IMG/VR virus record: IMGVR_UViG_3300028571_000041
Coordinates: 1-46,295 of that record
Strand: one strand, 5' to 3'
Origin: a virus
Length of the DNA stretch: 46,295 nucleotides
Positions 1 to 46,295 of this stretch are shown in pieces. Made by a program: the position numbers and the translations under genes. Position 1 is the first letter of the stretch, and each line of letters opens with the position of its first letter. The notes under the pieces were generated by a model, which searched no databases, was not told the origin of the DNA, and worked only from the letters and a program-made list of their open reading frames with translations.

Positions 1-2
1 CA

Positions 3-1427
3 CCTCAACAAGGTGGTAGCCAAGAGCAGATTATGCAAGCTATTGTTGAAATGTTGCAACAAGGTTTACAACCAGAACAAATTGTAGGACAACTTGTTAA
101 AATGGGTGTACCACAAGAAGCTGCTATTCAAGCAGTTCAAATGGTTATGCAACAAGTACAACAATCTCAAGGTATGGAGCAACAACAACAAGCTGCTCCT
201 CCATTTGAGCAAGGTATGATGAGCCAACAAGGAGCACCAGCAACTATGAGAGGTGGTGGTAGAATGTATCAAATGGGAGGTTCTTTAGCTGATAATTATT
301 TAGCTCAAGTTAATCAATATCCTGTGCTAAAAAGAGGTGGTGGTAAGTTGTATTATCAGGATGCAGGTTTTATGCCTAAAAATCCTCGTAATCCAGTTAT
401 TCCTTATGAAGATGAAGTAAATATTACCACTTCAGATATAAATCTAACTCCTAGTATAAAAGATTTAATTAGAGAAGGTTATATGCAAAGTCAACTAACA
501 ACAAGTGCAAAACCTACTGGAATTTACCCTTATACTCCTCCTAGTAATTTACCTAAAAATGAGTTAACTCAGACTGCTCTTAGGAATTTTTATAAACCTA
601 AAATGTCTACTGTAGAAGTGCAACAGCAATCTAGAGTACCTATTAGTAGGCCTTTAAATTTACCTACACCTGCAATACCTCAATTATCTACATCTATGTT
701 AAAAAAAGCTGAAGTAAATAATACACCTCCACCCCCACTAGATCAATATGAATCTCCTATGGGTAACTATATTGCTGGAGGTGTAGGTTCTATGTTAGGG
801 CCTTTAGCTAATGCAGCAGCAGCAGCTTTTGCTCCAGATCCTACTTATACAGCAGCTCCTAAGTTAGGTAGATATGATTATACTCCTGTAGCTTTACAAA
901 GAGCACAGGCTAATCAAGCTATGGCTAACACTAGACAAGCTATTAGAATGGGTGCTCCCACACAAGGTAGCTATTTAGCTAATGTAGGAGTAGCTTTACC
1001 TAGTGCAGGTGCTAGTTATGGTTCTCAAATAGCTCAAACTAGATATGGTATTGATGCTCAAAATATGGGATTAGCTAACCAAGAAGCTACACTAAGAGCA
1101 GCACAAGCTGAAAAGAATGCTTTACTAAAAGACCAATCTATATCTAATAGATGGAAACTAGGTATGGAAGCAGCAGCAGGTACTGGTAGAAATATCCAAG
1201 GGTTCTCTAAAGATTTAGCTGCTAAAGAAATGCAAGATATGATGGTTAACCAACTTAGAACTGGTGACTTCTCAGTAATTGGATATGAAAATGTAAATGG
1301 AACTTTAGTTCCTAGACTAGCACCTACAGGATTAGCTAACTATAATGATGGGACTATTACTTTAAGTAATAGTCAAAGAGCTAGAGTTAATCCTCAAACA
1401 GGAAAATATGAACTTATATCTGAATAA
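3..1427 (+). CDS. Gln/Gly-rich probable virion protein (5' end outside the window)
   Basis: I do not recognise a family. The first ATG is at 33, but the frame stays open to the left edge (PQQGGSQEQI precedes it), so the gene very likely begins upstream and this is its 3' part. The visible part has a Gln-rich stretch (about residues 36-60 from the ATG) and two similar glycine motifs, RGGGRMY and RGGGKLY, near residues 73-105. A Pro/Thr-rich middle and an Ala-rich helical segment (about residues 250-275) follow. There is no signal peptide or catalytic motif. It lies 10 nt before the next plus-strand gene in the block leading to the virion RNA polymerase, so a structural or ejected virion role is inferred from context only. 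Confidence 0.7.
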   Translation, partial: PQQGGSQEQIMQAIVEMLQQGLQPEQIVGQLVKMGVPQEAAIQAVQMVMQQVQQSQGMEQQQQAAPPFEQGMMSQQGAPATMRGGGRMYQMGGSLADNYLAQVNQYPVLKRGGGKLYYQDAGFMPKNPRNPVIPYEDEVNITTSDINLTPSIKDLIREGYMQSQLTTSAKPTGIYPYTPPSNLPKNELTQTALRNFYKPKMSTVEVQQQSRVPISRPLNLPTPAIPQLSTSMLKKAEVNNTPPPPLDQYESPMGNYIAGGVGSMLGPLANAAAAAFAPDPTYTAAPKLGRYDYTPVALQRAQANQAMANTRQAIRMGAPTQGSYLANVGVALPSAGASYGSQIAQTRYGIDAQNMGLANQEATLRAAQAEKNALLKDQSISNRWKLGMEAAAGTGRNIQGFSKDLAAKEMQDMMVNQLRTGDFSVIGYENVNGTLVPRLAPTGLANYNDGTITLSNSQRARVNPQTGKYELISE

Positions 1428-1437
1428 ATTATAACCA

Positions 1438-4083
1438 ATGGCTGTAAGATTTATAACACCAGTAGAAACTCCATATGAGTCACAGTTTGTTCCAATGCCT
1501 TTGGACTTTATGTACAAGGCATTACAGGAAAAACAAAAAGGATTAGATACTACTAGAGAACAACTAGGTTCAGCAGATTTAAAAATAGAATCAGCTCCTT
1601 GGGATACAGATAAAGCTCAAAAGTATAGAGAAAAGTTTAGTAGTGATATAACTGGTTTAAGTACTAAACTAGAGCAAGATAAAGGAAATTATTCTGCTTT
1701 AGCTCAAAGGTTAAAATCTATAAACAGAGAATACAATACTGATCCAGAGTTTCAAAGAATTATTCAACATCAAGCTGCATATAAGAAAAATGTAGAACCT
1801 TTGTTAGGAAAAGAAAATTCTAACTCAGCTTACTTTAGAGGTATGATGGAGTTAGATCCTCAAACAAATACATACAAATGGAAAGATGGTTCTCAAATTG
1901 CTCTAGAAGATATTAAAGCTCCTATTTTAGATGATACTGAAAAGTATATAACTGAAAATGTTCTTAATTCTCTTAAACCAAGTTTAAAAGAAACATATGG
2001 TGAAGGACAGTTTGCTACAGCTCCTGATGGAAGTACAGTATGGCAAAGTCCAGATGGTAGAACTTTAGAACATATTGATTTTACAAACCCATTTACTGCT
2101 AATGCTATTAAACAGTTTGCTGAAAGAATGTATCAAGGAACTAATGAGCAGGATTTTTATGCAAAAGAGTTTAAACTTAGAAGGAATGAGAAAGGGGAAA
2201 CAATAGGCAGAGGGTATTCTACATTAGAAGATCTTGAAGAATTAGTAGGTAATGTAGTTAGCAAAGGATTCTATAGAAAAGAAACTATACAACCTGGTGC
2301 TTCTAAGACTGTTGGTGATGGTGGTGGTAGTGGTAGTGGAGGACTTACTCCAAAAGAACTTGTATATGATATATCTGGATTTGGTGGAGAAGAACAACCT
2401 ATTTTAGATTTTGAATCATTAGCTAATGCTGATTCTCAAATTAAAAGGAAAAAAACAGAAGCAGACCAGATTCTTTTTGGTTCTATTATAGAAGCTAATA
2501 GAAATAGAACATATGCTCCAATGTTTGCTGATGTTTTTGGTACTTCTGATGGGGGAAATAAAGGAGCTGTAGAATCTGCTTTTGATGGTATATTATCTCT
2601 TAAAGTAGATAAGTTTAAAGCTGCAGGGAAAACTAGAGAAGCATCAATTGCTGAAACTTTATTAAGAGATTCTTCTAGCTTTGTTAAATCTATTTCTGGG
2701 GATCCAGTTAAAGCATTTGCTCCTGGTGGAACATTAGAACAGATAGGAGGGTTTACTAAAAATGAAGTAGAAGTAATAAAAGAACTTATGTACAGTGAAG
2801 TACTAGGTATAAAAAATTCTGGTTCTGCTAGTTCAGAAGATTTAACAGCTGCTAATACTTTCCTTACTGCTTACAATGATGCTAAAGAATATGAAAGAAT
2901 AACTAACGAGCAAAATAAAATTGCTCTAGGCTCTTCAGCAGTTGTAGCTAAAAAGAAAAATACTACTACTGAAGAAGTTGTAAAATTAGCTAAAATAGGA
3001 GAGTTAATAGAAAAGCATAAAGGAGAGAGTTATACTTCAGATGAAATTAATAATAATGAGGAATTAAAATTTCTACAGGCTAATGGTGTATTTATGCCTG
3101 AAAAATTAGCTTTTGGTAGAACTTCTTCTACAGATTTTGTTGTTGCTCAAAAAAGAATAACAGAAGGTGGGCTTTCTTACTATGAATATAATAATAATGG
3201 AAATTATGCAAGAAACATGCACAAAGAAGTTAAAACAGAGTTTGCAAAAGAAGCTAAAGTTGAAGAAAGAAAAATTATAAGAGAAACAACTCAAGGAGAT
3301 AAAAAAGGAGCTATGGCTACTTTCTCTAAAACAACCCTAGAGAACTTTAAAAATAGCCCAACTGAATTAACAGCTTTATTACAAGAAACAGCTGCAGAAT
3401 TTGGAAAAGCAGGTAAAGATTATAGAAATAAAGGAACACTAGGTGATATATTTGGTAGTGATGATAATCCATTTAAAATGGATAATTTTGATGCAGACAA
3501 CTTTGAGCTATCTGAAGTAATTTTTAAGATTACAAATACTGGAGTTCCAATGCTTATTGTATCTGCTAGAAATAAAGAAGATAACAACATAACTTCTGGA
3601 GCAGAGATAATGTTTGATATGGAAAACAAGAGTGGACAGTTTTCTGAAATAGTTACACAAATGGCTACTGATGATGATCCTAAAGTAAGGTCTATAGCAG
3701 CTTCTTGGATGGGTGCAGCTACTATTAATAAAGCTGATTTAGGTGTAGCTAAAATGTTCTTTGATTCTGGAATACCTGATAAAGCTAAAGAAACTAAAAA
3801 AAATTCTCAGTTAGTTTACTTTGAGGATAACAAAAAGCAAAAGTATGGTTTACAAACTACTGCTGCTGGGGGAACTAAGTTTGGTAAAATAAAAGAAGAT
3901 GGAACTTTAGAAACATTTATAGCTTATAAAAATGATCTTGGTCAAGAGGTAGATCCAAATAATGTAACTTCATTTAATGAAATGTTAGAAATATTTGGAT
4001 ACTATAAGTTATCCAATTTAGGAGGTCAGGGAGGTACCTCCACTGGGGGAAAGTCCAACAACAATCTGGGAATACTTCAGTAG
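1438..4083 (+). CDS. 881-aa probable virion protein upstream of the RNA polymerase gene; 0-frame product of a likely frameshift gene
   Basis: Family not recognised. The protein is mostly charged and helical, with a Gly/Ser linker (GDGGGSGSGG, about residues 290-300) separating an N-terminal part from the rest and a Gly-rich C-terminal end (GGQGGTSTGGK) before a stop at 4081-4083. That glycine linker contains the heptamer G GGA AAG in the correct phase at 4047-4053. The -1 frame is open from 4008 and continues to 4604 with protein-like coding but no usable start, so this gene probably gives both an 881-aa protein and a 1055-aa frameshift fusion. Its position directly before the virion RNA polymerase suggests a virion or cargo protein (inference). 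Confidence 0.8.
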   Translation: MAVRFITPVETPYESQFVPMPLDFMYKALQEKQKGLDTTREQLGSADLKIESAPWDTDKAQKYREKFSSDITGLSTKLEQDKGNYSALAQRLKSINREYNTDPEFQRIIQHQAAYKKNVEPLLGKENSNSAYFRGMMELDPQTNTYKWKDGSQIALEDIKAPILDDTEKYITENVLNSLKPSLKETYGEGQFATAPDGSTVWQSPDGRTLEHIDFTNPFTANAIKQFAERMYQGTNEQDFYAKEFKLRRNEKGETIGRGYSTLEDLEELVGNVVSKGFYRKETIQPGASKTVGDGGGSGSGGLTPKELVYDISGFGGEEQPILDFESLANADSQIKRKKTEADQILFGSIIEANRNRTYAPMFADVFGTSDGGNKGAVESAFDGILSLKVDKFKAAGKTREASIAETLLRDSSSFVKSISGDPVKAFAPGGTLEQIGGFTKNEVEVIKELMYSEVLGIKNSGSASSEDLTAANTFLTAYNDAKEYERITNEQNKIALGSSAVVAKKKNTTTEEVVKLAKIGELIEKHKGESYTSDEINNNEELKFLQANGVFMPEKLAFGRTSSTDFVVAQKRITEGGLSYYEYNNNGNYARNMHKEVKTEFAKEAKVEERKIIRETTQGDKKGAMATFSKTTLENFKNSPTELTALLQETAAEFGKAGKDYRNKGTLGDIFGSDDNPFKMDNFDADNFELSEVIFKITNTGVPMLIVSARNKEDNNITSGAEIMFDMENKSGQFSEIVTQMATDDDPKVRSIAASWMGAATINKADLGVAKMFFDSGIPDKAKETKKNSQLVYFEDNKKQKYGLQTTAAGGTKFGKIKEDGTLETFIAYKNDLGQEVDPNNVTSFNEMLEIFGYYKLSNLGGQGGTSTGGKSNNNLGILQ
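4047..4053 (+). promoter_or_regulatory. Programmed -1 frameshift slippery heptamer G GGA AAG
   Basis: In the 0 frame the codons are ACT GGG GGA AAG, so GGGAAAG sits exactly as X XXY YYZ. This is the same heptamer as in the phage lambda G-GT tail-assembly frameshift. The -1 frame is open from 4008 to 4604, and the 0 frame stops 28 nt after the heptamer. I see no strong downstream pseudoknot; a small CCCTAATTTAGGG hairpin lies about 50 nt downstream. Confidence 0.65.
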
Positions 4084-4604
4084 CACCTAAAGACTATGAC
4101 CCTAATTTAGGGCAGTACTTAACACAAACAGATTATACTTCTTGGAATACACAAGGAGGTAAAGGAAGTACTTCTAATGCTTTAGGTAAATATGATGTTC
4201 TCTATAGTTATCATGATGATAAAATTAAAAAAGCTCTAACTGATGTAGGAATATCTTATGATGCTAATAGTGTTTTAGATATACAAGAGAAGTTTATAAA
4301 CTCTACAAAAGCTCAAGACATTGTTGGTAATCAAATTATTGAAGCAAATAAAAAAGCTGCTGAAAGGATTCAACAAAAATATCCTGAAGCAAATCTTAAC
4401 TTTAATAAGATTGTTTATTTAGCTCATTGGCTTGGTGCTGGTGGAGCAGAAGAGTATATTAAAAATGCAGTAGAAAAAGGCATAGACTATGCTGATGATG
4501 AAATGTTTAAAAAAACTAATGTAGGAGGATTAAAAAATCCTAGAGTTTCTGGGGGCTTAGAAAAATTTATGGCTAGACAGCAAAAATTTTATTCTAAGGC
4601 TTAA
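4053..4604 (+). CDS. -1 frame extension of the preceding gene: lysozyme/transglycosylase-fold-like C-terminal domain
   Basis: A reading frame of 183 codons with the same codon usage as its neighbours. It has no ATG until very late (first internal Met about 40 codons before the stop), so it is not an independent gene. Joined at K872 of the upstream protein through the slippery site at 4047-4053, it gives a 1055-aa fusion. The pattern SNALGKYDVLY, followed about 75 residues later by LAHWLGAGGAEEY, resembles the conserved core of phage lysozyme-like/transglycosylase domains (typically SxALGxYQ then AHFLGxGGA). The catalytic Glu expected before the first motif is not evident, so it may be a degenerate or purely binding domain. 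A real frameshift mutation is the alternative. It ends 18 nt before the RNA polymerase gene start. Confidence 0.7.
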   Translation, partial: VQQQSGNTSVAPKDYDPNLGQYLTQTDYTSWNTQGGKGSTSNALGKYDVLYSYHDDKIKKALTDVGISYDANSVLDIQEKFINSTKAQDIVGNQIIEANKKAAERIQQKYPEANLNFNKIVYLAHWLGAGGAEEYIKNAVEKGIDYADDEMFKKTNVGGLKNPRVSGGLEKFMARQQKFYSKA

Positions 4605-4622
4605 AGTAACTTTTAACTATAT

Positions 4623-7600
4623 TTGTCGTATACATATAATAAACCTAAAAATACTATGTGGCAGTTTAACCAAAGTACAGGGCAGTGGGAGTGGATAGAA
4701 AATCCTAACAAAAAACAAAAAGCTGAAGAGTACAATAATATAAAACAAGGAATTCAGCAAGAGCTTAATCCTTCATCTGGAATAGAAGAAGCTGTAAAAG
4801 AAACTGCTAGAAGAAGAATTTTTGAAGAAGTTTCTCCTGAACTTGACTATAATGAAACTTTTGGTGTTAATATTGGTAGAGATGATTTAAAATCTTTTCT
4901 TGAGCCAGAAACTATATCAGGAAGAGATGCTGAACAGTATAAACTATATTCTGAAAAACATGGTCAATCACCTTACATTGGTGCTGATATTGATGACTTA
5001 CTAGGTGAAAGCCAAAGTACTGCTGATAAGTGGGCTAATGGTACAATGAAATTTGTAGGTAAAACTGCTACTAATGTTATAGGTGGTTTAGCTATGTTCC
5101 CTGGTTTAATCTATGGAGCAGGTACTGGCAGCTTTAAGAATGTATATGACAATGATTTCCAAAGAGCATTAGATGATGCTAATGAAGCTATGGATGAAGC
5201 TCTTCCTAACTATGTTAGGAAAGAGGTAGAAGATTATAGCTTAATAGAAAAAGCTTTTACTGCTAACTTCTGGGCAAATGATGTTTTATCAGGTATGTCT
5301 TTTGTAGCAGGTGCAGTTTTAACTGAAATGGCTACTGCAGGATTAGCTACACCATTAGCTTTAAGCAGAACATTAAAGGGACTAAAGGCTTTACAAAAAG
5401 GTTCTAAAGTAGATGATGCTTTAAAAGTATTAGGCAAAGCTAAAAATCTTAGAGCTGCAGATAATGTATTAGGTGTAGCTAGGAAAGCTGTCACTGGTAC
5501 TTTTTATGAAGCTGGTGTAGAATCTAGACACTTTGCAAATGAAGCTAAAGAGCAGTATATTAATAACTACATAGAAGAAAATGGGTATGAGCCTTCTGAA
5601 CAAGAGATGGCTGAAGCTATGAGTAAAATCTACAATGTAGCCAATGGTGTATTTGCTGCTAACTCATTCTTAGTAGGTATGGGTAATATGGCTACTTTGC
5701 CTAAAACTTTTGGGCCTAAGCTATCTTCTAGATTAGGTAAATTATTTAATCCAGATAAAGCAGATGAAATTGCTCAAGGGTTAATTAAAACTTCTGACCT
5801 TAGTAAAACTCAATTACTTAGAACAGCTAAAAAGTTAGGCAAAACTGTAGCTGAAGTTAAGGCTATGAATTTTGTAGAAAGGTCAGCTACTAGAACTGCA
5901 CTTGAAAATGCAGGAAGAAAACTATATAAGCTAGGAGAAAAACCTTTTGTAGAAGGTGTTTGGGAAGAGATGATGCAAGGTTCTGTAAATAAAGGAGCAT
6001 TAGATTATGTATCTAGTTATATTGATGATGAAAATAAACTAGAACTTCTTGACCCTATCTTATCTTTAGGTAGAGGTATGGCTGAAACCTATGGCACTCA
6101 AGAAGGTTGGGAAGAAGGTGTTATTGGTATGATTATAGGTGGAGCTGGTTTTGTAGGCCCAAGCTCTAAAGGTAAAGGTATTGGTTGGCAAGGTGGTATA
6201 TGGGATTCTCTTAGAGATCCACTTAAAACACAAAGAGCAGAATATCTAGAAAGGGCTAACTCAATGGAAAGCCCTAAAAGAATTCAAGCTTTTATAGAAA
6301 ATGGTGCTTCTCAGTATAGAGCTAACAGAGAATACAATGAAGCTGTACAGGTAGGAGATATGTTTACTGCAAAGAGTGCTGAACATGAAGCATTCTTTTC
6401 TGATGTAAACTTTAGAATGAAGCTTGGTGATTACCAAAGAATAGAAGATGATATTGCAGAAACTGTTGATGACCTTACTGATTTGGAGTTTGCTGATATG
6501 TTTGGCTATGAAAACTTCACTGAAACTGAAATTAAGAAAAGAAAAACAGAGCTTAAAGAAACTTTAATTAATAGAGCTAGAGATGTTAAAGAAAGTATTA
6601 ATGAAGCTAGGAAAATAGCAAAAACTGATAATGAATATATTCAAGATGGCCTAGCTTATAGCTTAGCTACTATTAAAGATGTAGATAGAAGAGAAGAAGA
6701 ACTAGCCAGAGGTATTGCTGATGCTATAGGAGCTGTAGATAGCAGGAGCATTAAAAATATAATGCAAGCTAACAACAGACTTAGATTTAAAAAAGACTGG
6801 TTAGATGTATATAATAGCAAACTAGCAAAACTTGAATCTGCTAAGAAAAGACTCATTACAATGAATCTTACTGGTGTTGCTAACCAAGGTAGAATAAATA
6901 AACAGCAAGAGAAGATTAATCAAATGCAGAATGAAATTTCTGCACTTGAACAAACAGAATTTGAACCTAGAAAAAAAGATGGCAAAGGTGTTCCTGAATA
7001 CATGAGGGACTTTGATGCATTTAAAAAAGTTGTTGAAGATTTAAGTGGCTTAATAGATAAAGTAAATAAACACTATGAAAGTAATCCTATAGCAAAAAAA
7101 TCTGTAGAGGGAGAGTTAAGAGATTTAGAAAAACTTGCTCAAAGAAGAGAAACTTTTGTAGGAGAAGTTAATAGGCTTATTACTAAAGAAGGCCAAGACT
7201 CTTTCTTAGAAAGCTTAAATAAACTACACGAGGCTACTAAAAAAGGATATATTGAAGAGGAATTTGACCGTAGTAGATTAAGTGGTTTAGTAGATCCTAA
7301 TATAGATAGATTAATTCTACAAGATATTCAAAAGAAAGCTTTTGAAAGCTTAGGACTTAGATTAAAAAATGCAGGTATAGCTATAATAGATTCTTCTAAT
7401 ATTGAAGAAGCTTTAGATGCTGAAGAAGGAGCTATAGATAATGATGGGTTTCCAGATGACATACCAAACTTTAGTGATATATTAACAACTGATTTAGCTA
7501 AAGATTGGGTTACAAAGTTTATGGATAACCTGCCACCTCCATTTGATAAGAGTGATCCTATAGATACTAAGATAGCTAAGACTGAATCTAAAATTAAATA

Positions 7601-10600
7601 TGTAAAGGAAAAAGTAAAAGAGCTTGAAGATTTAATTACAAACTCTAAAGGAACTGCTATTGAAGCTGACTATAAAGCTATTTTTGATTCTAGTTTATTG
7701 CAAAATGGATTAGCTAGTCTAGAACAAACTTTAGCTAAGCTTAAGGAAAGAAATGCATTAGTACCTGATGGTACTCCTGTTATTGAAAGTGCTAGTAAGT
7801 TAGGTCAAATATATATAGATTCTAGCTTTGTATCTGAAGAAGATATGGAAGCTGTAGATGCTTTACCTAAAGAAGAACTTTGGAAAGGCATATATATTAA
7901 AGTAGAAGATTATCCAGAGCAAGGTAAAACAGTTCCTGCATCTAAAAATTCTACTGTTAAAGTTACAAAAGGTATTGTAGGAATGCCAAATAAAGGTGCA
8001 TATGCCTATATAAACATCAATGGTAAAGAAGTTAGAATTGGTGGAGTGCTTGACCCTAGAAGATTTATTATGTCTGATGGGACTTCATTCAATGCATATA
8101 ACCTTAATCATCTAGCAGAGCTTAACAAAGCATTTGTAGAAACAATTGTAAACCCTGATAGCACCACTGATATACAAGTATCTGATGCTGGTATGCAAGT
8201 ACAAAATTACTATGTGGCAATGTCAGCATTATTTGAAGCTATTGAGCAAGATAATGGAGCAAGTAATGAAACTATTAATAAGCTTTTATACACAAACAAA
8301 AGTTCTTACTTTACAGTTGATACTGGTGATTTAGCCAACAGACGTACTATTAATGAGGAAATACCAGCAGATAAGGATAGAGTTACCTATACTTTTACAA
8401 GTCTTAGTGAGGGAAAAGAAAAAACTGTACAAGCTCAGATTATAGTAAGACGTGATAGAGATGGATCTATTAGCATATTTGCTAATAAAGATGGTAATTG
8501 GGTAGGGCTAGAAGGTAATGAACTTGAAGCTGTTAAAAAATTATATAATGGTGCATTAGCTGAAAATCCAAAGCTAAATAACATGACAGGCCAGTATGTA
8601 ATGATGCTGGACAAACCTTCTACTGGTGGTAACTACAGGTTCTTGTCATTAGGTTTCCCTTCTGCTCAAACAGCTATTAACACAGCAGAAGGTAAGCAAG
8701 GATTACTAGATTCTATTATTGAGTTAATTGAAGAACAAAACAGCAAACTAGTAGAAGTTACTAAATCTGATGGTAAAACATCAAGGGAAACTAAAGATGG
8801 TTTAGGTGTAACTTTAAAAGATGAGAACAACAACGATATATTCTTATCATTACTTACTCAAAATAAAAATGAGCAAGGTAAATTTATTCCTGATAAAAAC
8901 TATCGTGTAGAATTTACTGTTAATAAATATGGCGAGGCTACTATAGTTCTTAGCACTAAAGTTGTTGGGTCTGAAAAAAAATATATTAATTTAGGTGTAG
9001 TTGTTAAAAATGGAAAGCTATATGCTAAATATGGAACTACCCTTAGCCCTATTACTACCTATTCTGCTCTTACAGATAGAATAAATAATAGACTTTCGTT
9101 TAAAGCTATTAATCCTAAGAATGGTGCTATTAATGATCCTGAGCTTTTAAGTAATGGCCTTCCATATACAGTAGGTGGTTTCTTTAATAGAGTAGATTCT
9201 GTAAATGAAGAAGGTATTTTAGAAAACTTAGGTAACTTAAGAGTTAATGCTACTCTTACAAGAAATATTTATTTCTCTCCAAAAACTAAACAAGCAGCAA
9301 GTAATACAAGACCTTCTGGAGTTTCTGCTGAAGCTGTAGCTACATCTAATGATGCATATACTTCATTCTTATCAGACATATCTAAGCTAGATAATGATTC
9401 TTTAAAAACTCCCGCATTTATATCTGAATTCAGGCTAGCTATTAATAATAACCTAGTACTAGATAGCTCTCAAAAGCAAAAGCTTATTAATGCCTTAACT
9501 ACTAGAGTAGCACAAGTTAATGCATCTGCACCTAGTAGTTCTGCTCCTACAGCTCCTGTTTCTGATATAGAAGCTCCTAGTGTAGATGCTGCATTAGCAG
9601 CTATGGGAGGACAACCTTCTAATCCAGTTGCAGAATTAAATGAAGTAAACAACAAGATTGCTGATTTAGAACTTGATGATAAAAGTGATACTGATGATTA
9701 TAGAGCACTAATAGCTATTAAGGCAGGACTACAAGCTCAAATAGATAAGAGTGATGATGGTGTTTCTCCTTTTAGCATAAGTACTGAAGATGCAGCAGAG
9801 CTTATAGATTTACAAGTAGCTGAAAATAACTTAGCTAGAATGCTAAATATGAGAACACCACAAAATCCAAATGGTGTATTCTCTATAGATGATGTAAGAA
9901 CTATACTTTCTAATGTTAGAAACAATGGTGTAACTTGGGGAGCATTCTTCAATAATGTAGTCTATTTATCTAAAAAAGCAGGTGTAGGAACTGAATACCA
10001 TGAAGCTTTTCATGCTGTATTTAGAACTTTACTAAGTCCCACTCAAATTAATTCTTATTACCTAGCAGCTAGAAAACAATATGGTAATCCTACTGCTCAG
10101 CAACTAGCAGAACTAAAAGCATTATCTAGTTCATTCTCAAAACTTACTAGACCTGAATTAGAAAAGCTTTGGTTAGAAGAACAAATGGCTGAAGGCTTTA
10201 AAAGCTATGCAGTTAAAAGAGATGCTGAAAAACCTAAAGGACTAATTGGAATTCTATTTGATAAGATTAAAAAACTACTTGGTATTGTTAAAGAGAACAA
10301 GAGTGAAATAGATTTACTATTCCAAGATATATACATAGGTAAGTTTAAAAACGCTAGACCTCATAACTCAATTACAAATTTTAGAGAGCCTGCTTTTGTA
10401 CTTATACCTAAAACAACAACTGTTATTAACGGTGAAACATCAAGAGGTTACTTTAATAAACAACAAACTGAAAGGATTATAAATACTGTTGCCTCAAGAG
10501 CTTTACAAAAGAAAACAGAAAAAGGCAATGTAAGTAAGAGAGATATCCTTGATATTATTACTGAATTAGCTACTGATTATTATAGCGTTGAAAACTTTAG

Positions 10601-13600
10601 GCCTGAACTACAAGCTGTAAGAAATATTAATCCTGATAGATTTTACCTGATTGCAAATAAGATTAAACAGCTATCTGAATCTTTATCCCTTCCTAAAACT
10701 CAAGAGCTTATTGCTGAGGAAGTAGATAAAAGAATTCAAATATTTGGTATTAAAACTAGTAATGAAGCAGAGCTAGAAGATTACTTTGATGATGAAGTAG
10801 GTGAAAGAAACTTTGACCAATCTATAGCAGAAATAGGAGGATTTGGTTCCTTAAGTACTGCAATGAGGCAGTTTATTGCTTTTAGTACTGAGCAAGTAGA
10901 TGAATTTGGATTTGGAGAATTTGCTAACTTAAGTGATAAGAAGTTTACAATGTCTTCCAATGCTTTTACTATCTACACTGGTGTAGAGAGAGTATTAGCA
11001 AATACTGCAGCAAAAGATATGTTGCCTAAACTTAAAGTATTTGCTGAGAACAATTCTTCAGCTAGAGCTTTCTTTAATCATCTTACTACCAATATTAATA
11101 TGGAGTTAGAAAAGAAAGGCTTTAATAACTTTGATTCTAAAGAAAACTTTGACATATTAGTATTAAGTCAATCTTCTTTATTCTCAGCATTTGCATCAGC
11201 TTTCTCAAAAAATAGAGTACCACAAGTAGTAGTTGTATTTGACCCTAATTCAAAACAATTAAAAGCTTATAGGTCTAATATTAAAGATGATAGCTTAGTT
11301 CAAATAACAGAATGGCAAAGAGCATTTACTAACTCAGGTAGGGATATACAACAGAAAAAAGCTGATAATGTAGCTGCTTTAGAGAGTTTAGAAAGTATTT
11401 TTAATGATTCAACATTAGGAGCTTCTGGGCCTAATCCAGTACCAAATGAGGCTGACTTAAATAATAACATTACTAAAATTCAACAAGAGTTCTTAAAAAT
11501 TGGAGTATCAGTATCTAAAGGATATGTTAAGCACAGCTTAATCCAAAAGCATGAGAAGGAAATTATAGCTGCAATAGATAATGAAATTGAAGGTTCTGTT
11601 TTTCTTAGAGGATTAATGGAAGAGTATTCTTTGTTTAAAGATGTTAAAGGACTTGCTAATGATGATATAAAAGGTATTAAGACTTCTATTGCTCAATCTA
11701 ATAATCCTTATCAAAAAACTCAAGTTGTAGAAAAAGAAGCTGAAGAAGATACAGCTAGTATAGGAAGGCTAAAAGCTATTGCTACTAGTAACTCTGTTTT
11801 TGATGAAACTGTATCTGCAGTTACTTTCCAAAACTCTGAAGGTAAAGATATCTATACTTATGTTCAGCCTTCTTACTTAACTTCTGAAACTGAAAAGTGG
11901 AAGAAAAGAGCTACTACAGCTGTTGATTTATTTGAAGCTGTTAGAGAGAATAAGTCTGACAAAGAAGGTGCAGAGATTATTATGTCAATGATGCAAATGG
12001 AAGGTACACCTTACCAATATTATTTGGCTAAGAATATGTACCAGACTATTAAGCATAACCCCTTTATACTTGGTGTAGAACTTGATCCTAAATCAGGTAA
12101 TATAGTTGAAAATGATGAGTTTGCAATAGAACTTTTCAAGAATATCCAAAGCTATATTATAGATGGTATGAGAGTAGCATCTTTATCAGGAGAAGATGTA
12201 GAGGGAGAAACTAGATACTTTGAAGAAGCTTTTAAAGGTTCCTTTGGTACTTCATATGGTAAAATGGATGGTAAGTCTAAGTTTATCCAAGCTTTAAGTT
12301 TCTTCTCTGGAACTCCAGATAATACTCTAAGAAAGAAGTTTAGATTTCCTGGAGCAATAGATTCTCAAGGTAAATTTATATCAAGTAAAGAAAGAGAAGC
12401 TGCACCTATTATTGTAGGTGTTAATGAAGCTAAGAATACACAAAATGCAGTACAACTTCCTGTACAAAACTTTGTTGATAGAAATGGCCAAATCAATGAT
12501 TTAGGTGTAGAGTATATTATTAGAGCTTTCTTACAAGAGTACTACAGAATAGGTAATGTTCAGAAAGAAGCAGCTGCTATACAAGCAGGAGAACTAATTG
12601 ATGGACATGAAGTATATGATGTAGAAGACTATCATTATGCAATTGATGATAAGGGTAAAAAAGATTATACAAAAGGTAAAGGTCATGACTTTTTCCAATT
12701 CAAATCTTTTAAAAATCTAAATCCTGCTTTATATGTAGAGCTTATTAATGCTGCTAAAAAAGGTACATCTTTAAGTCAAGACCACAGAGCTGCATTAGAA
12801 TTACTTATTAAAGAACAGTATGCTCCTGATTTATTCTCAAAGTTTCTTGGTAAACTAAGCAATACAAAGAATAACTTAATAGTTATACAAGCTGAAGAAG
12901 TTGCTACTACTAAAGTTAAAGGAAAAACAATATCTATAACTACTGGGTTTTACACTAAAGATACAGCTCCTAACAACCCAAACACTGGTTATGTTTTTAC
13001 TGAAAATAGTGAGATGCTTGGCTCAAGTAAAAATGTATCTCAGACTCAAGCTCTAATAAGAACGGATAAAAAAGGAAATAAAAATCCTAATGCTTTACCT
13101 ATTGTAACTAAAAAATTACAAAAGGCTGGAGATGATGCTCAGTGGAAAGATACTGATGCAGATTTTGAAGAGTTTGTAGATACTAATACCAAACTTATTA
13201 AATCTATTCTAGATTCTAAATATGAAAAAATTGTATTTCCTCCAGGGTTTGCTACAGATAAAGCTAAGCTTCCTAAAAGATTTGCAGAGTGGCTACAAAC
13301 AGCACTAGAGGAAAACTTTAATTTAGAAACAGATTTAAACAATACTGAAAGTGGGTTACTTACTAAAGGATTAAAAGGCCAAAAAGAAGTTGCAGGAGGA
13401 GAAGTTAAGTATATGAATAAAATGCTTCCTAGTTACTATGAGTATAGTAATACTAAGGAAGTTAATATGCAATCATTAGGAATGTTCTTCTTTAATGACA
13501 TGATTAACTCCATGACATATAATATGTTAGTCAATGGTGATTATGCAATGTTGTTTAAAAACCCTACTGATGTAGTAAAAAGAAACTCAAGACTTATTGC

Positions 13601-16600
13601 TGCTGGCCCTTCATTAGGTACAGGTGTTTCAAGAGTAGCTATTGTTAAAAGTGTTAAAGCTAAAGATAGGTTTGATAAAGATACTGTACCTCAAAGTGAC
13701 ATTAAAGATTTAGGTGAGCAAGACACTACAGATGCTCAAAACTTAGGAACTTTAAATTGGTATAGGTCTAAGTATCTTACTTCAACTGGTAAACTAACTC
13801 CACAAGTTGAAGAGATATATAATAAAATTGAAAAAGGCTATAGACTAAATGAAGCAGAAGTTAGGATTCTCAAAAAGAATAATGCTTTAGTAAACCCTAG
13901 AAAAATTGTAGGTGTTAATAGATACTTCTATGATAAGACATCTATTAAAACTTTACTAAGGTCTGAGAGTTCTTATATCCTTAAACAAGATAGAGCTAGA
14001 GCTGATGAATTATATGATAGATTATTTGAAGCTAGATCTAAAGGTCAAGTAGAAACAGTAAGAAGTATTTACGAAGAACTCCATACTTTATGGAAACCTA
14101 TACCTTCAGAAAGAGCTAACCATGATTTGCTTAATAAGTTAGAGTTAGATAACATAGATATTTTAATCTTTGACTCTGCTATTAAAACAATGAAAGCCAA
14201 TGTAGGTAGTGTAACAGGTAATAATGAAAATGGCTTTACTTGGGAACTATCACCTATTGAAGTAGATGATGAATCTTTTAGAGAGCAAGTAAAAACTGAT
14301 ACTATAAAAAGTAGTATTGTAGATCCTACTCAGACATTAAATACAGTATTCTCTGAGCAAAGAAGTGCTACTAAAACATCAGTATTAGGAAAGGAAACTA
14401 CTGTAGGAAATGCTGCTCAAGCATTTGAAAGCTTAGTAGCAGAAAGATCTAAGAGAGGATTTTTAGAAATGCGTAAGAGCATGCTTAGTGGTGATACTCC
14501 TAGGTATAAGTACTTACTAAAAATGTTCAAGGAGAACTTAATGGCAACTGGTGCTGATCCCTACTTAATAGAGATGGTATCTGAAAGCATAACAAATGCT
14601 GATATGCCACAGTTTAATCTAAACATGCCTGCTACTATTAGTAAGCTAGAATCTATGTTCTTGTCTTACTTATCAAAGAATACTTTGAAGGTAAAAGCTC
14701 CAGGACATAAAATGACTTTGATAAGTGATTTTGGCTCTGGTGTTAATATGTATAAAGGTAATATTGTAACAGCAGCAGAAATTCAAAATAATCCTGAAAA
14801 ATATGCAAAAGAGGTAACTACTAGAAGATTAGAGTATAGGAAAGATAATAAAGGTAATTTCTATACTGAGATAAAAATTAGTGCTCAGTTTGCTGAACAT
14901 TTAGGTCTAAGGCCTGGTGATAATATACCTTCAGAGTTATTAGAAATGTTTGGTGTTAGGATTCCTACACAGGATAAACACTCTATGGGTTACTTCAAAG
15001 TTGTAGATTATCTACCTATGGAAACTGGTAATCAAATTATGTTACCATTTGAAATTCTAAAGCTATCTGGTGCTGACTTTGACGTGGATGCTGAGTACTT
15101 AAGAAGTTTTGATTTCTTTACTCTTAATGATAAGCCACATTGGTTTGGACAATACCTAAAAAATTCTAAGGGTACAGATGCTCTTGAACAAGCTAGACAA
15201 GAATACATCAGAGAAAATTCTGCTAATAAAGAAGTTGCAGAAAGGATTACTGAAGAACTTAAGAACAATGAAGATTATCAAAGGTTAAAAGATGACCTTA
15301 GTTCTCTTCAAAAAAGTATTAAGTTAAGAAAGAAGTTTTTAAATAACCTTGATAGTGAAATAAGAGCTGAGTTTCAAGAAGAAATAGATGAACTAGAAAA
15401 CATTCTTACTCAAGCTTTTGGTAGAGATGACCTAGTAGATGATGATACATTTACACCATCTTCAGATACATTAGCTTCTTTAGATGCTAAAGAGATTGAA
15501 AAAGCAGGTCTTGCTGCTCTCTTTAGACAAATAACTCTTGAAGATGATATATCTAATACTATTGATGTAAGAAAAAGACAAATTCTTAAAAAGCTAACAG
15601 CATTAAAAAAACAAACTACTGATGCTAAAAATGCCATAAGAGAAATAGAAAATAGAAATACTATTGAATCTCTTGATAAATTAGGATATCCTGCAAGTGA
15701 AGAAAAGTTTGATAGGAAATATGGTAAGCAAGTACTTGATAATAGGGCAGCTTATAATAAAGGTGATTTTGAAAAAATCAATCCTATTACTATTGCAGAA
15801 ATTAACAACCTGTTAATACCTATTACAGGCTCTTTAATTTACAATCAGACTAATGAAAAAATAGGTAATACTATTACATCTGTTGATGAATTTGATGCAC
15901 TAGAAGAAAAACTTGGTGATGCACGTATTGTAGATAATACTATACTTGAAGGAGTACATGATGCCACATCTAAAAATGATGCAGCTGTATCTAATGATAC
16001 TGGTAAAGAAAACATTGGCCCTGCAGCTGTATTTAACTTAATGTTCCAAAGGTTACACAAATATGGTATATCTTTTAATCAAGAGTATATAGAAAACAAT
16101 GAACAATTTGTAAAAGAATTAGCTAATAGCTTTAGCCTACAAGTAGCAAATGATGGTAGTATTCTAAACTCACAAGGGGTAAGGGTTAATGAGTTAATTG
16201 ACCAAGTTATATCTGCTATGACAGATAATGGTAAAGACCCTAAAGCAGCTAGGTTTAACCTTTCATATCAAACTTTAGGTGCTACATTACTTAGACTAGG
16301 TTTAGGAGAAGGATTTGATTTAGCAATCTTAACTCAAAAACTTCCTATCATGGAACAGGTAGTTTCAGAGATTCAAGCTGATGCTTCTGACTTAACAGAA
16401 ATAAAGATAGGTAAAATTAAAGTAATAGCTAGTATTGCAGCTAAGTTAGAAAAGTTACCTATGGCAGAAGATGGAATAGCTTTTAGTGAAAGTAATCTAA
16501 TTGAAGCAATTAAATATGGTCAAGACCCTTCTCAGTCATCATTAGATGAACAGGAATTTAATGCTATTCAATATGCTGCTGTATTAAGAATGGGAAATTC

Positions 16601-19160
16601 TATACAAGTTTCTGATTACTTAAGAAATCTGTCTGATATTATTGGTTTAGCTAGAGGACTTAAACCTACATTCTCTGAGAATTACAACATTAGAAATAGC
16701 CTTAAAAATTTAGGATTAGAAGTAGTTTTAAAAGAGAAAGGAAACCTAGACAATCCAGATGATTATATTATACAGCATATTAAAGGAGTTTATGATCCTT
16801 CTATGATGCCTATGGATGTTTTGCCTATCCTAAACCAAGATAAAATAGTCAGAACAAATGTGGTGTTATTCCATATGATGATGAATGACTCTGGGAAATT
16901 TTTTGTCCTAGAAACTCCAATGGGACAGAAGTTAATTCAAAAGGCTGGTGTTTCATTTAAGAATTCTTTTTTAGGTTACAAGGATAACATTACTAATATG
17001 AGAACAGCTCTCTTATCTTATTTAAGTATGAGAGCTTATAGAAAAAGAACTAATAAAAAAGGTCTTGATCCAAATAATCTATTTAGTAGTAATCTTGTTG
17101 ATCTTCATACTAAGCTTTTGCAGAATCCAGATTTTGCAAACAATGATTTATTGAATGCTTTAGTTCCTCAAGAAATTAAATTTACTGAAAGAAATAGAAG
17201 TGGATTAGCAGGAAAAACACTTTATAAGCTATCCTTTAACACTAGGACTAAAAATAACCCTGACTATGTAGAAAGGTTAATAGATTCTTTTAAAGCTTTA
17301 AGTCTATCAAATAATCCTGAAGCAAAAGCTTTTGCTCAAGAAGCCTTTATGTATCTAATGATGAAAGATGGTGGCTTGTTTAAGTCAGATACTTTTATCA
17401 GACAAATAGCACCTGTGTTCTTAGGTAATATATCTGAAGGATTAAATAGTGTACAAGAGTTATTTAGTGGTAACAGTAACTTATCTTATGAAGGAGTTTT
17501 TGGAGTATCTCAAGCTCAACTTATACAAGAGTTTGTAGAGTTGTTTGCTAGGTACACTCCTAATAACTTTAGCCTAAGAGGTGGAAAGCTAAGTGCTATT
17601 TTATCTACAAACTACATAGCTGAAGACATAAGAGATTTAAAAGAAAGTCTTAAAGGTTCTCAACAATATACTGATCAAGAAATAAAAGATATATTAATAA
17701 ACAGATTTCCTATTTATAAAGATCCTATTACTGGTAATATAACTCTTAATATTTTTAGAGGCATAGATGAAAAAACTACAAAGGATGAGAGGAGAAAAAT
17801 AATGGGGATTAATGCTTATGTGCTTAAAAAGACAGGATTAGTTAGTAAAAATGAAGAGGACAAAATTGTTTATCCTCCTATCTTCCAAGTTACAGACCAA
17901 GGAGGTGCTAAAATTTTGTATAAACTTAAATACTTACAGAAAGGAACATTTATTAAGCAAGACAAAAATACAGGTGCTATAATATCTGATACTAAATACA
18001 CTCTAGATGCAGATACACAAAATCTGTATGCAGAAGAAATGATAGGTTTAGGTGCAGTATATGAAGAAGTATCTCCTATATTAGATAAAGCTATTGTCCC
18101 TTGGTTCTGGAAGTTAAATGAACTAAATACTTTTATTGAGTTCTCTAAACTACAACAACCTGAAGAGGTATCAGCTGTATCAAGAGAAGCTGAAGAAAGT
18201 GCTCCTCAATTTAATGCTCAACAACAAGCAATTCTGGATAGACTTAGAAGCATAGGCTTACCTCAAACTAGAGAAGAAGCTGTTGCTGCCACTCCAGTAG
18301 TTACTGCCACTCCTACAAAAGAAGAAAGTGGTACAGTTAGTTCAGAAAGTCTTTTAGGTGAAATGGCAGGATTACGTCAAAAACTGAAAGAAAAAGGTGT
18401 AAGTCAAGCTGTTAAAGACAGAGTAAGAAGAATGGGAAATAAACTGAAGCCAGGTGATACTATGGAATCAAAATCTTCAGCTAAACAACCTATTAATCAA
18501 GCTGCTCTTACAAATATACTAGACAAGCTTGCTTTAAAATTTGGTATAAGCTGGAGATATGATAGCAGTATTCCTGGACTAGGCCAGTTTAAAGATGGTG
18601 AAGTGCTTATTAATCCTGATAAAGCTAAAGCAGATACTCCTTTCCATGAGTTTGCTCACCCATTTATAGCTATTGTTAAGATACAAAATCCATATCTGTA
18701 CAATAACTTAATGAATCAGCTTACTAAATCTGATGTAGGTGTTAAAACTTTAGAGAAAGTTAAAAAGCTATATCCTGAATTAACTTATGAACAACAAATA
18801 GAAGAAGCTATTGTAGATGTAATAGGTCAATATGCAGCTGATGCTCAATCAATTAAAAAAGAAAAAGGTTTATGGAATGCTATTAAAACATTCTTAAGAA
18901 GAGTATCTGAGTACATAAAATCATTACTAAGTGATAGTCAGAAGAAAATAATTCCATCAGAGCTAGATCCTAATACTACTATGCAAGAACTAGCTTCTAT
19001 GTTAGTAATAGATAATCCTATTGACTTAGGGCCTCTGCTATCTAGAAGTTATAAGAAAACTACTACTAGCCCTCAACTTGATAATGCTTCTACTTTATTT
19101 AATACCTTTGCTAATGTATCTGATGCAGATGTACTTGAACTAATTAATGAATGTAACTAA
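4623..19160 (+). CDS. Giant virion RNA polymerase protein (4845 aa) with two zincin-like HExxH domains
   Basis: Multidomain protein expected to be packaged and injected to transcribe early phage genes, as shown for the crAss-like phage phi14:2 virion RNA polymerase. The catalytic double-psi barrel is visible as RIPTQD (R3446) followed by SGADFDVDAEY, with metal-binding Asp at D3485/D3487/D3489. This matches the beta'-subunit pattern RxPT...NADFDGD. Two zinc-metalloprotease signatures flank the polymerase: HEAFH at 1793-1797 with a downstream EEQMAE (1852-1857), and HEFAH at 4675-4679 with a downstream EEAIVD (4727 on). The N-terminal third has hydrophobic segments (about residues 140-165 and 215-245) and long coiled-coil-like stretches. 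The start used is TTG at 4623 (in-frame stop just upstream); ATG at 4656 is the alternative. It overlaps the next gene by 1 nt (TAATG). Which other parts act in ejection is unknown. Confidence 0.85.
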   Translation: MSYTYNKPKNTMWQFNQSTGQWEWIENPNKKQKAEEYNNIKQGIQQELNPSSGIEEAVKETARRRIFEEVSPELDYNETFGVNIGRDDLKSFLEPETISGRDAEQYKLYSEKHGQSPYIGADIDDLLGESQSTADKWANGTMKFVGKTATNVIGGLAMFPGLIYGAGTGSFKNVYDNDFQRALDDANEAMDEALPNYVRKEVEDYSLIEKAFTANFWANDVLSGMSFVAGAVLTEMATAGLATPLALSRTLKGLKALQKGSKVDDALKVLGKAKNLRAADNVLGVARKAVTGTFYEAGVESRHFANEAKEQYINNYIEENGYEPSEQEMAEAMSKIYNVANGVFAANSFLVGMGNMATLPKTFGPKLSSRLGKLFNPDKADEIAQGLIKTSDLSKTQLLRTAKKLGKTVAEVKAMNFVERSATRTALENAGRKLYKLGEKPFVEGVWEEMMQGSVNKGALDYVSSYIDDENKLELLDPILSLGRGMAETYGTQEGWEEGVIGMIIGGAGFVGPSSKGKGIGWQGGIWDSLRDPLKTQRAEYLERANSMESPKRIQAFIENGASQYRANREYNEAVQVGDMFTAKSAEHEAFFSDVNFRMKLGDYQRIEDDIAETVDDLTDLEFADMFGYENFTETEIKKRKTELKETLINRARDVKESINEARKIAKTDNEYIQDGLAYSLATIKDVDRREEELARGIADAIGAVDSRSIKNIMQANNRLRFKKDWLDVYNSKLAKLESAKKRLITMNLTGVANQGRINKQQEKINQMQNEISALEQTEFEPRKKDGKGVPEYMRDFDAFKKVVEDLSGLIDKVNKHYESNPIAKKSVEGELRDLEKLAQRRETFVGEVNRLITKEGQDSFLESLNKLHEATKKGYIEEEFDRSRLSGLVDPNIDRLILQDIQKKAFESLGLRLKNAGIAIIDSSNIEEALDAEEGAIDNDGFPDDIPNFSDILTTDLAKDWVTKFMDNLPPPFDKSDPIDTKIAKTESKIKYVKEKVKELEDLITNSKGTAIEADYKAIFDSSLLQNGLASLEQTLAKLKERNALVPDGTPVIESASKLGQIYIDSSFVSEEDMEAVDALPKEELWKGIYIKVEDYPEQGKTVPASKNSTVKVTKGIVGMPNKGAYAYININGKEVRIGGVLDPRRFIMSDGTSFNAYNLNHLAELNKAFVETIVNPDSTTDIQVSDAGMQVQNYYVAMSALFEAIEQDNGASNETINKLLYTNKSSYFTVDTGDLANRRTINEEIPADKDRVTYTFTSLSEGKEKTVQAQIIVRRDRDGSISIFANKDGNWVGLEGNELEAVKKLYNGALAENPKLNNMTGQYVMMLDKPSTGGNYRFLSLGFPSAQTAINTAEGKQGLLDSIIELIEEQNSKLVEVTKSDGKTSRETKDGLGVTLKDENNNDIFLSLLTQNKNEQGKFIPDKNYRVEFTVNKYGEATIVLSTKVVGSEKKYINLGVVVKNGKLYAKYGTTLSPITTYSALTDRINNRLSFKAINPKNGAINDPELLSNGLPYTVGGFFNRVDSVNEEGILENLGNLRVNATLTRNIYFSPKTKQAASNTRPSGVSAEAVATSNDAYTSFLSDISKLDNDSLKTPAFISEFRLAINNNLVLDSSQKQKLINALTTRVAQVNASAPSSSAPTAPVSDIEAPSVDAALAAMGGQPSNPVAELNEVNNKIADLELDDKSDTDDYRALIAIKAGLQAQIDKSDDGVSPFSISTEDAAELIDLQVAENNLARMLNMRTPQNPNGVFSIDDVRTILSNVRNNGVTWGAFFNNVVYLSKKAGVGTEYHEAFHAVFRTLLSPTQINSYYLAARKQYGNPTAQQLAELKALSSSFSKLTRPELEKLWLEEQMAEGFKSYAVKRDAEKPKGLIGILFDKIKKLLGIVKENKSEIDLLFQDIYIGKFKNARPHNSITNFREPAFVLIPKTTTVINGETSRGYFNKQQTERIINTVASRALQKKTEKGNVSKRDILDIITELATDYYSVENFRPELQAVRNINPDRFYLIANKIKQLSESLSLPKTQELIAEEVDKRIQIFGIKTSNEAELEDYFDDEVGERNFDQSIAEIGGFGSLSTAMRQFIAFSTEQVDEFGFGEFANLSDKKFTMSSNAFTIYTGVERVLANTAAKDMLPKLKVFAENNSSARAFFNHLTTNINMELEKKGFNNFDSKENFDILVLSQSSLFSAFASAFSKNRVPQVVVVFDPNSKQLKAYRSNIKDDSLVQITEWQRAFTNSGRDIQQKKADNVAALESLESIFNDSTLGASGPNPVPNEADLNNNITKIQQEFLKIGVSVSKGYVKHSLIQKHEKEIIAAIDNEIEGSVFLRGLMEEYSLFKDVKGLANDDIKGIKTSIAQSNNPYQKTQVVEKEAEEDTASIGRLKAIATSNSVFDETVSAVTFQNSEGKDIYTYVQPSYLTSETEKWKKRATTAVDLFEAVRENKSDKEGAEIIMSMMQMEGTPYQYYLAKNMYQTIKHNPFILGVELDPKSGNIVENDEFAIELFKNIQSYIIDGMRVASLSGEDVEGETRYFEEAFKGSFGTSYGKMDGKSKFIQALSFFSGTPDNTLRKKFRFPGAIDSQGKFISSKEREAAPIIVGVNEAKNTQNAVQLPVQNFVDRNGQINDLGVEYIIRAFLQEYYRIGNVQKEAAAIQAGELIDGHEVYDVEDYHYAIDDKGKKDYTKGKGHDFFQFKSFKNLNPALYVELINAAKKGTSLSQDHRAALELLIKEQYAPDLFSKFLGKLSNTKNNLIVIQAEEVATTKVKGKTISITTGFYTKDTAPNNPNTGYVFTENSEMLGSSKNVSQTQALIRTDKKGNKNPNALPIVTKKLQKAGDDAQWKDTDADFEEFVDTNTKLIKSILDSKYEKIVFPPGFATDKAKLPKRFAEWLQTALEENFNLETDLNNTESGLLTKGLKGQKEVAGGEVKYMNKMLPSYYEYSNTKEVNMQSLGMFFFNDMINSMTYNMLVNGDYAMLFKNPTDVVKRNSRLIAAGPSLGTGVSRVAIVKSVKAKDRFDKDTVPQSDIKDLGEQDTTDAQNLGTLNWYRSKYLTSTGKLTPQVEEIYNKIEKGYRLNEAEVRILKKNNALVNPRKIVGVNRYFYDKTSIKTLLRSESSYILKQDRARADELYDRLFEARSKGQVETVRSIYEELHTLWKPIPSERANHDLLNKLELDNIDILIFDSAIKTMKANVGSVTGNNENGFTWELSPIEVDDESFREQVKTDTIKSSIVDPTQTLNTVFSEQRSATKTSVLGKETTVGNAAQAFESLVAERSKRGFLEMRKSMLSGDTPRYKYLLKMFKENLMATGADPYLIEMVSESITNADMPQFNLNMPATISKLESMFLSYLSKNTLKVKAPGHKMTLISDFGSGVNMYKGNIVTAAEIQNNPEKYAKEVTTRRLEYRKDNKGNFYTEIKISAQFAEHLGLRPGDNIPSELLEMFGVRIPTQDKHSMGYFKVVDYLPMETGNQIMLPFEILKLSGADFDVDAEYLRSFDFFTLNDKPHWFGQYLKNSKGTDALEQARQEYIRENSANKEVAERITEELKNNEDYQRLKDDLSSLQKSIKLRKKFLNNLDSEIRAEFQEEIDELENILTQAFGRDDLVDDDTFTPSSDTLASLDAKEIEKAGLAALFRQITLEDDISNTIDVRKRQILKKLTALKKQTTDAKNAIREIENRNTIESLDKLGYPASEEKFDRKYGKQVLDNRAAYNKGDFEKINPITIAEINNLLIPITGSLIYNQTNEKIGNTITSVDEFDALEEKLGDARIVDNTILEGVHDATSKNDAAVSNDTGKENIGPAAVFNLMFQRLHKYGISFNQEYIENNEQFVKELANSFSLQVANDGSILNSQGVRVNELIDQVISAMTDNGKDPKAARFNLSYQTLGATLLRLGLGEGFDLAILTQKLPIMEQVVSEIQADASDLTEIKIGKIKVIASIAAKLEKLPMAEDGIAFSESNLIEAIKYGQDPSQSSLDEQEFNAIQYAAVLRMGNSIQVSDYLRNLSDIIGLARGLKPTFSENYNIRNSLKNLGLEVVLKEKGNLDNPDDYIIQHIKGVYDPSMMPMDVLPILNQDKIVRTNVVLFHMMMNDSGKFFVLETPMGQKLIQKAGVSFKNSFLGYKDNITNMRTALLSYLSMRAYRKRTNKKGLDPNNLFSSNLVDLHTKLLQNPDFANNDLLNALVPQEIKFTERNRSGLAGKTLYKLSFNTRTKNNPDYVERLIDSFKALSLSNNPEAKAFAQEAFMYLMMKDGGLFKSDTFIRQIAPVFLGNISEGLNSVQELFSGNSNLSYEGVFGVSQAQLIQEFVELFARYTPNNFSLRGGKLSAILSTNYIAEDIRDLKESLKGSQQYTDQEIKDILINRFPIYKDPITGNITLNIFRGIDEKTTKDERRKIMGINAYVLKKTGLVSKNEEDKIVYPPIFQVTDQGGAKILYKLKYLQKGTFIKQDKNTGAIISDTKYTLDADTQNLYAEEMIGLGAVYEEVSPILDKAIVPWFWKLNELNTFIEFSKLQQPEEVSAVSREAEESAPQFNAQQQAILDRLRSIGLPQTREEAVAATPVVTATPTKEESGTVSSESLLGEMAGLRQKLKEKGVSQAVKDRVRRMGNKLKPGDTMESKSSAKQPINQAALTNILDKLALKFGISWRYDSSIPGLGQFKDGEVLINPDKAKADTPFHEFAHPFIAIVKIQNPYLYNNLMNQLTKSDVGVKTLEKVKKLYPELTYEQQIEEAIVDVIGQYAADAQSIKKEKGLWNAIKTFLRRVSEYIKSLLSDSQKKIIPSELDPNTTMQELASMLVIDNPIDLGPLLSRSYKKTTTSPQLDNASTLFNTFANVSDADVLELINECN

Positions 19161-22100
19161 TGGCTTGTCCTAATAAAAACACTCCTGAATGGAAAATGCT
19201 TGAAGATACTCTAGGAGTATTTGGAGCTTACAAAGTATTTATTGCTAATGGGTACGAAGTACCATCATATAATCAACTAACTGAGTTTTTTGATTTAATA
19301 AATCCTATATATGGATTTGAGTTTAATCAACTTAATCCTAGTGATATAAGGATATATGAGAATCAATTAATAGATTATCAAGATAATTACGGTGTACCTG
19401 CCCCTAAAGCACTAAAAGAAAGTGTAGAAAAGCTACTTTATATGCAGTCTAAGGTTTCTAAAACTGATGCTGGATATAGAGTAGTCAGTACTAATAAGCC
19501 TTTAGAAAGAGCTACAGAAGTTATAGAAGCACAGGATAATGGTTATTATGCATTTGAAGGAGATGAAACTGTATATGAAAATAACAGACAGTGGGGTAAC
19601 CAAATTGACTTAATATTATCTGAACTAGTATTAGGCAAACCCCTAGAACAGATTAAAGAATCTCTAAAACAATTAGCTGCTAAAGAAGGTACACAGGTAT
19701 TATTGTCAGATGCAGCTATAGATTCTGCATTTGATACACTTACTAAGTTTAAAGAAAACTTTCCAGGTTCTGTCATATTAACACAGATGATATTCTTTAA
19801 TGAAGAAGCTGGTATAGCAGGTACAGCAGATATTGTTGTTGTAGATCCTACTGGAACTATTAGGATATTTGACTTAAAATCTAGTCTTAATCCTACTAAC
19901 TATGACCCTGATACTGGTAGATTTAGTCCATATAAAAAAGATGGATTTGATAACCAATATGATAGGAAGTTTAGAAAAAAAGATGGAACTCTTAGAGCAT
20001 CTAAAAAAGAAAGACATACTGCTCAGCTATCACTATATAAAGGAATGGCTATAAGTCAAGGATTTACTTTTCCAATGCAAGATGAACTTGGTATTATACC
20101 TATGCATATTAAAGCTACAACAAACAATGTAGTTACATCTGTGGCAGGTGAGTCTATATTTTATCTTGATGCTAGTAGAGAGTTCTTAGAAAAAGTTAGT
20201 CCAGAAGAAGATACTTCTGAAGAAATTGAAATTCACACTTATACTAACTATAATAAGCTTCTTGATAAAGTAAAAAAGATTCTTGAAGCTAGAATAATGT
20301 ATCTAGAAAGAAAAGGGCCTAATAGAGCAGAGAAGTATTTAATTAGTCAGTTAAAAGAAAAAATAAATACTACTGAAAAAACAAAAGTAATTACAAGTTT
20401 TGTTAAAGATATTCATGCTCTTTTTGTAGGTACTACAAGGTATCCTGGAGCTGTTCAGCAGCTTAATAAATTTATACAAGATATCAATGATGGTAAAATA
20501 ACAGACCCTTCTGAAATCATTACAAAGATGATGACCAGTAAGGAAACTATTGAAATGTTTAGGCCTATAGTAGAAGAAATCCAAGCATTTATATCTGGAG
20601 AAGTTGGAGCTGTAGATGCTAAACCTGGCTCTCCTTTAGATATGTGTGATAAAATTATTAGAGCATTCAATAGAATTGACTTGTTATACAAGGAAAATAT
20701 TAATTCTGTAATTGCTAGTGAATTAGTCAAGTCTGCATCTCCTAAAGCTAATGCAGCATACCTGAGAGAGCTTAGAGAAAATGAAGCTATAATGGCTAGG
20801 CTTAACCCTGAAAGTGCAGCATATAAAGCTAGAGAGAGAAGAGTTAATGAACTTAAAAGAGATATAGGAGAAGAAGGTGTAACTTTTAAAACATTACTAC
20901 ATGCTTTAGAAAATGGTTCTAATAAGGATATACCTTTTGTAGATTATCTTTTAACTCCTATTATTTCAAGTAGCAATCCTATTTTAGCATTGTTTGGTAA
21001 GACATTAAAGAAAGCTTTTGAAAATGTTAGGCAGATAAGCTTACAAACTGCTCACGAAGCTTCATTGGTTTTTAAAGAATATGCTTCTAAGTCAACAGCA
21101 TCTAGAGATAATGTAGCAGCTTTTAATAAACCATTTTATACTAGAGTTAAAGTATATGACCGTGGTAGTAAATCACTAGTAGATAAGATGGCTTTTATCC
21201 AAGAAATAGACATGGATGCTTATAACAAAGCAGAGTCTAAGATGTGGGAAGAAGCTTTAAATATTACTGACCCTGCTACTAAGAGTAAGTTTATTGAAAC
21301 TTGGTATTCTCAAAATACAGAAGCTATACCATATGAAGATAAGGTACTTATTAATCCTAAAACTGGAGAAAAAATAGTAATACAGAAAGGTAGAAAAACT
21401 TTAATTGCAGAGAAAAAAGAGCTAGTAGATAGAAAAATAATAACTGAAAAGGAATATGAGTATTGGTTAAAGAATAATCAAGTAGAGATTAATGGAAAAA
21501 TGTATTACTCTAGAGATTTTTCTACACCATCTAAATCTAAATATGGTGACTCTAGATATAATTCAATACAAAGTAATCCTGCTCAGAAGAACTATTATGA
21601 CTATCTAATTAGTACATATTTTAAAGCACAGCAAAGAACTCCAGAAGGTACAAGAAGAGGATATATTCTTCCTTCTGTAGCTAAGTCATCTATTGATAGA
21701 TTAGTAGAAAATGGTGCAGTTAACTATGCAAAAGACAGTTGGAGAAACCTTGTAAAATTTACTGAAAAAGACATTCAACAATTTGGAGAAAATGTAGAAG
21801 GAATGAAAGTTATTCCTGTTCTATATACTAATAATATGTCAGCTGATGATGTGTCAGTAGATTTAATATCTTCTATATTATTATTTGACCAAGCTTCTCT
21901 TAAATTCCAAGCATCTAATGAAGCAGCAGCATTAGGAGAAGCAGCATTGCAATCTGTAAAAGAAGCTCCTCCTCTTAAAACTGATGTATTAGGTGGAAGA
22001 ATAATCAGTGAAGCTGCTAAAAAAGCTGGTATTACTGGCTGGGAGAAATATGTAAAAAAGAATGATGGAAATAATGTAGCTGCTTTACTATCTGCATTTA

Positions 22101-23413
22101 TTGATATGCAGATATATGGTATAAATATAATTGATTCTAAAGTAGGAGTTTTAGGCAAGACTGTAGATTTGAATAAAGTAGCTAATAACTTAATGGCAGT
22201 TGGCTCTTTTACTCAGATTGGTGGTAACCCTATAGGTTCTGCAGCTAACTATTTACAAGCCAATGCTCAAGTAATTATTGAAGCAGCTTCTGGAGATTAC
22301 TTTAATGCTGCTGAAATTGCATGGGCTAAACTAACATATGACAGAAATGTAGGTAACTATGTAAAAGACTTTGCAGAACCTGTAAATAAATCTTTTATAG
22401 GCCAGCTTATAGATTTGTGGGATCCTATGCAAGGAGAATACTTAGATAAGTATGGTAGAAAAATAAGTGCTTCAGCTTTTAAAAAGCTATGGTCAACTGA
22501 TACATGGTTTTTCTTACAATCACAAGGTGAACATGCTATTCAGGTGCAGACTTTATTAGCTATGCTAAAAAGAAATAAAGTCAAGAGAACTGTTAATGGT
22601 AAGATAGAAGAAATATCCATGTATGATGCTTATGAGCTAGGCAAGGATGGTGTTATTAAACTTAAAGATGGAGTACAGCTAGAAGGTAATCTCTCTGATA
22701 ATAAGCTTATTGATATAGACATTCAAAATAGTTTGCATGCTATTAATAAAAGATTGCATGGTGTATATAATAACTTTGACAAAGTAGTAGCAGAAAGACA
22801 TTGGTATGGAAGGTTGCTTTTAATGTACAGGAAATTTTTTGTCCCAGGGTTAAAAAGAAGATTCAAAGCATTTGGTATAGACCAAGAGCTAGGTAATGTA
22901 ACTGAAGGTTACTATGGAACATTCTTTAGAATTGCGAGAACTCAAACTATGGATATGCTAAAAGAGTTATCTCCATTTAACTCTAGTGATAACTTAACTC
23001 CTCTAGAAAAAAAGAATCTAGTAAGAGCTTCTAGAGATATGGGAATGATGCTAACTACTGGATTAATAGCTATGCTACTAGCATCAATGTATGAAGGTGG
23101 TGATGATGATGATAAAAAATTATTGGCTTATCCTTTGTTATTTAGTATGAGATTAAACCAAGAATTAAGTGGTTTTATTAATCCTATTGCTAACTATAAG
23201 CTTATTAAAAACCCAATGGCTTCTCAAAGTGTAATAGAAAAAGTTATTAGACTAGTAGGACAAATGACTGACCCATTTGAAACTTATGAAAGGAGAACTG
23301 GAGCTTGGGAAAAAGGTGATTATAAAATAATTGCTAGACTACTTAAGCTTATTGGTTTAAACAAAAATGTGCTTACTCCTGAAGAAATAATTAAAGCTAT
23401 GGAAATGAATTAA
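19160..23413 (+). CDS. 1417-aa giant virion-type protein with N-terminal PD-(D/E)XK-like nuclease motif
   Basis: Second giant gene, translationally linked to the RNA polymerase gene (TAATG). Near the N-terminus, AGTADIVVVD...FDLKSS gives D224 ... D238-x-K240, the spacing of a PD-(D/E)XK (RecB/Cas4-like) nuclease core. The long middle part is helical and charged and not recognised. Near the C-terminus is one hydrophobic segment (MMLTTGLIAMLLASM) directly followed by an acidic patch (GGDDDDK), then a basic tail. The position after the polymerase and before the convergent terminator fits the large cargo/ejection proteins found next to the RNA polymerase in crAss-like phages. Nuclease activity is a motif-based prediction, and the protein could equally be mainly structural. 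Confidence 0.75.
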   Translation: MACPNKNTPEWKMLEDTLGVFGAYKVFIANGYEVPSYNQLTEFFDLINPIYGFEFNQLNPSDIRIYENQLIDYQDNYGVPAPKALKESVEKLLYMQSKVSKTDAGYRVVSTNKPLERATEVIEAQDNGYYAFEGDETVYENNRQWGNQIDLILSELVLGKPLEQIKESLKQLAAKEGTQVLLSDAAIDSAFDTLTKFKENFPGSVILTQMIFFNEEAGIAGTADIVVVDPTGTIRIFDLKSSLNPTNYDPDTGRFSPYKKDGFDNQYDRKFRKKDGTLRASKKERHTAQLSLYKGMAISQGFTFPMQDELGIIPMHIKATTNNVVTSVAGESIFYLDASREFLEKVSPEEDTSEEIEIHTYTNYNKLLDKVKKILEARIMYLERKGPNRAEKYLISQLKEKINTTEKTKVITSFVKDIHALFVGTTRYPGAVQQLNKFIQDINDGKITDPSEIITKMMTSKETIEMFRPIVEEIQAFISGEVGAVDAKPGSPLDMCDKIIRAFNRIDLLYKENINSVIASELVKSASPKANAAYLRELRENEAIMARLNPESAAYKARERRVNELKRDIGEEGVTFKTLLHALENGSNKDIPFVDYLLTPIISSSNPILALFGKTLKKAFENVRQISLQTAHEASLVFKEYASKSTASRDNVAAFNKPFYTRVKVYDRGSKSLVDKMAFIQEIDMDAYNKAESKMWEEALNITDPATKSKFIETWYSQNTEAIPYEDKVLINPKTGEKIVIQKGRKTLIAEKKELVDRKIITEKEYEYWLKNNQVEINGKMYYSRDFSTPSKSKYGDSRYNSIQSNPAQKNYYDYLISTYFKAQQRTPEGTRRGYILPSVAKSSIDRLVENGAVNYAKDSWRNLVKFTEKDIQQFGENVEGMKVIPVLYTNNMSADDVSVDLISSILLFDQASLKFQASNEAAALGEAALQSVKEAPPLKTDVLGGRIISEAAKKAGITGWEKYVKKNDGNNVAALLSAFIDMQIYGINIIDSKVGVLGKTVDLNKVANNLMAVGSFTQIGGNPIGSAANYLQANAQVIIEAASGDYFNAAEIAWAKLTYDRNVGNYVKDFAEPVNKSFIGQLIDLWDPMQGEYLDKYGRKISASAFKKLWSTDTWFFLQSQGEHAIQVQTLLAMLKRNKVKRTVNGKIEEISMYDAYELGKDGVIKLKDGVQLEGNLSDNKLIDIDIQNSLHAINKRLHGVYNNFDKVVAERHWYGRLLLMYRKFFVPGLKRRFKAFGIDQELGNVTEGYYGTFFRIARTQTMDMLKELSPFNSSDNLTPLEKKNLVRASRDMGMMLTTGLIAMLLASMYEGGDDDDKKLLAYPLLFSMRLNQELSGFINPIANYKLIKNPMASQSVIEKVIRLVGQMTDPFETYERRTGAWEKGDYKIIARLLKLIGLNKNVLTPEEIIKAMEMN

Positions 23414-23446
23414 TAGTAGGGCACTACTGCCCTACTAATAATTTTC
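23414..23446. terminator. Bidirectional terminator between the convergent gene blocks
   Basis: Perfect 10-bp stem TAGTAGGGCA / TGCCCTACTA with a 4-nt loop, starting directly after the stop codon of the plus-strand block. On the plus strand it is followed by the T-rich ATAATTTTCT. On the minus strand the stop codon (TAG) of the last gene lies in the hairpin loop, so one stem arm also encodes that protein's last residues. Confidence 0.75.
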
Positions 23447-23618
23447 TAACCTCCTCACCTAATTTACTATCATTAGGAGTGCTTTTTACTAACTGTTGTA
23501 CTAGATACAATTTATGCAGCAAAGCTAATTGTCTAGAGCCTACGTTAGTAAACTGTACTCTCCCTATTTTATCTTGAATCTCAATATCTACTTGAGGCTC
23601 AGATTTTTTCGTTAACAT
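23424..23618 (-). CDS. Small hypothetical protein (64 aa), last gene of the minus-strand block
   Basis: Not recognised. Charged N-terminus (MLTKKSEPQVDIEIQDK) followed by a Leu-rich amphipathic helix (LALLHKLYLVQQLV). I chose ATG at 23618, which overlaps the MazG-like gene by 20 nt. An upstream in-frame ATG at 23684 would overlap that gene by 86 nt, through its conserved C-terminal motif, and is less likely. Its stop codon lies within the loop of the convergent terminator. Confidence 0.55.
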   Translation of the reverse strand: MLTKKSEPQVDIEIQDKIGRVQFTNVGSRQLALLHKLYLVQQLVKSTPNDSKLGEEVRKLLVGQ

Positions 23619-24129
23619 TATCTTCAGATTTAATAAATACTCCTGACTCAGTTGTTTTGCCTGTTCTGTTTTTAATAACATCATAAGCAGAATTTAGACA
23701 GCTTACTAGATTCTTATTTCTAATACTAGCTAGAATAATAAGACAAACTAATACATCTCCAAAAGCATCTATTTCTTCCTCTTCATTATTAGTAAGTATA
23801 GCTCTACCTAGTTCACCTAGTTCTTCAATAGTTTTAATATATTGATTAGCAGAATTATTAATTCCTTTATTAACACCCCACTCTGAAACTAGTTTTTGTA
23901 AATCATTAAAACTAAGTGTAGGTTTATTTTCAACATAACTTCTAGCTATAGTAGACCAATACTCAAATCCTTGCAAAGTTGAGCTCCAGTTAAAAGCACT
24001 ACCTAATGCACTTAGCATATTATCTGCAGGAACATTAAAATCATTTAAGTTAGTGTATTTAAGTGCTAACTCTTTTTGTGGGCTAGGCAGTAAGTTAATC
24101 CAGTGAAAAATTGTTGTTGGGTTTACCAT
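23599..24129 (-). CDS. MazG-like nucleoside triphosphate pyrophosphohydrolase
   Basis: All-alpha NTP pyrophosphatase-like protein, a family that hydrolyses (d)NTPs to NMP and pyrophosphate. The Mg-binding pattern is visible as IKTIEELGELGRA followed by EEEEIDAFGDVLVC, that is ExxE then ExxxDxxxD on adjacent helices. A C-terminal Y(D)xIKxRTGK...G segment is typical of phage MazG-like proteins. About 90 N-terminal residues are unassigned. It overlaps the UDG gene by 7 nt (ATGGTAA), so the two are translationally coupled. It may adjust nucleotide pools during phage replication or interfere with host alarmone signalling; the substrate cannot be told from sequence. Confidence 0.75.
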   Translation of the reverse strand: MVNPTTIFHWINLLPSPQKELALKYTNLNDFNVPADNMLSALGSAFNWSSTLQGFEYWSTIARSYVENKPTLSFNDLQKLVSEWGVNKGINNSANQYIKTIEELGELGRAILTNNEEEEIDAFGDVLVCLIILASIRNKNLVSCLNSAYDVIKNRTGKTTESGVFIKSEDNVNEKI

Positions 24130-24776
24130 TGTATTATGTGTTTAGTGTTGTTAAATTGGTTGTTTGATATCCATGGTCTTCCTTGTCTTGCAGCATAAGC
24201 TGGATGTTCTGCTTCAAAGATATTCATTTTTATAGTATCATTATAGATATAAGGCTTATACTCTTGGGCATTTTTACCCCATAAAAACCATTGAACATCT
24301 TCTTTATGAATAGATATAAAAACAAGAATAGACTTTATAAATCCTTGCCATATATGCATATGTGAGCCAGGAATACCATGTTTTACTGTTAAAGCACTAT
24401 TAAGTAATAGTACACCTTGTCTAGCTAGATACTCTAAACTATAGTCATATTCTAGGAGTAACCCATTATACACTTCTGTTTCTATAGCATCTTTTATTTT
24501 TCTAAGACTAGGATTTATTTTAGGAGTATTAACACCAAAAGCTAAACCAGTGGCATTACCATCATTATAAGGATCCATACCCAATATTACAGCTTTGATA
24601 TCTTTGTACTGGCATAATTCAAATGCCTTAAATATATTCTGTGGTTCAGGATAAACTTTATATTTTTGATACTCACTACTAATAGCTTTTACAATGTTAT
24701 TAGTACCAGGAGATTCCCAAAAAGATGGGAACTCCTGATACCAATCTCCTAATTGATTAATAGTTACTGGCTTCAT
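24123..24776 (-). CDS. ung: Family 1 uracil-DNA glycosylase
   Basis: Excises uracil from DNA to start base-excision repair. The water-activating loop is present as VILGMDPYNDG with the catalytic Asp at D68 (canonical GQDPYHG). LLLNSALTV (N126) matches the uracil-binding strand, and EHPAYAARQG (H191) matches the leucine-loop HPSPLS. Changes from the canonical motif (Q to M and H to N in the first loop, S to A in the last) are notable, but the catalytic Asp and His are kept. Length (217 aa) is normal for the family. It sits with MazG-like and dNMP kinase genes, consistent with uracil control in phage DNA. It overlaps the upstream gene by 4 nt (ATGA). Confidence 0.9.
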   Translation of the reverse strand: MKPVTINQLGDWYQEFPSFWESPGTNNIVKAISSEYQKYKVYPEPQNIFKAFELCQYKDIKAVILGMDPYNDGNATGLAFGVNTPKINPSLRKIKDAIETEVYNGLLLEYDYSLEYLARQGVLLLNSALTVKHGIPGSHMHIWQGFIKSILVFISIHKEDVQWFLWGKNAQEYKPYIYNDTIKMNIFEAEHPAYAARQGRPWISNNQFNNTKHIIQW

Positions 24777-25408
24777 TTTACTTTAATTCTTCTATGATCT
24801 TCTATTTTTATATCCAATATCTCTTCTTCACCTATATTACCCCATACCTCAGCTTTATTAAAGTCAAAGGGGTAATCACTAAAATGCTTACATCTTAAAT
24901 ATGTATTAGGAACACACTTACATTCTTGAGCTAAGCAGCCTAGATTTTTATGCACATTCCTAAGCATATATTCATTCCTAGATAAGACACCTATAATACC
25001 TTTAGTAGGACTACCTACATGGAAGTCAACAACTTTGTTTTTGTATTTAGGACTCATCTTAGAATATCTGCTGTACATAAACCAATCATAGTCATCTTGA
25101 TATTCTTTAGGAACATTGTAGATAAATACAGAGTGGTGTACATCAGGATCATACCTTTTAATTAGTAGGTGGTCTAGGTCATTATATAGCTTATTTTCCA
25201 TAGATACAATCTTACCTAAGTTATTAGCATTAAGATACTCAGGATAGTTTAGTAATAAAACTATATGGTTATTGTATTCTGGGTAATTAGCATCTTGGAC
25301 ATAGCAATTTACTAGTAACCCAGACCAATCAAAATATGATTGATCTGGGCCTAGCATAGGCAGAATTAAAAAGGAAGCTTTATTCTTCTGGGGTTTTTGC
25401 CTTGTCAT
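24773..25408 (-). CDS. Hypothetical protein (211 aa)
   Basis: Not recognised. Soluble, rich in Tyr and Asp. A Cys cluster (LGCLAQECKCVPNTYLRCKHF, four Cys and one His near residues 160-178) could bind zinc. It overlaps the end of the exonuclease gene by 29 nt and the start of the UDG gene by 4 nt, so it belongs to the same translationally coupled string of recombination/repair genes. A DNA-metabolism accessory role is only inferred from position. Confidence 0.7.
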   Translation of the reverse strand: MTRQKPQKNKASFLILPMLGPDQSYFDWSGLLVNCYVQDANYPEYNNHIVLLLNYPEYLNANNLGKIVSMENKLYNDLDHLLIKRYDPDVHHSVFIYNVPKEYQDDYDWFMYSRYSKMSPKYKNKVVDFHVGSPTKGIIGVLSRNEYMLRNVHKNLGCLAQECKCVPNTYLRCKHFSDYPFDFNKAEVWGNIGEEEILDIKIEDHRRIKVK

Positions 25409-26420
25409 ACATATTAGTTGTTAACTCACCTTCATTTTCATAAACTTCTCTTGTATAATCCCAAAGGTCATTACTAATATGCCAATCTAAATCATCCATA
25501 ATTTCCCACATACTCTTCACTGAATATCCAGCTGCTTTTCCAAGCTTAGCTGCCATAAAATCAGTTTCACTGAATTTCCAGATTAAAGGGTTATTAGGAT
25601 ACTTAACATTGATGACAATAAACTTAAACGGCAATATAGTATATCCTTGTAAATTGTTAACTTGAATAAATTCAGTACTAATGTAGTGAGAATAAATTAC
25701 TGCTTGCAAATCATATCTGTACTTCCACATAGATTTTGTAAAGCCATAAGGGGAATCACTAGTAGTTTTAATGTCTAGTGGCTGTATGGTTTTATTATCA
25801 TGGTCTACAACAATAGCATCTAGCTTTACTCTGTAATTGATGTTATCATAAGTAAATGTAGAATCTACTTGATAGAATCTTTGCTTATTGCCTTCTAAAG
25901 TTTCACTTAAATACTTAGCAGTAAACCTGTTGGATTTAAGTACATTAGCAGCAGTTTGAGCTATAGTAAAATTCTCAAAAGAGATAGTTAGCTTTCCTTC
26001 TGATGCATCTAAAAACTTAAAATAAGCCAAACCTTCAGCAAGAAATCTTTCTTTTACTTTATCAAAACTAATCTTAAATCCAGTTTCTGCATAGGCAGTA
26101 GCTTCAGCACCAACATAACAAATTTCTTCAGATAAAGGTGTAGATTCTAGTAGATGTTTATAGTTCTTATATAAAGACTTTACATAATCACCCATCATAG
26201 CTGTAGGCACAGGAACTGTAGCTACAGCAAATCTATTGTGGAATTCATCAGGCTCTGTAATAAGGCAATCTACTGCAGAACCTATATCTAAGGTAGTAGT
26301 GTCATCTTCTATGACTTCACCTAGTATATATTTTTTATAATATAGATAAGGACTTCTGTCAAATAAAGCTAATCTACTAAAACTAATTGTAGGAAATTGA
26401 GAACTATAACTCATGATCAT
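25380..26420 (-). CDS. PD-(D/E)XK family exonuclease (RecE/DUF3799-like)
   Basis: Predicted 5'-3' DNA exonuclease used for recombination or end processing. N-terminal FSRLALFDRSPYLYYKKY and LDIGSAVDCLITEP match the helical start and the GxxxHxxxxxP segment of phage RecE/YqaJ-like nucleases, with Asp in place of the usual His. The core is YRVKLDAIVVD ... IQPLDIKTT, giving D201 and D216-x-K218. It begins ATGATCATG, so the start may be residue 1 or 3. It overlaps the preceding small gene by 17 nt. Next to RusA-like and UDG genes it completes a recombination/repair group. Confidence 0.8.
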   Translation of the reverse strand: MIMSYSSQFPTISFSRLALFDRSPYLYYKKYILGEVIEDDTTTLDIGSAVDCLITEPDEFHNRFAVATVPVPTAMMGDYVKSLYKNYKHLLESTPLSEEICYVGAEATAYAETGFKISFDKVKERFLAEGLAYFKFLDASEGKLTISFENFTIAQTAANVLKSNRFTAKYLSETLEGNKQRFYQVDSTFTYDNINYRVKLDAIVVDHDNKTIQPLDIKTTSDSPYGFTKSMWKYRYDLQAVIYSHYISTEFIQVNNLQGYTILPFKFIVINVKYPNNPLIWKFSETDFMAAKLGKAAGYSVKSMWEIMDDLDWHISNDLWDYTREVYENEGELTTNMYDKAKTPEE

Positions 26421-26595
26421 GTGATATTACAATGTTAACTGTTGATTTTTCTAGAGATTTTTTATAAAGCTCTACTTTCCTATTTATTTTTTCAATGGGA
26501 GTTCCTGGTTTAAAATACACAGTAGTCCTATCATCAATAACTACTCCAACCATTTTATTAATGTTTGGAGATTTAATTTCTTTTTTTTCAGTCAT
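26404..26595 (-). CDS. Small hypothetical protein (63 aa)
   Basis: Not recognised. It has a basic N-terminus (MTEKKEIKSPNINK), a predicted beta-hairpin (VGVVIDDRTTVYFKPG), then an amphipathic helix (IEKINRKVELYKKSLEK). It is kept as a gene because it fills the space between RusA-like and exonuclease genes with short overlaps on both sides (4 and 17 nt) and the right coding texture. Confidence 0.6.
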   Translation of the reverse strand: MTEKKEIKSPNINKMVGVVIDDRTTVYFKPGTPIEKINRKVELYKKSLEKSTVNIVISHDHEL

Positions 26596-27023
26596 AATTC
26601 TAGCTTTAAGTAAACACCAGGATATTCTTTGTCCACAGAGTAATATTTATTATCCATTTCTAATACATATGGGATTAAGTATTTCATGCTATCATCTATG
26701 ATGAAATCATGAGCTACTAATAAATCTTGGATAATTTGTGTGGCATTATTAAAATCAAAATCTGCTCTTGTCTTGCGAACAAAATGAAATCCTAGTTTAA
26801 TTGGGTAATTGTCAATAGCAGGAAAATCTTTAAGAGATTCTCTAAAAATATTAGGTTTTGTTTTATACTCTTGAACTTCTTTATCTCTCACAGAGTATCT
26901 TAAAACACCTATATCTCTTAAGTACTTTCCTACAGTTTTAGAAGGAAATATCCCCCTTGAAGTCTTCACTTTGGAATTCTTCAAGGAGGGCACATTTCCA
27001 GGAATAAAAAATAAGGTTACCAT
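26592..27023 (-). CDS. RusA-like Holliday junction resolvase
   Basis: Predicted endonuclease that cuts Holliday junctions or branched replication intermediates. N-terminal FFIPGNVPSLKNSK matches the RusA start (GxPxxKxR), and RADFDFNNATQIIQDLLVAHDFIIDD matches the conserved DxDN...IxDxLxxxGIIxDD catalytic segment with the acidic residues kept. Length (143 aa) is normal. It overlaps the upstream 324-codon gene by 7 nt. Packed with exonuclease and UDG genes, it likely resolves DNA for packaging or recombination. Confidence 0.8.
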   Translation of the reverse strand: MVTLFFIPGNVPSLKNSKVKTSRGIFPSKTVGKYLRDIGVLRYSVRDKEVQEYKTKPNIFRESLKDFPAIDNYPIKLGFHFVRKTRADFDFNNATQIIQDLLVAHDFIIDDSMKYLIPYVLEMDNKYYSVDKEYPGVYLKLEL

Positions 27024-27991
27024 AATACATCAAAAGGATCTTCAGTAGGTTCAGGCTCTGGAACTATACTACTAAGGTAACTATTTATCATTGTATTCAT
27101 AACTACCTTTTCTTGTCTAGCTTTTTCTATTGCATTATTAAATGTTGGTAGATTTATTGTATAAAAAAACTTTTCTTTAAGATTAGGAACAGTAACTATT
27201 TCAATATTATGCTCTTTAGCAAAAGGAAGAATTACATTTTTATATACTTTTCTAAAGCTTTGAGATGGAAAATCTTTATAATCAAATCCAGCTTGCACAA
27301 AGAGTTTAAATAGGTTTTCTTTATTTTGTAAATAATGGTAGTTAGAATCAACAGAGTTAATACCTTCAATAGAATTAACTAATCCTGCTAATTTAGGTAT
27401 TTGTACAGCTTCAGTTTTAGTAGCTAATATTACTAAAGGATTAAAAATTCCTTGAATAGGATATTCTCCATTTTTGTATATTGAAGTTGCACCAAAGATA
27501 CCACCTCCCCAATAAAAACTACCAGCTCTTGAATTTTTATGTTTTACATCTGGATTTATAAAATCATCTATACTTAAGTTTGTTAAAGTAGTTCTTATAT
27601 TAGGCCCTTTTCTTAACCTTAAATCTTTACAAGGAGTAAGATAAGTATTAAAAAGTTGTATTATTCTAGTTTTAATAATAGAATCTTTAACAGCAGGACT
27701 AGAATTGGAAAAACTACCATCTTCATCAAGCAAAAGAAGATCAACATTTATAATTCGATCTCTTGATATTATATACCAAAGATACTTATATTCAGGTCTT
27801 TCTAAAAACTCTTTAATATAATTATAAATATAACTGGAACGCAAGGTAGAAGATTGAGAAATTAAATCTAAGTAATTATTACCTGAATATACACAATACT
27901 CTTGGTTATAGTTTATCTTAAAAGTATTTACAAGTTTATTTTCATGTCCAGGGCTACTTGTAGGACTTCCTTTAAATAATATGTTTTTCAT
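27017..27991 (-). CDS. Hypothetical protein (324 aa) downstream of the E1-like gene
   Basis: Not recognised. It begins with a short polar segment (MKNILFKGSPTSSPGH) and ends with an acidic Pro-rich tail (PEPEPTEDPFDVLW). The middle shows a glycine-rich turn (SFYWGGGIFGATSIY) and a region rich in Phe and Lys. No catalytic motif is clear. It lies 9 nt after the ThiF-like gene and before RusA, so it could be part of the ubiquitin-like cassette or simply the next early gene. Confidence 0.7.
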   Translation of the reverse strand: MKNILFKGSPTSSPGHENKLVNTFKINYNQEYCVYSGNNYLDLISQSSTLRSSYIYNYIKEFLERPEYKYLWYIISRDRIINVDLLLLDEDGSFSNSSPAVKDSIIKTRIIQLFNTYLTPCKDLRLRKGPNIRTTLTNLSIDDFINPDVKHKNSRAGSFYWGGGIFGATSIYKNGEYPIQGIFNPLVILATKTEAVQIPKLAGLVNSIEGINSVDSNYHYLQNKENLFKLFVQAGFDYKDFPSQSFRKVYKNVILPFAKEHNIEIVTVPNLKEKFFYTINLPTFNNAIEKARQEKVVMNTMINSYLSSIVPEPEPTEDPFDVLW

Positions 27992-28000
27992 AAGTATTAG

Positions 28001-28687
28001 TTAAAAGGTTATAATTTCAGTCATAGTAAAAATATCATTTTCAATGCAAAATGGTACATCCCTAATAGGCTCTTCTGTAGATAAATTAGCACAAAAATTA
28101 GTATATGCAGCAACCATTTTACTTGCAATCATAAAACTATTATGTGTAGTGCCTTTAAAACCACAAGGTAATACAGCAGCTTCTGAATCAGGAAATAAAG
28201 TTTCTTTGTACCTATCTACTTTATTTCTAGTAACTACATAAATGTAGAACTGCTCAGCAGTTAATCTACCATCAATTAAAATAGGCTCAATTCCCTCAGA
28301 AGCATACATATCCATATCTCTAGTAAATAGGTCAAACATAACCTGCCTAGCTGCCATGTTATCAAAACAGCTAAACATTACTTCACTAGTTGCAGTTTCA
28401 GGTGTTACTAATGCATTATTAGGACTTAATCTATCATAGCCACTAAAGGAATATACAACATCTGCAACAGCAGTTATTTTACTTTTACCTATATGTGGCA
28501 AACCAAATAGTTGATTTGATAAATTTATATCATCTACAGTATCATTGTCATAAATACTAATTGATGCTGGCTCTATCCTAGATAGAAGAAAGGTTACTAC
28601 AGAGCCTATACCCCCAGCCCCACCAACAGTAATGTTGTGGGACTGGGCTTTAGGTAACCACACAGCTTCTTTAAATCTGTCTGTCAT
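28001..28687 (-). CDS. ThiF/E1-like adenylating enzyme
   Basis: Rossmann-fold enzyme of the ThiF/MoeB/E1 family, expected to adenylate the C-terminus of a ubiquitin-like protein with ATP. Visible are the nucleotide-binding loop VGGAGGIGS (residues 21-29), the acidic strand end SIYDNDTVD (D47), the segment DDINLSNQLFGLPHIGKSK, and FDN (D109). A candidate active cysteine is C175 in VLPCGFKGTT. The Arg common in the NxxRQ position of MoeB/ThiF is replaced (NLSNQ), and there are no CxxC zinc pairs, which is common in small PRTRC-type or phage versions. At 228 aa it is the minimal adenylation domain. It overlaps the JAB gene by 1 nt (TAATG), the classic E1-JAB pairing. Confidence 0.85.
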   Translation of the reverse strand: MTDRFKEAVWLPKAQSHNITVGGAGGIGSVVTFLLSRIEPASISIYDNDTVDDINLSNQLFGLPHIGKSKITAVADVVYSFSGYDRLSPNNALVTPETATSEVMFSCFDNMAARQVMFDLFTRDMDMYASEGIEPILIDGRLTAEQFYIYVVTRNKVDRYKETLFPDSEAAVLPCGFKGTTHNSFMIASKMVAAYTNFCANLSTEEPIRDVPFCIENDIFTMTEIITF

Positions 28688-29814
28688 TAGTTATTTGATT
28701 TGTTAAAAAAATTATTCCAAGCAGCAGTATCATCATCTTCAGTTATATCAGTAAAGTAATCAGCTATAACTGTATAAATAAATTCAGCAGTACTACTTTT
28801 AACATCATAAGCAACTTCTAAACAATACTCCATTACATCAGTAAGAAAATCAGCTACAGTATTGTTATTTAATAATTGTCCTCTTTTAATAAAGAACACT
28901 TCTCTATAACATTCTTCAATCTTATCTTCAATATGAATAGCATAAGCATCTTGATCCATTCCATTAAACTTATCATCAATCTTAGTTAAGGCTTGCTCAA
29001 AACTACTAGTACTAGCATATAATGGATCTAAGAACATCAATTTACATAAAAATGAATTCATTTCTTTTTTAGTAAATGTGACTTTGTTATTAGCTACAAA
29101 TGGCTTATCATCAAATAATTTAGGCATTGGAGCTAAACTATGAGTAGGTTTCTTATTATAGTTATCTATATCATAATCATCTCCATAATTATTATAACTA
29201 CCATAATTATAAGTACCAGAATTATTGTAAGCTATATGACTTTCTTTAATAGCTTTTTCAGTCATACCTTGAAAGAAAGTATCAATTTCTATGATAATAT
29301 CTAGGTCTAGTGCTATTACATTAAAAGAAGATACCTCTTCTTCTTGATTATTATTTAGAGGTATCCAGTTGCCTTCAGAATCTTTATACTCTTTAGCATA
29401 TCTTTTTGATTTATTGTTAATAGGGTAAGCAGCTTTGGCTACCATTTCACCTTTGTTATTAACAATTAAAGAAATGCAAAAGTTAGAAAGCTTAGCATAC
29501 TCATTTAAAGTAGAAGTATCTGTTCCACTAAAAAATACTCCCATATTAACATGAGAGTGAATAATGCCCATTTTATAATCTTCTAGCTCTGGATTTTTAT
29601 CATAAGCATCAATTACTCTTTCATCTATTTCAAACTCAGTATAGGTAGGTTCACCTTTATGCATAGGCAAAATGTCTATAGCTCTAATGCTAAAGGTTTC
29701 AGGATTAATAGGATGACCTTCAGTTTTACAAAATACAAGACCAGACCATTCTACTGTATTAATTTTATGACATAAGTACCAAATTTTCGAAATTATCTCT
29801 GGAGAGATAAACAT
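28687..29814 (-). CDS. JAB/MPN (JAMM) metalloprotease, deubiquitinase-like
   Basis: Predicted zinc isopeptidase or processing protease for a ubiquitin-like protein. The full JAMM motif is present. Counting from ATG 29814: E22 in VEWSGLVF, H86 and H88 in IIHSHVNMG, S96 and D99 in FFSGTD, i.e. HxHx7SxxD. A C-terminal region of about 200 residues has an Asn/Tyr-rich low-complexity linker (NNSGTYNYGSYNNYGDDYD) and a helical acidic end not assigned to a family. I chose ATG 29814, which begins right at the JAB fold. ATG at 29943 would add 43 Gln/Ser-rich residues and overlap the E2-like gene by 179 nt. It is coupled to the E1-like gene. Confidence 0.85.
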   Translation of the reverse strand: MFISPEIISKIWYLCHKINTVEWSGLVFCKTEGHPINPETFSIRAIDILPMHKGEPTYTEFEIDERVIDAYDKNPELEDYKMGIIHSHVNMGVFFSGTDTSTLNEYAKLSNFCISLIVNNKGEMVAKAAYPINNKSKRYAKEYKDSEGNWIPLNNNQEEEVSSFNVIALDLDIIIEIDTFFQGMTEKAIKESHIAYNNSGTYNYGSYNNYGDDYDIDNYNKKPTHSLAPMPKLFDDKPFVANNKVTFTKKEMNSFLCKLMFLDPLYASTSSFEQALTKIDDKFNGMDQDAYAIHIEDKIEECYREVFFIKRGQLLNNNTVADFLTDVMEYCLEVAYDVKSSTAEFIYTVIADYFTDITEDDDTAAWNNFFNKSNN

Positions 29815-31129
29815 CTTCGGTTTGTACACTGGTGTGATAGGTTGAGAGTAACTCTTGTAATTTTGCCCTTGAGAAGGATAAGAGTTCTTTACTGCAGAAT
29901 TCTGTTGTGATTTCTGCTTGTTGTTCCATGATTGTTGCGTCATAATTTATGGGGTTGTTTCTAAATGTTTTGTATGTGATATTTGATAAAGCATTTCTTA
30001 AATTAACGTGAGCTTCCTGATAATCATATATTTCATTATTAACTGTTTGTATCTCACCATTAGAATCAAGAGTACCATAGTAGGTAGAATAAGGTGCTAG
30101 TGCTCTAGCTAAATCAGTTACATTTTGAATACTGACTTCTATATTACTACTTAAATTATTGTAGTTTAATAAAGGTTTAAATAAATCAGGATTTTCTTTA
30201 TAAGCAGCACAGAACTTATTAAAGTCATTTGTTATAGTTTGTGCTAAATCTAATGGTTCCCTACTTAGTACTGTAAAGTTTCTATTATTAATTGTAGATA
30301 AGTGAACATAAGGAGTACCTTCAAGAGATTCCCATTCTACAAAATTGTTTATTTGGTATAAAAATAAGTCAAATCTATCTGCATCAAAACCTTCCATAAA
30401 TTCAGATTTGAGTGCAGTTAAATCAGTACTACCTGTACAGAATGCTGACGCAGTAAACAAATTCTCTAAGTTTCTAGAGTTTAAGTGAGAATGCCTGTAA
30501 CCATTTTTTACATCATTAAAAGACATCTTAGCTCTAAAGCCTTCAAATCCTTTTAATAAGAAAGATTCATTAAAAGTTAACACACAATACAACTCTTCTA
30601 TTTCTCTACTTTCTTTTTTAGTATTAGTAATAGTTATATGTGGATACCTAATAAGTAATTCTAAATATCTACTTGAGCAAACTTGTAAATCATAATTTTC
30701 ACCATGAACTTCATCCAATATAGGTTTTAGCTTTGTTAGACCAAACTCTTTAAATTTAAGAGCATGTATAGTTTTTTGAAACTCACTCCATAAAGATTGT
30801 AAGTTGCTAAAATCAACTGGTTCATGTGATAATATAACATAAGCATCTGTATTATCTAGATCATAGCAGCCATCATTTTCATTTTGAATAGCTATTATGT
30901 TATTATTTCTAGGATTTACAATTACATTATAATCATTAAATAGCATATCTATATAACAAGTATTTACATAATAAAAATAATTATACATGCAAATACTAGA
31001 AGATATATAATTTGTATCAATAAGTTGGGTAGTGGGCCTAATCACTACATTTGGATAATGTTTAACTACTAATTCTGTAAATGAAGTTACATCAGTAAAA
31101 GTTGATAATATTCTTTCTAATTCTGTCAT
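29765..31129 (-). CDS. Candidate E2-like (ubiquitin-conjugating fold) protein, 454 aa
   Basis: The central part looks like an E2/RWD-like fold: a beta-meander (YPHITITNT, EELYCVLTF, FEGFRAKMSF), then GYRHSHLNSR (H213, H215), then FTASAFCTGSTDL with a single well-placed cysteine C231. This resembles the HPN...CLG active-site layout of E2 enzymes and the H...CxG layout of prokaryotic PRTRC-associated E2-like proteins. About 150 N-terminal and 170 C-terminal residues are unassigned. The call depends partly on context: the gene sits between a beta-grasp protein gene and JAB plus ThiF genes. It is not conclusive without a structure or profile search. Confidence 0.55.
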   Translation of the reverse strand: MTELERILSTFTDVTSFTELVVKHYPNVVIRPTTQLIDTNYISSSICMYNYFYYVNTCYIDMLFNDYNVIVNPRNNNIIAIQNENDGCYDLDNTDAYVILSHEPVDFSNLQSLWSEFQKTIHALKFKEFGLTKLKPILDEVHGENYDLQVCSSRYLELLIRYPHITITNTKKESREIEELYCVLTFNESFLLKGFEGFRAKMSFNDVKNGYRHSHLNSRNLENLFTASAFCTGSTDLTALKSEFMEGFDADRFDLFLYQINNFVEWESLEGTPYVHLSTINNRNFTVLSREPLDLAQTITNDFNKFCAAYKENPDLFKPLLNYNNLSSNIEVSIQNVTDLARALAPYSTYYGTLDSNGEIQTVNNEIYDYQEAHVNLRNALSNITYKTFRNNPINYDATIMEQQAEITTEFCSKELLSFSRAKLQELLSTYHTSVQTEDVYLSRDNFENLVLMS

Positions 31130-31143
31130 ATTTTAGTTATTAA

Positions 31144-31191
31144 GAAAAAAATAAGAAAGGGTGAGGTAATAAATACCCCACCCTATTCTTA
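31144..31191 (-). terminator. Rho-independent terminator after the ubiquitin-like gene
   Basis: On the minus strand, TAAGAATAGGGTGGGGTA pairs across a 5-nt loop with TACCTCACCCTTTCTTA (one bulge, one G-U), followed by a run of seven T. It separates the beta-grasp gene from the E2-like gene, so the former can be transcribed at a higher level than the genes behind it. Confidence 0.85.
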
Positions 31192-31211
31192 CATCATAGC
31201 AAAGCTACTAC

Positions 31212-31610
31212 TTAGGAAATGACTCCTTCAGCACGTAGTTGATCAAGATCATCTTCCTCATCTTCAGAAAGAGTAGTGTTACTAGCAACATTACCAGCTA
31301 ATACATCTTCAAAAAGATTCTGCAATTTAGTACGCAACTCTCTGATTTGAGAATCAGTGTAACGAGTACCATTGTCATTGCTGCCAGAAGCAATTTTCTT
31401 CATGCTCAAGATAACAGTAAAGTTATCTTCAGGAAGTTGAGCTTCTGGAGATTCCAAAGATACTCTGGTTTCACGAACAATAGCTTTCATATTTCCAATG
31501 TCAGAAATATGAGAAGATAAATCACTTTGAAGTTGACCCCAAGTGGTTGCAGCAGATTCTACACTTTTAGCACGATCTGATTGAGAAGAAATAACACGAA
31601 TTGTACGCAT
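31212..31610 (-). CDS. Candidate ubiquitin-like beta-grasp modifier protein (132 aa)
   Basis: The first 76 residues have a beta-grasp pattern: strand MRTIRVISS, ATTWGQLQSDL as the ThiS/ubiquitin-type TxxxLxxxL helix, strand KAIVRETRVSLE, then QLPEDNFTVILSMKKIASG, matching the LPxGDxxIxLxPxKxxSG ending of ThiS/PRTRC Ub-like proteins. G76 is followed by a 56-residue tail with one helix and an acidic end (SEDEEDDLD). If the tail is removed (for example by the JAB protease encoded downstream), a C-terminal Gly would be exposed. Arginine is mostly CGT here (seven CGT, two AGA seen), unlike the AGA-dominated neighbours, a sign of high expression. The gene lies 18 nt after the primase and has its own terminator. 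Confidence 0.6.
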   Translation of the reverse strand: MRTIRVISSQSDRAKSVESAATTWGQLQSDLSSHISDIGNMKAIVRETRVSLESPEAQLPEDNFTVILSMKKIASGSNDNGTRYTDSQIRELRTKLQNLFEDVLAGNVASNTTLSEDEEDDLDQLRAEGVIS

Positions 31611-31628
31611 AATTAAAAAATTAAAGGG

Positions 31629-32639
31629 TTAAAAAATTAGGGATTTAATTAAAAATTTGGATACTTCCTTTCCATGGTTTTTGACTAGGTCAGAAAAGTC
31701 TTTTGATTTATATTCATCGGGTATTTCTATTTGATTTAACTGAAACTTAGAAGCTAGCTCAATGCCATATTTTCTACCCCAGTTAACTTCTTTATTGAAG
31801 TCATTATCATATAGTAAATACACTTTATCAAACCTTTTCTTCAGCTCATTAACAATATGAGGCTTAGGATCAGTTGTTTCAGCTTGAAGAGATACAGAAG
31901 GAATATTAGTTAATTCTGTAATTGCCATAACATCTTTTAAAGATTTAGTGATTATGAGCTTTTCACCTCTCTTTGGCAGTTGTGTCCAACCTTGCCAAAC
32001 AGATTTATCAACATTTGATATAAATCTTAATTGTTTGTTATAGGGTTGATATATCTTATATGTATAGATTTCATCTTTGCTTTCTAGATAAGCATATGCA
32101 GGATTCTTTGAGTTATCTACAGGTATTATTAAGTCATTTAAGAAAATGAATTTACAACTAAAAACATTATACTTATTTAATGTAGATTTATTTATCCCAA
32201 ATTGCCCCCAGAAATGTATATCTCTTGGGGTGAATTCTTGCATTTTTATGCCTATATGTACTCTAGATTTGTCTTTGTAGTCAATGTCTTTGGGGATTTT
32301 AATTTTCTTTTTTCTGCCCACTATATCACTGTCAATAAGTCCAAAGTCATTAGCTACTTTTTGCAAAGCACCATAGTAATCTAATCCAAATAATCTAGAA
32401 ACAAATACAAAACAATCTCCTTTTTCTTTTGTAGCAAAATCCCTGAAAAGAAGTTTATCCAAGGTGGATGCATAAAACACACTAAAAGAAGCAATATCAT
32501 CCTCTCTAAGAGGACTGCATATAGCAGTATTGAGTTGCAATTTTGGTATGTAATATGCAAAGATTTGATACTCTGAAACTCTATTTAATATGAGTTCAGA
32601 TGATAATGTGTTATAGTCTAAAGAATTAAGATTAATCAT
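31629..32639 (-). CDS. DnaG-type primase with modified Toprim domain
   Basis: Synthesises RNA primers for replication together with the DnaB-like helicase. The N-terminal part resembles a CHC2 zinc-finger domain (ICSPLREDDIASFSVFY, then KEKGDCFVFVSRLFG), but most Cys/His ligands are missing. The Toprim core is seen as KLIITKSLKDVMAIT (about residue 228) and DKVYLLYDNDFN (DxD). In the first Toprim motif the usual catalytic Glu is replaced by Lys (TKSLKD), a variant I associate with phage primases of this type. Length 336 aa is short compared with bacterial DnaG because the helicase-interaction domain is absent. The start is ATG 32639, 4 nt from a terminator hairpin upstream. Confidence 0.8.
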   Translation of the reverse strand: MINLNSLDYNTLSSELILNRVSEYQIFAYYIPKLQLNTAICSPLREDDIASFSVFYASTLDKLLFRDFATKEKGDCFVFVSRLFGLDYYGALQKVANDFGLIDSDIVGRKKKIKIPKDIDYKDKSRVHIGIKMQEFTPRDIHFWGQFGINKSTLNKYNVFSCKFIFLNDLIIPVDNSKNPAYAYLESKDEIYTYKIYQPYNKQLRFISNVDKSVWQGWTQLPKRGEKLIITKSLKDVMAITELTNIPSVSLQAETTDPKPHIVNELKKRFDKVYLLYDNDFNKEVNWGRKYGIELASKFQLNQIEIPDEYKSKDFSDLVKNHGKEVSKFLIKSLIF

Positions 32640-32642
32640 AAT

Positions 32643-32676
32643 ATAATAAGGGGGATTGTTAGTCCCCCATTATTAC
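32643..32676 (-). terminator. Hairpin terminator between the possible SSB gene and primase
   Basis: On the minus strand AATAATGGGGGA, loop CTAACAA, TCCCCCTTATTAT forms an 11-12 bp stem. There is no long T run, but the flanking A/T gives a weak tail in both directions. It is probably a terminator or an mRNA 3'-end stabiliser. Confidence 0.6.
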
Positions 32677-32694
32677 AAAGTTACAATCTAATTT

Positions 32695-33267
32695 TTAGAT
32701 AATATCACTAGAAGCAGCAAAACTTCCAGCATTCATAGCTGGAGCATCTTCTTCTATTCTAGTCATCTGGTCAATATTATTGGCTTTCAGACGAGTATCA
32801 GACAGCAGCACACTTTCTGCTTCAATAAAAGGAACATAGCTTCTTACTTGTAGATACTTCTTAGGATACAAAGTAGTGCCATAGGTGCAATACACTCTAA
32901 CCATTACTGAAGAAATCTTAGGCTGGATTAACTGTAAGCAGCCATCAAGCAATTCTTTAGGTGAAGTAAAAGCAGGAAACTGATAAGTTTCACCCAAGAA
33001 ACAATGTACTAAATGCTTAAGAGCTTTACCTTGTTTTTCCAAGTCCTTAGCAAATGTATCTCTTGTAGAATCTAGATACCAAAAGGCCAAGTTAAGCTCA
33101 GCACCATTAGAATCTTTAAAGAATAGCTTATAGTCAGGAGCATTACCAGCTTCTGTCTTAGGCTCAATTCTATCAAGTTTAACATTTCTTACTACACCAG
33201 CTTGTCCACCATTAAAGATTTGAACATTGCTACCTCCATCAAAGGAATTGTCATTTAGATTAATCAT
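32695..33267 (-). CDS. Conserved phage protein, possible single-stranded DNA-binding protein
   Basis: 190 aa, mostly beta-rich by eye: NVQIFNGGQAGVVRNVKLDRIEP, APDYKLFFKDSNGAELNLAFWYL, SVMVRVYCTYGTTLYPKKYLQVRSY are split here only as strands of a likely OB or similar barrel. The C-terminal tail is flexible with an acidic patch (RIEEDAP) but lacks the DDDIPF-type SSB tip. It sits directly before the primase and behind the ATPase, where crAss-like phages commonly have an SSB. The SSB label is an inference from position and composition, not from a diagnostic motif. Confidence 0.5.
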   Translation of the reverse strand: MINLNDNSFDGGSNVQIFNGGQAGVVRNVKLDRIEPKTEAGNAPDYKLFFKDSNGAELNLAFWYLDSTRDTFAKDLEKQGKALKHLVHCFLGETYQFPAFTSPKELLDGCLQLIQPKISSVMVRVYCTYGTTLYPKKYLQVRSYVPFIEAESVLLSDTRLKANNIDQMTRIEEDAPAMNAGSFAASSDII

Positions 33268-33295
33268 ACTATTTATTTGTTTTTAGGGTTAATAC

Positions 33296-33607
33296 TTAGA
33301 TATTTGCAAAAGAATGCTGAGGAATACCAGCATGTTGAAGAGTTCCTAAATCTAGTTGTTCTTCAGGCTCACTGTAAACACAGTTGTCTTCAACAATCAT
33401 TTCAGGATCTACAAACTCAAAAGTAGGTTCACTTCTTTTGATGTTTCTGGCTTGAACTTTTCTATCTCTGAGTAAAGTTACAACATCATCACCACTGCAA
33501 TTTATGCGGTGAATATTGTTGATTTTCACCGCAATTTCATCAGCTGACATACAGTCCAGCACATACCAGATTTTCAAATCTCTAGTACTAATAGGAATTT
33601 GTTTCAT
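33296..33607 (-). CDS. Hypothetical protein (103 aa) with HTH-like segment
   Basis: Family not recognised. Residues 19-50 (MSADEIAVKINN...CSGDDVVTLLRDRKV) have the helix-turn-helix look of small DNA-binding proteins. The C-terminal half is acidic (DPEMIVEDN, SEPEEQLDLG). Its start (ATATG) lies 6 nt after the stop of the residual ATPase 3' end, so before the endonuclease insertion it was the gene directly after the ATPase. Confidence 0.65.
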   Translation of the reverse strand: MKQIPISTRDLKIWYVLDCMSADEIAVKINNIHRINCSGDDVVTLLRDRKVQARNIKRSEPTFEFVDPEMIVEDNCVYSEPEEQLDLGTLQHAGIPQHSFANI

Positions 33608-33612
33608 ATTTA

Positions 33613-33690
33613 TTAGTTATAATATTCATTAATTTTTGTGGACACAAGGGATAAATCATTAGGAATAGAAAGCTCATCAAACATTCCTAA
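33613..33690 (-). pseudogene. Displaced original 3' end of the ATPase gene
   Basis: A frame without a start codon reads MFDELSIPNDLSLVSTKINE then YYN and stop. It matches the last residues of the intact ATPase (LFEDLHIPNDLGYVSKKIGE then YYD and stop). The DNA is clearly similar too, including the trailing TAATAAAT. It lies immediately after the LAGLIDADG gene, whose last codons it overlaps by about 10 nt. It is best explained as the resident 3' end left behind when an endonuclease carrying a replacement 3' end inserted. Confidence 0.8.
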
Positions 33691-34384
33691 TTTTTTTTCT
33701 TTCTAATAAAATAGGCATTTTATTACTATTATTAAAATAAAGTTTATAGTATGTTTTATTATACTTTTTATTATAAACTTCTTTTTTAACAGGGTCTAAT
33801 TGTAAAGATATACATAACTCTTTTAAAGAATCTATAATACTTTCATTTTTTTGTGTAATACTTAATCTTTTAGAAGAAGATTTTGTACCATCTGTATCAA
33901 CTAGCCCTGCTATTAATTTATATTTATCAGTTTCTGGTAAAAAATGGACAAAACTAGGAATATGTTTATTATTTAATAAATTATGTTTTTTTAAAAATTG
34001 AGTAAATCTATTTGTATATTTCCTCTCTCCTAATGTAAATGTATATCCATTTAAATGTTTATGTTTACCAGAAATCACATGGAATACATTTGAAGAATTT
34101 TTAATACTTAAGTCATTACTTAAATCTTTTAAAGAACTATAACTATTTAAAAAAGTACCATTTTTATATACTTTCAACTCTCTAGTGTACTTAGCTTTAG
34201 TTCTAGGTTTTATCTTAACTCTTAAAGCTTTATTTGTTGGAGTTTTTGTAGATATAGAAATATCCATATCATAAGTACTAGCTACATTTTTTAAGTAATC
34301 AATAATATCACTATCCATAGTTGTAATTCTAAATTGGTCTGAATCTCCATCTCCTAACCAAAGTCCTAATAAATATAAATCCAT
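33677..34384 (-). CDS. LAGLIDADG homing endonuclease with internal NUMOD/IENR1-like repeat
   Basis: Site-specific DNA endonuclease that promotes its own spread. Two LAGLIDADG helices are present: LLGLWLGDGDS (about residues 5-15, active Asp in GDG) and KLIAGLVDTDGT (about residues 156-167). Between them LKVYKNGTFLNSYSSLKDLS ... ISGKHKHLNGYTFTL looks like a NUMOD1/IENR1 DNA-binding repeat. The motif style is that of intein endonucleases, but no protein-splicing blocks exist: the gene is free-standing and starts directly after the ATPase stop (TAATAAATG). It is followed by a second copy of the ATPase 3' end, so the ATPase gene was the homing target. Confidence 0.85.
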   Translation of the reverse strand: MDLYLLGLWLGDGDSDQFRITTMDSDIIDYLKNVASTYDMDISISTKTPTNKALRVKIKPRTKAKYTRELKVYKNGTFLNSYSSLKDLSNDLSIKNSSNVFHVISGKHKHLNGYTFTLGERKYTNRFTQFLKKHNLLNNKHIPSFVHFLPETDKYKLIAGLVDTDGTKSSSKRLSITQKNESIIDSLKELCISLQLDPVKKEVYNKKYNKTYYKLYFNNSNKMPILLERKKIRNV

Positions 34385-34387
34385 TTA

Positions 34388-35065
34388 TTAATCGTAATAT
34401 TCACCTATTTTTTTAGATACATATCCTAAATCATTAGGTATATGTAAATCTTCAAAAAGTCCTCTTGGACTTTTAGCAGTAGTCACACCATCAGTTTGAG
34501 TTACAAAATAATAGTGTGGTCTTTGGTCTTCTTCAATCCTTACTTCAGTAAATAGGACAATAGTAAATAAACCTTCTAGAGTAATTTTATCATCTAGAAG
34601 TTTACCGATTGTTTTAATTTTCCTTTTCTGATTGAAGTTTTCATTGGTACTTTCCTCATGATATAGTGCAAATACTATTAGGTCATCCCTAAGCTGACGA
34701 CCTGTATTTAATACATCAAAGGTGTTTTTCGCAATGTCTGTAAATTTGTCAAAGCCTCTTTCTTTAGCTTTAGCCATAAACTCAAAGGACATCAAATATT
34801 GAATATCATCCAAGATAATATGCTTAATTTCAGGTCTATTATCACTAATGAATTTCATAGCTGTGACAATAGTAGCTGAAGTGTCTGTGGATACATAATT
34901 AGCTCCTTCAGATAGCTTACCTTGGATGTACTTATTTTTCCATCCTTTAAATGGTAAAGGTTTGTTAGAAACATTGACAATTACTGTTTCTTTTGGGTCA
35001 AGGCCTTCAATAGAAGTGGATTTACCAGTTCCACTATGGCCTACAATACCTACGAGTGTACTCAT
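34388..35065 (-). CDS. P-loop ATPase (phage replication/recombination ATPase)
   Basis: RecA/AAA-like ATPase. Walker A is GHSGTGKST (residues 9-17) and Walker B HIILDDIQYL (D86, D87). Later strands (DLIVFALYHEES, FTIVLFTEV) fit a RecA-type core of 225 aa. It lies between the DnaB-like helicase/HTH genes and the SSB/primase region, so a replication or recombination role is likely; the exact role is unknown. The last 25 or so residues are probably donor-derived, because a diverged copy of the same 3' end remains downstream of the adjacent homing endonuclease gene. Confidence 0.8.
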   Translation of the reverse strand: MSTLVGIVGHSGTGKSTSIEGLDPKETVIVNVSNKPLPFKGWKNKYIQGKLSEGANYVSTDTSATIVTAMKFISDNRPEIKHIILDDIQYLMSFEFMAKAKERGFDKFTDIAKNTFDVLNTGRQLRDDLIVFALYHEESTNENFNQKRKIKTIGKLLDDKITLEGLFTIVLFTEVRIEEDQRPHYYFVTQTDGVTTAKSPRGLFEDLHIPNDLGYVSKKIGEYYD

Positions 35066-35078
35066 ATATTTGTTGAAT

Positions 35079-35240
35079 TTAGTTACGATAATTTCTTTTT
35101 AATCTCCAGATAAGGGACTTAACATATTCAATAGATACATTAAACCTTTCTATAACACTTTTATGTGTTGTAGTAGGCCCACCTCTTTCTATAAACTCAA
35201 CAATATCTTGTTCTAGGGTATTACGCTTTAACTTTTCCAT
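35079..35240 (-). CDS. Small HTH-like protein (53 aa)
   Basis: Short gene with ATG at 35240 and TAA at 35079, reading MEKLKRNTLEQDIVEFIERG then GPTTTHKSVIERFNVSIEYV, ending in LIWRLKRNYRN. The spacing of VIERFNVSIEYVKSLIWRLK is that of a helix-turn-helix, with a basic C-terminus. It overlaps the helicase 3' end by 20 nt and precedes the ATPase by 13 nt. The coding texture is good. Possibly a small regulator or DNA-binding accessory of replication. Confidence 0.7.
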   Translation of the reverse strand: MEKLKRNTLEQDIVEFIERGGPTTTHKSVIERFNVSIEYVKSLIWRLKRNYRN

Positions 35241-36181
35241 TGTATTTTTTATAAATTTCTTCTAAGATAGGATCCCCTGGTTTAGGTAGCTCCTCAAAGA
35301 AGTTTGTAGCTCCATTAAACTGCAAGCCTACAACTCCATTAGGACTACCACTACGGTATTTTAACACATGTAAAGATCGGAAATTATCCTGTAATAAAGA
35401 AATTTTATAGTTCCTAAATACATCTAATTCATACCTTGCTGGGCTAAAAATACCTAGTGCTATATCAGCATCTCTGCCAGTTAATTTAGTTTCACCCAAA
35501 CCATACAAACTAGGAATCAACTTAGATTCTAAAGTCTGTCCTTTATAGGTGTCTAATTCTTCCATAGCAGCAGCTTGTTGCTGAATTAATACAGGAATAA
35601 ATCCAAAGTTATTCCTTAACTGCACCATGTTATTACTATGCTTTTCTATAGTACCTTTAATGCTTAAACCTTGCTCAGTATTAAGCAAAGCAGCATGATC
35701 TACAATAATGATAACATATTCCTTTGGGTTATTAGGAGTGTAATAGTCAAAGATCTCTTGTTGTTCTTCTCTTATTTCTCCAGACACCTCATCTCTAATT
35801 TTCTTAGTTATCATCTTCTTGTGTATGGTACCATGAGATTTAGCATAATCAACCATCTGTTTAAAAATACCATAAGGATTCATTGTACTATCATAGATAT
35901 ATACAAAGTCTTCTAATTTCTCAAAATAATCCTTAGTGGAAGATATAATACTATATTCCTCTTCTGATATCCTATGCTTATTCATAGATAGGATTTTATT
36001 AAATGGGATAACGATATTATAATCATAATATATCTTCCTAGCAATACCTTGTATAATCTTAGATTCTTTGTCTACTTCTAGTGAGTAGTAAAAGATTTTT
36101 AGCTTAATATCTGTTTCAGTATTAAGCACAAAATCTATAGGTCTATACATAAAAAAAGCATCAGTAAACTGAGTTTTACCT
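35221..36181 (-). CDS. DnaB-like replicative helicase, exon 2 (most of the gene)
   Basis: Contains the RecA-fold body of a DnaB-type helicase: GKTQF finishing the P-loop, KIFYYSLEVDKES (the FFSLEM motif), Walker B YVIIIVDHAALL, VLIQQQAAAMEE (QQ motif), and LTGRDADIALGI (the later GSGxIEQDADxV motif). The first in-frame ATG of this segment is after the P-loop, so the segment alone would lack Walker A. Joining it to 36619-36788 through the group I intron restores a 376-aa protein with complete Walker A. It overlaps the 53-aa HTH gene at its 3' end. Confidence 0.85.
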
Positions 36182-36618
36182 CTTAGTTTTGTTAACCTAC
36201 AAGCTCTTTATCTTGTAGCTCTACATATTACTATGTAGTTCAGACTATATCATCAATCAAATTAAATTCCAAAAATTATCACTTATTATCTGACTAAATT
36301 CAGAATTAAGTGGTTTTTGATTATCTATAAATGATTGCAGGGCACTCGTGTTAGCATTACTATCCCCAACATTACTTGGTAGGACTCGGCTATTAGTCGT
36401 TGAACCTTCAAGAGTATTACTACTCAAGCTTGGCTGCTGATTGTCCTCACTAAATGTGATAGGAGTTCCCAGCAATTCACCCTGTTTTATCCTGGGACAG
36501 GTAATAAACTTATATTTTTGCTTGTATGTTTTCTTTCTGTAATGTTTTTAAAGTATTTTTCAGATATCTTCATTACTTATTATACGATAATCTCTAATAT
36601 AAGTTACAATTAAAATTT
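36182..36618 (-). ncRNA. Group I intron (437 nt, no endonuclease) in the DnaB-like helicase gene
   Basis: Conserved core elements in order on the minus strand: P (GAATTGCTGGGAACTCC, 36462-36478), Q (CAATCAGCAGCCAAGC, 36428-36443), R (GGTTCAACGACTAATAGCC, 36388-36406) and S (ATGATATAGTCTGAAC, 36238-36253). P1 is explicit: exon CUGGGAU pairs with the internal guide GUCCCAG (36492-36498), including the U-G pair at the 5' splice site after 36619. The last intron base is G36182. Splicing makes codon 57 AT|A and the P-loop ANTGIGKT. The stretch between the splice site and the guide (about 120 nt) is an unusually long P1 insertion. A hairpin CTACAAG...CTTGTAG near the 3' end fits P9. Confidence 0.9.
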
Positions 36619-36788
36619 ATCCCAGTATTAGCTGTGATTAGATAGTACTTCTTTTTCATAATACCTGGAACTACATTTTCAAATCTAGGTAAACCCCAAG
36701 GGATACAGTTATGCTCATTATGCATATTGTCCCTAATTCTACTTAATGCTCTATCAAATATCATGTATAAACGAGTTTTGAGGTTCAT
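36619..36788 (-). CDS. DnaB-like replicative helicase, exon 1
   Basis: First 56 codons plus two bases of the helicase: MNLKTRLYMIFDR, then CIPWGLPRFENVVPGI (typical DnaB GIxTGFxxLD-type entry, here WGLPRFENVVPG), then YYLITANTG, the start of Walker A. Without splicing it would run into intron sequence and end after eight residues. Joined to 35221-36181 it gives P-loop A53-N-T-G-I-G-K-T60. The start is ATG 36788 (35-nt overlap with the upstream gene); ATG 36764 (11-nt overlap) is also possible. The short N-terminus means the DnaB N-terminal domain is absent. Confidence 0.8.
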
Positions 36789-37200
36789 TAGTATCTAGCT
36801 CATCACAATAAGCTTCTAGCTTAGATACTCTACCATCTCTGGTGTTACCTTGGTTTTTGGAAATAAAATAGTCTGCTTGCATTAGATACTTCCATCTTTG
36901 ATTAGATTCTACCTGAATATACTTTTCAGTTGCTCTTATTACTTTATCCATAGATAAATCAGGTCTTCTCAAAAACAGCTCTTTCATCTTAACAATACAG
37001 GCATTTTTATCACCCATAGCACCAGGTTTCTTACCTTTAAACAGATTTCTGTACACATCAATCCATTCTTCAATAGGATGGATAATCTTACTTTCTGTTT
37101 TAGGTAAGAGGATTAGTTCTCTGGTTTCCCAGTTTAAGACTTTTATAAAGCCTTCATCTTGCATTTTATTTAGCAAGTCAATTACTTCTAGTATTTCCAT
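36754..37200 (-). CDS. Hypothetical protein (148 aa) upstream of the helicase
   Basis: Not recognised. N-terminal EVIDLLNKMQDEGFIKVLNW has the look of a winged-helix-like fold. The middle is basic (NLFKGKKPGAMGDKN), and a helical C-terminal part holds many Lys and Tyr. It overlaps the helicase start. The position directly before the DnaB-like helicase invites comparison with helicase loaders, but no loader ATPase motif is present, so this is only a guess from context. Confidence 0.65.
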   Translation of the reverse strand: MEILEVIDLLNKMQDEGFIKVLNWETRELILLPKTESKIIHPIEEWIDVYRNLFKGKKPGAMGDKNACIVKMKELFLRRPDLSMDKVIRATEKYIQVESNQRWKYLMQADYFISKNQGNTRDGRVSKLEAYCDELDTNEPQNSFIHDI

Positions 37201-37364
37201 AATACGAGAGAATTTACTCTAGTGAAAGGCATACCATCGCTATCAATCTTTTCTGTAACCCATACAAGTTTTAGGCATTGCCCATCATTAATTAGGGATA
37301 CACTATGCATTGCAATAGCTATGTAACCTACAATAAGTAAAATAATTATAATTATCAAAATCAT
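37188..37364 (-). CDS. Small single-pass membrane protein (58 aa)
   Basis: ATG at 37364 overlaps the stop of the preceding gene (ATGA); TAG at 37188 lies inside the next gene. It begins with a strongly hydrophobic helix (MILIIIIILLIVGYIAIAM) followed by a soluble tail of about 39 residues (HSVSLINDGQCLKLVWVTEK...). It is the only membrane-type small protein visible in the early block. Function unknown; small early phage membrane proteins often act on host envelope or defence, but nothing specific is visible. Confidence 0.6.
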   Translation of the reverse strand: MILIIIIILLIVGYIAIAMHSVSLINDGQCLKLVWVTEKIDSDGMPFTRVNSLVLWKY

Positions 37365-37609
37365 AAACCCATGTTTTTATACTTTAATCTAGCATCCTCT
37401 TCTTCCATCTGTAGTATAAAAGCAGGTATAACACACATTACTTGGTCTGGACAGGTACTTTTAGGCTTTGCTAAGGCATTTATTTTGTCAACATAGTATT
37501 GTGGGTATTGTTTTTCTTCTTGTGTCATATCTACCTCTACTATCTTAGAGAAGAAAAGTACTTCTTGGTCTGTCAGCGTACTTATACTGACTTGTTTAGT
37601 TAGTTCCAT
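37361..37609 (-). CDS. Hypothetical protein (82 aa)
   Basis: Not recognised. Acidic, with an N-terminal Thr/Ser-rich strand (LTKQVSISTLTDQEVLFFSK) and a short segment with two cysteines (STCPDQVMCVIP). It starts directly after the SF2 helicase stop and is coupled to the small membrane protein by an ATGA overlap. Confidence 0.65.
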   Translation of the reverse strand: MELTKQVSISTLTDQEVLFFSKIVEVDMTQEEKQYPQYYVDKINALAKPKSTCPDQVMCVIPAFILQMEEEDARLKYKNMGL

Positions 37610-38725
37610 CTATAAGTTTTTATAGTGAATAAACTCTATTTTGCTCCTAGGAACATTTTTCAAAGCACTTCTTACCCAATCTTCATCTACTGTATTAACA
37701 GCACATATAACCCATATTTCAGCAATCTTACTAGGATTATTATATTCTAGTCTAAGTAGCCTACCCATTCTTTGTTGAGCAGTTTCTTCAGAGCTTTGAA
37801 ATTGATGTACTACGGCTTTATTTAATGGCTTTATATTTAAGCCTACATTTGCCATATTAACTACTGCTAGTTTATCAATTTCTCCTTCTGAGAATCTCTC
37901 TAAGTTTTTCTTATCAGCTTTAGAATGATATTGGTAATCACATAGCTGGTTAGCACTGTCTGTTAATGTAGTGAAGACAAGCATTCTGTCTTCAGGATAA
38001 TTGTTGATTATTCTAGAAGCAGTATCTAATTTAGTTTTACAAGAATAGATAAGCTTGGCTCTTTTAGAAGCAAACTGCATTTTAATCAATGCATATTTTC
38101 TTTTATCAGCTCCTATGGCATTCCATTCTGCAAATTTAATTTGATTAAACTGCTTTGTTAGATAATCATATTGTGCCTTTTCTGTAGTTAAAAAGGGCTT
38201 TAGTTTAGTTCCTCCTTCAATATACTTGTGTGTATTATCAAGGGAAACCTCTAAAACTTTAACTCTATAATCAGCGATAATACCATCTCTAATAGCTCTC
38301 TCAATATCATATGAATATATAACATCAAGGTTTAGTTGTTCTTTGATTACAGCTTTAGAATTATCACTAAGAGTACCTGTAAGGCCTAATAATGGCCCTG
38401 CAGGTATCTTAGATAATTGATTAGTAGAATATAGATGAATCTCATCTAATATTACTAAATCAAATGTATTCTTAGTGTGTTTCCCCAAGGAAGCTGTAGT
38501 GGTATATACAACATTACTATCTGATTTACCCCATTTAATAAATTCTTCTTTCCAAGAATCTAAAACTGATGTAAATGGTGCTACTACAAGTATTTTCTGA
38601 TGGTGGTTTTCTATTAAATCTATTCCGATTTTAGTTTTACCAACACCCATTGAAATATGTAATATGCCTCTTTTATGAGTTAAAAAAGTCTGTTTTGCTA
38701 AATGTTGTATTTCATCTTTTGTCAT
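37610..38725 (-). CDS. Superfamily 2 helicase (DEAD/DEAH-like)
   Basis: ATP-dependent DNA helicase or translocase. Motif I MGVGKT (residues 26-31), motif Ia KILVVAPFTSVL, motif II DEIH (94-97), motif III LTGTL, motif V region VVNMANVGLNI, and motif VI QQRMGRLLR are all visible in order, so both RecA-like domains are complete in 371 aa. This compact SF2 helicase, without nuclease or extra domains, is common in phage replication modules next to family A polymerase. It overlaps the upstream gene by 4 nt. Confidence 0.9.
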   Translation of the reverse strand: MTKDEIQHLAKQTFLTHKRGILHISMGVGKTKIGIDLIENHHQKILVVAPFTSVLDSWKEEFIKWGKSDSNVVYTTTASLGKHTKNTFDLVILDEIHLYSTNQLSKIPAGPLLGLTGTLSDNSKAVIKEQLNLDVIYSYDIERAIRDGIIADYRVKVLEVSLDNTHKYIEGGTKLKPFLTTEKAQYDYLTKQFNQIKFAEWNAIGADKRKYALIKMQFASKRAKLIYSCKTKLDTASRIINNYPEDRMLVFTTLTDSANQLCDYQYHSKADKKNLERFSEGEIDKLAVVNMANVGLNIKPLNKAVVHQFQSSEETAQQRMGRLLRLEYNNPSKIAEIWVICAVNTVDEDWVRSALKNVPRSKIEFIHYKNL

Positions 38726-39090
38726 TTTAAAAGTTCTTCAAGATTGAGTTTTGTATTTGTAGTTTGGTTTACAGTTTGGCCTCCCATCCAAGGTTTAAAA
38801 GGTAAACAAGATACCCATTGTTCTATAGTAGGCACAAAGCCTAAATCTTCCTTAATATGGTTAATAACAATGTATCTAGTTTCTATTTTCTTTCCTTCTG
38901 AATTTACTATAAATGCACCAAACACTTTTTCACATATATAAATACCAAAGGTATTGTGCAATATAGCTCTATGTTGATAACCAACATAGTGTGTTTTAGT
39001 CATATCTAGAAATTCATGGATAGGTAGGTAATCTGTGTATTCTCCTCCGAATTTTTTAACTGATAGTTCTGAATGTTTTAATGGACTCAT
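38722..39090 (-). CDS. DUF6915-like protein (122 aa)
   Basis: The pattern SVKKFGGEYTDYLPIHEFLD, K-(T)HYVGYQHRAILHNTFGIYICEKVFG matches a small phage/bacterial family I recall as DUF6915, marked by a regularly spaced set of conserved His (H25, H41, H46) that suggests metal binding by a helical fold. The biochemical role of the family is not known to me. It is coupled by a 4-nt overlap to both the SF2 helicase gene downstream and the next gene upstream. Confidence 0.6.
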   Translation of the reverse strand: MSPLKHSELSVKKFGGEYTDYLPIHEFLDMTKTHYVGYQHRAILHNTFGIYICEKVFGAFIVNSEGKKIETRYIVINHIKEDLGFVPTIEQWVSCLPFKPWMGGQTVNQTTNTKLNLEELLK

Positions 39091-39464
39091 TTTGTAAATT
39101 CTATAGCTTTATAGTTATTCTCATAATATTCTGTATCATATATACGAATATGCATATGAACTTTAATATTACCTGTTAACAAGCAAATATTTACACAACC
39201 ATACCCACCATCATTATTATACCAGTCATTACCTGTAGATCTTAGTGCTTCATAACCAAGGTCATATAATCCATCTTCATCATCACTAAAAATATCATAA
39301 TAATGATTATCTAAATCAAAACCATCATCAGGTGTATATCTACAAGAAGCATTAAAACTTCCTGAGTCACCAGCTCCATCAAAGGCTAAAGCTACACCTA
39401 CATAACCATCATTCTTTAGTCTAGTAAGTGTATTTCTAATTAGTTCTTTTTGTTCTTGCGTCAT
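39087..39464 (-). CDS. DUF6878-like protein (125 aa)
   Basis: VGVALAFDGAGDSGSFNASCRY and a later STGNDWYNNDGGYGCVNICL are the two hallmark segments of a family I recall as DUF6878 (GxGDSG and WxNxxGGxG), common in phages and mobile elements with unknown activity. It is acidic, and the C-terminus continues as a beta-strand with His (VHMHIRIYDTEYYEN). It overlaps the next gene by 4 nt. Confidence 0.6.
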   Translation of the reverse strand: MTQEQKELIRNTLTRLKNDGYVGVALAFDGAGDSGSFNASCRYTPDDGFDLDNHYYDIFSDDEDGLYDLGYEALRSTGNDWYNNDGGYGCVNICLLTGNIKVHMHIRIYDTEYYENNYKAIEFTK

Positions 39465-39636
39465 GTTTTTCTATATTAAATTTCCAAAATCCAGGGCAAC
39501 TTATTACCCCATTTTTATCTTTTTCCCACTCAAATTTTGCATATGATTGCATTAGATCATCTGGCTGAGCCAAATACCTATAACATGAGAGTTTAAGTGG
39601 GCAACTCTCATTTATGCACATTGAAATGTCTGCCAT
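39436..39636 (-). CDS. Small Cys-rich, probably zinc-binding protein (66 aa)
   Basis: Four cysteines in a C-x4-C-x5-C ... C layout (CINESCPLKLSC, then ISCPGF) suggest a structural zinc site. The CPLKxxCYRYLAxP pattern recurs in small phage proteins. It follows PolA exon 2 by 8 nt and overlaps the next gene by 29 nt. Function unknown. Confidence 0.65.
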   Translation of the reverse strand: MADISMCINESCPLKLSCYRYLAQPDDLMQSYAKFEWEKDKNGVISCPGFWKFNIEKHDARTKRTN

Positions 39637-39644
39637 AATTTAGT

Positions 39645-39881
39645 TTATTTTTTCCAATGTTTAGCTATATACCCATCAACATCAATAGGATAGCCTATAA
39701 CTTCTTTAAAAGCATCTATCATACATTGTTTTTGGATATTAAACCATTCATCAGCTTGTTCATCTTTAACTTCACATATTATAGCATCATGCAATTGTAA
39801 AACAAACTTAACATCAATGTTGTGCTTAAGTCTTTCTTCATGCATTTTAACCATAGATAGCTTAGTTATGTTAGCACCAGT
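39645..39881 (-). CDS. Family A DNA polymerase, exon 2 (motif C)
   Basis: The last 78 residues of the polymerase: TGANITKLSMVKMHEERL continues the QGTxADIxKxAM helix, and FVLQLHDAIICEV is motif C with the catalytic H574-D575 (numbering of the spliced protein). The usual Glu after HD is Ala here. It has no credible start codon of its own (a GTG occurs only as intron sequence). Joined after intron removal it reads IQG|TGANI without any gap, giving a 621-aa polymerase. Confidence 0.9.
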   Translation of the reverse strand, partial: TGANITKLSMVKMHEERLKHNIDVKFVLQLHDAIICEVKDEQADEWFNIQKQCMIDAFKEVIGYPIDVDGYIAKHWKK

Positions 39882-40728
39882 CACGTTATTATCCTAGAAG
39901 CTCTTTATCCTCTAGTTCTATAGATTTCTCTATAGGTTGGACTATATCTTTATTGATATAATTAATTATATTTTTTGAAAATGTAAGTAATTCTTCTTTT
40001 GAAGCAGCATTTTTCATAGAGTTTGCTAACATAGATATAATATAAATATTATCTTTAGTATATCCTTTAAGTCTATCTACTCTATCTATAGTAGGAGTAT
40101 ACATATAATCTCTACCTCTGCCTAAAACAAAGACTACTTCTAAAAGTGGACATTTTTCAGGAATAACTATATCTTCTTTAGTTAAACTAAATTCTATGTT
40201 ATATTTTATAGCTCTTTTTTTAGCGTTGTTTAACATAGTTGTTACTTTATTTTTGTAACCACTTTCTCTTTTTAAGTACTTAACTCTGTCATGATAAAAA
40301 GGATCACTTTTTAGTCTATCTTTTCTTTTTTTATTAGAGTTTATAGACCATTGAAGTTTTTTATCAGGATTAGATAATCTGTATTTTCTATTATACTCTA
40401 ACCTTTTATCTCTATTTAAGTTATTATCACAACTTTTACAAGTATGCCTATGATAATTACTTCCATTTTTAGAAAAAGAATCTAAAGTTTTTTCTATATT
40501 ACAGCATTTACATTTTCTTAAAACTTGCTCCATAAAGTATTTTAGAGCAAATATAACCAATTTTATATATCAATATCCCTTGTTCGTGGGTTAAATTATT
40601 GTTAAGCTCATTAACCTAGTCTCTGAACCTTCCAAGTTCCCTTATCTTAAACTTGGCTTGGCTGCTGATTGGCATATCATCTCTGACTTAGCGTTCCAGC
40701 AATTTAAGGGATTTAAACAGGGCCACTG
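39882..40728 (-). ncRNA. Group I intron (847 nt) with an HNH endonuclease gene, in the DNA polymerase gene
   Basis: Core elements on the minus strand: P (AAATTGCTGGAACGC, 40691-40705), Q (AATCAGCAGCCAAGCCAAG, 40652-40670), R (GGTTCAGAGACTAGG, about 40615-40629) and S (AAGATATAGTCCAACC, 39935-39950). P1 pairs exon ACAGGGU with GGCCCUGU across the loop CAGU, with U-G at the splice site (last exon base 40729). The intron ends with G39882. The exact junction restores IQGTGAN of the polymerase. The HNH gene sits between R and S. A P9 hairpin CTAGAGGATAAAGAGCTTCTAGG shares its loop region with the helicase intron. Confidence 0.92.
39889..40533 (-). CDS. Intron-encoded HNH homing endonuclease
   Basis: Expected to cut intronless alleles of the polymerase gene and so spread the intron. 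N-terminal zinc-finger-like region CKCCNIEKTLDSF...HTCKSC (two C-x2-C pairs), a basic middle, then a catalytic region KCPLLEV ... TPTIDRVDRLKGYTKDNI followed by ISMLANSMKNAAS, matching the HNH variant TxDRxDxxxGYxxxNxxxxxxxxNxxK. I chose ATG 40533; a TTG at 40560 is possible. The last 20 or so codons (KDIVQPIEKS...) are read from the S/P7 core and P9 of the intron, so coding and ribozyme structure overlap. Confidence 0.85.
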   Translation of the reverse strand: MEQVLRKCKCCNIEKTLDSFSKNGSNYHRHTCKSCDNNLNRDKRLEYNRKYRLSNPDKKLQWSINSNKKRKDRLKSDPFYHDRVKYLKRESGYKNKVTTMLNNAKKRAIKYNIEFSLTKEDIVIPEKCPLLEVVFVLGRGRDYMYTPTIDRVDRLKGYTKDNIYIISMLANSMKNAASKEELLTFSKNIINYINKDIVQPIEKSIELEDKELLG

Positions 40729-42357
40729 ACCCTGTATATAGGTGTTACCACTTTGTCTTTCTATTTGAGAATAGATTGCAGGATCATCTTGTGGATTTTC
40801 AAAGAATCTAATTCTTCTATATGGAGGTTTAGTCCTAATCATTAGATTTCTTTTACCATAATCCTTTAGCATATTAAGAAAGCCAGTAAGCTTTGGTAAT
40901 CCTTTAAAGTAAGTGCTAATAATTTCTTTAGCTTCAGCTAATGGAATGTTAATAGAATCACTAAGCTTTTGTGGGCCACCACCATACAAAGCAAGATAGT
41001 TAAGAGTTTTAATCTTAGTCCTCATACTTTTATGTTCTTTGCAGTCACACTTTTGCTTAGTTTTTATATACTCACAGCTTTCTTCAGCAGCATATCTCCA
41101 TTTATCTTTATAAACAGCTTCTGCTACTACAGAGTGTAAGTCTAATCCATTATTAAAGGCTTCTACCCAAGACTCTTCACCACTAACACAGCCAGCAATA
41201 ACCAATTCCATAGCAGAATAATCACAATCTACATAAGAATAGCCATCTCTAGCTATAAAGCAATTCCTAACTTCATTTAAAGCTGGTAATTGCTGCATAT
41301 TAGGTGCTTCATCTTTCATACCTGATGATACTCTACCTGTGGCTAATATTTGCCAATATGAGGTATGAACAGCATTTGTTAAAGAGTTTACCCATTTTAG
41401 GTATTCTCTACCAAACTTACTAATTGCAGTTTGGTTTTCTTTATAGTCAAGATAAAGTCCTACTATAGGCACTTTAACCTTGTATTTTTCTATTATTTTT
41501 TCATTGACTGAATCTATTTTAATTCCTGAAGCTGATAATACATCTAATACTTGTTTAGGAGAAGACCATGTAACATTAGTCTTAAATCCTTCTTCAAACA
41601 AGCTAAGCTGTCTATTAATAAATTTACTATATTTTTCTGGATTATCTAGTATGAACTTATTAAGAGTTTCTTCATATTGATTGGCATTCTTTTCTCTGTC
41701 AAGAGCTTGAATCATCCATTTCTCTCTATCTAATTTCATTCCTACATATTCCATCTCTGCAAATACTCTAGAACACTTAAATTCTAAGTCTGCTACAGAC
41801 ATTAAATCTAATCTAGTAAGTTCTACAATTTGCTTATTCATTACTTCTTCTAAAGCAATAACATCATAAGCAGCATACTTAATAACATCATCAGTAAGTC
41901 CAGCCCAATTAATTTTGCCTCTTACTGACTTATCTAGTTGGTATTTATTACCACAATATTTAGTTACTATATAATCAAGCCTTAGCTGTCTATTTTCATA
42001 ACCAGTAGTTAAAATACATTCTGCTAAAAATGTATCATAGATGTTATGTAATCTAATGCCTTTAGCAAAGAAAAACTTATCATCATATTTAGCATTTTGT
42101 AGAATGTTAATAGCTGTAGGGTCTTCAAGTTCTTCTTTTAGGTCTAATATATTGGCATAGGTACAGTCTATTACAAATTGTGTATTAGCATCACCAATTT
42201 GCAGAGTAAAAATATATCCAGTCCAACAATCACCTATAGTTTCTGTGTCTATGCCTCTGATTTTATGAGTTTTACACCATTCTTTTACATCATTAATTGA
42301 ACAAGGTGTAGATATCTCACTAGCTATCAGGGCATTATTTGCTACTAAGTATATCAT
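40729..42357 (-). CDS. Family A (PolA-type) DNA polymerase, exon 1
   Basis: Replicative phage DNA polymerase. The 3'-5' exonuclease domain is intact: GIDTET (D37, E39), NAKYDD (D92), YAAYDVIAL (Y161, D165). Polymerase motif A is YVDCDYSAMELVIAG (D379). Motif B is in RTKIKTLNYLALYGG (R446 to G460). The exon ends in RQSGNTYIQG at 40729, where a group I intron interrupts it. An unspliced reading would continue 28 residues (QWPCLNPLNCW...) to a stop at 40642 and lack motif C. The 621-aa spliced length fits T7-like or crAss-like PolA. It overlaps the upstream DnaA-like gene by 23 nt. Confidence 0.93.
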
Positions 42358-42697
42358 ATTTTTTAAAATGTATTTGTACTTTATCGTCTAAGGTTATACT
42401 ATCAAAGTCTTTGACATGTAATAAATTACCATAGGTAATCTTGTAATGATGAACATTACTACGGCTTATTGTTTGATTAAAATAATTAGCTGCTTTTTCT
42501 TCTGTATAGCCAAACTGATTAATCAAGTAATAAGATATAGCTTTTCTAGCATTTACAACATCTTGTTTTCTAGTTTTTAGATTAAGATGTTCTTCTTTAA
42601 CTCTATAATGCTTACATATTGTATTTACAAAAGCTTTAATCTTAGCAGTTTTAGACAAATCTAGACCTGGAAGTATCCATGGATTAATTTGTTTCAT
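42335..42697 (-). CDS. DnaA domain IV-like DNA-binding protein (120 aa)
   Basis: Residues about 25-95 (VNTICKHYRVKEEHLNLKTRKQDVVNARKAI, SYYLINQFGYTEEKAANYF, ISRSNVHHYKITY) match the C-terminal DNA-binding domain of DnaA, including the R-K...ARxxxxYL segment and a basic recognition loop (sRSNVHHY in place of rDHTTVxHA). There is no AAA+ domain, so it is a stand-alone DnaA-box-type binder, as seen in some crAss-like phages. It could recognise a phage or host origin. It is coupled to the polymerase gene by a 23-nt overlap. Confidence 0.75.
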   Translation of the reverse strand: MKQINPWILPGLDLSKTAKIKAFVNTICKHYRVKEEHLNLKTRKQDVVNARKAISYYLINQFGYTEEKAANYFNQTISRSNVHHYKITYGNLLHVKDFDSITLDDKVQIHFKKYDILSSK

Positions 42698-42746
42698 AGC
42701 TTAATTTGATAGGTACATTGATGTCCTCATAAATAAGACAACTGAA

Positions 42747-42983
42747 TCATCGCCATAACTCATCAATGTTTTGTTCACGAAGGTACTGCCTTAACTGTTC
42801 AGCAAGTTGAATTTGTTCTTCAGTTGCTTGGCCTCCAGCAAAAGGATTGTTTTGATATTTTACAATATCCCTTAGCCGTTGGTCTAAATTATGAATAACA
42901 ACAAAGTAATCACCGCCTTTAAGAGCAAAGTTTGCCTCTTGCTCTTCTTTAGGTAATTTGAATTTAAGTTTTAATTTAGGCAT
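42747..42983 (-). CDS. Small hypothetical protein (78 aa)
   Basis: N-terminus MPKLKLKFKLPKEEQEANFA, then GGDYFVVIHNLDQRLRDIVKY and a Gln-rich amphipathic helix ending NIDELWR. The LxxLDxxLRxxxKY pattern recurs in small phage proteins of unknown function in early blocks. It is preceded by a terminator hairpin, so it may have its own promoter in the 60 nt upstream; I could not identify one. Confidence 0.65.
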   Translation of the reverse strand: MPKLKLKFKLPKEEQEANFALKGGDYFVVIHNLDQRLRDIVKYQNNPFAGGQATEEQIQLAEQLRQYLREQNIDELWR

Positions 42984-42994
42984 AAATCAATATT

Positions 42995-43027
42995 AAAAAA
43001 AGAGCAAGGGCTGTTAACCCTTGCTCT
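42995..43027 (-). terminator. Rho-independent terminator
   Basis: Perfect 10-bp stem AGAGCAAGGG / CCCTTGCTCT with a 7-nt loop (TTAACAG), followed on the minus strand by TTTTTTT. It ends the transcription unit that includes the 120-codon gene and the genes to its right. Confidence 0.9.
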
Positions 43028-43042
43028 ACAAATATATGAATA

Positions 43043-43405
43043 TTAGTATTTAAAATTAATTAAACCCCAAAATAAACTAAATTGTCTTTTAGCTACAGGC
43101 CCTATAGCTTCTTTACTTAGCTTTAAAGAAGCTGACCTTCTACCTTTTTGCTTAGCATTTATTACATCAATGTAATTTTGATAAGTAGAAGCTAAAGCAG
43201 GATTAGGTTTAATACTATTATTCCATACAATAACATTATTATTCTTTTGGAGAATACTGTTTTTATGTAAATAGGTAATTAACCTAGAGTCAACTTTAAG
43301 CTCTTTAGTTAGTTGTTTAAAGCTTTTATATTGCAACATATTAACATTGTGATGAATTGCATCAAGCTGGGTAAGTTTTCTTTTAATTTTGTTTTGGTTA
43401 CTCAT
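43043..43405 (-). CDS. Hypothetical basic protein (120 aa)
   Basis: Not recognised. Basic throughout, with a possible HTH in the N-terminal half (YKSFKQLTKELKVDSRLITY, LHKNSILQ) and a Lys/Arg-rich C-terminal region (KQKGRRSASLKLSKEAIGPV, AKRQF). It probably binds DNA; a regulator of the early genes is possible. It overlaps the dNMP kinase stop by 4 nt and is followed by a strong terminator. Confidence 0.65.
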   Translation of the reverse strand: MSNQNKIKRKLTQLDAIHHNVNMLQYKSFKQLTKELKVDSRLITYLHKNSILQKNNNVIVWNNSIKPNPALASTYQNYIDVINAKQKGRRSASLKLSKEAIGPVAKRQFSLFWGLINFKY

Positions 43406-44043
43406 TTTATTTTATGTTTTTTAATTATTAATCTAACTTTATCAATAAGGTCATATAAACTACCATCATTGATAATTACTTCGTCAAAGCCATCAAAGTT
43501 ATCAAGTGCTGTTTCTGATATATGTAAGCCTGTGTTATTATTACTAGGTCTTATAACTTTTATCAATAAACCACCTCTATCTTTGATAGCTTGAACTTCA
43601 TTATGGAATCTAACATCAGATATAATCCACCTAGATTTTTTAGTTATTTGGTTAAATAAAGCATTAACCCATACATTCTGGTTTATATTTCTTCCAATGT
43701 CAGTTCCCACTTGCTGTAGAATATCTCTAGGAGTTAATTCTACATCAATGCTAACCCATTCTTTACCTAATGGAGTTTCTTTATATTCTCTATCTTCAAG
43801 AGCTTTTACTTTACATCCTAATAAAATACTTACAATCTTTTTTAGAGCTGTTGCAAATTTTCTTATTTCCCATTTAGAGTTAGTAGCACAATAACCTTTA
43901 TGGTCTAAATCAGCTAAACAGTCTTTATTAGTTTTGCTAAATACTTCATCATCTAAAGTTAAAAACTGAATAATTGTAGCAACAGTATCTTTACCTGAGC
44001 CTGCTTTACCAGCTATCCCTATTAGTTTTATTTTCTTCTTCAT
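43402..44043 (-). CDS. Deoxynucleoside monophosphate kinase
   Basis: Phosphorylates dNMPs to dNDPs for phage DNA synthesis. P-loop GIAGKAGSGKDT near the N-terminus, lid-like and substrate region LEDREYKETPLG ... TPRDILQQVGTDIGR, then IISDVRFHNEVQAIKDRGG and HISETALDNFDGFDEVIINDGS, all characteristic of phage dNMP kinases (T4 gp1-like, P-loop NTPase fold). I use ATG 44043, immediately before the first strand; ATG 44067 would add eight residues and a longer overlap with the upstream gene. Confidence 0.9.
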   Translation of the reverse strand: MKKKIKLIGIAGKAGSGKDTVATIIQFLTLDDEVFSKTNKDCLADLDHKGYCATNSKWEIRKFATALKKIVSILLGCKVKALEDREYKETPLGKEWVSIDVELTPRDILQQVGTDIGRNINQNVWVNALFNQITKKSRWIISDVRFHNEVQAIKDRGGLLIKVIRPSNNNTGLHISETALDNFDGFDEVIINDGSLYDLIDKVRLIIKKHKIK

Positions 44044-44665
44044 CTTCTTTTGGTTTAAGTGTATCATTATAGTCTTGGAGTTTATGAATAGACCACCACG
44101 TATACTTAAAATCAGGTTCTATAGCTATAATCTCATCAAGTAGTTCTTGTCTATAACCTCGATTATAAAAATGAATAGTAATAGCATCTTCTAGATCACA
44201 AATGTCTTGTGGGGCAGCTATTGATACTCTTAAATCATAATTATTCCACTTAGTTTTGTAGTCATAGATTGTAATACCTTTTGTAAGCTTCCTAAGTAAA
44301 TCATGCAATTTGCGGTTTCTAACTCTAACAATAGATTTGTCGTTACCAAATACATGCAAGAACCTTAAAAACCATCTAGGACACCACTTAGGCTTGGCTT
44401 TGTAGTCCATGGCTAAGATCAAAGGATATAGTGCCTTAAAAACATCTCCATTACCTTCATAAGGCACAGAACCTAAGTAGCCATATATTTCATGAAATCC
44501 TTTAGGAAAGAAGATATACCTAAAATCATCTAGGGTAATATCACGAGTGTGAATTATACCTTTTTTTCTACCTTTCCAAAATAAAAAGAAATACTTCAAA
44601 TCTTGTAAGCGCTCTTCTCGTGTAGGTGGTTTATAGAATATACTATTTTTGTTTAACTTACTCAT
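44006..44665 (-). CDS. Hypothetical protein (219 aa)
   Basis: Not recognised. Rich in aromatic and basic residues, with KWCPRWFLRFLHVFGNDK in the middle and a Glu/Lys-rich tail (PKEDEEENKTNRDSW). Similar-looking proteins (FLxWKGRKKGxI start, CPR(W/F) segment) occur in Bacteroidota phages. The start ATG overlaps the stop of an 8-codon leader frame (ATGAGTAA), which suggests translational coupling. It overlaps the dNMP kinase start. Confidence 0.7.
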   Translation of the reverse strand: MSKLNKNSIFYKPPTREERLQDLKYFFLFWKGRKKGIIHTRDITLDDFRYIFFPKGFHEIYGYLGSVPYEGNGDVFKALYPLILAMDYKAKPKWCPRWFLRFLHVFGNDKSIVRVRNRKLHDLLRKLTKGITIYDYKTKWNNYDLRVSIAAPQDICDLEDAITIHFYNRGYRQELLDEIIAIEPDFKYTWWSIHKLQDYNDTLKPKEDEEENKTNRDSW

Positions 44666-44684
44666 CTACGGCTGTTTGTTTCAT
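44658..44684 (-). CDS. Possible 8-codon leader peptide
   Basis: ATG at 44684 directly after the conserved A-rich leader gives MKQTAVDE and a TAA stop that overlaps the start codon of the next gene (ATGAGTAA). Because the A-rich element is the apparent ribosome-loading signal in this region, ribosomes could load here and re-initiate on the 219-codon gene. Existence as a translated peptide is not proven. Confidence 0.35.
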   Translation of the reverse strand: MKQTAVDE

Positions 44685-44702
44685 CTTATTTCTTTTTAAA
44701 TT
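44685..44702 (-). promoter_or_regulatory. A-rich translation leader (copy 1)
   Basis: TTTAAAAAGAAATAAG directly before ATG 44684. One of three near-identical leaders in this region; Bacteroidota ribosomes favour A-rich upstream regions over Shine-Dalgarno sequences. Confidence 0.5.
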
Positions 44703-44944
44703 ACTCTTTTTAATGGTATAAAATAAGCAGAACTTCCTGTTTTATCTTCACTACCTAAAGCAAGAATAGATTCTTCTTCAAACCATTCTTCTTCCATATA
44801 ATCTTGAGAATCTGGCCATTGCACTAAAACATAAGCATCAGATACATTAGTTAATAATGTATTTACTTCTTCAGGAGTATTATTTTCATACATTTCAAAA
44901 ACTGCTTGACCTATACACTCCATTGCATTTTCAAATTTTTTCAT
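44696..44944 (-). CDS. Hypothetical acidic protein (82 aa)
   Basis: Not recognised. Very acidic (MEEEWFEEES), with an N-terminal amphipathic helix (FENAMECIGQAVFEMYEN) and a predicted strand (DAYVLVQWPDSQDYM). Acidic small early proteins sometimes mimic DNA, but no specific evidence supports that here. It is preceded by an A-rich leader, and its stop lies within the next leader. Confidence 0.65.
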   Translation of the reverse strand: MKKFENAMECIGQAVFEMYENNTPEEVNTLLTNVSDAYVLVQWPDSQDYMEEEWFEEESILALGSEDKTGSSAYFIPLKRVI

Positions 44945-44963
44945 ATTATTTCTTTTTAAATTG
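44945..44963 (-). promoter_or_regulatory. A-rich translation leader (copy 2)
   Basis: CAATTTAAAAAGAAATAAT directly before ATG 44944; nearly identical to the leaders before 44684 and 45243. Confidence 0.5.
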
Positions 44964-44964
44964 T

Positions 44965-45243
44965 TTAATCTTGTCCTAAACCATCTGATGAAAATGGATG
45001 TACCAATGATTCGTAATCAAAATTTTTATCGTTTTCTTTTGATAGTTCTATGGCAGTATCTATTCGTATAACTTCTGGAGATTTGTATTTTAGTTTTGCA
45101 GCTTGAATCTTTGCAGCTGATTCTTTTTGAAATTGCATTGCATCGCTCCAATCTGTAGACCACCATCTATTATTAATTTTTTTTCTGTCAACTAAAAATA
45201 AATACATTCCATTTCTACCATTTGTCATTACTATGTAAGTCAT
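44965..45243 (-). CDS. Hypothetical protein (92 aa)
   Basis: Not recognised. N-terminal strand (TYIVMTNGRNGMYLFLVDRK) followed by WWSTDWSDAMQFQKESAAK, a helix, and a polar tail. It resembles small accessory proteins found in Bacteroidota phages (a WWSxDxSxAxxF segment) with unknown function. It is preceded by an A-rich leader. Confidence 0.65.
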   Translation of the reverse strand: MTYIVMTNGRNGMYLFLVDRKKINNRWWSTDWSDAMQFQKESAAKIQAAKLKYKSPEVIRIDTAIELSKENDKNFDYESLVHPFSSDGLGQD

Positions 45244-45262
45244 AATTATTTCTTTTTTAATT
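45244..45262 (-). promoter_or_regulatory. A-rich translation leader (copy 3)
   Basis: AATTAAAAAAGAAATAATT directly before ATG 45243; third copy of the element. Confidence 0.5.
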
Positions 45263-45503
45263 GTTCAAACCATTCATCAACTTTCATAAAGGTAAAATCT
45301 TTATCTGTTTGCATTTCTAAATGTAACTGATAGATTATTTTAATTACTTCTTCCTCACTATACATTCTTTCAGCTTGCCATTTAGCCATATTCACCATAA
45401 GTTTTTTAACTGTTAAAACTCCTATACTTTGACCTATTGACTTAATTCCATAATCAACAAGCATTTCATGGGCAACTTCTTCAAGTGTTTCTTTATTTTT
45501 CAT
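45246..45503 (-). CDS. Hypothetical protein (85 aa)
   Basis: Helical protein with ETLEEVAHEMLVDYG, MAKWQAERMYSEEEVIKIIY and a WFEQLKKK end. The WQAERMYSEEEVxxxI segment recurs in short proteins of Bacteroidota phages and mobile elements, which supports the host assignment. Function unknown. It lies 2 nt from both neighbouring genes; its end runs into the A-rich leader of the next gene. Confidence 0.7.
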   Translation of the reverse strand: MKNKETLEEVAHEMLVDYGIKSIGQSIGVLTVKKLMVNMAKWQAERMYSEEEVIKIIYQLHLEMQTDKDFTFMKVDEWFEQLKKK

Positions 45504-45504
45504 T

Positions 45505-46257
45505 TTACTGTAATTTTAAATGTTGTTGTAACTCTTTCTGATATGCTCTGTGTGCTTCCAATTCATCATCAAAACTACCTAATGTTTTATTTTGACCATT
45601 AATCCAAATTTGAGAACGCCATTTATTTGTTTTTTTATTAAAAGTGACACCTGTATATTTTGAAATACCTTTTCTATCTTTAGAAGAGTTCTCTCTTTTA
45701 GTTATTACTTGTAAATTATTCACATTGTTGTTCAATGGATTATTATCTATGTGGTCAACTGTAAATCCAACATAACCATTTGGAATATGATTTAGAAAAG
45801 CCATTGCAACTAAAACACTAATCTTAATTTGTTTTCTATTTTTATTATTACATAATGTAACAGCATAATATTGATTCCCTATATCTCCAACTAATCTTTT
45901 TGAAAGTATGTTTTCTTTTTGCAGCCTGTCTTCAACTTTACCTTTCACATATCTTTCTAAAGACTTTACATTACCAAAGTTACTAACTTGGTATAAACCT
46001 TCATAATTAGGAATATCTTTCCAAATTTCTTGTTTAGGTTCTTCTAATCCAATCTTATCTAACATTTGAGCATCTAAAGAAGTTTTATATCCTAACACAA
46101 CATCTTTAGGTTCTTCTAAAGGACTACAATCACAATATGTTGTATGACCACAATAACATTTAATTTGTTTAGGTTCTAACGCTCCCTTTAAACTCATATA
46201 GTTTTTAGCTCTTTGCTTAGCTTCTTCCGTGGGTTCTTGTTTAGGTTCATTATTCAT
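45505..46257 (-). CDS. HNH homing endonuclease with NUMOD4 and AP2-like domains
   Basis: Free-standing mobile nuclease. Residues about 75-125 (IWKDIPNYEGLYQVSNFGNV, KSLERYV) are a NUMOD4 DNA-binding motif. The HNH core is FTVDHIDNNPLNNNVNNLQVI. GISKYTGVTFNKKTNKWRSQ ... LGSFDDELEAHRAYQ is an AP2-like domain. The order NUMOD4-HNH-AP2 is common in phage endonucleases. The start ATG 46257 is preceded by AAGAAGG at good spacing; a TTG at 46284 is possible. The N-terminal 60 residues repeat the phrase EEPK (EEPKD, EEPKQE) and contain a Cys/His cluster (CYCGHTTYCDC), unlike normal HNH proteins, and may come from fusion with a neighbouring small gene. Confidence 0.85.
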   Translation of the reverse strand: MNNEPKQEPTEEAKQRAKNYMSLKGALEPKQIKCYCGHTTYCDCSPLEEPKDVVLGYKTSLDAQMLDKIGLEEPKQEIWKDIPNYEGLYQVSNFGNVKSLERYVKGKVEDRLQKENILSKRLVGDIGNQYYAVTLCNNKNRKQIKISVLVAMAFLNHIPNGYVGFTVDHIDNNPLNNNVNNLQVITKRENSSKDRKGISKYTGVTFNKKTNKWRSQIWINGQNKTLGSFDDELEAHRAYQKELQQHLKLQ

Positions 46258-46295
46258 TATACCTTCTTTATAATAATAGTCCAAATGATTTTGTT

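Follow-up and report, generated by a model that had tools for sequence, protein, structure and literature searches.

The window analyzed here, the whole 46,295-nucleotide stretch of IMG/VR record IMGVR_UViG_3300028571_000041, is a fragment of a crAss-like phage and encodes what is probably a self-contained ubiquitin-like (Ub-like) conjugation system, most likely serving host takeover or counter-defence and not DNA replication itself. The crAss-like phages are kin of the commonest human gut viruses, and most known bacterial Ub-like systems are cell-side operons, a part of which act as anti-phage defences. According to our best reading, the cassette would carry out ATP-dependent conjugation of its modifier to host (or phage) proteins, and tagging of proteins by this bacterial virus in the course of infection is probable.

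Four open reading frames make up the cassette, and all are open, contiguous and co-oriented on the minus strand: a Ub-like modifier precursor (31212–31610; 132 aa), an E2-like protein (29765–31129; 454 aa), a JAB/JAMM metalloprotease (28687–29943; 418 aa) and an E1-like activating enzyme of the ThiF superfamily (28001–28687; 228 aa). The slot is anchored by a DnaG-type primase on the same strand (31629–32639; PHROG DNA primase, 3.9e-63), which lies outside the cassette itself. The initial annotation had proposed this four-gene Ub-like/E2-like/JAB/ThiF-E1 set, and the reading frames, the conserved gene order and the invariant residues bear it out. It was also right about the JAB gene and its complete JAMM motif, but not about the extent of the frame: position 29814, given as the gene's upper coordinate, is an internal methionine (Met44) of the 28687–29943 frame. 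Initiation at Met44 would yield a protein of 375 aa, and with either start the frame overlaps the E2-like gene.

All 79 loci whose upstream DNA is long enough (over 4.5 kb ahead of E1) keep the order Ub-like, E2-like, JAB, E1 intact; linkage of the four genes in relatives was a check set beforehand, and all four are kept together. The predicted catalytic residues are invariant in alignments of 62–67 sequences from highly diverged phages. Given the conserved order and the invariant residues, the cassette is not a chance assembly. The phages that keep the order include the cultured Bacteroides phages crAss001 (gp79-76) and DAC15, and Flavobacterium Fpv1; E1 relatives are encoded on 366 viral contigs. 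No trace of it was found in crAss002, nor in 41-kb stretches of cr108_1 and cr116_1; inheritance of the cassette is all-or-none.

Neither the Ub-like nor the E2-like protein has a credible Pfam family match, in the window or among all members scanned, and their identities come from structure and conservation. The tag consists of a beta-grasp domain (residues 1–76, ending KIASG76) followed by a helical tail of 56 aa, and its AlphaFold model (pLDDT 87.0) shows one single beta-grasp domain plus the tail. Foldseek searches of the PDB returned UBX, ubiquitin, ISG15 and Bacteroides ubiquitin among the best matches, with probability 1.00, so that the beta-grasp assignment of the 132-aa protein agrees with the predicted ubiquitin fold. 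Profile comparison of the Ub-like protein with cellular sets of two or three sequences gave hhalign scores at noise. Gly76 is invariant in 64 of 64 sequences, Ser75 is nearly invariant, and we predict Gly76 to be the conjugating residue. Nine diverged tags stop 1–5 residues beyond the invariant glycine and none stops at the glycine itself, which means that trimming is needed if this residue is used. The 56-aa tail is predicted to be removed, with JAB as the trimming enzyme.

The E2-like protein comprises a conserved core (residues 106–283, approximately) between fast-evolving N- and C-terminal flanking domains. Its AlphaFold model (pLDDT 88.7) has a helix (110–142), four strands (146–199), a loop with the HSH and Cys residues, and further helices. 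Across 67 sequences, eight residues are invariant: Ser214, His215, Cys231, Gly233, Glu267, Ser268, Gly271 and Pro273. The HSH...C motif, with HSH upstream of Cys231, resembles an active site. When the trimmed core was compared with five cellular sequences, HSH...CxG aligned to the cellular HPH...CxG with a score of 21.7, against a maximum of 16.3 for 100 column-shuffled controls; earlier hhalign comparisons with two- or three-sequence cellular sets had remained at noise, and comparison with PRTRC B gave low profile scores. A Foldseek search of the PDB with the full-length model retrieved UEV/UBC folds only at E of about 0.4, which is not significant, and among viral models the strong hits that carry a name are functionally uncharacterized proteins from crAss-like phages or podoviruses. 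Of the E2 fold originally assigned to the 454-aa protein, the topology and the motif are thus retained but no significant fold-library match; we call the protein E2-like on the basis of topology, motif register and the above-shuffle profile match.

The E1 matches Pfam ThiF (4e-12) and conserves GxGGIG, Asp47, Asp49, Asn55, Gln59, Lys70, Asp109 and Arg114. Its candidate catalytic residue, Cys175, is invariant in 62 sequences and aligns with a cysteine in the E1s of a cellular operon (below) and of PRTRC. In JAB, Glu65, His129, His131, Ser139 and Asp142 are invariant in 63 sequences, followed by a long, variable C-terminal region. The Prok-JAB Pfam match of the window protein (3e-4) falls below the curated cut-off, and 61 of 63 relatives matched. 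The locus thereby carries the features that mark prokaryotic E1-E2-JAB-Ub-like operons in general: an E1 adenylation motif with a candidate cysteine, a tag glycine that can be exposed, and a complete JAMM motif.

We propose that JAB would trim the tag precursor after Gly76, whereupon E1, as its invariant residues suggest, would adenylate Gly76 with ATP and take the tag onto Cys175. The E2-like protein would accept the tag on Cys231 and pass it to targets picked by its fast-evolving flanks, perhaps also by a fifth protein; JAB could also remove tags. Two points weigh against this scheme: the E1 lacks the NLxRQ arginine of MoeB-type enzymes, and no E3 was identified.

The gene at 27017–27991 (minus strand, 324 aa, fast evolving) probably encodes this fifth component, as the initial annotation had suspected; its position after E1 and its absence from cassette-less relatives support the suggestion. 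The frame directly after E1 belongs to the window's family in 40 of 98 loci and to a second family (crAss001 gp75) in 32; the two families have one shared member, and both are absent from the cassette-less relatives tested. Against three relatives, dN/dS is 0.42–0.64 for the E2-like and fifth genes (0.56–0.64 for the fifth gene, in two full-length comparisons) and 0.14–0.19 for the primase, and the catalytic cores are more conserved than the flanks.

These rates bear on the question of what is tagged. In nearly all loci the cassette adjoins, and is co-directional with, genes for primase, Sak4, exonuclease and UDG, and the same conjugation might instead act on phage replication proteins (the nearby primase, SSB, helicase or polymerase), regulating replication or a switch to late transcription. 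We consider this unlikely, though it deserves serious weight: the primase changes far more slowly than the flanks, and core replication can do without the cassette, since close relatives equipped with the same replication genes are devoid of it and have unrelated modules where it would sit. In related phages the place after the primase is taken by rIIA-rIIB, an amidoligase set or MoxR-VWA instead of the cassette, and no locus in the slot survey had two modules. Sharing of the slot shows that the modules are exchangeable, not that they have a common function. Counter-defence is the role ascribed to rIIA orthologues, and phage peptide ligases are considered to modify host proteins (PMC7824862). 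Taken with the rapid change of the E2 flanks, the slot comparison speaks for an action on the host more than for a part in replication. We further suggest, tentatively, that the Crassvirales post-primase slot could be a site for interchangeable protein-modifying or host-takeover modules, one of them a complete viral Ub-like system that tags host proteins with a phage modifier, the phage's JAB both maturing and removing the tag and the targets being set by the E2 flanks and the fifth protein.

Readings without phage-directed conjugation fare worse. Host Ub-like defences exist (PMC11354881, PMC10097602), and the phage parts could act as decoys or antagonists that do not conjugate but disturb host Bil or CBASS E1-E2-JAB, for example with JAB deconjugating host tags. 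This is improbable, since all forward-pathway residues are invariant, Gly76, Cys175 and Cys231 included, and a decoy would not call for a tag, E1 and E2 of its own that are inherited all together or not at all. We give slightly less credence still to a ThiS/MoaD-like sulfur carrier, in which E1 would make a tag thiocarboxylate for a modified nucleotide or cofactor and not for protein conjugation. ThiF/E1, JAB and beta-grasp proteins do occur together in sulfur-assimilation clusters (PMC1779556), and databases label the E1 a thiamine biosynthesis protein, but an E2-like protein with an invariant cysteine is always present, and no rhodanese or other Thi or Moa gene is annotated in the neighbourhoods read. 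Finally, the tail lengths of 24–209 residues in many phages would suit a JAB that frees a small effector carried by the beta-grasp domain, with E1 and E2 acting elsewhere, but this is very improbable because the nine relatives with just 1–5 residues after the glycine keep the whole cassette and the beta-grasp domain diverges more slowly than the tails.

Among known systems, a cellular four-gene operon in Planctomycete- and Thermoplasmata-binned contigs (L116, L118, L152 and L153) also encodes an E2-like protein and JAB, and its E1 is sister to the phage E1. The two share the E1 adenylation variant without the NLxRQ arginine of MoeB-type enzymes, the E2 motif (HPH..CxG in the operon), JAB in JAMM form and a tag ending ..GA or ..GAR in the operon. 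The cellular E2s carry C-terminal Cys-rich zinc-like repeats that the phage E2s lack, and the cellular tags are short whereas phage tags are often long-tailed. A Ub-like gene lies upstream in L116 and L118; our pattern search detected none in L152 and L153. PRTRC cassettes, on plasmids such as pMOL28, have a similar order (Ub-like C, [F], E2-like B, JAB A, ThiF); a further likeness is that their tags end in ..KG or run on into a short tail. PRTRC ThiF matches the phage E1 profile with probability 98.8, but in the tree the phage E1 falls outside the PRTRC pair, which comprises two sequences only. PRTRC ParB, E and F have no annotated counterparts in the phage neighbourhoods read, and comparison of PRTRC F with the fifth-gene family other than the window's own was at noise. 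From its gene content we read operon type 6d of Iyer et al. 2006 as PRTRC; type 6d E2s lack an upstream histidine, unlike the phage HSH.

In Bil (BilABCD), too, the Ub-like protein, E1, E2 and JAB each have a gene of their own (PMC11354881), but Bil is a host anti-phage defence locus and the cassette is encoded by a phage. BilA contains a tandem pair of Ub-like domains and BilB carries a CEHH motif (PMC11354881), whereas the phage tag has one domain and the E2-like protein has HSH upstream of Cys231 and no invariant histidine downstream. CBASS type II (Cap2/Cap3) shares the E1/E2 plus JAB logic, but as an E1-E2 fusion, in contrast to the separate E1 and E2 genes and own tag protein of the phage; PADLOC E1-E2 matches to the cassette are weak and confined to the E1 domain, and no CD-NTase is annotated in the cassette neighbourhoods read. 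The lambda/T1 tail-assembly protein TAPI also pairs a phage-encoded beta-grasp (Ub-like) domain with JAB, but has no E1 or E2 and lies among tail genes, not in a replication block (PMC1779556).

Our literature search, with supplements, preprints and many subscription journals outside its scope, found no description of the cassette in crAss-like phages, and the ubiquitin and ThiF terms looked for are absent from the main texts of PMC7886860 and PMC6235969. The complete set in Bacteroidota phages, including the culturable crAss001 and DAC15, would make viral use of Ub-like chemistry directly testable. If our reading is true, it would give functions to five genes that in major gut phages are annotated for the most part as hypothetical or "thiamine biosynthesis", and the exchangeable slot offers a route to further host-takeover modules in crAss-like phages.

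In the E1 tree, the crAss clade has support of 98/88, and its sister group is formed by the Planctomycete- and Thermoplasmata-binned operon E1s (97/89). Thermoplasmatota were rejected as a general source, with a strong match in 1 of 145 genomes, the one already known. Contig L117, which had been placed in a bacterial MAG, appears to come from a crAss-like phage, as it carries a crAss-type primase and the cassette; L114 and L115, judged by E1 identity, are probably phage contigs in MAGs as well.

Four minus-strand ORFs follow one another in the 46,295-base window, which derives from an IMG/VR virus record. They are flanked by a DnaG-type primase gene on one side and a block of RusA-like, exonuclease and UDG genes on the other, and are read as a ubiquitin-like (Ub-like) tag (31212–31610), an E2-like protein (29765–31129), a JAB protease (28687–29943) and a ThiF/E1 enzyme (28001–28687). 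The protease identity given in the initial annotation holds, but its extent does not: the ORF is longer, and the annotated start at 29814 is Met44 of a 418-aa frame. Family scans assigned E1 to ThiF (4e-12) and 61 of 63 JAB relatives to Prok-JAB, and gave no credible match for the Ub-like and E2-like proteins; all four proteins match PHROGs without known function.

In a profile scan of IMG/VR, E1 relatives were encoded on 366 contigs. Crassvirales (Steigviridae: crAss001, cr85_1, DAC15, Kehishuvirus) and Fpv1-type Flavobacterium phages hold E1 relatives at ~35–41% identity, and the window's own branch comprises a handful of IMG/VR contigs at 57–98%. The four-gene linkage first noticed in the window alone recurs among related loci: the order Ub-like, E2-like, JAB, E1 is kept in 79/79 loci where the sequence upstream of E1 exceeds 4.5 kb, with median intergenic gaps of 65, −68 and −4 bases, and is unchanged in several loci where the JAB gene is split. 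In crAss001 the cassette corresponds to gp79, gp78, gp77 and gp76, labeled hypothetical, hypothetical, metalloprotease and thiamine biosynthesis, respectively. In Fpv1 (L003, 6226–6975) an endonuclease gene sits inside the JAB gene, which is also split in loci L016, L062 and L093.

The proposed beta-grasp modifier agrees with the AlphaFold model of the tag, which predicts this fold (pLDDT 87.0; pTM 0.53, probably on account of the tail). Ubiquitin, UBX, ISG15, FAT10 and Bacteroides fragilis ubiquitin make up most of the 50 top PDB matches listed; almost every match has a probability of 1.00, yet E-values are no better than 1.6e-3. Gly76 is invariant in 64/64 aligned sequences, typically within K(S/A)G or (A/E)SG; a 72-aa ORF without a clear motif (locus L057) was excluded from the alignment. 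Tails past the motif range from 1 to 209 residues, and in nine diverged phages comprise just 1–5.

The 454-aa protein is, with good probability, E2-like. Its AlphaFold model (pLDDT 88.7) runs from a long helix through a four-strand meander and a His213-Ser214-His215/Cys231 loop to further helices, the order expected of a UBC fold (PMC1779556). Ser214, His215, Cys231, Gly233, Glu267, Ser268, Gly271 and Pro273 are invariant, and Tyr211 and His213 nearly so. Profile alignment placed the phage HSH...CxG over HPH...CxG of cellular E2-like proteins with a score of 21.7, against at most 16.3 for 100 shuffled controls; a whole-chain PDB search placed a Tsg101 UEV domain and a UBC at ranks 3 and 4, albeit with E about 0.4.

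Among relatives, JAB residues Glu65, His129, His131, Ser139 and Asp142 are invariant. E1 retains GxGGIG, the DxDxV...N...Q block, Lys70, Asp109 and Arg114, and its invariant Cys175 aligns with a cysteine of cellular-operon and PRTRC E1s. In the E1 tree, the crAss-like enzymes form one clade (support 98/88). Its sister (97/89) is a set of E1s from cellular operons that likewise contain genes for an E2-like protein, a JAB protein and, where seen, a Ub-like protein. PRTRC and MoeB-like enzymes fall outside this grouping, and the E1s of L110 (a jumbo Xanthomonas phage) and of the long-branched L112 and L113, all from other phage lineages, are placed elsewhere.

Xanthomonas jumbo phages carry their E1 relative near topoisomerase genes (L110, 7923–8606; profile E 9e-44); relatives of the tag, E2-like and JAB proteins were not detected in the stretch read. 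An unrelated human gut phage contig (L112, 3648–8291) encodes its own E1, JAB (HSHVNMATNPSGVD) and possibly an E2; a reverse-transcriptase-like gene (YADD) comes next. Two MAG contigs with a Ub-like/E2/JAB/E1 operon (L116, 4820–7630; L118, 5008–7630) encode E2s with Cys-rich zinc-like repeats at their ends, which may be integral E3-like modules; L116 contains at least two E2-like genes.

In 98 loci E1 is immediately followed by an ORF longer than 120 aa. Of these ORFs, 40 fall in the family of the window's 27017–27991 gene and 32 in another family, to which crAss001 gp75 belongs; one member is common to both. Members of the two families were detected neither in cr108_1 and cr116_1, relatives without the cassette, nor in crAss002. 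By our own implementation of a counting method, window versus three relatives (L006, L009, L010), dN/dS was 0.56–0.64 for this fifth gene (one partial copy gave 0.42), 0.45–0.55 for the E2-like gene, 0.20–0.35 for E1 and 0.14–0.19 for the primase. The flanks of E2 and JAB are less conserved than their cores. We propose that JAB cleavage would expose Gly76 of the tag, that E1 would adenylate it and then carry the tag on Cys175, and that the tag would be handed to Cys231 of the E2-like protein, with the E2 flanks or the fifth protein selecting the targets.

The cassette occupies an exchangeable position. Two Steigviridae that share the replication block, cr108_1 and cr116_1, have no cassette in the 41-kb stretches read; the primase–UDG interval holds an amidoligase set (ATP-grasp enzyme, glutamine amidotransferases, COOH-NH2 ligase) in the former and rIIA–rIIB in the latter. 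In a primase-anchored IMG/VR sample, 42 loci extended more than 6 kb downstream: 9 had the Ub cassette, 13 an amidoligase set, 5 rIIA/B and 15 something else, in many cases a DUF2201 VWA protein together with a MoxR-like ATPase. Across all loci collected, which are short stretches, the cassette E1 occurs in 96 (a count inflated by the E1-anchored search), MoxR–VWA in 19, amidoligase in 15 and rII in 8, and two modules together in none; it is this mutual exclusivity, rather than the counts, that carries weight. The modules seen beside the crAss-type primase, metallophosphatase-like genes included, are non-homologous; examples are window 27017–31610, L159 5598–12654, L160 7305–11461 and L183 10151–13650.

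Orthologues of rIIA are considered counter-defence genes of phages, and ATP-grasp peptide ligases are seen as enzymes that modify host proteins (PMC7824862). Based on these slot partners, we suggest that the cassette serves host takeover or counter-defence. A virion-assembly role has been proposed for MoxR–VWA in jumbo phages (PMC7824862), and a uniform reading of the slot is therefore weakened. Bacterial operons of this kind have been known since Iyer et al. 2006 (PMC1779556), and PRTRC, Bil and CBASS are relatives in logic; what sets the phage cassette apart from the known operons is its E2 motif, the clade of its E1, the architecture of its tag and its carrier. No description of it in crAss-like phages was found in the literature searched.

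Elsewhere in the window, a 4845-codon ORF with a TTG start and a 1417-codon ORF (4623–19160) are, judged by position, possibly giant crAss-type RNA polymerase proteins; a simple scan of them for a DxDxD-type catalytic motif gave no convincing site. Between the SSB-like and Sak4 genes lies a 235-aa ORF (33677–34384) resembling a LAGLIDADG-type endonuclease, likely a mobile intruder; its PHROG match falls inside a terminase family, possibly reflecting an intein.
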